A DNA stretch of 64,000 nucleotides, taken from the NCBI RefSeq assembly GCF_003073045.1, contig NC_037593.1, forward strand, positions 2,099,525-2,163,524, written 5' to 3'. Under the pieces are notes generated by a model that saw nothing but the letters and a program-made list of their open reading frames with translations, made no database searches and was not told where the DNA came from. A program made the position numbers and the translations under genes. Shown here piece after piece: positions 1-64,000 of this stretch (position 1 is the first letter of the stretch; every line of letters starts with the position of its first letter). This DNA comes from Pomacea canaliculata (lineage: Eukaryota; Mollusca; Gastropoda; Architaenioglossa; Ampullariidae).

Positions 1-2908
1 CCTTTCATTTGCAGACCTTGAACACACCTTGCAAGCCTCCTCAACCTCAGGAGCCGAAAAAAGGAAATATTACTAATAAAAATCTTTATCTCACTTCTAC
101 CTGGAGAGAAAGGACAGAGAGACATTGGTGGAAGGGAGAGCAGGTGTGTGTGTTTATATTATTGTTTGTGCTGTTTGGCAATACTTCGCTACAGGCTGTT
201 GTCAAGGGCTGGTTATATATATATATCAAGGCATGTTCATCTTTACTTATTGTGACATGATGAGTTGTTTTATTTCCACTGGAGGCTGGAAGAGAGGCTC
301 CATCATCAACTGTCTTGAGAGGGTCGAGACTTCATCAAACGCCAGTTAGGTAGGCCGACATGTCCAGCAGGTGAGATGAATATGGCAGTCAAGTATGTTT
401 ATGTTTGTCTTCTAGGTCTGCCCCACTCATTCTGCCCTCAGTCAGTTCAAATAGAGGATAAGGACAGCCATGGGTGAGATTTCATCAAATCATGGCGAGC
501 TGCTGAGGTCTGTCTGCTCGCGAAGATGTCGGTACCCACCGCAGTCAAACGATATTCGCTTTCTGAATCCTCTCCTCAGTGAGATGGAAACAAATAAACT
601 GAAAAGAAACAAAAGATTTACGGGAAGAGTGAATGGGTGTAACCTCCTCAGTCCTGATGTTGGTGAGGGTAGTGGAGGAGAGACAATGGAGTGGCTGCCA
701 GTGAACCACTCTCCACTTGTTGCTGGAGGAAATAAAAAAGTGGAAAATGCTTGATGGGAACATAAACCTCGTGAAGTAGGGTTTATATGAGAACATAACA
801 AGCAGGAGGCATGATGAGGCGGTGACAGGTGTGAGGTGTCGCGGCCAGCGATGTGGGAGTACTTCCGCTTGTGAGCAGCTCGTACCCGAGGTTCATGACC
901 AGCAGCGGGTGACTCACCCTGTGAAACTGTTTTCACCTCCAGACATCTTGGTAGCACGGACATCACATGAACAGGGTCGTCACAGCTTCCTCCTGCTCCC
1001 CTCTCCCTCCCCCACACACATTCTTACTTTCACATTTTCTGTTATCTCATTCCACCCTTACCTGTGGCTCTTACCTGTCTCACGAAATGTCAGACTTGAG
1101 GCTCATTAGTCGCCTCAGAAGTTGAAAACCGCGGGTGAGCTAGAATTTTGTTTTCAGTTTCCAAAGCTCATCACACGAGTCAAAAACATCAAACATCTAC
1201 GAAGGAAGACAGGCAGGTGCAAGAAACTCAAGTCTCGATGTAACAACCGTAATTTTTTCACCTGTGTGAAAGGAATGGCTTGCTGTGTGACCGTCTGCAA
1301 TTTGTGGAAATGTTGGGTGTGAGGGGCGGCGGGCATCTTCACAGCTAGCAACACTACAAAACGAGAGGGGGCGAGATAAAGAAATCGTTCCCAGCAAAGG
1401 AACGAAGAACAGAAGAAGGAAGAACAGGAGAAGCAAGTGCAGGAGATGAAGAATGAGTGAATGCGTGAGTGAGTTTGTGTGTGCGTACCTGAGTATGCTT
1501 GTGTGTGAGTGAGTTTGTATGTGATCATGTAAGTTTGTGTGTAAGCAGCTGAGTAGGTTTGTGAGTCTGGACGAGAGTTTAAAAGCATAAACCTGACAGA
1601 CGGAGGGAAGGACGAGTGAAAGTAAGGCCAAAAGGTGGGAAGCGAGTGGTTGGCTGCACTCTGGCTGGCGCGCACGCCGCGGTGACCTGTGGGAGGCGCA
1701 CAGGTAGACAGGTAGACAGGTAGCGATCGCTGTGTAGTTACAGGTGAGCGGTCCTCCCGACAAGCGGGGGGATACCACAGGGGAGACTAGCTGGCTGAGC
1801 GCTCACACAATCATGAGCATCACCTGGACAGTTGTTCTTCACGCATCGCGGTGCAGGTGGCGCGAGGAGGAGGAGAGTAAGTCAAGCAGACGGCGCCCTC
1901 GACAACGCACTTTCCACCCTGCTTACACCCGGGTTTTACAAGTTCGTGTGCACCTTTGATCGGTTAGGAAAGCAGCGATGGAAGTTGAAAAGGTCAGACA
2001 TTTGGTTAGTGGGGCAGAACTAGTGAGTCTGGCTTTCCGGTCATCCTGATAGTGTGTCGGTTCGCCTCCACCACCGTCAGGTCAAAGATATTTTTATAAA
2101 CGTGTTTATATATATAAACCACGGTGAGAAAAGTGTTTAAAATATATTTCACAGAATCACCTGTCGAAAGGACAAGAGAAAAAAAAAAAAATAAGATGTC
2201 TGGATTACAGGGAGCCAGCGTTTGTTAGTAGTCTTGTGATTCTTTCGACACTGTCATGTACACAACTGTCACGTGATGCTGGGACTTTGTGGTTGTAGGT
2301 ATCTTTGGTTGTCAACAACAAACAACAAACAACAAACGACAGCCCCACCGCCGGAAGTCATCCTGAGGCGAGCTAGCGATACAGAAGCCTCTTCCAGCTG
2401 GGAGCCATCCTGAGCATCTTCGTGGCCAGAAATTATGAGCACAGAAGGATTTTCCAGGATAACGACTGCGCCAACAACAACAGTTTTTGTGTTGGCTGTT
2501 TGTGGTTGTGGTGGCGGTTGGTGGTTGTTTCAGGTGTAGGAATACTGCGGCCGTGAAGACAATCTGATGATTAGCTGATGCCGCTCAGCTCTTGCCAGAG
2601 CTTCTAACGATGTTACAAACATTCCGAACAAAGTTCAGTGACTGCAGACTTTGGCAAGAACGACAGAGCAGAGAGAAGAAAGTAGTGATTGTCGAGAGAA
2701 GATAGAGTCCTGTGACGTGTCACCACGTGCAGAGTTCACTGATCTGCATGGCCGCTCACAGACCTACCCCGGGTACTCAGCATCACGAACATCCCGCTGT
2801 GCAAACAACTTGACAACAGTCGACAGACTTTCTCGTCCTTCACCTTCTCCTTCCACCAGTCGTGACCGGAAGTAGTTCTTCTTGGTGTAAACCGACTCAT
2901 CCGCAACC
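1..2908. other. Upstream region of the K2P gene, no supported gene
   Basis: No conserved protein was recognised on either strand. Short open frames here have no domain-like features. Visible items are splice-donor-like CAG/GTGAGC near 1741, a TATATATAAA stretch near 2107, and a short A-run near 2181. Any of these could belong to a 5' untranslated exon or promoter of the channel gene, but none can be proven from sequence alone. An in-frame TAA at 2888-2890 closes the channel reading frame just upstream of its ATG. Confidence 0.5.
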
Positions 2909-4022
2909 ATGACGTCAGAGATCGAAGCCCCGCCCCTGTCGCGCGCGCAGCGTGTGAAGCGGACCGTGAAGTACGCCGTCAAACGAACCCTGACGTTCCT
3001 GCTGTCGCACGTGGGGCTGACGTCACTGGTGGTGGGCTACGTCATCCTGGGAGGTTTGATCTTCATGTCGCTGGAGGCGCAGGAGGAGATCAAGCAGCGC
3101 GTGAAGGCCGAGAACATTCGCGACAAGAGCGTCGACGCCATCCGCGACCTCATCGTGCAGCTCGCCACGCCTGAATCCAACAACAACAACAACAGCACCA
3201 CCACCACCAACACTACCGTCGACACGACTGGAGGTGATGTGACCTCGAGCGACACGAACCTCTGGACAGAGTTCACAGAGGTCAGGTCCAACTTGTCCTC
3301 GGTCGACGTCCAGGTGTCGTCATCAGAAGCTCTGGAGTCGAACATAACCGTCGTTCCGTTTCCTGCAGGTGAGTCACGAGACTCCAGTCAGGAGGTGAAC
3401 GAAAAGTTAGTTAGAAAGACAGACAGTGGAAATGAAGGCGAGGCAGCGTCTGTCTTGGACAAGGACAAGGCTTGGGTGCCTGGACGTGGAAACGAGGAAC
3501 TTTGGATGAGAAGAAAACCTTTTGACCCCCAGGAAAGCACGCGAGAACTGACGAGAAGGCAGCAAAGCATGCAGGCTATACAGACACGTCCTCACCGTCC
3601 TCACCGTCACCATCCTCACCAGACGAACGGCACCAACCAGCCGGTGAGGTCCCTTCAGACTTTCGCGGACAACTACAACCAACAGCTGCAGCACCGCCAT
3701 GCGTTACCAGGCAACCAGGTAGCCGCCATGACAGGTAGTAAGCATCGTGTTGCCAGGACGAGGCGGGAGGACAAGGGTCAGCAACACACGCAGCTGCAGC
3801 ACGCGGCGACGGCAGCGGAAACGAAGCGGCAGGCGGAGGCGGAGGCGGAGCGGAGGGAGCAGATGATGAGTGAAGTGAGGAGGCTGGTGAAGGAGTTCGA
3901 GCTCGAGACGCACGAGCTGACCGTGACCTACAACTGGGACGGCGCCTACACGGACACCGAGGACCTGCAGTGGTCATTTCCGGGCGCCATGTTGTACTCC
4001 GTGACAGTCATCACCACAATAG
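2909..4022 (+). CDS. Two-pore-domain K+ channel, coding exon 1 (TM1, extracellular loop, pore helix 1)
   Basis: This is the first coding exon of a K2P leak channel, a plasma-membrane protein that sets resting potential. The ATG at 2909 is preceded by an in-frame TAA at 2888 and sits in a good context (caaccATGa). Residues about 30-56 form TM1. A very long extracellular TM1-P1 loop follows, about 300 residues instead of the usual ~60, with Asn/Thr-rich N-glycosylation sites near residues 90-110 and His/Gln-rich stretches. Residues about 356-371 are the first pore helix (WSFPGAMLYSVTVITTI), leading into the selectivity filter. The exon ends at a GTGAGT donor after the first base of the filter glycine codon (phase 1) and continues at 11516. 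The intron holds the oppositely oriented UNC-93-like gene. The family assignment is firm; the subfamily is not. Confidence 0.9.
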
Positions 4023-5972
4023 GTGAGTAACCTCCCTTGATGCTGCAGCAGTGATAGTTTCAGACAGATGGCACTAGTGGTCGTGAAGGTAGTAGCTGTT
4101 GTGACAATAATAACCTCTTAATTTTATGAGCTTTACAATGTTCACTCCCCGTCCCTCCCATAACCGCAGCAGTCATATCAAAATCCTCTTCAGCTTTACC
4201 GCCAGGTGTGGGTCAAAGTTCAGCGACAGCAATTTGGATGCAGGTGTATGTTGTTGGCGAGAAGTTAATCTCGGGTTTACTGATGTCTGTCTGGCAGCAC
4301 GCCATGCTTTCCTTATTCTGCAACAAGTGCTTCGTGCTTTGCTTTCATTAAGATGCTTTCTGCCCGAAGACTGATCTTGTGGAACTATTTTGTTTACACG
4401 TACGGAGGCGACATTTTACATACTAGACTTACTTTCCGCAGTGAGACAGAATTCTTCATTGGCGGCCGTGTTCAGCAGCCATCAGTCTTCATCGTTTAAT
4501 AAACAATATTTTTTTTGGCATCAAAGCTGAGAGGATGACTTGGAGAGGTGGGCAAAGTTCGCTGTGACTCAGTGAACAAACGTGTCCAGTGGAGGATACA
4601 CCAGTAGATATTTATGGAGGGCAGGATACACCAGTAGATATTTATGGAGGGCAGGTGGGATCATCAGCGGCTGCATCGCAAAGTTTTCAAGCGATGATAA
4701 GCGAAATTTTCCGACATGTAAATATTATGCTAGAACATGCTGTGAATAAAATTCATGACAGAAGAAAGTCAACATAGGTAACAGCATTTTAAATGAGTTC
4801 ACTGGCTACAACGGACATCTGTTATAAAGTGAGTATTAATAACGAGGTAAGGGTCGTGACCTCAGGAGACACGTCATCACGTGGTCCACAATGGCGAGTA
4901 GCCGCCTGGTGAGTACATTACAAACACTAACAAGTATCCATTCATGCATTTTTTTTTTACCCCACCTATCCTTTCATCATTCCATTTATCATTCCAACCC
5001 TACATTCATCTATCATTCAGTCCACAATTCATCTATCAGTCTCTCCATCCTCCTGTTTGTAGGAATAGTGAGAAAGAAGTTGTGATGTCCCCAATATTAG
5101 GACGACCTCATGGTATCGACAGACAAGAAATGAAATGTGATGATTGTGACGACGAGGAAGCAGCAGACTGGTGGCAGAAACATCAGACAGGACGATGACA
5201 TCAGAGAAAACACAAAACAGAAGCCGCAGACCACAAACATGACGTCAGCGCTGTACAAAGAAACAAAGGGAAGAAAATAATCTGTAGTTAGCTCACAATA
5301 CTCAAAATGCTGAGTACCCCACAAATACAGTAACAACTGCTAACCGTCGGCATCATTGTACAACAAACATGGAGAGGACAAAAATGATTAAAAGTCATCA
5401 GTCGCAGAGGTGAGAAAAGACAAGTCCGATAACCACTGGGCGAGTGTCTTACTGAACTTAATTTGGTCACGTGAACAAGTAGATGGTTTTTTTTTGATGC
5501 ACCGAGTGGCAGAGTGAATAAAAGCCAGCGAGCTTCAGAGCGAGAAGAAGTGAAGCGACAGGAATGAGTGAATGTGAGACAGAAATGAAGATGGAGAGGT
5601 TGGAAGGTTCTGGGTCTGAACTCTCTACTTGAACTCTCGACCTCACTTCTCTCTCATTTCCACTCACATCTCTGATCAAACCCTCGCGAATTTTTGTCAG
5701 ACGGGGAAGAGGAATATCATGAGTTTTATTTATGGCAATACACGAGTTTACGAAGAGCAAATGATTTCACGGCAGGTGAGGTGAAAATATCACTTGAATG
5801 AAGTGAAGCCGAGACTTCTGTCGCCAGGCGGTCTGGTAGTTAGCTACAAATATGGGTCTGTGGTACATTTAGTGTGGTCTATGTAAGTCTGTGGTACATG
5901 TACTGTGGTCTATATGAGGCTCCATGACAGTACACCTCCATCAAGTATATATACTTGAAGTATATGTACTCT
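4023..5972. other. Intron 1 of the K2P gene, first part; 3' flank of the UNC-93-like gene
   Basis: No coding exon was recognised. A 30-bp unit is directly repeated twice near 4590-4652. On the minus strand an AATAAA poly(A) signal (tttatt on +) lies at 5725-5730, about 243 bp past the UNC-93 stop, and is its likely 3' end. Confidence 0.55.
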
Positions 5973-6202
5973 TCATGTCGTATGTCTCTCATCCTCGCAC
6001 CGCTGTAGTCTCAGGTCCACGACCTCCAGGACAATGTAGCCCATGGCGGCCATGATGATCATGGCGACTGTCATGTGGATCCTGGCCAGAGGACAGAGGA
6101 AGGTGGCGGTGATGAAGGTGATGGCCATGGACAGACTGCTCCACATGCCTTTCATCGCAAACGCCGAGTCCGGGGCCGCGGGGAACATCAGGGCGACGAG
6201 GG
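5973..6202 (-). CDS. UNC-93-like protein, last coding exon
   Basis: C-terminal exon of an UNC-93 family protein with the major facilitator fold. It begins after a TTTCAG acceptor, takes up the phase-1 codon from the previous exon, and reads ALVALMFPAAPDSAFAMKGM... into the last two membrane helices before TGA at 5973-5975. The pattern Q-x-N-A-L followed by a helix with a central Trp and Phe matches the end of UNC93A proteins. It ends with a short charged cytoplasmic tail (RCEDERHTT). It lies inside intron 1 of the K2P channel gene, on the other strand. Confidence 0.85.
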
Positions 6203-6755
6203 CTGAAACATAAATAATTTTTGCGACTGAAGTATGAAGATAAGTTTGAAATTAATGTCAGCATCCAGATACACGCGGTGTGAGCAAGGAGTCTTCAGAT
6301 ATGTTGGTGAAAGGAAGCCTGCGAAGCGACGATGATAGTGAAGACAAAGAACAGTCTGAAACTCACACTTGAAGATAACGACGATGAGCAGTCCAAAGAA
6401 ATTTTAAAATGAAGTAGATCAACGATAAGGTAAATTGCAGACTTCAAATAAACTTCTTCAGGGCATCGTGAAATGTTATCAGCCATGGTGGCTTTCCCCT
6501 TGTCAAACAGTTCATCTTACTGGCACACCAGCCCCCCGCTGATGGTATGAGCCCCCTGCTGATATGTCCCCCCTGCTGATGATATGAGCCCCGTGCTGAC
6601 GTGCAAGTGTACCTAAGCTATAAATAACATTTTTGCTGATGGAAGACATTTTATGTGAAGCTGTAGCACAAGATATAAAGATGTCCCATCATGCATCCTA
6701 GAAACATTTCCACTTTCAATAATTACGAAAGAAAGATGCAAGACAAAGGTCCTAC

Positions 6756-7023
6756 CGTTGACCTGCACGGCCCACACGCCCTCCACCAGCCCCATGAGGG
6801 CCGCCAGGCCCAGGAAGACAGGAAGCTGGTCCGCGCGCGGCTCCCACCAGGTGAGCACGAGGAAGAGCGCGAGGTCGCTGACGAGGGCCAGGAGGCAGAG
6901 CACCTGTCGCCCAGTGAAGCGAGCCAGCCACCCCAGCAGCCCCGCACTGACCATCGTGGCCAGACCCCTGGCCGCCATCACGTAGCCCACCATGCGGATA
7001 CCCAGGGTGCAGCTGATGAACGC
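6756..7023 (-). CDS. UNC-93-like protein, penultimate coding exon
   Basis: The exon starts after a TTGCAG acceptor in phase 0 and ends at a GTAGGA donor after the first base of a codon. It encodes AFISCTLGIRMVGYVMAARG..., then helices separated by FTGRQ, then WWEPRADQLPVF and GVWAVQVN. The CTLGI-x-x-VGYVM, TGR and W-x-PRAD-x-L-x-VF patterns are hallmarks of UNC93A/UNC-93 proteins as I know the family. Frame and phases join cleanly to both neighbouring exons. The intron between 6203 and 6755 contains a short degenerate ~25-bp repeat (near 6530-6600) and no other visible coding sequence. Confidence 0.88.
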
Positions 7024-7256
7024 CTGCAAGACGTAACCACCAATGTACCCGGATTACAAGTACCCTGAACTAAAGGTACAGCCTGTGATGCTGGACACCA
7101 ATACTTTATACTATGTGGTGACTTCAAGAATGAAAGAGAATAATTTTTTTAAAATTACATATCTTAATTTACATTGAGGGTATCTACACTGCGCGAGTTA
7201 AGATCCTCACACATCGACCTTTGACCTATCGACACAAGAATGGATGCTGCTCTGAC

Positions 7257-8278
7257 CTCTGTAAAGGTTCCGACCTCAAGCGCCAGGTTCATCATGCGGC
7301 TGACGAGGAAGGGCACCAGCAGCCACATGCGCGGCTGTTTCAGGGTGGACAGGTGTGATCTCACCTTATGCCACCCGCTCTGTCCCACCAGGCGGCGCTG
7401 CTGCAGGTCTGGCAGCCATTTCTTGGTGACCAAGAGCCCTGCCACCTCGAAGAGCAGGAAGACGACGAGCATGAGGGAGACCACGTGAGGATCGGGTCTG
7501 ACGATGTGCCGCCCGCGACCCGCTCGCGCGCAGTAGGCGGCGCCGCACGCGGCAGATTCCAGCCGCGCGGCGTCAGCCTCGACCTGGGTGGCAGCGTTAT
7601 TGGTTGCGTTGTAGTTGGACTGGAAGAGGATGGTGGAGGAGATGAGGTTGCCGCTAAGGTGGCTGGCCATGAAGATGGAGAAGAAGGCGCCGTTCAGACG
7701 GCTGAAGGATGCGTGGAAGGTCGTGCACCTCTTGGGGTCACTGGTGACCTCGACCTTGGCCAGGGTCGTGATGTAAACCTCCAGACACGTCCACAGCGGA
7801 CAGTTGAGGATGCCCATCAGGATGGACCCGGGGACGAGGGTGGCCCAGTGCGGGAAGAAGTTGCACAGGAGGTAACAGCAGTGACCCATCCCACGCCAGC
7901 ATGATGGCAGCCTTGACCCCGGTGTTGTAGATGATGGCGGGCGTGAGGAAGCTGCTGATGAAGACCCCGGTGTACACGCAGGCTAGTGACGTGGTACCCA
8001 GGGTGCCGCCCTCGTGCAGACTGCTCTGGAGGTTCTGGATGGCCTGGAACGACGTGTACACCAGGAACCACGACAACCCCAGCACCACCGTCTCCCTCAT
8101 GGGGTGTGTGGAGGTGGAGAGGTACTCTGATGGCGACAGACACGAGGGCGACAGGGAGCGCGTGGAGGAGGGCAGGGGCGGGGTCAGCACGAGCTGCGGC
8201 TGGATGACTGACAGGTCGTATATCAGGACCGTCCGGCTCGGGTGCACGGGGCTTCTACCCGCCTCTCCCGGTGAACCT
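7257..8278 (-). CDS. UNC-93-like protein, main N-terminal exon (one single-base frame shift)
   Basis: The exon encodes the first half of an UNC-93 family protein: LGLSWFLVYTSFQAIQNLQS, GTLGTTSLACVYTGVFISSF, GVKAAIMLAW, then MGHCCYLLCNFFPHWATLVP and ILMGILNCPLW, an N-glycosylated loop with CGAAYC, and further helices up to a GTCAGA donor. These follow human UNC93A almost helix by helix. The reading frame changes by one base at a C-run at 7890-7892 (one extra base), in the middle of a conserved helix; a consensus error is the simplest cause. The conserved region starts at the ATG at 8098-8100. The open frame continues upstream to a possible acceptor near 8279, so a further 5' exon may exist. 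With the 8100 start the protein would be about 446 residues, normal for the family. Confidence 0.85.
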
Positions 8279-8335
8279 GCATGATGGCCGATGGTTGTCT
8301 CACGAAGGTTGGCGAGGGTGAGACGGTGCTGTGCG

Positions 8336-8337
8336 AA

Positions 8338-8418
<81 letters not shown>

Positions 8419-8441
8419 GTCGTCGTCGTCGTCGTCGTCGT
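8336..8441. repeat. (ATC)n microsatellite passing into (GTC)n
   Basis: An uninterrupted run of about 27 ATC triplets changes to about 8 GTC triplets. It lies just upstream (minus strand) of the UNC-93 exon, in a probable intron or 5' flank. It gives long poly-His or poly-Ser readings that are not genes. Confidence 0.95.
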
Positions 8442-11400
8442 TGTGGTCGTGTAGTTTGTCTTCTATTTTATTCTGTCTGCACTCTACCTACCTGTCCATG
8501 CACACACGTGAACCGTTCTTACCGTCCTTCCTTCTCGCCTTCTCACTTTCTGTTTTCTCTGTACGCATGGCTGCCTCTCATCTTATTCACATCAGTTGCA
8601 ATCAAAGCAACAAAAACATTTCGTCTTCTGTACCTCGGGCTTCCCCACCACATGCAGAGCCAACAACAGCTTCTGCTACTCCTACAGTTTTCGCTACATC
8701 AGCTACAATGAGTAAATAGGATTTATTTACAGATTGTCCACGAATGAGAACAGTAGCAGACTGAACACTATCTTCTCTCAAGTGTGGAGTTCAGGGGGAG
8801 GAAGCAGCCAGCAACCTCTCCCCCCAATTACTAACCACACAACTTCACTGGCACTGAAATCCTGCACTGAGAGTACAGTAATGAGAGGGCAACCTGTTTG
8901 TACAGAGGTCAGAGGTCACAGCCCGAGACACAGTTGTTGCCTCTTCAGTCGCACAAAAAACAAAGCTCGAGCTTCTCCTCGCACTGCACTCTGGGAAATT
9001 GTGTTGGCACGTAAACACAGAGAGCATTGAGAGCAACCGATGTGTGTGGAAGTGGAGACTTTGTTTAAAGCCTGCCTCATTTGCTGGTTATAGGACACCA
9101 ACCCAAGTGCTGCTTGGGGAGCAGTTAACGACTCGGTTTAACTTCTAATGACGGCAAAGCCAGGGTTGGAGCAGGTGAGAGCAGGTGGGCAACGGCTGAC
9201 AGTCATTTCCCTCAAAGGTTTTCTCTAAACTTGTCGAGGACTCACATGGCAGACTATTTATATCACAAAACTAATTTAACTCAAACTAAACGAATAACTC
9301 AAAATGAGTTTCAAGTGTTCAGTCACTTTAGTCACTTGGTGGACTTTGTACCCGCCGACATCTTGCTCACCATTTTCTCTTTTGGAATGTTTTCATTACC
9401 ACAAAATGTATGTCTCTTTTAAAACCTATCTTTAATCGGGTAGCTGCAAGTTAGTTTTACCCGACATCTGTTTGATTTCGTCTTTTGACCGTTTAAAGAG
9501 AGTTGTGAGTGGAGAGCCCACACCTGGCTGTGTGACACACCTGTGTGAAGTGTAGGTACAGTTGTAAGAGGTTTATTCCTGTCTGTTGTAGCTTCCACAG
9601 AGCCACCCGGACTGTAGCTTCCACAGCACCACCCGGACTGAGGAAGCAGGTTTATCTTCCCTTCCTGTGGAGATGCTGATACCCGAGATGTTGTGTTTAA
9701 AGTTCAAAGGGTTCTGTAGGTTGCTGACCTGCAAAGCCACTGAATGTCGTCTGGACACCCGATAGCCTACAGCGCTCTCCCTCCCGGGTGGAAAGTACCC
9801 GATCAAGCGTACACTGATGACGTCAGACATTAGCCTTATTATCAGTGGGCGGACAGCGCGGCGGACGTGTGTGTGGAGCAGTAAACATATTGATTAACAC
9901 TGTCAACAGACAACAACACATGTTTCGCTAATTGTTTTTAATTATCATGGCTGTTTACTGTTATTAATTTTGTCATGTTCGGGAATCGACAGCAGCAGCT
10001 CTACCCCCGAGGTTTACTCGACTATTATCATTACAATATATCAGGTAGATGTGCATGCATGCAAGCTCCAATATCTTAATTAAGTCCTACCTGGATGTTG
10101 CTTAATGGAGTGAGTGACTAATGGTGAGTGCAAAGGTCACACGAAACTTGTGGATTGAGGGTCAAGGTTCAGGACGCTTTGTTCAGCCTGCTTAGCTTTC
10201 AAATTGTTTGACCAACACATTTACCAATAAACTTTCAACGAGACTTTGTCAACACGCTGCCAATAAATATAAATGGGACTTTGGGGAACTTGGGAGGCTC
10301 GACCCTCCGGTACTTTGAACTTTAACCTTTAGAAATGGGCTAACTAGAAGCTAACGAAATAATGGGCGTTTCCTTCAGTTTCTAAACAGTTTAATTTCTG
10401 GTTAATATTGAGAGAAAAAGGTTAACCTGGACCAAGGTTGGCGGCGCGACTAGATGACGACAGCAGCGACTGCTTCAACTTTGGTCTGTCTACAGTCGCT
10501 GACGCCCTCCGATGTGAAGTCTCCTCTTGTGGACTTGTTTCCTCCACAGAACACTGACTTCTGTTGTCGGGAGATTAAATATCCATCGCCACTTCAACTG
10601 CGGTCGTCAACTTGACGGGGGAGCGATAACGCAGGCGATGACGCGACATGGCAGCTCGCGGCGCGTGCACAATGGAGGGTCAGCGTGACGAGCGTGCACG
10701 AGTGTTGTACTGATTGCCTGCTGACACGATTCTCACAATATTGTGATGTGTATTGATCAGTCGGTAAATATATTGTTTGGCAGCAGATGATCTTGACGCA
10801 CACTTCTTAAGACACTCGGTCACCAAATGCGATTTTGTCCGCGCGCGTGAGTGTGTGTGTGTTGGTGAGTGTGTGTGTGTGTGTTGGTGTGTGTTAGTGT
10901 GTGTGTATGTGTGTTGGTGTGTGTGTGTGTTGGTGTGTGTGTGTTTGTTGGTGGGGTAGAAACCATGATGGGACTCTATTTTTGGAAGACATAGTTTCTA
11001 CCACTTAGCGTATCTGCTATAAAAGTTGTGAGAGTGAGCGCGTGCTCACAACTAAATCAAAGTGAAAGGTCATGAACTCAAGGGAGATGGAAAGGGGTGT
11101 GTGTGTGAGAGAGAGGGGTGGATGAGAACCCAAATTCAATTATCAAAGGTGAGAATGATTGCAGGTGACTTTACTTTCAAAATATGACAGCGTGATGAGG
11201 ACCTGCCCACCCGCTAACACCTGTTTTGAATATTTTGTATTTATTAATCTATTTTGTTATAACTTAATAATTAGTATTTTGTTAACAGTAATTGGTATTT
11301 AATATTTAGTTAGTACTTGGTATTGAGTAAAACTTCAAAGCATGTTTTCTAAATGCGTTTTTGTAACGTCCCAGGTGAGCTTCTGTTGCGCCATACTGTG

Positions 11401-11515
11401 AGAAGTGTCAGACTTTTGTTATTAACAAAATGTAATAATGACAATAATATTGCTTATAATAAGTTTATTTGTGGTAAAGACAAGCCATTGCCACATTGTA
11501 GTGTGTTGTGTGCAG
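8442..11515. other. Intron 1 of the K2P gene, last part
   Basis: No conserved coding sequence was recognised. A 26-bp unit is repeated twice near 9591-9640. A degenerate GT-rich microsatellite lies at about 10849-10952. The AT-rich stretch 11220-11340 precedes the next channel exon. The 5' end of the UNC-93-like gene may lie here but could not be located. Confidence 0.5.
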
Positions 11516-11681
11516 GCTACGGACACCTGGCGCCCAAGACGAACCTCGGTCGTGTGGTTACCATGGGTTACGCCATTGTGGGGATACCACTCACCGTGCT
11601 GTGCGTGCGCAACATCGGAAGTCTCCTGAGTGTCATCGTCACTGGCATCTATCGACACGTGTTCGTCGGCCTCGTTATGAG
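11516..11681 (+). CDS. Two-pore-domain K+ channel, coding exon 2 (filter 1 end and TM2)
   Basis: The exon begins after TGTGTGCAG and completes the glycine codon split by intron 1, giving the first selectivity filter T-I-G-Y-G (YGHLAPKTNLGRVVTMGY). TM2 follows (AIVGIPLTVLCVRNIGSLLS), with the typical K2P GIPL-T-x-x-x-x-x-x-G pattern. It ends at ATGAG/GTAGCC in phase 2 and joins exon 3 at 11838 to give MRWRLAKARM. The 156-bp intron that follows contains no other feature. Confidence 0.92.
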
Positions 11682-11837
11682 GTAGCCTCTCTTCCATCCT
11701 CATCATGCTTGCACTTGTTGTCATAATTGTGAACGACTGCTTGTCTGTGGAGAGAGTAAACAAGTAAACAATGTTCATGCTGTTGTTTATTTGAGATGAC
11801 GACAGCAACATTTATGTCGTGTTTATGTTTGCTGCAG

Positions 11838-13688
11838 ATGGAGACTAGCCAAGGCACGCATGCGCAGATCGCGACGAATCAACCTAATTAAGGAAGTGAT
11901 GAACGACGGCGCGCGCAGGCTGAGCACGCAGCTGTCCCGCCATTGGCTGACCATCGACCGCCACCTGGTGAGGGACCAGGAGCTGCGCAAGTCCCTGCGG
12001 CGACTGAGAAAAGAACGGAAACGATGGCGTCTGGGGCGAATGGGGACCAGGACACACAGTTCAGAGGACACCGAACCATTTGAGGAAGAGGACGACAAAG
12101 AGGAGGAGGAGGAAAGACAGGAAGACGAAGACGTGGAGGAGAAAGATGAAGTTGAAGAAGACAAGAGTCTGGGTGACATTCAATCGAAAATTACAGTTTC
12201 AGGAACCAGAACTGCGAGAGTACACTGGAAGGAAGCCACGAAAATAAGTGGCGAAGGAGACATACATAAAGAAAATAAAGAAAGAATAGAACAAATAAAG
12301 TCTGACTCGAAAGAAGAAGAAAGAAAGAAACGAGTGAAAGTGTCCAGTGATCCAACATTTACAGGTAACAAGTCTGACAGTCATAGGAAGGACAAATCCA
12401 GGTGTGAATTTGATCCCGTGGCAGGAGAGATTCAAACGGTTATGACAGTGCAAAGGTCAGGATGCAGTGACATTGGTGTATGCCAGGAGACAGAGATGAA
12501 GGAAGGAGGTGACAAAGATGTCAGCTGTCAACAAGAGGAGACAACTTTGAAAAGAAGGTCGGTAAGAAAGGGACGGGTAGAGAGAACGGCTTCCAACAGG
12601 AGCTGCGACAGTACCCAGAGTACCCGAGAAACAGAAGACAATCGCAAGGTGAAGATGAGGAACTCGCCCACCAAACGGTCTGTGCAAAGAAGGAAGGACA
12701 AGCGACTGGAACGTGCGAGGAGCGTGTTCCTGGAGGAACAGGAGAAACTCAGGCGTCTGCTGCTGGAAGCGACTCGCTCCTCCACCCACAAGCCCCCCGC
12801 GCCGCGCGGCAGGAGCCATTCCTTCGACGCAACGGGCTCCACCAACGACAACAACGACATCGACGCTGTCAAGGATGAAGCAGGAGGAGCAACAAGACAC
12901 CGACAGGAGGGGTCGAAGGTCGAAGGAAGGAGATTGAAGGCAGGGAGGCCATCTTCGCTTCACATCCGATCCCAGCCAACCACACCTGCCGCCAGACGAC
13001 AAGCGCGCGACGACACTCGAGGTAAACAAACATCTTCTTCTTCATTGGCGAGAAGCTCCAGCCACCGTGGTGGTCGTCCCTTGTCCTCCACCCTGGACTC
13101 CGACAACCTGACCTCCCCACGCAGGTCGCAAATGCAGGGAGCAGGTGAGGTGGGAGCGTTCAGAGGAAGCCCAGCACGTGCAGCAGGTGACTTGGGAGGA
13201 GCGCGCGACGAGGAGGACGAGGTGGTGGTGGAGGAAGACGACGAGGAGGACGAGGACCCTCTCAGCAAGCCGCCAGACACGTCCAGTGTCCGGGTACCCG
13301 CGTGGGTGACGCTGCTGATCATGACCGCCTACATCCTGGGTGGCGCAGTCATGTTCACCATGTGGGAGGACGACTGGGACTTCCTGGAGGGCTGCTACTT
13401 CTGCTTCATCACCCTCTCCACCATCGGCTTCGGCGACTTCGTCCCGGCACCAGCCTGGACTCGTGGGCGGCGCAGGAGAAGTGGACCATGTGCTGCGTGT
13501 ACCTGCTCTTCGGGATGGCCATGCAGTCCATGTGCTTCCACCTCATGCAGGAAGAGGTTCGAGCCTCTGTCCGGAGCCTGGCCGCCCGCTGCGGTCTCGC
13601 CACCAAAAACGATGCAATGGTAGAGGACGTGGTCGATGATTTTCAAAACACGGAGACAAACACTAAGACAAAGGAAGTTGTAACATAG
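11838..13688 (+). CDS. Two-pore-domain K+ channel, coding exon 3 (giant cytoplasmic loop, TM3, P2, TM4; one single-base frame shift)
   Basis: The exon starts after TTTGCTGCAG. The first ~480 codons are a highly charged cytoplasmic TM2-TM3 loop; most K2P channels have only a few tens of residues here. It contains a basic start (RMRRSRRINL), an acidic run near 12073-12165, and Ser/Arg-rich and Gly/Glu-rich tracts. TM3 follows at about 13288-13360, then the second pore with filter T-I-G-F-G at about 13393-13437. At the conserved FVPG turn (about 13445) one base is missing, so TM4 (EKWTMCCVYLLFGMAMQSMC) and the tail ending at TAG 13686-13688 continue in another frame. The shift falls in a CCCGG run and is most simply a consensus error, because everything beyond it is conserved. 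The assembled protein would be about 1,040 residues. AATAAA occurs at 14145-14150. Confidence 0.9.
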
Positions 13689-15817
<2,129 letters not shown>

Positions 15818-15958
15818 ATGCTGTCTACCAGGAAATCACTGAGAGATGAAATATTCCGTGAAAGGAAGCAGCCTTGGAGTCTTCTTGACACACTTGTAGT
15901 CATGCTGTGGTCAGACTCCACTCACCTCAACAGCAAACAGTTGTCTGTGACGAACACC

Positions 15959-17056
15959 ATGACGACAGTGACGTTCCTCTCCGAGAACATTTCAACGGCT
16001 GACATCAACGGCATTTCAACGGCTGCCAATATGGCGGACACTGTTACCAGTGACAGAGGCCATGGACCTGCTTCGCTCTATCCGCCACGATACTACATCG
16101 AGAGAGCCGGGTGCATACCCATGTCCGTGCTGGGTATCGTGGGTAACGTGGTGTCACTGGCGGTGTGGAACACCCAGCGGACCTACAGCACCACCATCTT
16201 CCTGTTCAAGTACCTGGCCGTGTGGGACATCGTCTTCCTCGTCACAATCATCCCCGTGATACTTCTGTCTGACAACAAGACTGTCAGTGTGCAGTTTGAG
16301 ATGTTTGATGTCTCGTCGTACCTGGCAGTCCTGGTGTCAGTCCACACCACACTTCTCATCGCTGTCAGTCGCTGGCTGGCCGCCTACAGACCCGTCCACG
16401 TCCACACCGGAAGTCTCCTCAGCCGCCGCCATGTCATCATCGCCTGTCTGGTCATCTTCCTCTGGTGCCTCGTCATCGCCGTTATCATCTTGCTGGTAAA
16501 AATCGTGATGATGGACTCCAAGACCCGGATAATCGTTTACATCACATTTAGCAGCATGGGAATGGCTCTCCCTGTCCTTCCTCTGGTCGTCTGCAATGTC
16601 CTTCTTCTACACAAACTGCATTCGCCATTTTCGCCGGAGTCACCAACATCGTACTCTGTACAACAACAACAACAACCACGGACATGGGACACCAAACGAC
16701 TGACACTGGCGATAGTGTTGATGAGTCTGTTTAGTCTACTGGCCTTCACCGTTGGTGAGATCACCACTAACTACTACTCGCTGATCGCCCTCAATGAGGC
16801 TGCTGGTCATAGGGGCGCTGGCAGTGTGGAGTCGCACTTGTCTGGCATTCTGGAGTCCAGCTTCTACCTTCTGAAGCAAATAAACTCCAGTATCAATGTT
16901 CTCTTCTACTTCGTGTTCTCTCGGGAGTTTCGCAAAGTGTGTACAAAGTATGTTGGTCGCTGTCTGTCCAGAAGCCGCGTGAAGCAAGTCGACCTCCATC
17001 AGCTTCACGAAGAATGCGGTAGTCGCAGCAGGATGGTGGGCACAACATCTCTGTAA
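15959..17056 (+). CDS. GPCR1: class A (FMRFamide-receptor-like) receptor, single exon
   Basis: Seven-transmembrane receptor, first member of a local family of four. The open frame extends upstream to an ATG at 15818, but the ATG at 15959 (MTTVTFLSENIS) gives a normal N-terminus with N-glycosylation sites, so I prefer it. TM1 has GIVGNVVSLAVW, TM2 has KYLAVWD, the end of TM3 reads AVSRWLAAYRP, and TM7 has NSSINVLFYFVFS. The DRY position is therefore S-R-W. A CWxP motif in TM6 and the usual TM3/loop-2 cysteine pair are not seen. Loop 3 has a short Gln run. The C-terminus is GTTSL. AATAAATAAA occurs at 17601-17610. The ligand is unknown; assignment to peptide-type class A receptors rests on the TM1-TM3 pattern. 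Confidence 0.85.
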   Translation: MTTVTFLSENISTADINGISTAANMADTVTSDRGHGPASLYPPRYYIERAGCIPMSVLGIVGNVVSLAVWNTQRTYSTTIFLFKYLAVWDIVFLVTIIPVILLSDNKTVSVQFEMFDVSSYLAVLVSVHTTLLIAVSRWLAAYRPVHVHTGSLLSRRHVIIACLVIFLWCLVIAVIILLVKIVMMDSKTRIIVYITFSSMGMALPVLPLVVCNVLLLHKLHSPFSPESPTSYSVQQQQQPRTWDTKRLTLAIVLMSLFSLLAFTVGEITTNYYSLIALNEAAGHRGAGSVESHLSGILESSFYLLKQINSSINVLFYFVFSREFRKVCTKYVGRCLSRSRVKQVDLHQLHEECGSRSRMVGTTSL

Positions 17057-19925
17057 ACAGCCTCCCTCAGCTCACTCAGGTAGAAATATACTGCAGTGAT
17101 AATAAGAGTGATAATAGCGATGATAAGAGCGATGGCAGAAATCCTTAAGAGAAGCTTAACACGAAAATCAAAGAACATCTACATTTCTACAACAACTACT
17201 TGCACTACTTTGTCACATTTTCTTGATACCATGAAGATAATTGATATTCTCAGACGTGGATTGCAGGAGTCGTCCTTGTGAAGGGCTGCGATGATTATTT
17301 CCTGTGACAAGGAGCAGACCCTAGAAATAATTCTTGTAGAAAAAGTTTTTTTTAAGTGTTATTGTAATTTAAATATTTACTGTGCAGGGTCTAATATTTC
17401 TATTCAGTTTGTTTTTTGTTTACAAAAGGTAAATTAGCTTAGTATTTTATACTGTATTTTGTCTCCTGTCTGAGAAATGTGTGAATAGTATCTGTATGTT
17501 CGTTCACCCGTATGTCCTTCCCTGTCAGATCAACATTTGTTGTCACTGATCGTGTCTGGCGATAGACACATTCTTGAAGTTTCTCATCTCTCATTTTGTT
17601 AATAAATAAAAAAATTTTAAATATCATTTTGAAAGCAATGCGTTGTCTTTCAACACAATTACAGCTATGTATTTATGTTTATAAAATTGAAACAACATCA
17701 GTCTTTACATATGACATGCATGTCAAAATTCCCTGTGTGACACTTTGTGGTAGCAGACCTTTAACTAACAAATATGATTGTAACCCATCAACAATCTGTG
17801 CGATGGACCATCAGTGTGAGAACGAACGATATTGACGATGGACTATCAATGTTACAAGTAATATTGACGATGGACCATCAGTGTGAGAGCAAACAAGATT
17901 GACGATGGAAGAATATTGACGACTATCAATATTCCAAAGAATATTGACGATGGACCATCAGTGTGGAAGCAAACAACATTGCGGTTAAACATGTGCACTG
18001 GCACACCAAGCTGCTTGATTATGCTTGGTGCAGGGAGACACCTTAGCTCTGACGATGTTCCTGTCCCGATGGCCAATGTCCACTCTCTGTTGTTGTGAGA
18101 GAAATAAGTGAATTGCTGTATGACTGCTCAGGGTTAACCTCAAGGCGGAAGGTGTTCACAGTAGGTCAAACATCGATCTCTCAAAGGTCAACCCTAGATT
18201 GGTGACCTCGGATACGATTGCTAGTGTGGCACTGGATTGTCACTAAGACTTGCATTCAGCATAGTATGTGACACAAGGAAAGCAGGAGACAACTCTATTC
18301 CAACTCTTATTTTTATTCTCAATCCTTTCTTTCACATTTGGTGATGGTAGTGTTGTGTGTTTTGCGCTTTTATATCGAGCTGCCCTATGATTGCCCTGTA
18401 GGATAAATACAGTTTTATCTTGTCTCATTATCAAATATAAAATAATTGACTATTCTAAACAATTAATTTTGATTGAAAGCTGATTAGTCATTTTATGAAG
18501 TTTTAATTCCTTGCTAAAACTATAAACAGCATACATTAACAGTAAAACCTGTTTTACAAGGCCATGAACAATTTGCAATATTATTATAATTAACTCTCAC
18601 ATCCGCTCTTTAAGCTCAACATTCACTGTCAGCCTGTCCTGTAAGTGGCTGTTGTCTGTAATTAACATTTAATGTTAATGTGCTGATGTGGCTGTCAGTC
18701 TCATGATGTAGAAGCCATAGTTTAGGACCGGAAGGTGTCGAGTTCGGCTCCGGTCTAGGGCTCGAGTTGTTTCTGTAGGCGAGGATGCTCAGTGTCAGGA
18801 TCCCTCCACCCACTGACATCGCTGCTCACTGCACATCGTGGCATGGGGAAGGCGAGGTGAAACTTTACATTAATTAAAATCTTGAGCAGTTGAAAATTTC
18901 TGCCACTGACATTAATAATTATTTCTATTAATTATTAACTGACATATTCCTTTTCGCACATGACAGGATGGCCTTAACTTTAAATAGATGTACAAATATA
19001 TTCTACATAGGATTCACTGATATTTCAAATTAATTAAAATGTTTGACTTATTTATTTTAAAGGGGAGGGAATTCGAGAAATCTTTGGAAAGCTGGAGAAT
19101 AAGTGTTTAAGATGTATGTATGTAGAAAAGGACAAAGTCCTGCAATGAATGCCACCTGGAAGACTGTTGGCATATTTCTGTCCTTGTCTGTACCCAGTGA
19201 ACGAGGCAAGGGAAGCAACCCGTCAGATGCATGATGGGCCACACACCAGCCTTGTATTTGCTGTTGTATACTGTCCTTACAATCTTACTGGCTAGTGTTA
19301 CCTCCAGGTAGGTCGTTCACACCTGACAGGATGGCCTTCAGTTTCTGACCACAGTGACGTCACTCACAGGTGGGGTCAACAGATGCCAGCTTATAGCTGA
19401 GGTCATGAACTGTCTTTGTCAACCTGTTACAGTGTTACATACGATACCATGCTCGTTTCAGTGCTGGTTACAGTGGGTAGAGTGGTGTCACGTGGTGTGC
19501 CAAGCATCCAGGGTTTGCTCAGTTCTACACTCGTCCTTGTCGATCTTCATTTTCATAAAATCTGTTGGCAGCCCACCCTGTTGTCATGACAATGTCCGTG
19601 AAGCCTGTGGTGGTGGAGCTGGTGCTGCTAGGAAATTGTCTTTGAGGTGAACCATTGCAAGAATATAGTTAAACCTACCAAGTCTCATTTTTCGGGAAGC
19701 AAATGTCTGCAGCAATGGACTTCTTGTCCAGTAATCACTGAATTTTGTCTTGATAGGTGCAATTATGAAAAAAAACTTTTTTTTATTTCATGCAGCTCGG
19801 CTGCCTTCCAAGTATTGACATAAGACCTAGCTGAAGCATGAACATCAGAGTTTTAACCTTATTTTTTTACATGTCTTGCAAAAAGATTTGTGGGTATCTT
19901 CATCTCTTTTATTTGTTGAGCGCCG
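17057..19925. other. Intergenic spacer after GPCR1
   Basis: No supported gene. A degenerate short tandem repeat built on GACGATGGACCATCAGTGTG lies at about 17795-17970. The rest is AT-rich single-copy-looking sequence. Confidence 0.5.
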
Positions 19926-19929
19926 CCTC

Positions 19930-20870
19930 CGTAGCGTTGGGTTATCTTGCTAAAGAAAACAAAAACAGATTAAAATAAACAATTTCAGTAAGGGAGTAAA
20001 CATTGATTTCTTATATCTTCTTTTAAAGACTTGATTATATATATATCTTGAGAAAACAATTTTTCAGTGCGGATCAGTTAACAAACGAAACACTGAAGAA
20101 TGGGAGATAACAAGCGCAACCTTTTTTTTTTATTTGTATTACGTCCCTTTGATTATTTTCTCCTTTGTCAGTTTGAATGTGTTGTTCAGTGTGGCGTCTG
20201 TGCACATAGTCAACATGCTCAGTTGGAGCCTAGAACCACCAAGACATAAACCAGAGACAGACTGTATTGTGGAATGACAACGTGCTTAAAAAACTTTTTA
20301 TCTTTCGACGAAATCAGTTTTATTTGACACAAGATCACAGTTCATGTCTTGCAAAATAAAGGACTTGTGAACCAATCCGATTTCGCTTTTGTTTTCCACT
20401 GAAAGAAAATTATTATACTGTGGGATCCTCATAAAGATTTCAGCAAAACGAAAATCTTTTAATGTCTAGTTAACTCGTCCGTCTGTCTCCCGTTTCTGTC
20501 TATTTATTCGTTTTGTTGTGTGTGTGTGTTACAACTAAATACCTATCTTGACGTGAACGGTTATCCCACACACTATCACTGCTAATAATCGACTCGATAT
20601 CAAAGATATAAATCATTATAATTAAAGACATCGCTGTATCTGGTGTAAACTAACTTCATCTTTCAACAGAGAAATGTCAGAATGGAAACGGAAAGGAGGA
20701 ATAAATGAACAGAAAAAGTCAACGTGTGCATGCTTCCTTTTCCAGTGTGATTTTCTTGTAAACAAAAGTTTCCTCAGGATGCATCTCGATAAAGATAACA
20801 AAAATTGAGACAAATTAAAATAAACTATTTAAAACAGTGAGAGACTAACAGTTTCGCAGAAGTTCGTGAG
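19930..20870. repeat. Diverged dispersed repeat blocks (copy 1)
   Basis: Two blocks, about 19950-20150 and about 20500-20870, recur in diverged form at about 40400-40600 and 40090-40460. Shared landmarks are GGGAGATAACAAGCG (20102 and 40539), ATGGAAACGGAAAG, GTGCATGCTT and AAAGATAACAAAAA. Block order differs between the two sites. No coding capacity was recognised. These could be parts of an old interspersed element. Confidence 0.6.
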
Positions 20871-21600
20871 TGTGTGCGAGTGTGTGTACCGCGAGAGAAT
20901 AAAAGAATAAAAGGTCTCATTCGTACACCCCGTGCAGGAGCACCACTGATGACATGTGACACTAGTAAGGACAGCTCACCTCCACGTTTTTCGCTCAGTG
21001 AACAGTGTGTGACATTCCCAGCGCAGCCGCCGAGACGCTTGGTCCTACCTGTACAGGTGTAAATACAGACAGAAAATACAGACATTTTTTAATCTGTGAT
21101 TTAGTTCCTTGCCCAGTCAAGGTAAGCAAATATGTTTTTATATTGTCCTGAATTCTAAATTCTGATTTCACAGCAAAAGTATTGTTAAATTGTTTCATGA
21201 GAAAAATCTTAACGTTCAGTAAGAAATCACGTGATGAGTTTAACTCAGGGAGACTAATAGCAGCAGTGAATGGTAGAGTCTCATTAGTCATTAAGTTGCA
21301 GGAACTGACGTGGAGGAGCAGTTAAGGAGGACCCGCTGAAACGAAGCCCTAACTACAGGAGGGCCTGAGAACCTTCTTCCTACACCGGACCTACCCAGGG
21401 GGTGACTGTCAACCGAGGGACGCCTGGGTAGCTCGAACCGATCCGGACAGCCCTGGAGTTTCTTCCCTTGTGGGTCGTCGAGGAATGGAGCATCGTGTCG
21501 ACGTTTCCACCAATGTCCAGACCCAAGAGTGTGGAGGTGCCTACCAGCATTTGTGTTTCCATGGAGATATGTGCAGTGGTGTGTCAGTGTAGTTGCTAGT
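20871..21600. other. Intergenic spacer
   Basis: No supported gene or repeat was recognised here; the short open frames have no domain-like features. Confidence 0.45.
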
Positions 21601-22865
21601 GTGACAGCTCACCTGCCTGGCAGTGACAGGGTGGGAGAAGAGCATTCCTGGCGCTGAGGTTCTTGAGAGTGTCCTACATCGGGACTGCAGATGAGGGGAA
21701 TGGTAAGTATTATCTTCGACTTACTCTTATTTGTCAATTTGTCAATTTGTCAATTTTTTAATTTGACCACTAGTCATCAGACATAGTTCCATAACGATAT
21801 CCCATTCTTCTAGTCAGCAAGTAGACAGACGCAAGGACAAATATAAGAAACTTTACATTTGTGGTGTGGAGCTAAAAATAGCGAGATGGTAAAGTTAGCT
21901 GAGTTGCCTGTGCGAGAATTATTTGGTGTTTGACCGTGTGTTGGGGCAGAGGGTTTGTTATTGTGATCTGACCTGAACCAGCTTAAAAAAATGCCATCTA
22001 CCATCATCTGCCATCATCTGCCATCATCTATCTGCCATTATCTGTGATTGTCCGTGACAATTGGTGACCCCAACGTGATTGTGGGTCTGTCTTGTCAACA
22101 GTTGTTGTGTAGAAGAATTGTCCTTTGAGGAGTCACGTGGTCTTTGTGTTGATGTTTATGGTTAATTTTAACATTTTATTCCGTCTCTAGCTCCAGAGGT
22201 CTAGTAAGGGCCTAGCCTCTGTCTCTACTGTATTCTGTCTTTCTTTCCCTGCTACCTTCACCTTAACCCTGAGTGTGGTGTTTATTGGAAGAAGCTTGGT
22301 AGTGTCTGAGTGTGTGATTATCTCCATTTTATTGGTTTGAGGAAAAAAATGTTTGGCTGTTCCTCAAACCTATATTGAACTTTAAATCTTGATGATGAGT
22401 AGTGTTCACATGATTACATGTCAAGACTGTGATTGCTCTTTGTTTGCTAGTTAGGATTGCTTATGTGTTTATTGCATCTCTAGAGAGATATTGCCTTTGG
22501 ATTTGAGATGTGTGTACACCCACTGATTTGATTGATGATTGAGTATAGTTGTTTCCTGACTAGTCTTGATTGAACTAGGGCTTACACCTTCAAGTGTTTA
22601 CAACTGTAGTTGACTTAGGGATTTTTACTCCTTTCATTTTGCGAATCATTTTGAAGGCACGTGTTGAAGCTGTCATTACATTTCTATCCCGACTGTATTT
22701 GTGAGATTATTTTGGGTGATTTTATTTTATTATTATTTGCTATCTTTGTGTTCAACATGGATCCCCCACTAGTATTTGATGTGATCTCATGTAAGAAAAA
22801 AGGTGAAAAGATAGGATTAGAAGGTGAAGCTTTGACTACGTACACAAATGTTGTCAATTGTTCTA
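21600..22865 (+). mobile_element. Remnant of the 5' part of a Gypsy-type LTR retrotransposon (fossil)
   Basis: A primer-binding-site-like stretch (TTGGTGACCCCAACGTGATT) lies at about 22064-22083. It resembles the one in the larger Gypsy fossil near 56.9 kb. A gag-start-like peptide begins at 22757 (MDPPLVFDVISCKKK, then GEKIGLEGEALTTY). The outer boundary near 21.6 kb is only a guess and no matching LTR pair was found. The element is broken and incomplete and merges into trinucleotide-rich repeats on its right. Confidence 0.45.
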
Positions 22866-23460
22866 AGTTGTTGATGTTGTTGATGGTTGTTGATGATAAT
22901 TGTTGATAGTTGCCGATTTTTGTTGTTGGTGGTTGATGATGAGGATGATGGTTATTGAAGATGATGATTTATGATGATAATTGTTGTTGATGATGATGAT
23001 TTATAATTGATGTCGATGAATGATGATTGTTGTTCATGTTTGATGATGATTATTGATGATGATGAAGATGGTGGTTATTGAAGATGATGATTTATGATGA
23101 TAATTGTTGTTGATGATGATTGATTATAATTGATGTCGATGAGTGATTGTTGTTCATGTTTGATCATGATTATTGATGATGATGAAGATGATGGTTATTG
23201 ATGATAACTGTTGTTGTTGATGATGATTGATTATGATTGATGCTGATGAGTGATGATTGTTGTTAATGGTTGAATGATTACTGATGATGGTTATTAAAGA
23301 TGATGATTTATGATGATAATTGTTGTTGATTGATTGATAATTGATGATTGATTATAATTGATGTCGATGAGTGATGATTGTTGTTCATATTTGATCATGA
23401 TTATTGATGATGATGATGATTATTGATGATTGTTGTTGATTAATGATTAATATAGAAAAT
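22865..23460. repeat. Degenerate ~120-bp TGATGA-rich minisatellite
   Basis: About four to five imperfect copies of a unit containing TTATTGAAGATGATGATTTA and ATAATTGTTGTTGATGATGA, spaced about 100-122 bp apart. Trinucleotide GTT-rich sequence follows to 23712, where the heptamer array starts. Confidence 0.75.
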
Positions 23461-23712
23461 GATGTTGATTGGTGGTGCTTGTTGGTGCTTGTTGACCGTG
23501 GTTGTTAATTGGTTGTTGCTGCTTTTCGTTGTTGAGCTTGGTTGCTGTTGAAGTTGCTAGTTGTTGTAGTTGTTATTGATGGTGGTTGTTGTTGCAGTTG
23601 CTTGATTGTCAAGATGATTGTTGATTGGTTCCTGTTAGTTAATTAATTGAGGATAGATTCTTAATTAGATGTTGTTGTTGGTTGTAAAGGTTGTTTGTTG
23701 TTGTTATTATTG

Positions 23713-26700
23713 CCATCAGCCATCAGCCATCAGCCATCAGCCATCAGCCATCAGCCATCAGCCATCAGCCATCAGCCATCAGCCATCAGCCATCAGCATC
23801 AGCCATCAGCCAGCCATCAGCCATCAGCCATCAGCCATCAGCCATCAGCCATCAGCCATCAGCCATCAGCCATCAGCCATCAGCCATCAGCCATCAGCCA
23901 GCCATCAGCCATCAGCCATCAGCCATCAGCCATCAGCCATCAGCCATCAGCCATCAGCCATCAGCCATCAGCCAGCCATCAAGCCATCATCATCAGCCAT
24001 CAGCCATCAGCCATCAGCCATCAGCCATCAGCCATCAGCCATCAGCCATCAGCCATCAGCCATCAGCCATCAGCCATCAGCCATCAGCCATCAGCCATCA
24101 GCCATCAGCCATCAGCATCATCAGCCATCAGCCATCAGCCATTCATCAGCCATCAGCCATCAGCCATCAGCCATCAGCCATCAGCCATCAGCCATCAGCC
24201 ATCAGCCATCAGCCATCAGCCATCCATCAGCCATCAGCCATCAGCCATAGCCATCAGCCAATCATTCAGCCATCAGCCATCAGCCATCAGCATCAGCCAT
24301 CAGCATCACCATCAGCCATCAGCCTCAGCCATCAGCCAATCAGCCATCAGCCATCAGCCATCAGCCATCAGCCATCAGCCATCAGCCATCAGCCATCAGC
24401 CATCAGCCATCAGCATCATCAGCCATCAAGCCATCAGCCATCAGCCATCAGCCATCAGCCATCAGCCATCAGCCATCAGCCATCAGCCATCAGCCATCAG
24501 CCATCAGCCATCAAGCCATCAGCCATCAGCCATCAGCCATCAGCCATCAGCCATCAGCCATCAGCCATCAGCATCAGCCATCAGCCATCAGCCATCAGCC
24601 ATCAGCCATCAGCCATCAGCCATCAGCCATCAGCCATCAGCCATCAGCCATCAGCCATCAGCCATCAGCCATCAGCCATCAGCATCAGCCATCAGCCATC
24701 AGCCATCAGCCATCAGCCATCAGCCATCAGCCATCAGCCATCAGCCATCAGCCATCAGCCATCAGCCATCAGCCATCAGCATCATCAGCCATCAGCCATC
24801 AGCCATCAGCCATCAGCCATCAGCCATCAGCCATCAGCCATCAGCCATCAGCCATCAGCCATCAGCCATCAGCCATCAGCCATCAGCCATCAGCCATCAG
24901 CATCAGCCATCAGCCATCAGCCATCAGCAGCCATCAGCCATCAGCCATCAGCCATCAGCCATCAGCCATCAGCCATCAGCCATCAGCCATCAGCCATTCA
25001 GCCAATCAGCCATCAGCCATCAGCCATCAGCCATCCATCAGCCATCAGCCATCAGCCATCAAGCCATCAGCCCATCAGCCATCAGCCATCAGCCATCAGC
25101 ATCAGCCATCAGCCATCAGCCATCAGCCATCAGCCATCAGCCATCAGCCATCAGCCATCAGCCATCAGCCATCAGCCATCAGCCATCAGCCATCAGCCAT
25201 CAGCCATCAGCCATCAGCCATCAGCCATCAGCCATCAGCCATCAGCCATCAGCCATCAGCCATCAGCCATCAGCCATCAGCCATCAGCCATCAGCCATCA
25301 GCCATCAAGCCATCAGCCATCAGCCATCAGCCATCAGCCATCAGCCATCAGCATCAGCCATCAGCCATCAGCCATCAGCCATCACCATCAGCCATCAGCC
25401 ATCAGCCATCAGCCATCAGCCATCAGCCATCAGCCCATCAGCCATCAGCCATCATCAGCCATCAGCCATCAGCCATCACAGCCATCAGCCATCAGCCATC
25501 AGCCATCAGCCATCAGCCATCAGCCATCAGCCATCACCATCAGCCATCAGCCATCAGCCATCAGCCATCAGCCATCAGCCATCAGCCATCAGCCATCAGC
25601 CATCAGCATCAGCCATCAGCCATCAGCCATCAGCCATCAGCCATCAGCCATCAGCCATCAGCCATCAGCCATCAGCCATCAGCCATCAGCCATCAGCCAT
25701 CAGCCATCAGCCATCAGCCATCAGCCATCAGCCATCAGCCATCAGCCATCAGCCATCAGCCATCAGCCATCAGCCATCAGCATCAGCCATCAGCCATCAG
25801 CCATCAGCCATCAGCCATCAGCCATCAGCCATCAGCCATCAGCCATCAGCCATCAGCCATCAGCCATCAGCCATCAGCCATCAGCCATCAGCCATCAGCC
25901 ATCAGCCATCAGCCATCAGCCATCAGCCATCAGCCATCAGCCATCAGCCATCAGCCATCAGCCATCAGCCATCAGCCATCAGCCATCAGCCATCAGCCAT
26001 CAGCCATCAGCCATCAGCCATCAGCCATCAGCCATCAGCCATCAGCCATCAGCCATCAGCCATCAGCCATCAGCCATCAGCCATCAGCCATCAGCCATCA
26101 GCCATCAGCCATCAGCCATCAGCCATCAGCCATCAGCCATCAGCCATCAGCCATCAGCCATCAGCCATCAGCCATCAGCCATCAGCCATCAGCCATCAGC
26201 CATCAGCCATCAGCCATTCAGCCATCAGCCATCAGCCATCAGCCATCAGCCATCAGCCATCAGCCATCAGCCATCAGCCATCAGCCATCAGCCATCAGCC
26301 ATCAGCCATCAGCCATCAGCCATCAGCCATCAGCCATCAGCCATCAGCCATCAGCCATCAGCATCAGCCATCAGCCATCAGCCATCAGCCATCAGCCATC
26401 AGCCATCAGCCATCAGCCATCAGCCATCAGCCATCAGCCATCAGCCATCAGCCATCAGCCATCAGCCATCAGCCATCAGCCATCAGCCATCAGCCATCAG
26501 CCATCAGCCATCAGCCATCAGCCATCAGCCATCAGCCATCAGCCATCAGCCATCAGCCATCAGCCATCAGCCATCAGCCATCAAGCCATCAGCTCAGCCA
26601 TCAGCCATCAGCCATCAGCCATCAGCCATCAGCCATCAGCCATCAGCCATCAGCATCAGCCATCAGCCATCAGCCATCAGCCATCAGCCATCAGCCATCA

Positions 26701-29700
26701 CCATCAGCCATCAGCCATCGCATCAGCCATCAGCCATCAGCCATCAGCCATCAGCCATCAGCCATCAGCCATCAGCCATCAGCCATCAGCCATCAGCCAT
26801 CAGCCATCAGCCATCAGCCATCAGCATCAGCCAGCCATCAGCATCAGCCATCAGCCATCAGCCATCAGCCATCAGCCATCAGCCATCAGCCATCAGCCAT
26901 CAGCCATCAGCCATCAGCCAATCAGCCATCAGCCATCAGCCATCAGCCATCAGCCATCAGCCATCAGCCATCAGCCATCAGCCATCAGCCATCAGCCATC
27001 AGCCATCAAGCCATCACACAGCCATCAGCCATCAGCCATCAGCCATCAGCCATCAGCCATCAGCCATCAGCCATCAGCCATCAGCCATCAGCCATCAGCC
27101 ATCAGCCATCAGCCATCAGCCATCAGCCATCAGCCAATCAGCCATCAGCCATCAGCCATCAGCCATCAGCCATCAGCATCAGCCATCAGCCATCAGCCAT
27201 CAGCCATATCAGCCATCAGCCATCAGCCATCAGCCATCAGCCATCAGCCATCAGCCATCAGCACATACAGCCAATCAGCCATCAGCATCAGCCATCAGCC
27301 ATCAGCCATCAGCCATCACCATCAGCCATCAGCCATCAGCCATCAGCCATCAGCCATCAGCCATCAGCCATCAGCCCATCAGCCATCAGCCATCAGCCAT
27401 CAGCCATCAGCCATCAGCCATCAGCATCAGCCATCAGCCATCACCTCAGCCCCATCAGCCATCAGCCATCAGCCATCAGCCATCAGCCATCAGCCATCAG
27501 CCATCAGCATCAGCATCAGCCATCAGCCATCAGCCATCAGCATCAGCTCAGCCATCAGCCATCATCAGCCGATCAGCCATCAGCCATCAGCCATCAGCCA
27601 TCAGCCATCAGCATCAGCATCAGCCATCAGCCATCACCATCAGCCATCAGCCATCAGCCATCAGCCATCAGCCATCAGCCATCAGCCACTCAGCCATCAG
27701 CCAGCCATCAGCCATCAGCCATCAGCCATCAGCCATCAGCCATCAGCATCAGCCATCAGCCATCAGCCATCAGCCATCAGCCATCAGCCATCAGCCATCA
27801 GCCATCAGCCTCAGCCATCAGCCATCAGCCAGCCATCAGCATCAGCCATCAGCATCAGCCATCAGCCTATCATCAGCATCAGCCATCAGCCATCAGCCAT
27901 CAGCCATCAGCCATCAGCCATCAGCATCAGCCATCAGCCATCAGCCATCAGCCATCAGCCATCAGCATCAGCCATCAGCCATCAGCCATCAGCCATCAGC
28001 CATCAGCCATCAGCCATCAGCCATCAGCCAGCCATCAGCATCAGCCATCAGCCATCAGCCATCAGCCATCAGCCATCACCATCAGCAGCATCAGCCATCA
28101 GCCATCACCATCACCATCAGCCATCAGCCAATCAGCCATCAGCCATCAGCCATCAGCCATCAAGCCATCAGCCATCAGCCATCAGCCATCAGCCATCAGC
28201 CATCAGCCATCAGCCATCAAGCCATCAGCCATCAGCCATCAAGCCAGCCATCAGCCATCAGCCATCAGCCACCATCAGCCATCATAGCCATCAGCCATCA
28301 TCATCAGCATCACCATCAGCCATCAGCCATCAGCCAATCAGCCAATCAGCCATCAGCCATCAGCCATCAGCCATCAGCATCATCATTCAGCCATCAGCCA
28401 TCATCAGCCATCAGCCATCAGCCATCAGCCATCAGCATCAGCATCAGCCATCAGCCATCAGCCATCAGATCATCAGCCATCAGCCATCAGCCATCAGCCA
28501 TCAGCCATCAGCATTCATCAGCCATCAGCAGCCACAGCCATCAGCCATCAGCCATCAGCCATCAGCCCTCAGCGCATCAGCCATCACATCAAGCCATCAG
28601 CCATCAGCCATCAGCCATCAGCCATCAGCCAGCCATCAGCCATCAGCCATCAGCCATCAGCCATCAGCCATCAGCCATCAGCATCAGCATCACCAGCCAC
28701 CATCAGCCATCAGCATCAGCCATCAGCCATTCAGCCATCAGCCATCAGCCATCAGCATCAGCCATCAGCCATCATGCCATCAGCCATCAGCCAGCCATCA
28801 GCATCAGCCATCAGCCATCAGCCATCAGCGCATCAGCCATCAGCATCAGCCATCAGCCATCAGCCATCAGCATCAAGCCCAGCAAGCCATCAGCCATCAG
28901 CCATCAGCCATCAGCCATCAGCCATCAGCCAGCATCAGCCATCAGCCAATCAAGCCATCAGCCATCAGCCATCAGCCATCAGCCATCAGCCACAGCATCA
29001 GCCATCAGCCATCAGCCATCAGCCATCAGCCATCGCCATCAGCCATCAGCCATCAGCCATCAGCCATCAGCCATCAGCCATCAGCCATCAGCCAGCCATC
29101 AGCCATCAGCCATCAGCCATCAGCATCAGCATCAGCCATCAGCCATCAGCCATCAGCCATCAGCCATCAGCCATCAGCCATCAGCCATCAGCCATCAGCC
29201 ATCAGCCATCAGCCATCAAGCCATCAGCCATCAGCCATCAGCCATCAGCCATCAGCCATCAGCCATCAGCCATCACCATCAGCCCATCAGCCATCAGCAG
29301 TAGCATCAGCCATCAGCATCAGCCATCAGCCCATCAGCCATCAGCCATCATCAGCCATTCAGCCATCAGCCATCAGCCATCAGCCATCAGCCATCAGCAT
29401 CAGCCATCAGCCATCAGCATCAGCCATCAGCCTCAGCCATCACAGCCACAGCCATCACCATCAGCCATCAGCCATCAGCCATCAGCCATCAGCCATCAGC
29501 CATCAGCCATCAGCCATCAGCATCAGCATCATCAGCCATCAGCCATCAGCCATCAGCCATCAGCCATCAGCCATCAGCCATCAGCTATCAGCATCAGCCA
29601 TCACCATCAGCCATCCATCAGCGCATCAGCCATCAGCCATCATGCCATCAGCCCAGCCATCAGCCATCAGCCATCAGCCATCAGCCATCAGCCATCAGCC

Positions 29701-32700
29701 ATCAGCCATTCAGCCATCAGCCATCAGCCATCAGCCATCAGCCATTCAGCCATCAGCCATCAGCCATCAGCCATCAGCCATCAGCCATCAGCCACAGCCA
29801 TCAGCCATCAGCCATCAGCCATCAGCCATCACATTCAGCCATCAGCCATCAGCCATCAGCCATCAGCCCAGCATCAGCCATCAGCCATCAGCATCAGCCA
29901 TCACCATCAGCCATCAGCCATCATCAGCCATCAGCCATCAGCCATCAGCCATCAGCCATCAGCCATCAGCCATCACCATCAGCCATCAGCCATCAGCCAT
30001 CAGCCATCAGCCATCAGCCATCAGCCATCAGCCATCAGCCATCAGCCATCAGCCATCAGCCATCAGCCATCAGCATCATCCATCACCAGCCATCAGCCAT
30101 CATCATCAGCCATCAGCCATCAGCCATCAGCCATCACCATCAGCCATCAGCCATCAGCCATCAGCCATCAGCCATCAGCCATCAGCCATCAGCCATCAGC
30201 CATCAGCCATCAGCCATCACATCATCAGCCATCAGCCATCAGCCAGCCTATCAGCCATCAGCCATCAGCCATCAGCCATCGCATCAGCATCATCAGCCAT
30301 CAGCCATCATCAGCCATCATCAGCCAGCCATCAGCATCAGCCATCAGCCATCAGCGCATCAGCCATCAGCCATCAGCATCAGCCATCAGCCATCAGCCAT
30401 CAGCCATCAGCCATCATGCCATCAGCATCAGCCATCAGCCATCAGCCATCAGCATCAGCATCAGCCATCAGCCATTCAGCCATCAGCCATCAGCCATCAG
30501 CATCAGCCATCACCATCAGCCATCAGCCATCAGCCATCAGCCATCAGCCATCAGCCATCAGCCATCAGCATCACCATCAGCCATCAGCCATCAGCCATCA
30601 GCCATCATCAGCCACACCATCAGCCATCAGCCATCAGCCATCAGCCATCAGCCATCACCATCAGCCATCAGCCATCAGCCATCAGCCATCAGCTCAGCCA
30701 TCAGCCATCAGCCATCAGCCATCAGCCATCAGCCATCAGCGCCATCACCATCAGCATCAGCCATCAGCCATCAGCCATCAGCCATTTCAGCCATCATCAG
30801 CCATCAGCCATCAGCCATCAGCCATCAGCCATCAATCAGCCATCAGCCATCAGCCATCAGCCATCAGCCATCAGCCATCAGCCATCAGCCATCAGCCATC
30901 AGCCATCAGCATCAGCCATCAGCCATCAGCCATCAGCCATCAGCCATCAGCCATCAAGCCATCAGCCATCAGCCAGCCATCAGCCATCAGCCATCAGCCA
31001 TCAGCCATCAGCCATCAGCCATCAGCCATCAGCCATCAGCCATCAGCCATCAGCCATCAGCCATCAGCCATCAGCCATCAGCATCAGCCATCACCATCAA
31101 GCCATCACCATCAGCCATCAGCCATCAGCCATCACTCAGCCATCAGCCATCAGCCATCAGCCATCAGCCATCAGCCATCAGCCATCAGCCATCAGCCATC
31201 AGCATCAGCCATCAGCATCATCAGCCATCAGCCATCAGCCATCAGCCATCAGCCATCAGCCATCAGCCATCAGCCATCAGCCATCAGCCATCAGCCATCA
31301 GCCATCAGCCATCAGCCAGCCATCAGCCATCAAGCCATCAGCCATCAGCCATCAGCCATCAGCCATCAGCCATCAGCACATCACATCAGCCATCAGCCAG
31401 CATCAGCCATCAGCCATCAGCCATGCCATCAGCCATCACATCAGCATCATCAGCCATCAGCCATCAGCCATCAGCCATCACCATCAGCCATCAGCATCAG
31501 CCATCAATCAGCCATCAGCCATCAGCCATCAGCCATCAGCATCAGCCATCAGCCATCAGCCATCAGCCATCAGCCATCAGCCATCAGCCATCAGCCATCA
31601 GCCATCAGCCATCATGCCATCAGCCATCAGCCATCAGCCATCAGCCATCAGGCCATCAGCCATCAGCCATCAGCCATCAGCACCATCAGCCATCAGCCAT
31701 CAGCCATCCAGCCATCAGCCATCAGCCATCAGCCATCAGCCATCAGCCATCAGCCATCAGCCATCAGCCATCAGCCATCAGCCATCAGCCATCAGCCATC
31801 AGCATCAGCCATCAGCCATCAGCCATCACCATCAGCCATCAGCCATCAGCCATCACCATCAGCCATCACCATCAGCCATCAGCCATCAGCCATCAGCCAT
31901 CAGCCATCAGCCATCAGCCATCAGCCATCAGCCATCAGCCATCAGCCATCAGCCATCAGCCATCAGCCATCAGCCATCAGCCATCAGCCATCAGCATCAG
32001 CCATCAGCCATCAGCCATCAGCCATCAGCCATCAGCCATCAGCCATCAGCCCATCAGCCATCAGCCATCAGCCATCAGCCATCAGCCATCAGCCATCAGC
32101 CATCAGCCATCAGCCATCAGCCATCAGCCATCAGCCATCAGCCATCAGCCATTCAGCCATCAGCCATCAGCCATCAGCCATCAGCCATCAGCCATCAGCA
32201 TCATCAGCCATCAGCCATCAGCCATCAGCCATCACCATCAGCCATCAGCCATCAGCCATCAGCCATCAGCCATCAGCCATCAGCCATCAGCCATCAGCCA
32301 TCAGCCATCAGCCATCAGCCATCAGCCATCAGCCATCAGCCATCAGCCATCAGCCATCAGCCATCAGCCATCAGCCATCACCATCAGCCATCAGCCAATC
32401 AGCCATCAGCCATCAGCCATCAGCCATCAGCCATCAGCCATCAGCCATCAGCCATCAGCCATCAGCCATCAGCCATCAGCCATCAGCCATCAGCCATCAG
32501 CCATCAGCCATCAGCCATCAGCCATCAGCCATCAGCCATCAGCCATCAGCCATCAGCCATCAGCCATCAGCCATCAGCCATCAGCCATCAGCCATCAGCC
32601 ATCAGCCATCAGCCATCAGCCATCAGCCATCAGCCATCAGCCATCAGCCATCAGCCAACCATCAGCCATCAGCCATCAGCCATCAGCCATCAGCCATCAG

Positions 32701-34030
32701 CCATCAGCCATCAGCCATCAGCCATCAGCCATCAGCCATCAGCATCATCAGCCATCAGCCATCAGCATCATCAGCCATCAGCCATCAGCCATCAGCCATC
32801 AGCCATCAGCCATCAGCCATCAGCCATCAGCCATCACCATCAGCCATCAGCCATCAGCCATCAGCCATCAGCCATCAGCCATCAGCCATCAGCCATCAGT
32901 CCATCAGCCATCAGCCATCAGCCATCAGCCATCAGCCATCAGCCATCAGCCATCAGCCATCAGCCATCAGCCATCAGCCATCAGCCATCAGCCATCAGCC
33001 ATCAGCCATCAGATCAGCCATCAGCCATCAGCCATCAGCCATCAGCCATCAGCCATCAGCCATCAGCCATCAGCCATCAGCCATCAGCCATCAGCCATCA
33101 GCCATCAGCCATCAGCCATCAGCCATCAGCCATCAGCCATCAGCCATCACCATCAGCCATCAGCCATCAGCCATCAGCCATCAGCCATCAGCCATCAGCC
33201 ATCAGCCATCAGCATCAGCCATCAAGCCATCAGCCATCAGCCATCAGCCATCAGCCATCAGCCATCAGCCATCAGCCATCAGCCATCACCATCAGCCATC
33301 AGCCATCAGCCATCAGCCATCAGCCATCAGCCATCAGCCATCAGCCATCAGCCATCACCATCAGCCATCAGCTCAGCCAGCAGCCACAGCCATCAGCCAT
33401 CAGCCATCAGCCATCAGCCATCAGCCATCAGCCAATCAGCCATCAGCCATCAGCCATCAGCCATCAGCCATCAGCCATCAGCCATCAGCCATCAGCCATC
33501 AGCCATCAGCCATCAGCCATCAGCCATCAGCCATCAGCCAGCCATCAGCCACAGCCATCAGCCATCAGCCATCAGCAGCCATCAGCCATCACCATCAGCC
33601 ATCAGCCAGCCATCAGCCATCAGCCATCAGCCATCAGCCATCAGCCATCAGCCATCAGCCATCAGCCATCAGCCATCAGCCATCACCATCAGCCATCACC
33701 ATCAGCCATCAGCCATCAGCCATCAGCCATCAGCCATCAGCCATCACCCATCAGCCATCAGCCATCAGCCATCACCATCAGCCATCAGCATCAGCATCAG
33801 CCATCAGCCAGCCATCAGCCATCAGCCATCAGCCATCACCATCACCATCAGCCATCAGCCATCAGCCATCAGCCATCAGCCATCAAGCCATCAAGCCATC
33901 AGCCATCAGCCAGCCATCAGCCATCAGCCATCACAGCCAGCCATCAGCCATCAGCCAGCAGCATCAGCCATCAGCCATCAGCCATCAGCATCAGCATCAG
34001 CATCAGCCTCAGCCATCAGCATCAGCCATC
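23713..34030. repeat. CCATCAG heptanucleotide satellite array (~10.3 kb)
   Basis: About 1,470 copies of the 7-bp unit CCATCAG. Long perfect stretches (for example 25.6-26.2 kb and 32.4-33.0 kb) alternate with zones rich in single-base gains and losses (27-31.6 kb). Seven is not a multiple of three, so all three forward frames read the same cyclic heptapeptide SAISHQP and stay open across indels. The reverse strand is closed by TGA. Apparent proteins of more than 1,000 residues here are repeat artefacts. Confidence 0.98.
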
Positions 34031-37000
34031 AGCCATCAGCCAGCAGCCATCAAGCAGCCAGCACCAGCCATCACCATTGCAGCCATCAGCCAGCAGCATC
34101 AGACATCAGCCATCAGCCATCAGCCAGCAGCCCACAGGCATCACAGCAGCCATTTCAGCCAGCAGCATCAGCAGCCATCAGCCAGCAGCCAGCCAGCAGC
34201 CACAGCCATCAGCCAGTCAGCAGCAGCCATCAGCCATCAGCCATCACCATCAGCCAGCCAGCAGCAGCAGCCAGCAGCCAGCAGCCAGCGTCAGCCAGCA
34301 GCCATCAAGCATCACACAGCAGCAGCCCAGCAGCCAGCCCACAGCAGCCATCAGCCAGCAGCCATAGCGCAGCAGCAGCAGCAGCCATCACCACAGCATT
34401 CAGCCACAGCCAGCAGCCATTCAGCCAGCACCTCAGCCAGCATCAGCCACAGCCAGCAGCAGCAGCATAGCCAGCAGCAGCAGCCAGCAGCCAGCAGCCA
34501 GCAGCCATCAGCCAGCAGCCAGCAGCAGCCATCAGCCAGCAGCATCAGCCAGCAGCCATCAGCATCAGCAGCCAGCAGCATCAGCAGCCATCAGCCATCA
34601 GCCAGCAGCCATCAGCCAGCCACATCAGCCAGCAGCAGCATCAGCCAGCAGCCAGCAGCAGCATCAGCCAGCAGCCATCAGCCATCAGCCAGCAGCCATC
34701 AGCCAGCAGCCAGCACAGCAGCCAGCAAGCCATCAGCCAGCAGCAGCAGCCATCAGCCAGCAGCCAGCAGCCATCAGCCAGCAGCCAGCAGCCATCAGCC
34801 AGCAGCCATCAGCCAGCAGCCATCAGCCAGCAGCCATCAGCCAGCAGCAGCAGCCAGCCAGCCACAGCCAGCAGCCAGCAGCCCATCAGCCAGCAGCCAG
34901 CAGCCAGCAGCCATCAGCCAGCACAGCCAGCAGCCAGCCATCAGCCAGCAGCCAGCACCAGCCAAGCAGCAGCAGCCAGCAGCCAGCAGCAGCAGCCATC
35001 AGCCAGCAGCCCAGCAGCAGCCATCAGCAGCAGCCAGCACAGCCCATCAGCCAGCAGCAGCAGCCAGCAGCCAGCCAGCAGCCATCAGCCAGCAGCCAGC
35101 ACAGCAGCAGCAGCCATCAGCCAGCAGCCATGCAGCCATCAGCCAGCAGCCAGCAGCCATCAGCCAGCAGTCCAGCAGCAGCCAGCAGCCAGCCATCAGC
35201 CAGCAAGCAGCAGCCAGCAGCCAGCAGCAGCATCAGCCAGCAGCCATCAGCCAGCAGCATCAGCCAGCAGCCAGCAGCCAAGCAGCCCACAGCCAGCAGC
35301 CATCAGCCAGCAGCCATCAGCCCAGCAGCCATCAGCCAGCAGCCAGCAGCCACAGCCAGCAGCCATCAGCCAGCAGCCAGCAGCAGCAGCCAGCCAGACA
35401 TCAGCCAGCAGCCAGCAGCCAGCCATCAGCCAGATCAGCCATCAGCCAGCCCATCAGCAGCAGCCATCAGCCAGCAGCCATCAGCCATCAGCCAGCAGCC
35501 AGCAGCCAGCAGCAGCCAGCCAGCAGCCAGCAGCCAGCAGCCATCAGCCCAGCAGCCAGCAGCCAGCACCATCAGCCAGCCAGCAGCCAGCACATCAGCC
35601 ATCAGCCAGCAGCAGCAGCATCAGCCATCAGCCCATCAGCAGCATCAGCAGCCATCAGCCAGCCATCAGCCAAGCCAGCCAGCAGCCCAGCAGCCATCAG
35701 CCATCAGCCAGCAGCCATCAGCCATCAGCCAGCAGCCAGCAGCCATCAGCCCAGCAGCCAGCAGCCAGCAGCAGCAGCAGCAGCCAGCCATCAGCCAGCA
35801 GCCAGCAGCCAGCACCAGCACCATCAGCCATCAGCCATAGCAGCCAAGCAGCCATCAGCCAGCAGCCAGCAGCCATCAGCCAGCCATCAGCCATCAGGCA
35901 GCCACAGCCAGCAGCCATCAGCCAGCAGCCAGCAGCCAGCAGCCATCAGCCAGCAGCCATCAGCCAGCAGCCAGCAGCCAGCAGCCAGCAGCCAGCAGCA
36001 GCAGCCAGCAGCCATCAGCCAGCAGCCAGCAGCCAGCCATCAGCCAGCAGCCAGCAGCCAGCAGCCATCAGCCAGCAGCAGCCATCAGCCAGCAGCAGCC
36101 AGCAGCCATCAGCCATCAGCCAGCAGCCACAGCCAGCAGCCATCAGCCATCAGCCAGCAGCCAGCAGCCATCAGCCAGCAGCCAGCAGCCAGCAGCAGCC
36201 AGCAGCCAGCAGCCAGCAGCCAGCAGCCAGCAGCCATCAGCCATCAGCCAGCAGCCAGCAGCCAGCAGCCAGCAGCCAGCAGCCAGCAGCCAGCAGCCAG
36301 CAGCAGCAGCCAGCAGCCAGCAGCCATCAGCCAGCAGCCAGCAGCCAGCAGCCAGCCAGCCAGCAGCCAGCAGCAGTCAGCCAGCAGCCAGCAGCCAGCC
36401 AGCAGCCAGCAGCCAGCAGCCAGCAGCCAGCAGCCAGCAGCCAGCAGCAGCAGCAGCCAGCAGCCAGCAGCAGCAGCCAGCAGCCAGCAGCCAGCAGCCA
36501 GCAGCCAGCAGCCAGCAGCCAGCATCACCAGCCCAGCAGCATCAGCCAGCAGCCAGCAGCCAGCAGCCAGCAGCCAGCAGCACAGCCAGCAGCCAGCAGC
36601 CAGCAGCCAGCAGCCAGCAGCCAGCAGCCAGCAGCCAGCAGCCAGCAGCCAGCAGCCAGCAGCCAGCAGCCAGCAGCAGCAGCCAGCAGCCAGCAGCCAG
36701 CAGCCAGCCAGCAGCAGCAGCAGCAGCCAGCAGCCAGCAGCCAGCAGCCAGCAGCCAGCCAGCAGCCAGCAGCCAGCAGCCAGCAGCCATCAGCAGCAGC
36801 ATCAGCCAGCAGCCAGCAGCCATCAGCCAGCAGCCATCAGCCAGCAGCCATCAGCCAGCAGCCAGCAGCCAGCAGCCAGCAGCAGCCATCAGCCAGCAGC
36901 AGCCAGCAGCCGCAGCCAGCAGCCAGCAAGCAGCAGCCAGCAGCCAGCAGCCAGCAGCCATCAGCAGCAGCAGCATCAGCCAGCAGCCATCAGCCAGCAG

Positions 37001-37730
37001 CCAGCAGCCAGCAGCAGCAGCAGCCAGCATCAGCCAGCCAGCAGCCACAGCAGCCCAGCAGCCATAACAGCCAGCAGCCATCAGCCAGCAGCCAGCCAGC
37101 AGCCATCAGCAGCATCAGCCTCAGCAGCAGCCAGCAGCCAGCCAGCAGCCATCAGCCATCAGCCAGCAGCCAGCAGCCAGCAGCCATCAGCCAGCAGCCA
37201 GCAGCCAGCAGCAGCCAGCAGCCATCAGCCATCAGCCATCAGCCAGCAGCCAGCAGCCACAGCCAGCAGCAGCAGCCAGCAGCAGCAGCACCAGCAGCCA
37301 GCAGCCAGCAGCCATCAGCAGAGCATCAGCCAGCAGCAGCAGCAGCAGCCAGCAGCCAGCAGCCAGCAGCCAGCACCAGCCCATCAGCAGCAGCCACAGC
37401 CAGCAGCCATCAGCAGCCCAGCAGCCAGCAGCCAGCAGCAGCCAGCAGCCAGCAGCAGCAGCAGCCAGCAGCCAGCAGCCAGCAGCCAGCAGCCAGCAGC
37501 CAGCAGCCCAGCCAGCCAGCAGCCAGCAGCCAGCAGCCAGCAGCCAGCAGCCAGCAGCAGCCAGGCAGCCCAGCAGCCAGCAGCCAGCAGCCAGCAGCCA
37601 GCAGCCAGCAGCCAGCAGCAGCCAGCCAAGCCAGCAGCAGCCAGCAGCCAGCAGCCAGCAGCCAGCAGCCCAGCAGCCAGCAGCCAGCAGCAGCAGCAGC
37701 AGCCAGCAGCCAGCAGCCAGGCCAGGCCAG
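34031..37730. repeat. CCAGCAG heptanucleotide satellite array (~3.7 kb), variant of the preceding array
   Basis: The unit changes by a single T-to-G substitution from CCATCAG to CCAGCAG. The two forms are intermixed at about 33.9-36.2 kb, and CCAGCAG becomes nearly pure after about 36.2 kb. Forward frames read ASSQQPA-type repeats and reverse frames read LLAAGCW, so both strands are open. None of these is a supported gene. Confidence 0.97.
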
Positions 37731-37732
37731 CC

Positions 37733-39696
37733 AGTGGTGCTCTTTGCCCAGTGGTAAAGCTAGGCGACCACCCACCCTGCCTTCAGCCAGGGTGTGCTCT
37801 TGCCCAGTGGTAAAGCTAGGCCGACCCCCACCCTGCCTTCCAGCCAGGGTGGTGCTCTTGCCCAGTGGTAAAGCTAGGCCGACCCACCCACCCTGCCTTC
37901 CAGCCAGGGTGGTGCTCTTGCCCAGTGGTAAAGCTAGGCCGACCCACCCACCCTGCTTCAGCCAGGGTGGTGCTCTTGCCCAGTGGTAAAGCTAGGCCGA
38001 CCCACCCACCCTGCCTTCCAGCCAGGGTGTGCTCTTGCCCAGTGGTAAAGCTAGGCCGACCACCCACCCTGCCTTCCAGCCAGGGTGGTGCTCTTGCCAG
38101 TGGTAAAGCTAGCCGACCCACCCACCCTGCCTTCCAGCCCAGGGTGGTGCTCTTGCCCAGTGGTAAAGCTAGGCCGACCCACCCACCCTGCCTTCCAGCC
38201 AGGGTGGTGCTCTTGCCCAGTGGTAAAGCTAGGCCGACCCACCCACCCTGCCTTCCAGCCAGGGTGGTGCTCTTGCCCAGTGGTAAAGCTAGGCCGACCC
38301 ACCCACCCTGCCTTCCAGCCAGGGTGGTGCTCTTGCCCAGTGGTAAAGCTAGGCCGACCCACCCACCCTGCCTTCCAGCCAGGGTGGTGCTCTTGCCCAG
38401 TGGTAAAGCTAGGCCGACCACCCACCCTGCCTTCCAGCCAGGGTGGTGCTCTTGCCCAGTGGTAAAGCTAGGCCGACCCACCCACCCTGCCTTCCAGCCA
38501 GGGTGGTGCTCTTGCCCAGTGGTAAAGCTAGGCCGACCCACCCACCCTGCCTTCCAGCCAGGGTGGTGCTCTTGCCCAGTGGTAAAGCTAGGCCGACCCA
38601 CCCACCCTGCCTTCCAGCCAGGGTGGTGCTCTTGCCCAGTGGTAAAGCTAGGCCGACCCACCCACCCTGCCTTCCAGCCAGGGTGGTGCTCTTGCCCAGT
38701 GGTAAAGCTAGGCCGACCCACCCACCCTGCCTTCCAGCCAGGGTGGTGCTCTTGCCCAGTGGTAAAGCTAGGCCGACCCACCCCCACCCTGCCTTCCAGC
38801 CAGGGTGCTGCTCTTGCCTCAGTGGTAAAGCTAGGCCGACCCACCCACCCTGCCTTCCAGCCAGGGTGGTGCTCTTGCCCAGTGGTAAAGCTAGGCCGAC
38901 CCACCCACCCTGCCTTCCAGCCAGGGTGTGCTCTTGCCCAGTGGTAAAGCTAGGCCGACCCACCCACCCTGCCTTCCAGCCAGGGTGGTGCTCTTGCCCA
39001 GTGGTAAAGCTAGGCCGACCCACCCACCCTGCCTTCCAGCCAGGGTGGTGCTCTTGCCCAGTGGTAAAGCTAGGCCGACCCACCCACCCTGCCTTCCAGC
39101 CAGGGTGGTGCTCTTGCCCAGTGGTAAAGCTAGGCCGACCCACCCACCCTGCCTTCCAGCCAGGGTGGTGCTCTTGCCCAGTGGTAAAGCTAGGCCGACC
39201 CACCCACCCTGCCTTCCAGCCAGGGTGGTGCTCTTGCCCAGTGTAAAGCTAGGCCGACCCACCCACCTGCCTTCCAGCCAGGGTGTGCTCTTGCCCAGTG
39301 GTAAAGCTAGGCCGACCCACCCACCTGCTTCCAGCCAGGTGGTGCTCTTGCCCAGTGGTAAAGCTAGGCCGACCCACCCACCCTGCCTTCCAGCCAGGGT
39401 GGTGCTCTTGCCCAGTGGTAAAGCTAGGCCGACCCACCCACCCTGCCTTCCAGCCAGGGTGGTGCTCTTAGCCCAGTGGTAAAGCTAGGCCGACCCACCC
39501 ACCCTGCCTTCCAGCCAGGGTGGTGTGCTCTTGCCCAGTGGTAAAGCTAGCCGACCCACCACCCTGCCTGCCTTCCAGCCAGGGTGGTGCTCTTGCCCAG
39601 TGGTAAAGCTAGGCCGACCCACCCACCCTGCCTTCCAGCCAGGGTGGTGCTCTTGCCCAGTGGTAAAGCTAGGCCGACCCACCCACCCTGCCTTCC
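37733..39696. repeat. 60-bp minisatellite array (~33 copies)
   Basis: The period is exactly 60 bp, with many identical consecutive copies (for example 38161-38400 and 38461-38760) and a few single-base variants near both ends. Each unit contains GCTCTTGCCCAGTGGTAAAG and GGCCGACCCACCCACCCTGC. The period is a multiple of three and the unit lacks stops in several frames, so long artefactual open frames occur on both strands. Confidence 0.98.
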
Positions 39697-40089
39697 GGAC
39701 ATCAGCCTCTCGCCGCATGAACAGGGCTATGCCATTGGTGCGTATAAATCATAAATTTTTGATTCATTAATATTTCTTGGATATAATGAGAAATATTGTT
39801 CTACTGTTTGTTTGCCATCCTGTGGAATGAACCCAGTCGCTACCCCTCCCTCGTCACGTGTTAGTCCATGCGGTTCCTCAGATCGGTCACCGGCATCCTA
39901 CTATCTGCTAGCTCCACCTCGTCTACCCACACCGCCCCACCCACCCGCAGGCAAATTATGCTGTGATTCTGATAAAGTTGGTTGCGGCCCTTTGCTCCAC
40001 TGGGGGCGAATAGGAACAAGAAGAAGATTCCTGATAAAGATTTAGCGAACACATTGAAATGTCTTTTTAACTCGAGCATGTGTCTGACG

Positions 40090-40600
40090 TTTCTATCATT
40101 TTACTCTCTCTCTCTCTGTGTTTGCGTGTTTGTATATATTACAACCGAAAACCGGTGTTGTCAGTGTGGGTCATCCCTTTCACAATCATTGCTAATGACC
40201 GAATTGATATCTAAACAAAAAAAAAAAGTTAGAATTAAATATATCAATGTATCTGGTTTAAACATAACTTCTTCTTTTAATAGAAATATGGAAACGGAAA
40301 GACTAGAAGACTAAATGAACAAAAAGTCACCTCGTGCATGCTTTAACTTTCCTTTGTGATATATTTGTGTAGCAAAAGTTACATCAGGTGCATCTTGTTA
40401 AAGATAACAAAAACAGACATATTAAAATAAACAGTTGAAAACTAACAGTTTTTTCTTATTTTTATAGATTTAATTGTTTATATCTGTATTGAGAAAGCAA
40501 CTTCGCGGGTAACATAACCGCCAAAACACTTAGAAATGGGAGATAACAAGCGCTACCTTTTTTATGTGGCTTTTGTCCCTTGGATCAGGTTAGCCTTTGC
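40090..40600. repeat. Diverged dispersed repeat blocks (copy 2)
   Basis: These match, with moderate divergence, blocks at 19.95-20.15 kb and 20.5-20.87 kb on the other side of the satellite. See the shared landmarks listed for copy 1. Confidence 0.6.
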
Positions 40601-40719
40601 TAGTTGTTTATAATAATGATAAAGGGAACTTATTAACGCGCAGCATCACGACCAAGATAGATGGGACTGTGTGCAAACCAACAATACATGGAAGTAAACA
40701 GTGAAGCATGTATAGACAC

Positions 40720-40935
40720 CGAACAACATCAAGATGAGGTACAGGATAACAGCCAGTAGACAGTGAGGTACTAGAGACTGAACAACATCAAGATGAGGTA
40801 CACGATAACAGCCAGTAGACAGTGAGGTACTAGAGACTGAACAACATCAAGATGAGGTACACGATAACAGCCAGTAGACAGTGAGGTACTAGAGACTGAA
40901 CAACATCAAGATGAGGTACACGATAACAGCCCTCC
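40720..40935. repeat. 59-bp tandem repeat, about 3.7 copies
   Basis: The unit AACATCAAGATGAGGTACAC...CAGTGAGGTACTAGAGACTG repeats with a 59-bp period. The first copy differs by one base (CAGG for CACG). Confidence 0.9.
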
Positions 40936-41325
40936 CTGCCATCAGCCCCTCGCCCCGTGGACCCCGAGCCACGTACTGTGCAGGGGACGTCACCGACACG
41001 TGCAGCCTGTTAATCACGGTCGACAACTTACATTAAAGTCTATAGGTGCCATAACCCTCCATCCCCCCATGCCGCGCGTGCTCTCTTGTTAACTTTCTTC
41101 CGTTGTCTGGGATCTGTGAATATTGTTTTCTTTTGTTTTGTTTTGGTTTTTGTTGTTTTTGCTTTTTTTTTTGGTCTGTTAATTTATTTTTAATTTTTTC
41201 CCCAAATGATAGAAGGTCTCCATGTTCTAAAGTTCATGTTTTCTAAATACTGAGAACGTAACCTGTATCGTTGTATATCGAGAACCACATACTGCCTTTA
41301 TTTACATATCTGTAAATAAATACAT

Positions 41326-41679
41326 TTACAAGCAAGCACTGCCTGCTCCCAACAGATATTGTTCGGCGGGCAGTTGCTGATGGCGGAACAGGAATGATAC
41401 CTCGTCCAACAACTGAAAAGACCGCCGTGCTTTTTCGAAATTGAAAAGTGCTATTGACAGTGCACTTGTGGTTCTTCGCTTTTCTGATTGTTTATTAAAA
41501 CTGTCAACAGCAGGCAAAAGTTCATTTTTATTATTTACAATTTGTTTTAAAAGTGTGTCGATGTTGTTTTTAAATTGTTGTATTACATCCTCATTCTGTC
41601 TGTTAGTGGTAGGGATGTCAAACTCGTCCTCGGAGTCTTGTTTCAGTATTTCAGTAAAGGTAGATGTCTGTCGATAAGA
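41326..41679 (-). pseudogene. Open frame of unknown origin (terminal-exon-like, ~117 codons)
   Basis: The frame is continuous on the minus strand to TAA at 41326-41328. It ends 24 bp before an AATAAA (41297-41302), like a true terminal exon. The protein is hydrophilic (KQDSEDEFDIPTTNRQNEDV, later EKRRTTSALSIALFNFEKAR, end LLGAGSACL) and not low-complexity. At its upstream end a TATAG could be an acceptor. However, a neighbouring frame (KCNVAVYSLIDRHLPLLKY) also looks coding and overlaps, which suggests a frame break. I do not recognise the family. It could be the tail of a decayed transposon-encoded or retroposed gene, or a real 3' exon. Confidence 0.4.
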
Positions 41680-42244
41680 CTATACACAGCTACATTACAT
41701 TTCTCTTGGCAATCACTAGGTTTGAGCGAAAGGCTTGACAGAAAAACTGATCATATTAGAGAACGAAAACATCACAAAGCAAAGAGAAAAAAACCCAACA
41801 AAAACAAAAACAAAAATGAAATACCCTAGTTTTGATCACACCACATGTCAATCCCAAGTGGGTACTGATTACTCTATACGGGTACCACTGAGTCTGATTA
41901 CTCTGTACGGGTACCCGACAGACAACATGCACGAGCCCACGTTCCCATGGCGCGAGTTCAGTGTCACCCGCTAGGATCATCCCTATGATCGCCACAGGAA
42001 GTGCTTTCGTTACAGGACTAGAAATATTCAGATAAGCTCCTCGTGGCGTCTGCCTTCGTGTGATGTGAGCTATCACAGTGTCACTGATACAATCTCCTGT
42101 ATATATATATATCAGCTACATCGGTTGACAAGCATCGCAAGGTCTGGCCGTGACGAGCGAACCTACTGCTTTCTTGAAGAACATCGAAGATCTAAAGGAC
42201 AGTTTGACAATAATCAGAAGACGTGTCAACAAGGGGAGGTGACC

Positions 42245-43186
42245 ATGGAGGGTACATACACCAGTACAGATGTATACAGCCATAACCATACACGCAAGGA
42301 CTATCTGTATGCTAATGCAGAGAGCTACTACATACACAGAGTGGGCTGCATACCCGTGGCATTGCTGGGTATCGTGGGTAACCTGGTGTCCCTCGTCGTG
42401 TGGAACTCACAGACCACGTACAGCGCCACCATCTTCCTGTTCAAGTACCTGGCCGTGTGGGACACCGCATTCCTGGTGTCGGTCATCCCCGTCATATTTC
42501 TGTCACGCTCTCGTCTGTCCCACAATGCATTGTTTGCAGTGACATTTTTGTCAACACTTGCCAGGCTGGAGTCAGTGCACACCACCCTGCTCATTGCCAT
42601 CACCCGATGGCTAGCGGTGTACCGACCTGTCCACGTGCACACCGGAAGTCTGTTAACACGACGTCACGTGGTGCTGGCCTGTCTGGTCGTCTCGGTCTGG
42701 TGCCTGGCGATGCTCTCAGTCGTCCTGGCAGCTAAACTTGCTTCAGAATTCGCTAAGTCATGGCTACGAGTGCTTATCTTCGTCGAAATCGTCAATGTTG
42801 CTGTTTCTGTTCTTCCACTGATCGTTTTCAACATTCTCACAACAAAAAAGATTTGCTCTCACTTTTCCTGGACACCAACATCGTCGTCAGGACCACAGCC
42901 TGCGACATCCAGGACCAGCAACCAGCGCCTGACGATGGCCAGCGTGTGGATGAGTGTCTTCACTGTGGCGGCCTACACCCTCGGCCTGACTGTCACCTAC
43001 ATTTCTGTGTTTCTTCTCTTGAAAAAAAACCGAAAGCTTTTCATCATTTTCTCATCTGTGTCCGACCTGCTAGAAGTGTTCAACTCCAGTGTCAACATCA
43101 TCTTCTATTTGACACTCTCTCGCACCTTTCGCAGTTCCTTCAAAAAACATTTTATTGGCAGAGGCCGTGCAGTCGGCGCTGGCTGA
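42245..43186 (+). CDS. GPCR2: class A (FMRFamide-receptor-like) receptor, single exon
   Basis: Close paralogue of GPCR3 and GPCR4. I choose the ATG at 42245 (MEGTYTSTDVYSHNHT) because the MEGT start is shared by GPCR2, 3 and 4; the open frame runs on to 42065. TM1 GIVGNLVSLVVW, TM2 KYLAVWD, TM3 end AITRWLAVYRP, loop 2 start HVHTGSLLTRRH, and TM7 NSSVNIIFYLTLS. The DRY motif is T-R-W, and TM6 reads VAAYTLG in place of CWxP. One N-glycosylation site (NHT) is in the N-terminus. The C-tail is short (GRAVGAG) compared with GPCR4. AATAAA at 43416-43421 is a likely poly(A) signal. It is the first gene on the right side of the satellite block. Confidence 0.88.
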   Translation: MEGTYTSTDVYSHNHTRKDYLYANAESYYIHRVGCIPVALLGIVGNLVSLVVWNSQTTYSATIFLFKYLAVWDTAFLVSVIPVIFLSRSRLSHNALFAVTFLSTLARLESVHTTLLIAITRWLAVYRPVHVHTGSLLTRRHVVLACLVVSVWCLAMLSVVLAAKLASEFAKSWLRVLIFVEIVNVAVSVLPLIVFNILTTKKICSHFSWTPTSSSGPQPATSRTSNQRLTMASVWMSVFTVAAYTLGLTVTYISVFLLLKKNRKLFIIFSSVSDLLEVFNSSVNIIFYLTLSRTFRSSFKKHFIGRGRAVGAG

Positions 43187-44767
43187 GAAGTTCGTCAAAA
43201 CGATTTGAGCAGAAGATGTAAGATCATCATCGTTATCATCGTTATCATCATCGTCGAACCCAGATGTCATGAAGAGGTTGAAATTTCAAGAAAAACACGA
43301 TGACCTGACCTGCAGATGATTATTAGTTTAATGTGTTTAGTACTAATTGTTGGCGCACTGACCTCTCAGCCAGCATTGTATTCATTTTCAGTTCTGACCA
43401 TACGATTACTCAAAAAATAAAATATAGAAAATTCATAAAATTGTGAAGTATTTGTGGCACAGAAAAAAGCTGTGTATGTTGGCTTGGAGTTGTTGTAGTT
43501 ATTATTATTATTGAAACAGTCGGCCGTTCTATTGTGGACGCCGGGGTGTGGAGACTCTAGTGTTCCATGTACAGGAGTATCTGTGGGTGACCTTTGGCCC
43601 TTCCTGCTCCAGCTCACCATGGAGGCTACACAGCATCGGGATGTTGAGATTATGATTAGTTGTACTAGGGATTACAGTTGCTGGCTTGTTGCTGTGTGTT
43701 GGGATGCAAAGCGAGGCTCAGGTCAGGACCGAGAGAAATCTGAGAGCAGGAACATCTGTGGTGGCCTGGATTCCCATTGTTACATGAAGTTAGTGCTGTG
43801 ATGTCCGAGTGACCGCGAGAATAGTTTCTGGCTGACTTCACATCCGTCAGGACACAGTTGATACAGATATTGAATGAGCTGCCCAGAAAACAGGCGAAAA
43901 GAGAAAGAGAGAGTGAGAGAGAATAAAGAAAGGAAAACAAAGAAAAAAGAACGAACAACTAAACTAAAAACAATTGTTGCAAGGAACTTTGTTCAAACTC
44001 GCACCTGAGTGGCAGCATGACAGAGGGGTGGGTTAGTGGCCTGTTCAGCCCTCCGCCTGTTAGCTGCCACCAGTTATCACCCCCGGGGCAATGTTCCATT
44101 TGAAGTGAAAAAATTGTAACAGTAACACATAACACATTCATAGCGACAGCAACAACAACACTACAAGACAGCAAGCAAGTAAATGATGGCAAACTAGTTT
44201 AGTCCTTCATACTCCTGCTGACGGCGGTTAAAGGTGGCGCCATCTTGTTTAGTTTCTGGTTTAATTCCTGAACATCCGAGCGAATAGCAACCAGTTATGC
44301 GGAGTGCAGATGAACTCTTTGAAACACTTGACTGAGACCACATTTCCGATTTATGCCCGACTTAATGACATCAGTCCCTGAGAGGAAACTGTGAGCACTG
44401 GACACTCTGCACGTGGCAGCCATTGTGGCAGCTTCTAGGCAACGCGCATGCGCCGTCCCATATCTCATTCGTGCCAATCCAGTTTGTCCCGACAGAGATC
44501 AGTATGTCCAAGATTTGCTCAGGAAGTGATTATCGTCCGATAGGATAACCCATCAGATAAGCTTCCATAAGCGCCACCTGTACTTGTATGATACGAGTAA
44601 TTTTAGTTTCACTGACACAATCGTCTTTAATTAAATAAATCAATGAATCACTTCACTGATGTCTGACGGTCTGCTTGTGACGAGTCCCTCCGTATTTTTT
44701 TATTGATAGAAGAACACAAAGAATGTGAAGGACACTAACAAGAAGACATTTTAACTAAGAGCTGATC
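43187..44767. other. Spacer between GPCR2 and GPCR3
   Basis: GPCR2 3' flank with a short ATC-rich stretch at about 43223-43255 and AATAAA at 43416. No other gene was recognised. Confidence 0.5.
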
Positions 44768-45763
44768 ATGGAAGGTACACATGTCAGTACTGATGTGTAT
44801 AACGATCGCTATGGCGACGACTACGTCTACCGTAGTACAGAGAGCTACTACATAGATACAGTCGGCTGTATACCCGTGGCATTGCTGGGTATCGTGGGTA
44901 ACCTGGTCTCCCTCCTCGTGTGGAACTCACAGACCACGTACAGCGCCACCATCTTGCTGTTTAAGTACCTGGCCGTGTGGGACACCGCATACCTCGTGTC
45001 TTTCATCCCCGTTTCCTTTGTTTATGACGATGATCCAGGAGGCCCTCTGGCCATATCGCTGGACGCTTTCTGGTACCTCACCAAGCTGGAGTCAGTGCAC
45101 ACCACCCTGCTCATTGCCTTCACCCGATGGCTGGCGGTGCACCGACCTGTCCACGTGCACACCGGAAGTCTGTTAACACGACGTCACGTGGTGGTGTCCT
45201 GTCTGGTCGTCTTGGTCTGGTGCCTGGCGATCAGCGCCGTCTTCATGACCTTTAACCTGATTCTAGGGACTTCTAACACCTGGGTACTCGAGCTGATCAT
45301 CATTAACATCGTGGGTCTGGCTGTGCCTGTCCTTCCCCTTGTCGTCTTCAACCTTCTCACAATAAAGAAGATTCGTTCTTCAACATCAACAACATCGTCA
45401 TCAGAACAACGACTGCCCACGTCCAGGACCAGCAACCACAGCTTAACCATCACCATCATGTCCATGAGTGTTTTGAGTGTCGTGGCCTACACCATCGGCA
45501 AGACTGTGATGGATGTTTATTGGCTTCGACACTGGAGTGAGAGTGGCAGCTCCTTTACCACCCTGCAGTCTTTGACCGAGCTGCTGCAGGTCGTGAACTC
45601 CAGTGTCAACATTATCTTCTACTTCTCATTCTCTCGCAAGTTTCGCAGTTCCTTCAAAAACTGCTTTGTTCGCAGAGGCCATGCAGGCAGAGCTCGACGA
45701 GAAGTTCTTCAAAGCGATGACAGAAATGATTTCAACAGCAGTTGTGCAATGTCCAGACTGTAA
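44768..45763 (+). CDS. GPCR3: class A (FMRFamide-receptor-like) receptor, single exon
   Basis: Start MEGTHVSTDVYNDRYG at 44768, 331 residues. TM1 GIVGNLVSLLVW, TM2 KYLAVWD, TM3 end AFTRWLAVHRP, TM6 VVAYTIG, and TM7 NSSVNIIFYFSFS. The T-R-W replacement of DRY and the absence of CWxP are shared with GPCR2 and 4. The reading frame stops at 45763. A tail resembling that of GPCR4 (SETVVL against TETVAL) is present 43 bp further on, in another frame, at 45789-45806, so the C-terminus has probably shifted frame recently. ATTAAA at 46012-46017 may serve as the poly(A) signal. Confidence 0.88.
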   Translation: MEGTHVSTDVYNDRYGDDYVYRSTESYYIDTVGCIPVALLGIVGNLVSLLVWNSQTTYSATILLFKYLAVWDTAYLVSFIPVSFVYDDDPGGPLAISLDAFWYLTKLESVHTTLLIAFTRWLAVHRPVHVHTGSLLTRRHVVVSCLVVLVWCLAISAVFMTFNLILGTSNTWVLELIIINIVGLAVPVLPLVVFNLLTIKKIRSSTSTTSSSEQRLPTSRTSNHSLTITIMSMSVLSVVAYTIGKTVMDVYWLRHWSESGSSFTTLQSLTELLQVVNSSVNIIFYFSFSRKFRSSFKNCFVRRGHAGRARREVLQSDDRNDFNSSCAMSRL

Positions 45764-47806
45764 CTCTGTGGACAGACCCTCTAGGTCCGAGACTGTAGTT
45801 CTGTGAGAACACTTCTTTAACGAGCACTTAAAACATTTTTATTACTATAAGCTGTTCAATACTCAGTGTAATGACAGATTGCTACTCACATTGTATTTTG
45901 TCATCTACTAACGGATATATTTTAGCTGTTATTTGTTACATGTAACCAAGGGTCAGGCCACGTATCAGTTGTACTGTCAAGTTGTCGTCAACTTTTACTC
46001 CTCCGCACATCATTAAAGTTTTTTTTCTTTTGCAGAACAATTTAGAATTTAAAAATTGAAGACATTGGTAATCTCATGAACAATAGAAGCCATTTTAGAC
46101 CTGGCTGTTCTCATTCTTTCGCTTTCTGTCATTAATGTCCTCCCCTTGAAGACCGTGTCAGAGGCATCGTCTTCAGTTTGGAGGGAAGCACGAGTGTTTA
46201 CGAGTGACTTGCAGAAGAGAAAACTCCAAGATGTCTGATAAAGAGTTTTAACTTTTTATTGCGTCCAGTCGCTAACAATGGACTTTTGACAAAATTGTTC
46301 TCACAATATAAGAGTGAGGACCACAAGGGAGGGGAGATAATTTGAGTTCAGAGACTAATTGCTCCAAGGCTTGACCAACCCTTCACGAACAGTGACTAAG
46401 TTATAAGACTGGGCCCAGAACTGAGTAAATATGTTCTTTGTGTTTTCTATTGTACAAGAGCTCTAATGTCAAACCTTGAAGTTTTGACAGAACGGGAATG
46501 AGTTGTCTCATCATGTCTTTTAGACATTGTGGACATGGCGGTAACTGCGGCCCTGTACTCCTCGAGGAGTAGCAAGAAATACACTAAAACTAAGCTAACC
46601 TGACACTAAAGGTGGTGTTCGCCACCTTAACACGTTCTCCATCTTTTTGCAGACATGAGACATTATACTGTACGCACACTTCGAGAAGGAGAGAGTTCTC
46701 ACTGGGTGATGTGTGTCTCGTGTTCAAAAAAATCGGAAAAAGCAGATCCAACAGACATTCTTGGAGAGAGGTGTGGTTAAAAAACAATCAAACAATCCGT
46801 GACCCTGGGGTCAGGACTGTTGTGACCTGCAGTCAGTCGTCTCTTGGTCTTGACACCGAGAACACTCAACCCCACGCAGTCGCCGTGTGGGCAAGGGCAC
46901 TACAGAGTTGCCTCCCTAGAAACTTGACGGAAGACTGAAGGAAGAAGCGGAGAGACAGGATGCTACTGGAGAAGCTGATTGGCTGTCACATGACATTGTT
47001 CCCACTTGATGGTCTGAGTCTTTGTGTGGCTGAGAGGTCGGAAGACCCATCGTGTACTGAACAACTACTTCGTGTAGTTTCCTTATTTTGTCAATGAAGG
47101 TTCGACACCAGTCGTCATGTGACCTTTCGCACCACTCACACCATGACACGTACACGAGCAGATTGACGGGTCACTGACGGGTCACTGACAGGTCACTAGG
47201 TCGCATACTGCGTCGTACCATCAAATAAATGTACAAACATCCGCTAGATGCGGTCAAAGGTGGGTACAGATGTTGAAGTAAGGCTCAGTCGGTATCCGGG
47301 TGTGGGTATGGGAAACGTCTGTTGCCAACGACTGTCAGTTCACGTAAAAGTTGAAAGATTCCATACCACACCACGAGGGCTGCAAGGGCAGGGATCTGTG
47401 AGTGGTTCACTGTGTTTAAAGCAGCATACATAGAAGGCTAAGCCCGCGCCCTCTCCACTGTCCGTCTTGAGAATTCCCTTTGAAAGCAAATATTCTCTAT
47501 GAGTAGGGACTATCTAGAGGCTCTTATAGAGGCTATGTAGAAGCCATGTGTAGAGGCTATCAGTAGAGAGAGTGTAGAGAGGCTGTGTAAATGGTAAACA
47601 CAACAGGCCCCACGTCAGAACCATGGGCACCCATAGGACAGGAAAATGGTTAAATTTGTATTATATAAAATTCATTATATTTATCCATCAGATTCAAGAA
47701 TCCTAGTTCTTTGAAAATATATATAGTGTACATTTAATATATTACAGTATTAGAAATAATTTTTAAAGATCCCGACAGCCAGTCTGATAAGATTAACTGT
47801 TGTCTG
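45764..47806. other. Spacer between GPCR3 and GPCR4, first part
   Basis: No supported gene. Short direct repeats of GGTCACTGAC type occur near 47160-47200, and a loose GTAGAGGCTAT repeat near 47510-47590. Confidence 0.5.
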
Positions 47807-47814
47807 CTAATAGT

Positions 47815-48030
47815 CAGGCCTGACGAGAGGGGGGGACAGGGGGGTCTGGTGTACCCGGGCCCGCGGCTGTCAAGGGGGCCCGGTCTTGGTCAGTGGATTT
47901 TTTCTTCTTCTTCTTATTGAGATTCGAATTGTAAACATACATTATATACTGGGAAAATAATTTACGATTACAAGTACAAGGGGCCCGGAGAGGTCTGTCC
48001 CGGGGCCCGGGCTGGCTCTCGGCGGCCCTG
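47815..48030. mobile_element. hAT-type MITE, short form (216 bp)
   Basis: The ends are imperfect terminal inverted repeats: CAGGCCTGACGAGAG at the left and, reverse-complemented, CAGGGCCGCCGAGAG at the right (12 of 15 bases match). The element is flanked by a perfect 8-bp direct repeat CTAATAGT at 47807-47814 and 48031-48038, the target-site size typical of hAT transposons. The interior is GC-rich at both ends with an AT-rich centre and no coding capacity. A longer copy in opposite orientation lies at 60635-60932. Confidence 0.88.
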
Positions 48031-48472
48031 CTAATAGTTAATATTTATGTTTCCTGTAGGATTGTAGGTTGGACAAAGGTTGTAGGAGCCGTGAGTGGAG
48101 AAATTTAGTTCTGAAATTTGGTCAAGTCTGTCACTCCCATGAGATGACACTTCCTCTTCACTTAAATCACCGGAAGGAAGCGTTTCTGGAGTGCGAGCTG
48201 AGTCTGTGTGTGCGTCACGGTGTCCGAGCCCAGCGCGTGCGTGTCACGACAGGTGGTGCCACAGACAGAGGACTGGAGGTGACGTAGTCATGCCATGAGG
48301 ACCACCAATCACAGACACTTCCTAGACCATCGTTAGGGTGTGGGAAAACATCGTGATTCACTGAAGCAAATCGTCTGTGAAAAGAAAGATCATTTCAATA
48401 GTCACACAACATCTCAACGTCTCTCAGTCCGTCTGCTACATTTTGTGAAGAACAGTGAGGATCTGCGCAGCC

Positions 48473-49521
48473 ATGTCAGGGTTAGAAGACAGTTCAGTAA
48501 ACGAAAGTCTGACAATGGAAGGTACAGATGGCTATGACGACGGCTACTCTGGCGATTACTATAACGTCTATACTACAGAGAGCTACTACGTAGACAGAGT
48601 GGGCATCATACCCGTGGCATTGCTGGGTATCGTGGGTAACCTGGTGTCCCTCGCCGTGTGGAACTCACAGACCACGTACAACGCCACCATCTTCCTGTTC
48701 AAGTACCTGGCCGTTTGGGACACCGCATTCCTCGTGTCGGTCATACCTGTGATATTTCTGTATGAAGTTGATCCATGGAGCAGACCCGCCATAGTCCTCA
48801 ACACTTTGTCATTTCTTGCCAAGCTGGAGTCAGTGCACACCACCTGCTCATTACCTTCACCCGATGGCTGGCGGTGTACCGACCTGTCCACGTGCACACC
48901 GGAAGTCTGTTAAAACTACGTCACATGGTGGTGGCCTCTCTGGTCGTCTTGGTCTGGTGCCTGGCGATCAGCGCCGTCTTCATGAACTTTAACCTGCTTT
49001 CAGAACCCACTCACCAATGGGTATACGGGTGGATCGCCGTCCACATCGTGGGTCTGGCTGTTCCTGTCCTTCCACTTATCGTCTTCAACGTCCTCCTGCT
49101 GATCAAGATTCGAACTCCCTTTTCTCCGACATCAACAAAGTCAGAGCAGCATCAGTCGAGCACGTGGGGCAGCACCCAGCGCCTGACGGTGGCCATCTTG
49201 TCCATGAGCGCCTTCAGTGTCGTGGCCTACACCATCGGCGAGACGACGACAGTCGTTCACTGGCTTGGACACTGGAGCGACGGCGGCGACCTCTTCCTCA
49301 CTCTTCAGTCTTCCTTCGAGCTGCTGCAGGTGGTCAACTCCAGCATCAACGTCGTCTTCTACTTTGCCTTTTCTCGCAATTTCCGCAGTTCCTCCACCAA
49401 GTGCTTCAGCCGCTGGGTCCTGAGAGGCCGGGCAGTCAGCGCTGGACACCGAGGTCCTCACAGCGAAGACAAAGGCGACTCCTCCAGCAGCCGCACAGCG
49501 ACTGAGACTGTGGCTCTGTGA
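48473..49521 (+). CDS. GPCR4: class A (FMRFamide-receptor-like) receptor, single exon (one single-base frame shift)
   Basis: The paralogue-consistent start is MEGTDGYDDGYSGDYY at 48515; an in-frame ATG at 48473 (MSGLEDSS) would add 14 residues. TM1 GIVGNLVSLAVW and TM2 KYLAVWD are followed by LAKLESVHTT. There the frame changes by one base: CACCACCTGCTC at about 48844, where GPCR2 and GPCR3 have CACCACCCTGCTC. The second part continues with TFTRWLAVYRPVHVHTG, TM5, TM6 VVAYTIG and TM7 NSSINVVFYFAFS. The N-terminal Cys before TM1 seen in the paralogues is Ile here. The tail ends RTATETVAL. All other motifs are intact, so a missing C in the consensus is likelier than a pseudogene. AATAAA occurs at 49875-49880. 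Confidence 0.83.
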
Positions 49522-49616
49522 ACATGTTAGTGACTGAGACTGTGGCTCTGTGAACATGTTAGTGAGTGAGACTGTGGCTCTGTGAACATGTTAGTGATTG
49601 AGACTGTGGCTCTGTG
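49500..49616. repeat. ~33-bp tandem repeat at the 3' end of GPCR4
   Basis: About four copies of a unit containing TGAGACTGTGGCTCTGTGAA begin inside the last codons of GPCR4 and run through its 3' flank. The codons for the C-terminal ETVAL and the stop are therefore duplicated downstream of the real stop. Confidence 0.9.
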
Positions 49617-51689
49617 AACTGATGCTACAGCGACTGTCAGTTGTAACAAAACTGTTGCGCAACAGCAACTTTGTGAACACCAGGGCTCTGTAACAACACC
49701 TTTCTGTCCAGGATTGTATTGCTAGTCATGTCGGCCCCACGTTCGCTGCCTTGTGTGGCGATTGTAACATCTGATGTTCACTGAATACTCTCTCGTCTAC
49801 TGTAGGTTGTTCTCAGTTGCTTTGTTTACATGCAATCGAAGTGTAGGTTATTTTGCTACTACTTTATTTTAAGTAATAAATGTTGTTGAATTTTCTCGTG
49901 GTCAGTGTTGTTCTATGCTGTCGTACCACAAGTACCACTACAGTGGTACCACAACCACTTCTAGTGCCATTGCTATGTACGAATGATTTTTGATGCTTTG
50001 AGCCGCCATCTTAAGCGGAAGTGTTTGTGTACGTGGTGTATGTTTGTATGACTGTATGTCTTCAGTGTGTGTGGGTTGCACGTGTGTGTGTGTGTGTGTG
50101 TTAGCGTGCGTGACGTTAGTGTATTCATGTGTGTTCGTGCCTGTGTGCATGTTCAAGTAGGCAAGTGTTTATGTTTATGTGTTTTTATGTGTTTGCGTGC
50201 GTGAGGTTGAGAGTTTGAATATATGTGTGTGCACCTATATGTCCGCTCTCATGTGTCCCCCCTTCCCATTTGACGAGTGTTTGAACTTTGAACTGAAAGC
50301 TGTGAGCAGCACACGCAGCGTATGGTGAGGCAGTGTATATCTAGTGTATGTCTAGTGTATATCTAGTATATCCGGTGACCATCCTTCTATCACTTGACAA
50401 CGTTCGTGCAAGCAGGACAGACGAGGATGATGCGGAGATGTCAGAGTGAGCATCGCACCAGAGACTCCTTCCTGTCCGTTAACAGGATCTGCTGAGAGAG
50501 AGAAGAGAAGAGGAGAGACTAAACTGAACTGACAAAGGTCACACAGAATGGACGTCCGCAAGTCAGTCCTCAGAAGCCATTATAATCGTCACCTTCATCA
50601 AAGGCTTGTTTGTTGAGGAGAAGAAGAAGTTTGAGCACATATTAGCATCCTCATCATTGCTTCGCACACGAATTCACACCTACACACACACATACACAAC
50701 TACAATAGTGAATAAAGAAACCTAACACTTGTAGACACCCCAGCACTGTCAATCAACCTCTCTCTCCACATATATATATATACAACCTTATATATCTATA
50801 TACAACCTACACAATAGCCCTCGCTGTTACTCGCCGTGATGTAAAATTTTTTAATGTCTGTAAACTTGTGTGAATGTGAACCTCCACAGAGCACACTGAA
50901 GGTGGCAACAGAAATAGAGAAAGGTTCTATGGACACTGAGAGATGTCCGCCTAGCCACACCCTGAAATTCGTAAAATCAAATAGGTGTGAACAAACCACA
51001 ATAGCAAGAATGAGGCTTGATGGGGAATGTCTGACAAGGTACAAGGACCTCCTTCCCTACACCCACACCCCCCCCCCAAAGATCCCCATTCCCCTCTACA
51101 GTGCGAAATAACCGCGAGGTGGAAACACTTCTCCTTAAAATCATCATCAACAACAGCAGCAGCAACAGCAAGAAGAAGCAGAAGATTCGGGTCATATTTT
51201 AAGATAATTGGCCTTATGTGGACGACCTTATCCTTTGCATTGTGGACTGTAAGTGGACCTACTTTGCTCCGTATTCATGACAGGTTGTGACCAAGGGGCA
51301 TAACTCCAACGCAAAGAGAAGGAACAGAGTCGTTGCTGTTGTTATCTATCACTGGAGTCTGACATCTACAGACAGCAAGACATCTTGTCTTTCTGATTTC
51401 CAGATGGCTGCTCGTGCTCCAAAGCAAGTCATCGAAAAAGAAAATTGTGATTGCAGTCTATAGAAACGGAAAAAAAGTTTTATTTTCTCCACACCTTCTT
51501 CCGTCCTCTCTCATTCAACTGTCGGCACACGGCGAGTAAGGAGTGGACGACAGTAGCAGACGACTGATTTCTTTGCAGATGGAAGCAGACGACACCAGAG
51601 ACTCTCAGCCCTGGTTAAGCACCCAACATGTTTTGCTTTTTATTTTGCCATATCTTCTTTTCTTTTATTTTGGTTGTTGTTTACGATAT
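49617..51689. other. Spacer between the GPCR cluster and the peptide-gene cluster
   Basis: No supported gene. GT-rich stretches lie near 50078-50102 and a (TA)n stretch near 50767-50782. Confidence 0.5.
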
Positions 51690-52504
51690 TAAGGGCTACT
51701 AAAAGGCTATAGACGGCACTGTGACAGGCTATATATAGACTACAGCATGGCGGTTGTGATGGTGTGACGTGTGATGTGTGTCCGAGGGGTGGACTCGTCA
51801 CGACAATGACAATGACAATGACGAGGGTTGACAAGCGCTCGTGAATGTAATGTACTGTGTCGTTGTACTCACATTGTATTTCTTTCACATTTGTACACAT
51901 CGCTGTCTTCTGTCCTCATCCTTTTCACCCTCCACTAGTTTCACAATCTTTGTTTAGTTGTAATTTTTATGTAAATGAATAGAGGAATGAAGCGTGACAT
52001 CGTGTTGAGCTGTCACGTGATCATTTAACATCTTGTTGGGCTGTCACGTGATCATTTAACATCTTGTTGAGCTGTCTTGAACACATAGTGTAAACAAATA
52101 ATAACATGGAAGGATATAAATGAACTTCAAGATTGTGATCATGTGATCATTTAACATCGTCAGGCAGCTTGTGTACAAGTGTAGTAGCAGCTCCAGGATC
52201 AGCTCCAAACAGTTTGGTTGCTAGTGGCTAATTCATTCTCATCATAATAACTCATTAACACCGGAATCTGTCCTGAGTGCCAGGAAAGTACAGCAGTGAG
52301 TGAGCCTCAGGCTGAGCTTCTCACTGGAACTTCTCAAAACCTTCCGGTTCATTATGACAGCAGTTTTAAAGCGGTTCCCTTTCTACACTCCCCGTGCACA
52401 CACGTACACACACTCACACGGACACACACAAACAGGTACCTGCACAAAACATTATTCAATGCCAATGTTTTATTTTTGTGAAATCAGCAGACTGCTTAAG
52501 ACAA

Positions 52505-52647
52505 TCACGGCACCTTTAGATCAATTATTTCATCTCTGTCTGGGACGCACATGGGGCCCCCATCCGCCTGTCGTTTCTTCAAAGGATGCAGCAACACTCC
52601 CTCCCCATCAGCATCGATGTCGGCAGCAACAAGTGACTGGCCTGGGT
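52505..52647 (-). CDS. Secreted peptide precursor A, exon 3 (propeptide and mature peptide)
   Basis: On the minus strand the exon follows a GTGGACAG acceptor and joins the signal exon in phase 1 (G + AC = Asp). It encodes PGQSLVAADIDADGEGV, then LLHPLKKR, then QADGGPMCVPDRDEIIDLKV-P and TGA (52505-52507). LKKR is a classic prohormone-convertase site, and the released peptide would start with Gln (able to form pyroglutamate) and holds one Cys. The full precursor is 72 residues. LLHPLKKR aligns with LLHSIKKR in copies B and C, but the sequence after the cleavage site is unrelated. An AATAAA signal lies at 52469-52474 (tttatt on +), 31 bp past the stop. The function is unknown; a neuropeptide or another secreted bioactive peptide is possible. 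Confidence 0.68.
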
Positions 52648-52980
52648 CTGTCCACAGACAGCGATGTGAGAGTTTGATGGAAAAACGATTGTGTGCATAG
52701 TACAACTAAAGATACAACAACAAAACTAATCTTAAAATGTTCATAATTCATAGACTTTGAAACTCTCTCCCTCTCTCACCCTCAGTCTTTCCCTGTTTTA
52801 CCTTTCATCGCCAACTCATTCACACCTTCTGACACACCAGACAATCATCAGCTCCGCTGATACTAACGGTAACTCTGGTGACCAAGGTATATAGCAACAG
52901 CCATTATTGAGATAATAAAATATATCGTAGCTTCACTCAATTTAAAAACGAGAAAAGAGAAGAAGAGGGCAAACACTGAC

Positions 52981-53056
52981 CATCGCGATTCGCTGCAGCA
53001 GCAGTCAGCTGACACAGCACCACCAGCACCGCTACAACCATCAGCACGTGTCGCAT
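52981..53056 (-). CDS. Secreted peptide precursor A, signal-peptide exon
   Basis: ATG at 53054-53056 opens MRHVLMVVAVLVVLCQLTAA followed by AANRD, a textbook signal peptide with a long Val/Leu core and an Ala-rich cleavage zone. The exon ends at GATG/GTCAGT in phase 1. Its acceptor is CTCACCGTCAG, giving an exon of 89 bp (52981-53069) with 13 noncoding bases before the ATG. The same exon occurs at 59646 and 63585 with only one coding difference (Asn against Thr at residue 23). The intron to exon 3 is 333 bp. Confidence 0.75.
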
Positions 53057-53378
53057 GATGACGTGATATCTGACGGTGAGATACGACAGTCAACAGGTGT
53101 AACACCAGGTGTAGGACCTACCTGGTGGCCACAACATCTTTCTTCACTCAACTTACAAACTCACAACCGAGAGACTAAAGGTAGGAACTGAAAACCGTTA
53201 GGCTTGGACTTAAATCATCCTTCTTCTGCTCCTCGCTTACCTCGCCAAGCTTTTAATTTATTCTTTATCAACGACAGATTTGTCTCTCTCTCACACACAG
53301 CTGGACAAGAATACGACAAAACGTATTTTACGACAGTCGACTAAAACAAATCATCAAACATCACAAAAAACAGCTCAC

Positions 53379-53477
53379 CGTTGTCACTCCTGATGTAAAA
53401 TGACTCAGAGTCGAGACTCGTAGTTGAAATCTGCTTCACTGAGACATACCAGTGCACAGAAATTTCTCTCATTTATA
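53379..53477 (-). promoter_or_regulatory. Promoter and 5' UTR exon of peptide gene A
   Basis: TATA box TATAAAT (ATTTATA on +) at 53471-53477. An initiator-like TCAGTG sits about 31-37 bp downstream, with its A at 53440. From there a 62-bp ATG-free exon runs to the donor AACG/GTGAGC at 53379. The same spacing is found in copy B, and the initiator-to-donor distance is also the same in copy C, which makes this a credible transcription start. Confidence 0.7.
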
Positions 53478-53560
53478 TTCTACACGAACGGCGAGGTGGA
53501 CTGAGGTCAAGTGTCGAGAAACTACCTTGTAGCCGCTGATTGGCTGACGAATGATGATCT

Positions 53561-54180
53561 CGGACTTCCTCTTCCTTCTTTACTTCGTGTAGTAGTCTTG
53601 GAGTACAACAGCAGTCTAGTAGTAGTTTAGTAGAGCTCTAGTGGAGGTGTAGTAACAATGCTGTAAGTCTAGTAGCAGTCTAGTAGCATGTAGTCTAGTA
53701 TTAGTCTAGTATTAGTCTAGTAGCAATCTTGTAGCGGTCTAATATTAGTCTACTAGCAATCTGGTAGCAGTCTAATATAAGTTCGACAAGCTGTTTCAGG
53801 CGGCTGCTCGCGGTTTGATTGATGAGGTCGAGTGTGTATAATGCATATTTTGGGAATAATCGGTCTATTCGTGGAAATAGATTCAGAATATATATCTAAT
53901 AATTATTTATTTCAAGGATGACAGTAGGTAAACTGTGTTCACATAAACAAAACAGCTATGAACACCTTCATTTCTTGTTTCCTCGTCTCAACCTTCAATA
54001 GTTCACCTAAACTATTTTGTCCTCTGACCTCAGAGGATGTTGAGTGTGGGATGTGGATGTTGGGTACAGGGAGGTGGGCTGCCTGCATTCTTCCAGTTTA
54101 TCCCTCGTCTGACGTCGACGACTTGTTTGTGCGGGAGGTGGGTGGCCTGGTTGGTGTGGGTGTTAGTGTGGGCTGTATAG
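53561..54180. other. Spacer left of the LTR fossil
   Basis: A loose short repeat of GTCTAGTAGCA/GTCTAGTATTA type lies at about 53605-53775. No gene was recognised. Confidence 0.6.
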
Positions 54181-56920
54181 GTCCATTGAAGTGTCCAGGC
54201 TCTAAGGTCAACGTCTCCTGGTACTGTCCCAGTACTTGTTGAGCTTGGTCTCTTTGTGAGGTGAGAGCTGACGATCTGTTTTGACATCTTGGATGTTCTC
54301 GTGAGCCGGCCTCGTAGGTAGTGATATCGAATCAGGTTCTGAAGGCAATTCCAACACGGCGAGATTACTTGCCGGTATGGTAGGTGTTGTGAATAGGGGT
54401 TCCACGGTGATGGTCCTTTTCTCTAGTGGTGGAATAAACTCTGGAGATAAGATTTGAAAAAGAAAGATAGATAAGAAAGGAGTTAGTCTGAAGCAGTCTC
54501 AGAAGCGAGTGGTGGGTTTGATGGAAGGAAATCCGCCAACATGGCGGTTTGTGTTGGTGTTCTCTTGTGATACATTTTGATCATGTTGATGTGGAACAGT
54601 TTGTCCTTTCCACGGATGTTTATGGTGTAGTCAGGATGCCTCTTCCGGGTAACCACGTACGGTACCTGCCACTGAGCGAGTAGCTTGTTCAGTTTCTTAG
54701 GTCGCAATAATAGTACCTCGTCTCCTTCCTGTAGTTCTCTAGCCCTCGCTCTTTTGTCGTAGTAATGCTTTCTGTTTTCCTCCTGCTTTATCTTGATTGA
54801 TGGTAGCCATAGTTGTAGATTCCTACAGTATGTTTTTCAGATATAATACATACTGGAAGATTGACTTTCCTTCCTCTTCCTCTGAAGATTTTGTCTATGG
54901 TGTTGCCAACAGGCTAAAGGGTCCCCTAGGTTGTCTCCCATATAGTCCTGTACTCCCGGGGCATTTTCTATGATCAAATCAGTCACAGGGTGTTTGATCA
55001 CACATTTCAAGACGCCTTTATAAAACGTTGTGCCCACTAACACACGAGCTACGGGGAAAGTTTCAATATTTTCCCTAAATGTTATGCATGCCTGGCTGTG
55101 ACCGATATAATTCATTGTCCTGAACCAGGCCAGCACGAATTCCCGCTATCGTTGCTCCCGTGTCTCGCAACACCTGCACGGTTCTCCTCGAACTGTCCCT
55201 GGGTAAAGTTCTAGTCGTCCGAATTCTCCCTGCGTTGTAGATGAGCATAGAATGCCAATATTTGCTGGTTTCGGAGGTTCTCGATTGTCGGAGTTAGAGG
55301 TATTAGTCCCTAGCGTGTTTGCACACACTCGGGAAATGTGTCCGAATCCCCGGCATGCGTAGCACTGGATCTTCCTAATTAAAGTCGGAGACCTCTTGTC
55401 TGGTGATCGTGGAGTGGTAGACTCATCCGTCGTGGGGCGTGACCGCCCGGTCGGTCGTACCTCACTGGATCCTCTTCCTGGTATATAGCGAGTCCTTGAA
55501 GAACAGTCGTGACCCTGCATGCGGTTGTCACGCGGCCTACCCTAGCGAGGTGAACACGTGTTTCCACCGGTAGTTTGGCTCACACTGGTGAACGCTGGAT
55601 TGTCACTCCGTCGTGTGCACTGAAACTTGATTAACATTTCTCGTTTTAGTTCGTCGTAATCTACGGGACCCTGTACACATCATCATACAACAGAAGGTCT
55701 TCTCCATGAAAAGCCGTGGACATTTGTAAGGGCCAAATATCCTTGGGCCATTTAAGAGTCTGTGCCTGAGCTTCAAATCGTCTCACAAAGGCGTTGATAT
55801 CATCAGAGTCCTCTTTGAATACTTGGATCTTATGGATGAGTCCTCTTGGGGCTTGGTTCCCATTACTACTTGACGCACTCGAATCGGTTCCTCGCTTAAG
55901 ATGTAGTCTCTCTAATTGGAAATGACACTCGGCTTCTCTTTCTCTTGCTGCCCATTCAGCCTCAGCTTCTTCCTTCTTAGCTATCCTATCAGCCTCTTCT
56001 TTCTTAGCTATCCTATCTTCATATCTTTCCTGTCTCTCTATACACTGTAGGACATAATTATTTAGTAAGGGCTTCGTCTCTAAGACCAATCAGTTCACCT
56101 TCCCTTACGTAAGCAGCTACATCCCTAGTCGGTTCTGCCATGTTTACAACAATTCACTACTCACAGGTTGATGCTATCAAGCTGAATGACTAAGCAACCA
56201 CTCAAAGTTTTCAAACTTATACACAGTAAAGCTGTAAACCTGCACCAGGTTCATCAGAATTTCACAGAAGTTAACAAAATCAGTTCTCAAACATCAACAT
56301 GAAAACATCCAATAACCTCACCAGAGGTATGTCAACAACTACAAAATTAACTTGCCTCAAAAGGTCATAACCAGCAACCAAAGTGTCAAGCGTGTTAATC
56401 AAAGGGAAACATTCATGGTTCCGAGAATCCCAAAAATGCACGGTATTCTCCTCAGTGCCACAATGAAGCATATCAACACAAATCAAATTGAGAAAACTGG
56501 TTGTCATACATAAATAGGGTCAAACAATACCATATGCACAATACATATAACGATCAGTCCAACATTTTCTTAAAATATTAAGGGAGCAAAATTGACCCTG
56601 AAAAGAAGAAGCTATTCATACTCCTAATCACTCACACGACCAATCAAGAACAGAAAGCTTAGAGACAGACGAGAGACAGGAAGGCACAGGAACTAGTCCC
56701 TTACTACGGGTAGAACTATACAAACCTAACCCGTAGAACTGGAGACGGGATCTACTGCACAGCCCCACACATTTTTAAACTCAACTTACTACACAACAGA
56801 TGAACCCCTATCCTACACGCCCAATGGAAGATCACAAACACGAGATCAAAGACAAGCTCTCCTCCGACTCAGCACAGAACGAGACAAACCCTCGACAGAT
56901 CACGTCGGGGTCACCAACGG
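54180..56920 (-). mobile_element. Gypsy-type LTR retrotransposon fossil
   Basis: Parts recognisable on the minus strand, in order: a primer-binding-site-like motif near 56895-56915; a gag-like region at about 56140-55660 (MAEPTRDVAAYVREGE start, later a Glu/Arg-rich coiled stretch); a CCHC zinc-knuckle-like motif (CYACRGFGHISRVC) near 55350; a protease-like stretch (VIKHPVTDLIIENAPGVQDY) near 54950; and an integrase C-terminal-like stretch (LLAQWQVPYVVTRKRHPDYT) near 54650. The element is broken in several places and not functional as it stands. No convincing pair of terminal repeats was found, so the outer limits are approximate. It sits between peptide-gene copies A and B. Age is uncertain, but the pieces are still easy to recognise. 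Confidence 0.75.
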
Positions 56921-57379
56921 ACGTCACAAGGTTACTGAGTGCACTGTCAACACACTCCGTCCCACACCTGTCCTTTGCAACAACACACCACAAAGATTCT
57001 AAGTCGCCTTACTCCTGTAACAGGAGGGAGCTTGTATTTGTTGTAGAGGGGACAGGTAACTTAATTTACACACCTGAACATCTATACATAAACGAGATTA
57101 TGAACCATAAATATATCATTAATGTCATGAATGATAGTTTCTAAAGCCTTCTTCTCCGAGGGGATTCCTCTCTGGGTAATTCCTCTTCTAGTTACTTCCT
57201 CTCCTGGGTAATTCCTGCAATGCTTATTCATATTGAACTTAATTACTATCACAACAACAACAACCACAAAATAAACTCTTTCCATTCTCTTTCAACCAAA
57301 TATTACATCATTTCACCATTCTTTCGCCGATAGGGAGAGAGCCAAAGCAATAAAAACAACTTATCCCATACCTTGAATA
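56921..57379. other. Right flank of the LTR fossil
   Basis: This may include the remains of the element's terminal repeat next to the primer-binding-site-like motif. Near 57155-57210 a GGGTAATTCCTCTTC-type sequence repeats two to three times. No gene was recognised. Confidence 0.45.
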
Positions 57380-57744
57380 GGCAAGGAATCAAACCGATTC
57401 CCCAATCTCTTCTACTCAAAATTCTCTTGTCTCTCTCACTCGAAGACTGGCGTGGGAATGATCAAACTCAGTATTTCTCATACACCACAGATTCGGTGAA
57501 CCTTTCTCTCACTCAAGCCCGCTTTTTTTCTTGAAATCTTCACTTCCACCCATTCTCTCTAATGCACGTGTAAGGGCGATAATCCCTGTCTACCAACAGA
57601 CAGAGGCAACAACCCCCCACTTCCTACCAAATGAAATTGTTTATATTTTGGGAAAAAAGTCATTGAAAGCGACTTTTACCAAAGTCAACGTGTCTGTGAC
57701 TATCTCTTATATTTCTAGCTCTCTGATATTATGTCCCTTAATAA

Positions 57745-57745
57745 G

Positions 57746-57822
<77 letters not shown>
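57745..57822. repeat. (CAA)n microsatellite, unit B
   Basis: About 25 uninterrupted CAA triplets. The orthologous position in unit C (61527-61585) is shorter and interrupted. Confidence 0.97.
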
Positions 57823-59273
57823 AGAAAGGGTGTTTATCAAAACTTATATATTTTTTCCCTGCTCCCCACAATGGATGGCAAAATGCGGCGAACCCTGAGT
57901 GAACATTGCCACAGGATACAACTCACAACTAAGTAGGGCATGAACTTCCGGAGTGCTAGTCGCTAATAGTAATCACTTGACCTTTGCTTCATTGTCAGTT
58001 CTTGACCTTTAGTCATCTGTAGCATTTGACCTCATCACTTGTACCACATACTCACACGAGGAGAAATCATCGAGCTTCGTCATCAGGGCCTGTAGAGAGA
58101 GAGAGGAACTCCACTCCAAATAAGAAAAATTAGAAACCCAAGGAAAAACTGCTGTAGACTACAATGTGACAGACTATAGACTACAGTGTGACAGGCTATA
58201 TATAGACTACAGTGTGACAGACTATAGACTACAGTGTGACAGGCTATATATAGACGGCACTGTGACAGGCTGTATACATGTCACACCTATGACATCGCTC
58301 TGGTCAACGGGGTGTGGCCTGGAAGATGCGGTTGTGATGGTGTGACGTGTGATGTGTGTCCGAGGGGTGGACCCGTCACGACAATGACAATGACAATGAC
58401 AATGACGAGAGTTGACAAGCGCTTGTCAAAGTAATGTACTGTGTCGTTGTACTCACATTGTATTTCTTTTACATTTGTACACATCGCTGTTCTCATCCCT
58501 TTCACCGTCCACCAATTTCATAATCTTTATTTATTTTATTTTTTTATTTAAATGAATAGAGGAATGAAGAGTGACATCGTGATGAGCTGTCACGTGATCA
58601 TTTAACATCGTGTTGAGCTGTCACGTGATCATTTAACATGGTGTTGAGCTGTCTTGAAGACATGGTGTAAACATATCATAACAGGGAAGGATATAAATGA
58701 ACGTCAAGACTGCGGTCACGTGATCATTCAACATCTTCAGTCGATCGTTCACTAGCGAAATTAACTCTCCGTAGGACCAGCCACCGAGTGTTTGGTTGCT
58801 AGTTGACTAATTCACTGTCATCGTAATATAGTCATTAACACCGGAACTTGTGTCCTGAGTGCCAGGGACGTACAGTAGCGAGTGACCCTCGGGGTGAGCA
58901 TCCTATTGTAACTTGTCTAAACTTGTTAGTTCATGATGACCGCAGTTAAAGTGGCTTCCCTCCTTCTCTTTCTCTCTCAACACACACATGTATACACATA
59001 GACAAGTTGTTCATTGTGGTTGTTTATTTGTCACAGCAGCATGCCTGTAAACAAACATCACGTTGAGTACAAACGACATATTGTTTGCTCGTCCATGTTA
59101 TCTCTGGTACTGTGAGAAGCTGACGACAGCAAACGGTTTACACCGCTGTCACATCAACTGTACAACAACACAACAACATAACATCAGCAGCTACAAAGCC
59201 TGCGACTGTCGATGACTAGAGACAAATGTCTTGGGACTAAGAACCTTTCTGCAGGATCAGTGCCTGTCGTCGG

Positions 59274-59398
59274 TCACATCACCAGCTGACCTTGCGGTCG
59301 TCGTCGGGGCGGTAGTCGATTTCGAGCTCTGGTGTCTACCCAACTCGCCCGCTTCTTTATGGAATGTAGCAAGTCTTGTGACAGGGGCTTACCCTGGT
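59274..59398 (-). CDS. Secreted peptide precursor B, exon 3 (propeptide and mature peptide)
   Basis: After the acceptor TGTCGGCAG the exon completes an Asp codon and encodes QGKPLSQDLLHSIKKR, then ASWVDTRARNRLPPRRRPQG and QLVM, ending at TGA (59274-59276). Cleavage at IKKR would release a basic, proline-rich peptide; further processing at Arg clusters could free ASWVDT-type peptides. The precursor is 66 residues. Copy C has two further basic residues (PSKR) in place of ARNR. The poly(A) signal AATAAA is at 59023-59028 (tttatt on +). The WVDT-R after the dibasic site distantly recalls molluscan PKYMDT-type neuropeptides; this is only a suggestion from memory. Confidence 0.68.
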
Positions 59399-59645
59399 CT
59401 GCCGACATAACATGGGGATATCGTACACACATTTATCAACTGTCTCCTTCTCTCACCTTAATTCTTTCTCTCTTCCTCGCGCACACATTCACACCTGACA
59501 CACCAGACAATCATCAGCTCCACTGATACTAACGGTAACTCCGCTCGCCTGTGTATCTAGCAACAACCATTGTTGAGACAATAAATATATCGCATCTTAC
59601 TCAACGTAAAAACGAGAAAAGAGCAGAAGAGAATCAAACACCAAC

Positions 59646-59721
59646 CATCGCGAGTCGCTGCAGCAGCAGTCAGCTGACACAGCACCACCAGCACCGCTAC
59701 AACCATCAGCACGTGTCGCAT
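59646..59721 (-). CDS. Secreted peptide precursor B, signal-peptide exon
   Basis: ATG at 59719-59721 encodes MRHVLMVVAVLVVLCQLTAA followed by AATRD. The donor is GATG/GTTGGT, slightly weaker than the GTCAGT of copies A and C. The whole exon is 59646-59734 (89 bp), and a 247-bp intron separates it from exon 3. Confidence 0.75.
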
Positions 59722-59968
59722 GATGACGTGATATCTGACGGTGAGAGAAGACAGTCAACAGGTGTAACAGCAGGTGGAGGACCTACCTGGTGGCCACAAC
59801 ATCTTTCTTCACTCAACTTACAAACTCACAAAACTTATCAACGACAGATTTGTCTCTCTCTCACACACACAGCTAGACAAGAATACCACAAGCCACACGC
59901 CATCTCTAGCAAAACGTATTTTACGACAGTCGACTAAAACAAATCATCAAATGTTACAAACAGCTCAC

Positions 59969-60067
59969 CGTTGTCCCTCCTGATGTAAAATAACTCAGAG
60001 TCGAGACTGGTAGTTGAAATCTGCTTCACTGAGACACACCAGTACTTACAAATTTCTCCCATTTATA
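59969..60067 (-). promoter_or_regulatory. Promoter and 5' UTR exon of peptide gene B
   Basis: TATAAAT at 60061-60067 (ATTTATA on +), initiator TCAGTG with its A at 60030, and a 62-bp noncoding exon ending at the donor AACG/GTGAGC (59969). Spacing is identical to copy A. Confidence 0.7.
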
Positions 60068-60167
60068 TTCTACACGAACGGCGAGGTGCACAGAGGTCAA
60101 GTGTCGATCAAACAACCTCGTAGCCACCGATTGGCTGACGTACGATGACCTTTGACTTTATTTTCCT

Positions 60168-60626
60168 TCCGTTCTGTGGCAGTATGGGATGGCAGGCGAC
60201 TGCAAAGAAAGAAGACTTTGTTCTCAGCATCAACAACTTATCGGTCTTTACTGGGCTGCCATGATTGTGACTGTTGGAGGGACACATCCTGGTTCTCTCT
60301 GGAGTTTTGACAGCCTCAGTCAGTTTTAGTCTACACCGGAAGTTGAAAGCCCAGTAGTTGAAACAGCGGCGTTCGAACCCCAGGTGTGCACTAGGCGGAT
60401 CGGTACCCATGAACAACAGCGCAGTTCTTGTAGCACTCACTCACTCACTCACTCGCTGAACCGAGACGCACACGTCCCAGAACCGGTGACGTCATCGACA
60501 ACGAGGCTGCTGTTAACGAAGATGACTAGTGCACGACGGACCACAAAGACCCTGCTACTGTCCCCCTAGGTACCTCCAACTGCCAGGAACACACACGTCA
60601 TACTCAATGGAGTGAACAAGATCGGA
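60168..60626. other. Upstream flank of peptide gene B
   Basis: No gene was recognised. A CACT/ACTC-rich short tract lies near 60436-60455. Confidence 0.5.
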
Positions 60627-60634
60627 GTGACAGA

Positions 60635-60932
60635 CAGGGCCGCCGAGAGCCAGCCCGGGCCCCGGGACAGACCTCTCCGGGCCCCTTGTACTTGTAATCG
60701 TAAATTATTTTCCCAGTATATAATGTATGTTTACAATTCGAATCTCAATATCTACACTCAAACTCAACTTCTGCATGTGTAATGCTTGGGTGTTCTGTCC
60801 TTAGACCTTTCTTTAAAAGAAAAAGAAAAGGAGAGAGAAGAAAAAAAAATCCACTGACCAAGGCCGGGCCCCCTTGACAGCCGCGGGCCCGGGTACACCA
60901 GACCCCCCTGTCCCCCCCTCTCGTCAGGCCTG
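60635..60932. mobile_element. hAT-type MITE, long form (298 bp), inverted relative to the 47.8-kb copy
   Basis: It starts CAGGGCCGCCGAGAG and ends CTCTCGTCAGGCCTG, with the same terminal inverted repeats as the 216-bp copy. Flanking perfect 8-bp direct repeats GTGACAGA lie at 60627-60634 and 60933-60940. It holds about 80 bp of internal sequence missing from the shorter copy. No coding capacity. Confidence 0.9.
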
Positions 60933-61524
60933 GTGACAGACGGCACCAACCTACCCGATCCTCTCCCCTCCAGACATCATTGTACGCGTGGTCAGAGTTG
61001 TCTGCCCAGTCAATGGAGGACATCGAAAACGGACAACAGTACCTACAAAGAACACCAACAAGAAATAAGTGACAAGATGGCCCGGCCCTCCACAGTTCAT
61101 GACAATTGCTATCCCATAATGTCGGGGACTTTGTGTGGACGGCAAGACACAAGCAAGACAAGGGAGAGAATCAAAGCGATTCCACAATCTCTTCTACTCA
61201 AAATTCTCTTGTCTCTCTCACTCGAAGACTGGCGTGGGAATGATCAAACTCAGTATTTCTCATACACCACAGATTCGGTGAACCTTTCTCTCACTCAAGC
61301 CCGCTTTTTTCTTGAAATCTTCACTTCCACCCATTCTCTCTAATGCACGTGTAAGGGCGATAATCCCTGTCTACCAACAGACAGAGGCAACAACCCCCCA
61401 CTTCCTACCAAATGAATTGTTTATATTTTGGGAAAAAAGTCATGAAAGCGACTTTTACCAAAGTCAACGTGTCTGTGACTATCTCTTATATTTCTAGCTC
61501 TCTGATATTATGTCCCTTAATAAG

Positions 61525-61564
<40 letters not shown>

Positions 61565-61904
61565 GCACAACAACAAACAACAACAAAGAAAGGGTGTTTA
61601 TCAAAACTTATATATTTTTTCCCTGCTCCCACAATGGATGGCAAAATGCGGCGAACCCTGAGTGAACATTGCCACAGGATACAACTCACAACTAAGTAGG
61701 GCATGAACTTCCTGGAGTGCTAGTCGCTAATAGTAATCACTTGACCTTTGCTTCATTGTCAGTTCTTGACCTTTCGTCATCTCTAGTATTTGACCTCAAC
61801 ACTTGTACCACACTTCACACGAGGAGAAATCATCAGGACCTGTAGTTAGAGAGAGAGGAACTCCAAATAAGAAAAATTAGAAACCCAAGGAAAAACTGCT
61901 GTAG

Positions 61905-62265
61905 ACTACAGTGTGACAAGCTATATATAGACTAGAGTGTGACAGGCTGTATATAGACTACACTGTGACAGACTATAGACTACAGTGTGACAGGCTGTAT
62001 AGAGACTACAGTGTGACAGACTATAGACTACAGTGTGACAGGGTGTATATAGACTACAGTATGACAGGCTATATATAGACTACAGTGTGACAGGCTGTAT
62101 ATAGACTACAGTGTGACAGGCTGTATATAGACTACAGTGTGACAGGCTGTATATAGACTACAGTGTGACAGGCTAAATATAGACTACAGTGTGACAGACT
62201 ATAGACTACAGTGTGACAGTCTATATATAGACTACAGTGTGACAGGCTGTAGACTGTATACATAT
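61905..62265. repeat. ~28-bp minisatellite inside unit C
   Basis: Units of the type GACTACAGTGTGACAGGCTG plus TATATA, some shortened to about 21 bp. It lies downstream of peptide gene C on the minus strand. The homologous site in B is 58150-58275. Confidence 0.92.
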
Positions 62266-63212
62266 GACATCGCTCTGGTCAAGTGTATGTGCCCTGGAAG
62301 ATGCGGTTGTGATGGTGTGACGTGTGATGTGTGTCCGAGGGGTGGACCCGTCACGACAATGACAATGACAATGACAATGACGAGAGTTGACAAGCGCTTG
62401 TGAATGTAATGTACTGTGTCGTTGTACTCACATTGTATTTATTTCACATTTGTACACATCGCTGTTCTCATCCCTTTCACCGTCCACCAATTTCATAATC
62501 TTTACTTATTTTATTTTTTTATTTAAATGAATAGAGAAATGAAGCGTGACATCGTGATGAGCTGTCACGTGATCATTTAACATGGTGTTGAGCTGTCTTG
62601 AAGACATGGTGTAAACATATCATAACAGGGAAGGATATAAATGAACGTCAAGACTGCGGTCACGTGATCATTCAAATCTTCAGTCGATCGTTCACGAGCG
62701 AAGTTAACTCTCCGTAGGACCAGCCACCGAGTGTTTGGTTGCTAGTGACTAATTCACTGTCATCATAATAGTCATTAACACCGGAACTTGTGTCCTGAGT
62801 GCCAGGGACGTACAGTAGCGAGTGACCCTCGGGGTCAGCATCCTATTGTAACTTGTCTAAACTTGTTAGTTCATGATGACCGCAGTTAAAGTGGCTTCCC
62901 TCCCTCTCTCTCTCTCTCCACACACACATGTATACACATAGACAAGTTGTTCATTGTGGTTGTTTATTTGTCACAGCAGCATGCCTGTAAACAAACATCA
63001 CGTTGAGTACAAACGACATATTGTTTGCTCGTCCATGTTATCTCTGGTACTGTGAGAAGCTGACGACAGCAAACGGTTTACACGCTGTCACATCAACTGT
63101 ACAACAACACAACAACATAACATCAGCAGCTACAAAGCCTGCGACTGTCGATGACTAGAGACAAATGTCTTGGGACTAAGAACCTTTCTGCAGGATCAGT
63201 GCCTGTCGTCGG

Positions 63213-63337
63213 TCACATCACCAGCTGACCTGGCGGTCGTCGTCGGGGCGGTAGTCGTTTTGAAGGTCTGGTGTCTACCCAACTCGCCCGCTTCTTTATG
63301 GAATGTAGCAAGTCTTGTGACAGGGGCTTACCCTGGT
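63213..63337 (-). CDS. Secreted peptide precursor C, exon 3 (propeptide and mature peptide)
   Basis: After the acceptor ATGTTAGCAG the exon encodes Asp (split codon), QGKPLSQDLLHSIKKR, ASWVDTRPSKR, then LPPRRRPPGQLVM and TGA (63213-63215). KKR and KR bracket ASWVDTRPS, so a short peptide could be excised cleanly, leaving a basic proline-rich C-terminal fragment. The precursor is 66 residues. The poly(A) signal AATAAA is at 62963-62968 (tttatt on +). The differences from copy B cluster after the cleavage site. Confidence 0.68.
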
Positions 63338-63584
63338 CTGCTAACATAACATGGGGATATCGTACACACATTTATCAACTGTCTCCTTCTCTCACCTTAA
63401 TTCTTTCTCTCTTCCTCGCGCACACATTCACACCTGACACACCAGACAATCATCAGCTCCACTGATACTAACGGTTACTCCGCTCGCCTGTGTATCTAGC
63501 AACAACCATTGTTGAGACAATAAATATATCGCATCTTACTCAACGTAAAAACGAGAAAAGAGCAGAAGAGAATCAAACACTGAC

Positions 63585-63660
63585 CATCGCGAGTCGCTGC
63601 AGCAGCAGTCAGCTGACACAGCACCACCAGCACCGCTACAACCATCAGCACGTGTCGCAT
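63585..63660 (-). CDS. Secreted peptide precursor C, signal-peptide exon
   Basis: ATG at 63658-63660 encodes the same 25 residues as copy B. The donor is GATG/GTCAGT. The whole exon is 63585-63673 (89 bp), and the intron to exon 3 is 247 bp. Confidence 0.75.
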
Positions 63661-63791
63661 GATGACGTGATATCTGACGGTGAGAGAAGACAGTCAACAG
63701 GTGTAACAGCAGGTGGGGGACCTACCTGGTGGCCACAACATCTTTCTTCACTCAACTTACAAACTCACAAAACTTATAAACGACTGATTTG

Positions 63792-63823
<32 letters not shown>

Positions 63824-63926
63824 CAAACAGCTAGACAAGAATACCACAAGCCACACGCCATCTCTAGCAAAACGTATTTTACGACAGTCGACTAAAACAA
63901 ATCATCAAATGTTACAAACAGCTCAC

Positions 63927-63988
63927 CGTTGTCACTCCTGATGTACAATGACTCAGAGTCGAGACTCGTATATGAAATCTGCTTCACT
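63927..63988 (-). promoter_or_regulatory. 5' UTR exon of peptide gene C
   Basis: A 62-bp noncoding exon between the initiator TCAGTG (A at 63988) and the donor AACG/GTGAGC (63927), matching copies A and B. The TATA box expected about 31 bp upstream lies beyond the window. Confidence 0.62.
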
Positions 63989-64000
63989 GAGACACCAGTA

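Follow-up and report, generated by a model that had tools for sequence, protein, structure and literature searches.

An expanded tandem gene array of the apple snail Pomacea canaliculata probably encodes a hypervariable family of secreted host-defence peptides of the proline-rich antimicrobial peptide (PrAMP) type. Three of its genes lie in the window, the 64,000-nucleotide stretch of DNA analysed here, and mark one end of the array, which holds dozens of related copies. The three predicted genes originally described are confirmed on the sequence, but a family of three is too small, as at least 38 signal exons exist; the number three was a lower bound because the window edge cuts the array.

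The window genes, c1, c2 and c3, are three-exon genes, with exon borders verified on the sequence and the start of exon 1 as placed in the earlier reading (Table 1). The untranslated exon and the signal exon have the same lengths in all three copies, as originally described; a phase-1 intron comes next, then an exon in which a KKR site precedes the short C-terminal tail. Splice donors are GTGAGC and GTCAGT/GTTGGT, the acceptors are CAG, and the predicted spliced products of c1, c2 and c3 are 72, 66 and 66 aa in length, each with the KKR site. The secreted-precursor reading, with its exon phases and predicted cleavage site, is borne out. An AATAAA follows every gene, however the claimed agreement of the poly(A) signals is only partial because the spacing from the stop codon differs between c1 (31 bp) and both c2 and c3 (approximately 245 bp). 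The c1 tail is poor in proline and arginine (P/R) with a net charge of -3. Promoter sites resembling kB were not enriched (one found, 1.35 expected).

Table 1. Features of the three window genes, in window positions.
Gene	Feature	Position	Strand	Description
c1	TATA-like GAATATAAAT	53480-53471	-	just upstream of exon 1
c1	exon 1	53440-53379	-	5′ UTR, 62 bp
c1	exon 2	53069-52981	-	89 bp; signal peptide MRHVLMVVAVLVVLCQLTAAAANRD; phase-1 donor
c1	exon 3	52647-52505	-	propeptide, KKR, tail QADGGPMCVPDRDEIIDLKVP
c1	AATAAA	52474-52469	-	
c2	TATA-like site	60070-60061	-	just upstream of exon 1
c2	exon 1	60030-59969	-	5′ UTR, 62 bp
c2	exon 2	59734-59646	-	signal peptide, 89 bp
c2	exon 3	59398-59274	-	propeptide, IKKR, tail ASWVDTRARNRLPPRRRPQGQLVM
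c2	AATAAA	59028-59023	-	
c3	TATA-like site	~64018-64028	-	just beyond window end
c3	exon 1	63988-63927	-	5′ UTR, 62 bp
c3	exon 2	63673-63585	-	signal peptide, 89 bp
c3	exon 3	63337-63213	-	propeptide, IKKR, tail ASWVDTRPSKRLPPRRRPPGQLVM
c3	AATAAA	62968-62963	-	

As a DNA query against the whole genome, c1 matched at least eight places. A signal-exon profile built from eight seeds gave 24 matches at E < 1e-3 in a 260-kb region (C4:2,099,525-2,360,000) as first built. Once it had been retrained twice on its own matches, the profile reached 30 signal exons at E < 1e-5; with the region reversed or shuffled, the best match had an E of 3.4. Eight further signal exons at C4 2.362-2.486 Mb bring the total to at least 38. 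The phase-1 donor is retained in 27 of the first 30, 27 of the 30 are hydrophobic as judged by eye, and three are broken; one further gene has an early stop. A third exon was assigned for 21 of the 27 phase-keeping genes, tentatively in g7, where it encodes many acidic residues, and in g9. A KR-type site stands ahead of the tail in 17 of these 21 precursors, the exceptions being g17, which has only NR, and g7, g8 and g9, which lack a clear site. Because third exons were searched with motifs taken from the first members, genes with other tails may be missed; no convincing third exon was found for five MQGRL/MRGRL signal exons at C4 ~2.202-2.235 Mb. Automatic acceptor choice was poor for c3 to c5, g7, g15 and g16, leaving the tails unaffected, and the c4/c5 intron and propeptide figures depend on such acceptors, a separate analysis being the better source.

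Tails were scored for 19 genes, g7 and g9 being excluded because their cleavage site is not clear and the mature starts of g8 and g17 being placed by hand. Fourteen of the 19 are rich in proline plus arginine, with a combined share that no more than 1.7% of random open stretches attain; leaving out g8, whose discovery relied on a P/R filter, the count is 13 of 18. The g14 tail is weakly P/R-rich, equalled by 3.5% of random stretches, and those of c1, c5, g20 and g21 are not P/R-rich; the c5 tail is read in a different frame from that of c4, and g20 and g21 contain Gly. Net charge is zero in g10, g14 and g18. Criteria given for PrAMPs are 14-49% proline, high arginine and often PRP motifs (PMC11678341). 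Most members, though not all, fall within this proline range: proline reaches at least 14% in 15 of the 19 mature regions, including P/R-poor c1, exceeds 49% in none, and is below 14% in c2, c5, g20 and g21. The same review describes PrAMPs as made from a precursor with pre- and pro-sequence, and most of the array genes have this predicted plan of signal, propeptide and cleavage site. Four cysteines are present in eight of the 19 tails, spaced CxCx4CxC in g8, g10, g11, g14, g16 and g19 and CxCx4Cx3C in g12 and g13, with 11 tails outside this four-cysteine layout; when the peptides are shuffled, a fraction of only 0.0001 to 0.00075 shows exactly this spacing.

Divergence of the mature part exceeds that of the 3′ flank in five of seven paralog pairs tested: c4/c5 (31% versus 11%), g10/g11 (18% versus 5%), g12/g13 (21% versus 9%), g20/g21 (19% versus 3%) and c2/c3 (7% versus 1%). 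The excess was not significant in the other two, g17/g18 and g13/g14. Nine pairs were aligned, of which g11/g12 and g11/g13 were omitted from the test because their members overlap with tested pairs; in both, mature identity is below flank identity. Relative to intron 2, the mature part showed no significant excess in g20/g21 and g17/g18, and c2/c3 gave a p of 0.059. The pN/pS signal across mature parts is mixed, being above 1 in c2/c3 (zero synonymous differences), g12/g13 and g17/g18, approximately 1 in g11/g13, and below 1 in g10/g11 and g20/g21.

Pfam returned no family above cut-off for the 12 precursors tested, and by sequence the genes belong to no known family, as had been stated; neighbours outside the window, however, indicate their kind. 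Judged from their sequences, the array peptides appear to be of a proline/arginine-rich antimicrobial type, some with the cysteine layout of arasins. Each of the 19 tails was compared by Smith-Waterman with seven PrAMPs from the literature (19 x 7 pairs, 1000 shuffles per pair, uncorrected), using the arasin-1 sequence from PMC11678341 Table 2. The arasin-1 score was reached by none of 1000 shuffles for g8 and g11, where it is carried by composition and the four cysteines, and by two of 1000 for g19. For Cg-Prp, at most two of 1000 shuffles reached the scores of c4, g8, g17 and g18; for penaeidin-1, none reached that of c3, with g18 also among the lowest values; and for the C. maenas peptide and SpPR-AMP1, the lowest values were with g17 and g18. 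These alignments show kind, not ancestry, because most other tail and PrAMP pairs were not significant. Arasins, crab PrAMPs whose mode of action is treated in PMC3543460, likewise combine a Pro/Arg-rich N-terminal part with the C-terminal CxCx4CxC found in six of the 19 tails, and have a total length near that of g8, g10, g14 and g19, however arasins are crustacean and the array is from a gastropod. Callinectin has been described as similar to arasins.

The mussel myticalins and modiocalins are also multigene PrAMPs with a conserved signal, a hypervariable P/R-rich mature part and a dibasic site (PMC5577615). Myticalins are described there as having three exons, an exon 1 that is entirely 5′ UTR, and a phase-1 second intron, features also found in the array (exon 1 in c1 to c3, phase in 27 of 30), and as including pseudogenes, comparable to the broken array copies. 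Myticalins place the mature peptide in exon 2, directly behind the signal, and a C-terminal acidic propeptide in exon 3, whereas exon 2 of the array genes stops just past the signal, leaving the C-terminal mature peptide to exon 3. Sections 2.1-2.2 of that paper describe no cysteine subgroup, unlike the array, and array tails showed no significant similarity to mature myticalin A5, the one myticalin compared. Cg-Prp of oyster, penaeidin-1 of shrimp and the Rapana venosa peptides, the last described as lacking similarity to public sequences, are Pro-rich and cationic like the array tails. Cg-Prp, however, is described as one peptide with a 61-aa precursor, in contrast to the many array genes, and penaeidins have six cysteines (PMC11678341) rather than at most four. 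The g17 tail is of the same repeated, PRP-rich linear kind as Bac7, a mammalian cathelicidin PrAMP. The PDB match to cathelicidin-3, which we take to be Bac7, was compositional with an E of only 2.1, and no cathelin-type Pfam match was found; the likeness is at most convergence. Other PDB matches of array peptides were likewise compositional or irrelevant, with no relevant match to g8, and the likeness to both arasin and Bac7 is due partly to composition.

Under the proposed mechanism, each gene would be transcribed and spliced from an untranslated first exon, a conserved signal exon with its phase-1 intron, and a third exon for a brief propeptide, in most cases a convertase site of KR type, and the C-terminal mature peptide. 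Once secreted and cut by a convertase, the precursor would yield a Pro/Arg-rich peptide, predicted to be linear for c2 to c4, c6, g15, g17 and others, or, for g8, g10, g11, g14, g16 and g19, to join a Pro-rich N-terminal part to a CxCx4CxC part held by two disulfides. Like characterised PrAMPs, many of which target the ribosome or DnaK, the peptides may enter bacteria and act on inner targets or, at higher dose, on membranes, and duplication combined with rapid divergence of the mature segment would provide each snail with a varied peptide set. We tentatively suggest that a single three-exon ancestor may have given rise, within one gastropod locus, to linear (Bac7-style) as well as arasin-type disulfide PrAMPs. 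Tandem duplication would have been accompanied by change focused on the mature segment, with signal, propeptide and flanks remaining far more similar. If true, this single locus would be a germline generator of antibacterial diversity, and arasin-type peptides would be either independent in molluscs or older than the mollusc/arthropod split.

A 2022 review of apple snail immunity cites just one report of an antimicrobial peptide for the ampullariids as a whole (PMC9178244); PMC7692235 names a BPI-type protein as a further candidate, and for snails section 2.4 of a 2024 PrAMP review lists only the Rapana peptides (PMC11678341). Among the literature matches listed, no title or abstract start concerned a gastropod locus of this type or gastropod peptides resembling arasins. 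The array would represent a gene-level PrAMP system in a group where almost nothing was known, with dozens of genes providing many natural peptides to test and near-identical paralogs that allow selection, gene conversion and mutation on the mature peptide to be separated.

The main rival to an antimicrobial function, because GPCR genes stand among the peptide genes, is that the products evolve rapidly as peptide signals, whether neuropeptides, pheromones or chemosensory ligands, with the GPCRs encoded between them as their receptors. The dibasic convertase sites of the precursors are consistent with this, as are the eight members of a single GPCR family at C4:2.116-2.231 Mb, of which four lie in the window and the other four amid the peptide genes, and the GYFGRR of g21, which by eye could be an amidation and cleavage site; among the four GPCR frames in the window, Pfam 7tm_1 matched one above cut-off, one just below, and two not at all. 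However, the tails are almost wholly different between many tandem copies, and receptor ligands, as a rule, do not differ so between copies. The GPCR family is also clustered on C10 (1.21-1.31 Mb) and C2 (3.01-3.06 Mb), where the peptide-gene searches gave no match among those listed, and no GPCR copy was found at C4 2.231-2.36 Mb, yet 18 of the 30 signal exons lie there. A signalling role is considered unlikely.

Quite unlikely, too, is a place in other exocrine secretions (mucus, egg fluid or conopeptide-like) sharing the conserved-signal, variable-mature plan with no antibacterial role. That plan is unspecific, conserved signals having been noted for AMPs and toxins alike (PMC5577615), but published antibacterial peptides share both the Pro/Arg composition and the pairing of a Pro-rich part with CxCx4CxC, and the 19 mature regions contain at most four cysteines each. 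It appears highly improbable that most copies are decayed or untranscribed duplicates with tails open by chance, as could be suggested by the three broken signal exons, the gene stopping early, the five lacking a convincing exon 3 and the absence of a P/R tail from c1. Retention of phase in 27 of 30 argues against decay, as do P/R-rich tails and cysteine spacing far from random, and exon 2 is more conserved than upstream DNA in six of eight pairs. Exon 2 was not better conserved in g12/g13 (11.6% versus 8.4% different) and its advantage was not significant in g20/g21, whereas it is identical in c2/c3 (0% versus 4.5% upstream; Fisher p 0.024) and in c4/c5 (0% versus 7.9%; Fisher p 0.0014).

The three small secreted-peptide genes of the original prediction (c1 to c3, on the minus strand) are upheld, and the exon borders proposed for them hold in each copy when checked on the sequence. 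Each consists of a 62-bp exon 1, closely preceded by a TATA-like site, an 89-bp exon 2 encoding a signal peptide, a phase-1 donor, a CAG acceptor, and a third exon containing KKR and a stop codon. The predicted AATAAA lies downstream of all three, but its spacing is unequal, at 31 bp past the stop in c1 and ~245 bp in c2 and c3. The latter two are spaced ~3.94 kb apart within a repeated unit, 91-99% alike in the two-copy repeat families listed, and c1 and c2 are 6.6-6.7 kb apart; between them is retroelement-like DNA, in which an open stretch (55661-56089) had no Pfam match.

However, three is not the size of the family; these genes form the edge of a larger array on the contig carrying the window (C4). 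A genome-wide search with a 201-bp c1 query matched eight places, every one of them on C4. A nucleotide profile built from those eight signal exons and run on C4:2,099,525-2,360,000 gave 24 matches (E<1e-3) beyond the window's repeat and, after two rounds of retraining on hits, 30 signal-exon matches (E<1e-5) spanning 2,152,606 to 2,340,914; the best match in the reversed or shuffled region had an E of 3.4. The signal reading frame and phase-1 donor are present in 27 of the 30 and absent in three. A third exon was assigned for 21 of these 27, tentatively for g7 and g9 (members outside the window, as are c4 to c6 and the other g-numbered genes); five lack a convincing third exon and one has an early stop. 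Protein searches extend the array further: all 29 matches listed for a distant MRQLM-type member fall on C4, including eight signal exons at 2.362-2.486 Mb with third exons reaching 2.488 Mb, as do 17 of the 19 listed for a cysteine-type member, the remaining two having E>1. Matches outside C4 also came from searches with g17 (best E 0.003), g8 (best E 1.07) and g19 (best E 0.006), the weak match to the g19 precursor lying at G000:C10:18210353-18210463.

The third exons encode propeptides such as SLVAAHIDAKGEGGLLHSLKKR, DQSLLHLLTKR and EEQGLLHLLLKR, followed by tails that in many cases bear hardly any likeness to each other (see table). Among 19 mature regions scored (g7 and g9 excluded), 14 have a proline plus arginine share that no more than 1.7% of random open stretches from the same region (n = 4000) attain, the exceptions being c1, c5, g14, g20 and g21; the count is 13 of 18 without g8, which was located via a P/R filter, and the set may lean towards such tails since the search motif behind many of the third exons was designed once the earliest of these third exons were known. 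Four cysteines occur in eight mature regions, as CxCx4CxC in six and CxCx4Cx3C in two, and shuffling these peptides reproduces their exact spacing in 0.01-0.075% of trials, although the eight are paralogs and thus non-independent.

These features recall proline-rich antimicrobial peptides (PrAMPs), described in PMC11678341 as precursor-made and containing 14-49% proline. Table 2 of that source includes arasin-1, a Pro/Arg-rich peptide in which CNCYAPPCPC lies close to the C terminus. In an alignment of arasin-1 and the eight cysteine peptides of the array, the invariant columns are the four cysteines and one proline, a likeness of kind for which common ancestry is possible. According to PMC3543460, arasin-1 owes its activity to the Pro/Arg-rich N part, for which internal targets are suggested at the MIC and membranes at higher concentrations. 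Mussel myticalins, as described in PMC5577615, share with the array a UTR exon, a phase-1 second intron, a dibasic site and a hypervariable P/R-rich mature part; however, their mature peptide is encoded in exon 2, ahead of an acidic propeptide, and the array was therefore rejected as a myticalin family. Action on the ribosomal tunnel is described as unlikely for myticalin A5, and hence no particular molecular target should be presumed for PrAMPs of molluscs. The shared anatomy suggests a PrAMP-type family, with expression and antibacterial activity putative. The original observation is confirmed, and its interpretation is widened from a three-gene family to a PrAMP-type hypervariable array, of which the literature located, consulted in part, contained no description in a gastropod; for ampullariids, a 2022 review mentions one report of an antimicrobial peptide.

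Between members of tandem pairs, signal exons are 0-2.3% divergent in seven of eight cases, against 4.5-35% for upstream DNA, with g12/g13 as the exception (11.6% versus 8.4%). Signal exons are significantly better conserved than upstream DNA in six pairs, g12/g13 and g20/g21 excluded. Divergence of the mature region exceeds that of the 3′ flank in c2/c3, c4/c5, g10/g11, g12/g13 and g20/g21 (Fisher p 0.0066 to 4.6e-7), but not in g17/g18 (p 0.6) or significantly in g13/g14 (p 0.11). The combined p over seven pairs, 2.5e-16, is indicative, as g13 enters two pairs, the mature alignments are gapped, and an excess over intron 2 is absent in g20/g21 and g17/g18. In a separate alignment, c4 and c5 are 94.8% identical ahead of the cleavage site and 93.9% identical downstream of the mature stretch, which itself is 70.9% identical. 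The pN/pS values are mixed: some pairs could plausibly have undergone positive selection, with relaxed constraint or local recombination as possible alternatives. c1 looks like a mosaic, resembling c5 up to KKR (95.5% over intron 2 and propeptide) and having 35-44% identity to the other four thereafter.

The array could instead pair peptide ligands with their receptors, as a GPCR family has eight copies at C4:2.116-2.231 Mb, next to the peptide genes and interspersed with them; one of these copies is split into two frames. One of the four GPCR frames in the window passes the Pfam 7tm_1 and Srw cut-offs, one falls just below 7tm_1, and two have no Pfam match. However, the same family is also clustered on two other contigs, at C10 1.21-1.31 Mb and C2 3.01-3.06 Mb, where none of the matches listed from the genome searches with peptide genes fell, making a ligand-receptor array possible but less likely than a PrAMP-type array.

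Features of the window and of the array on C4
Feature	Position	Description
Ion channel-like open frame	window 11800-13623	Pfam Ion_trans_2; two-pore K+ channel is a guess
GPCR frames	window 15818-17056, 41975-43186, 44759-45763, 48449-49521	more at C4 2.177-2.231 Mb
Tandem repeat	window 23665-37813	very long, HQPSAIS-type grading into SSQQPAA-type
Second minisatellite	window 37816-39484	PSFTTGQEHHPGWKAGWVGR-like on minus strand; open on both strands
Retroelement-like fragment	window 54480-57400	degenerate, between c1 and c2; judged by eye
22- and 26-bp-unit repeat	window 58103-58304 (downstream of c2), 61876-62281 (downstream of c3)	TGTCACACTGTAGTCTATA...
Five near-alike signal exons	C4 ~2202462, 2211155, 2218626, 2223326, 2234645	MQGRL/MRGRLVVVVAALVVMCQ...; phase-1 donor, no convincing third exon
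MRQLM subfamily	C4 2.29-2.488 Mb	Gly-containing tails; both read members end DEPHPV(M/I)
c4 tail		AMDQHLGPVIPFRHEPRRRPRPRSTRRPERILV
c6 tail (end part)		...QQQRPAPRRPQRPLRGLRRRQRPTLV
g8 tail		RPHITIERRPRPRPRPWGHFPRTTTPVRCYCFKAPCNC
g15 tail		EARIYPYTRRPLRTARPLPFVRPDIIPIPPYRPSPTRRPPPIRV
g17 tail (end part)		48 residues
g19 tail		QAGYPSYPRVPPHHPPRPPPCVCVRHPCPCSGPGY

Within the MRQLM subfamily, g21 contains GYFGRR, which could represent an amidation and cleavage site. The HQPSAIS-type repeat is open in three plus-strand frames over hundreds to thousands of codons.
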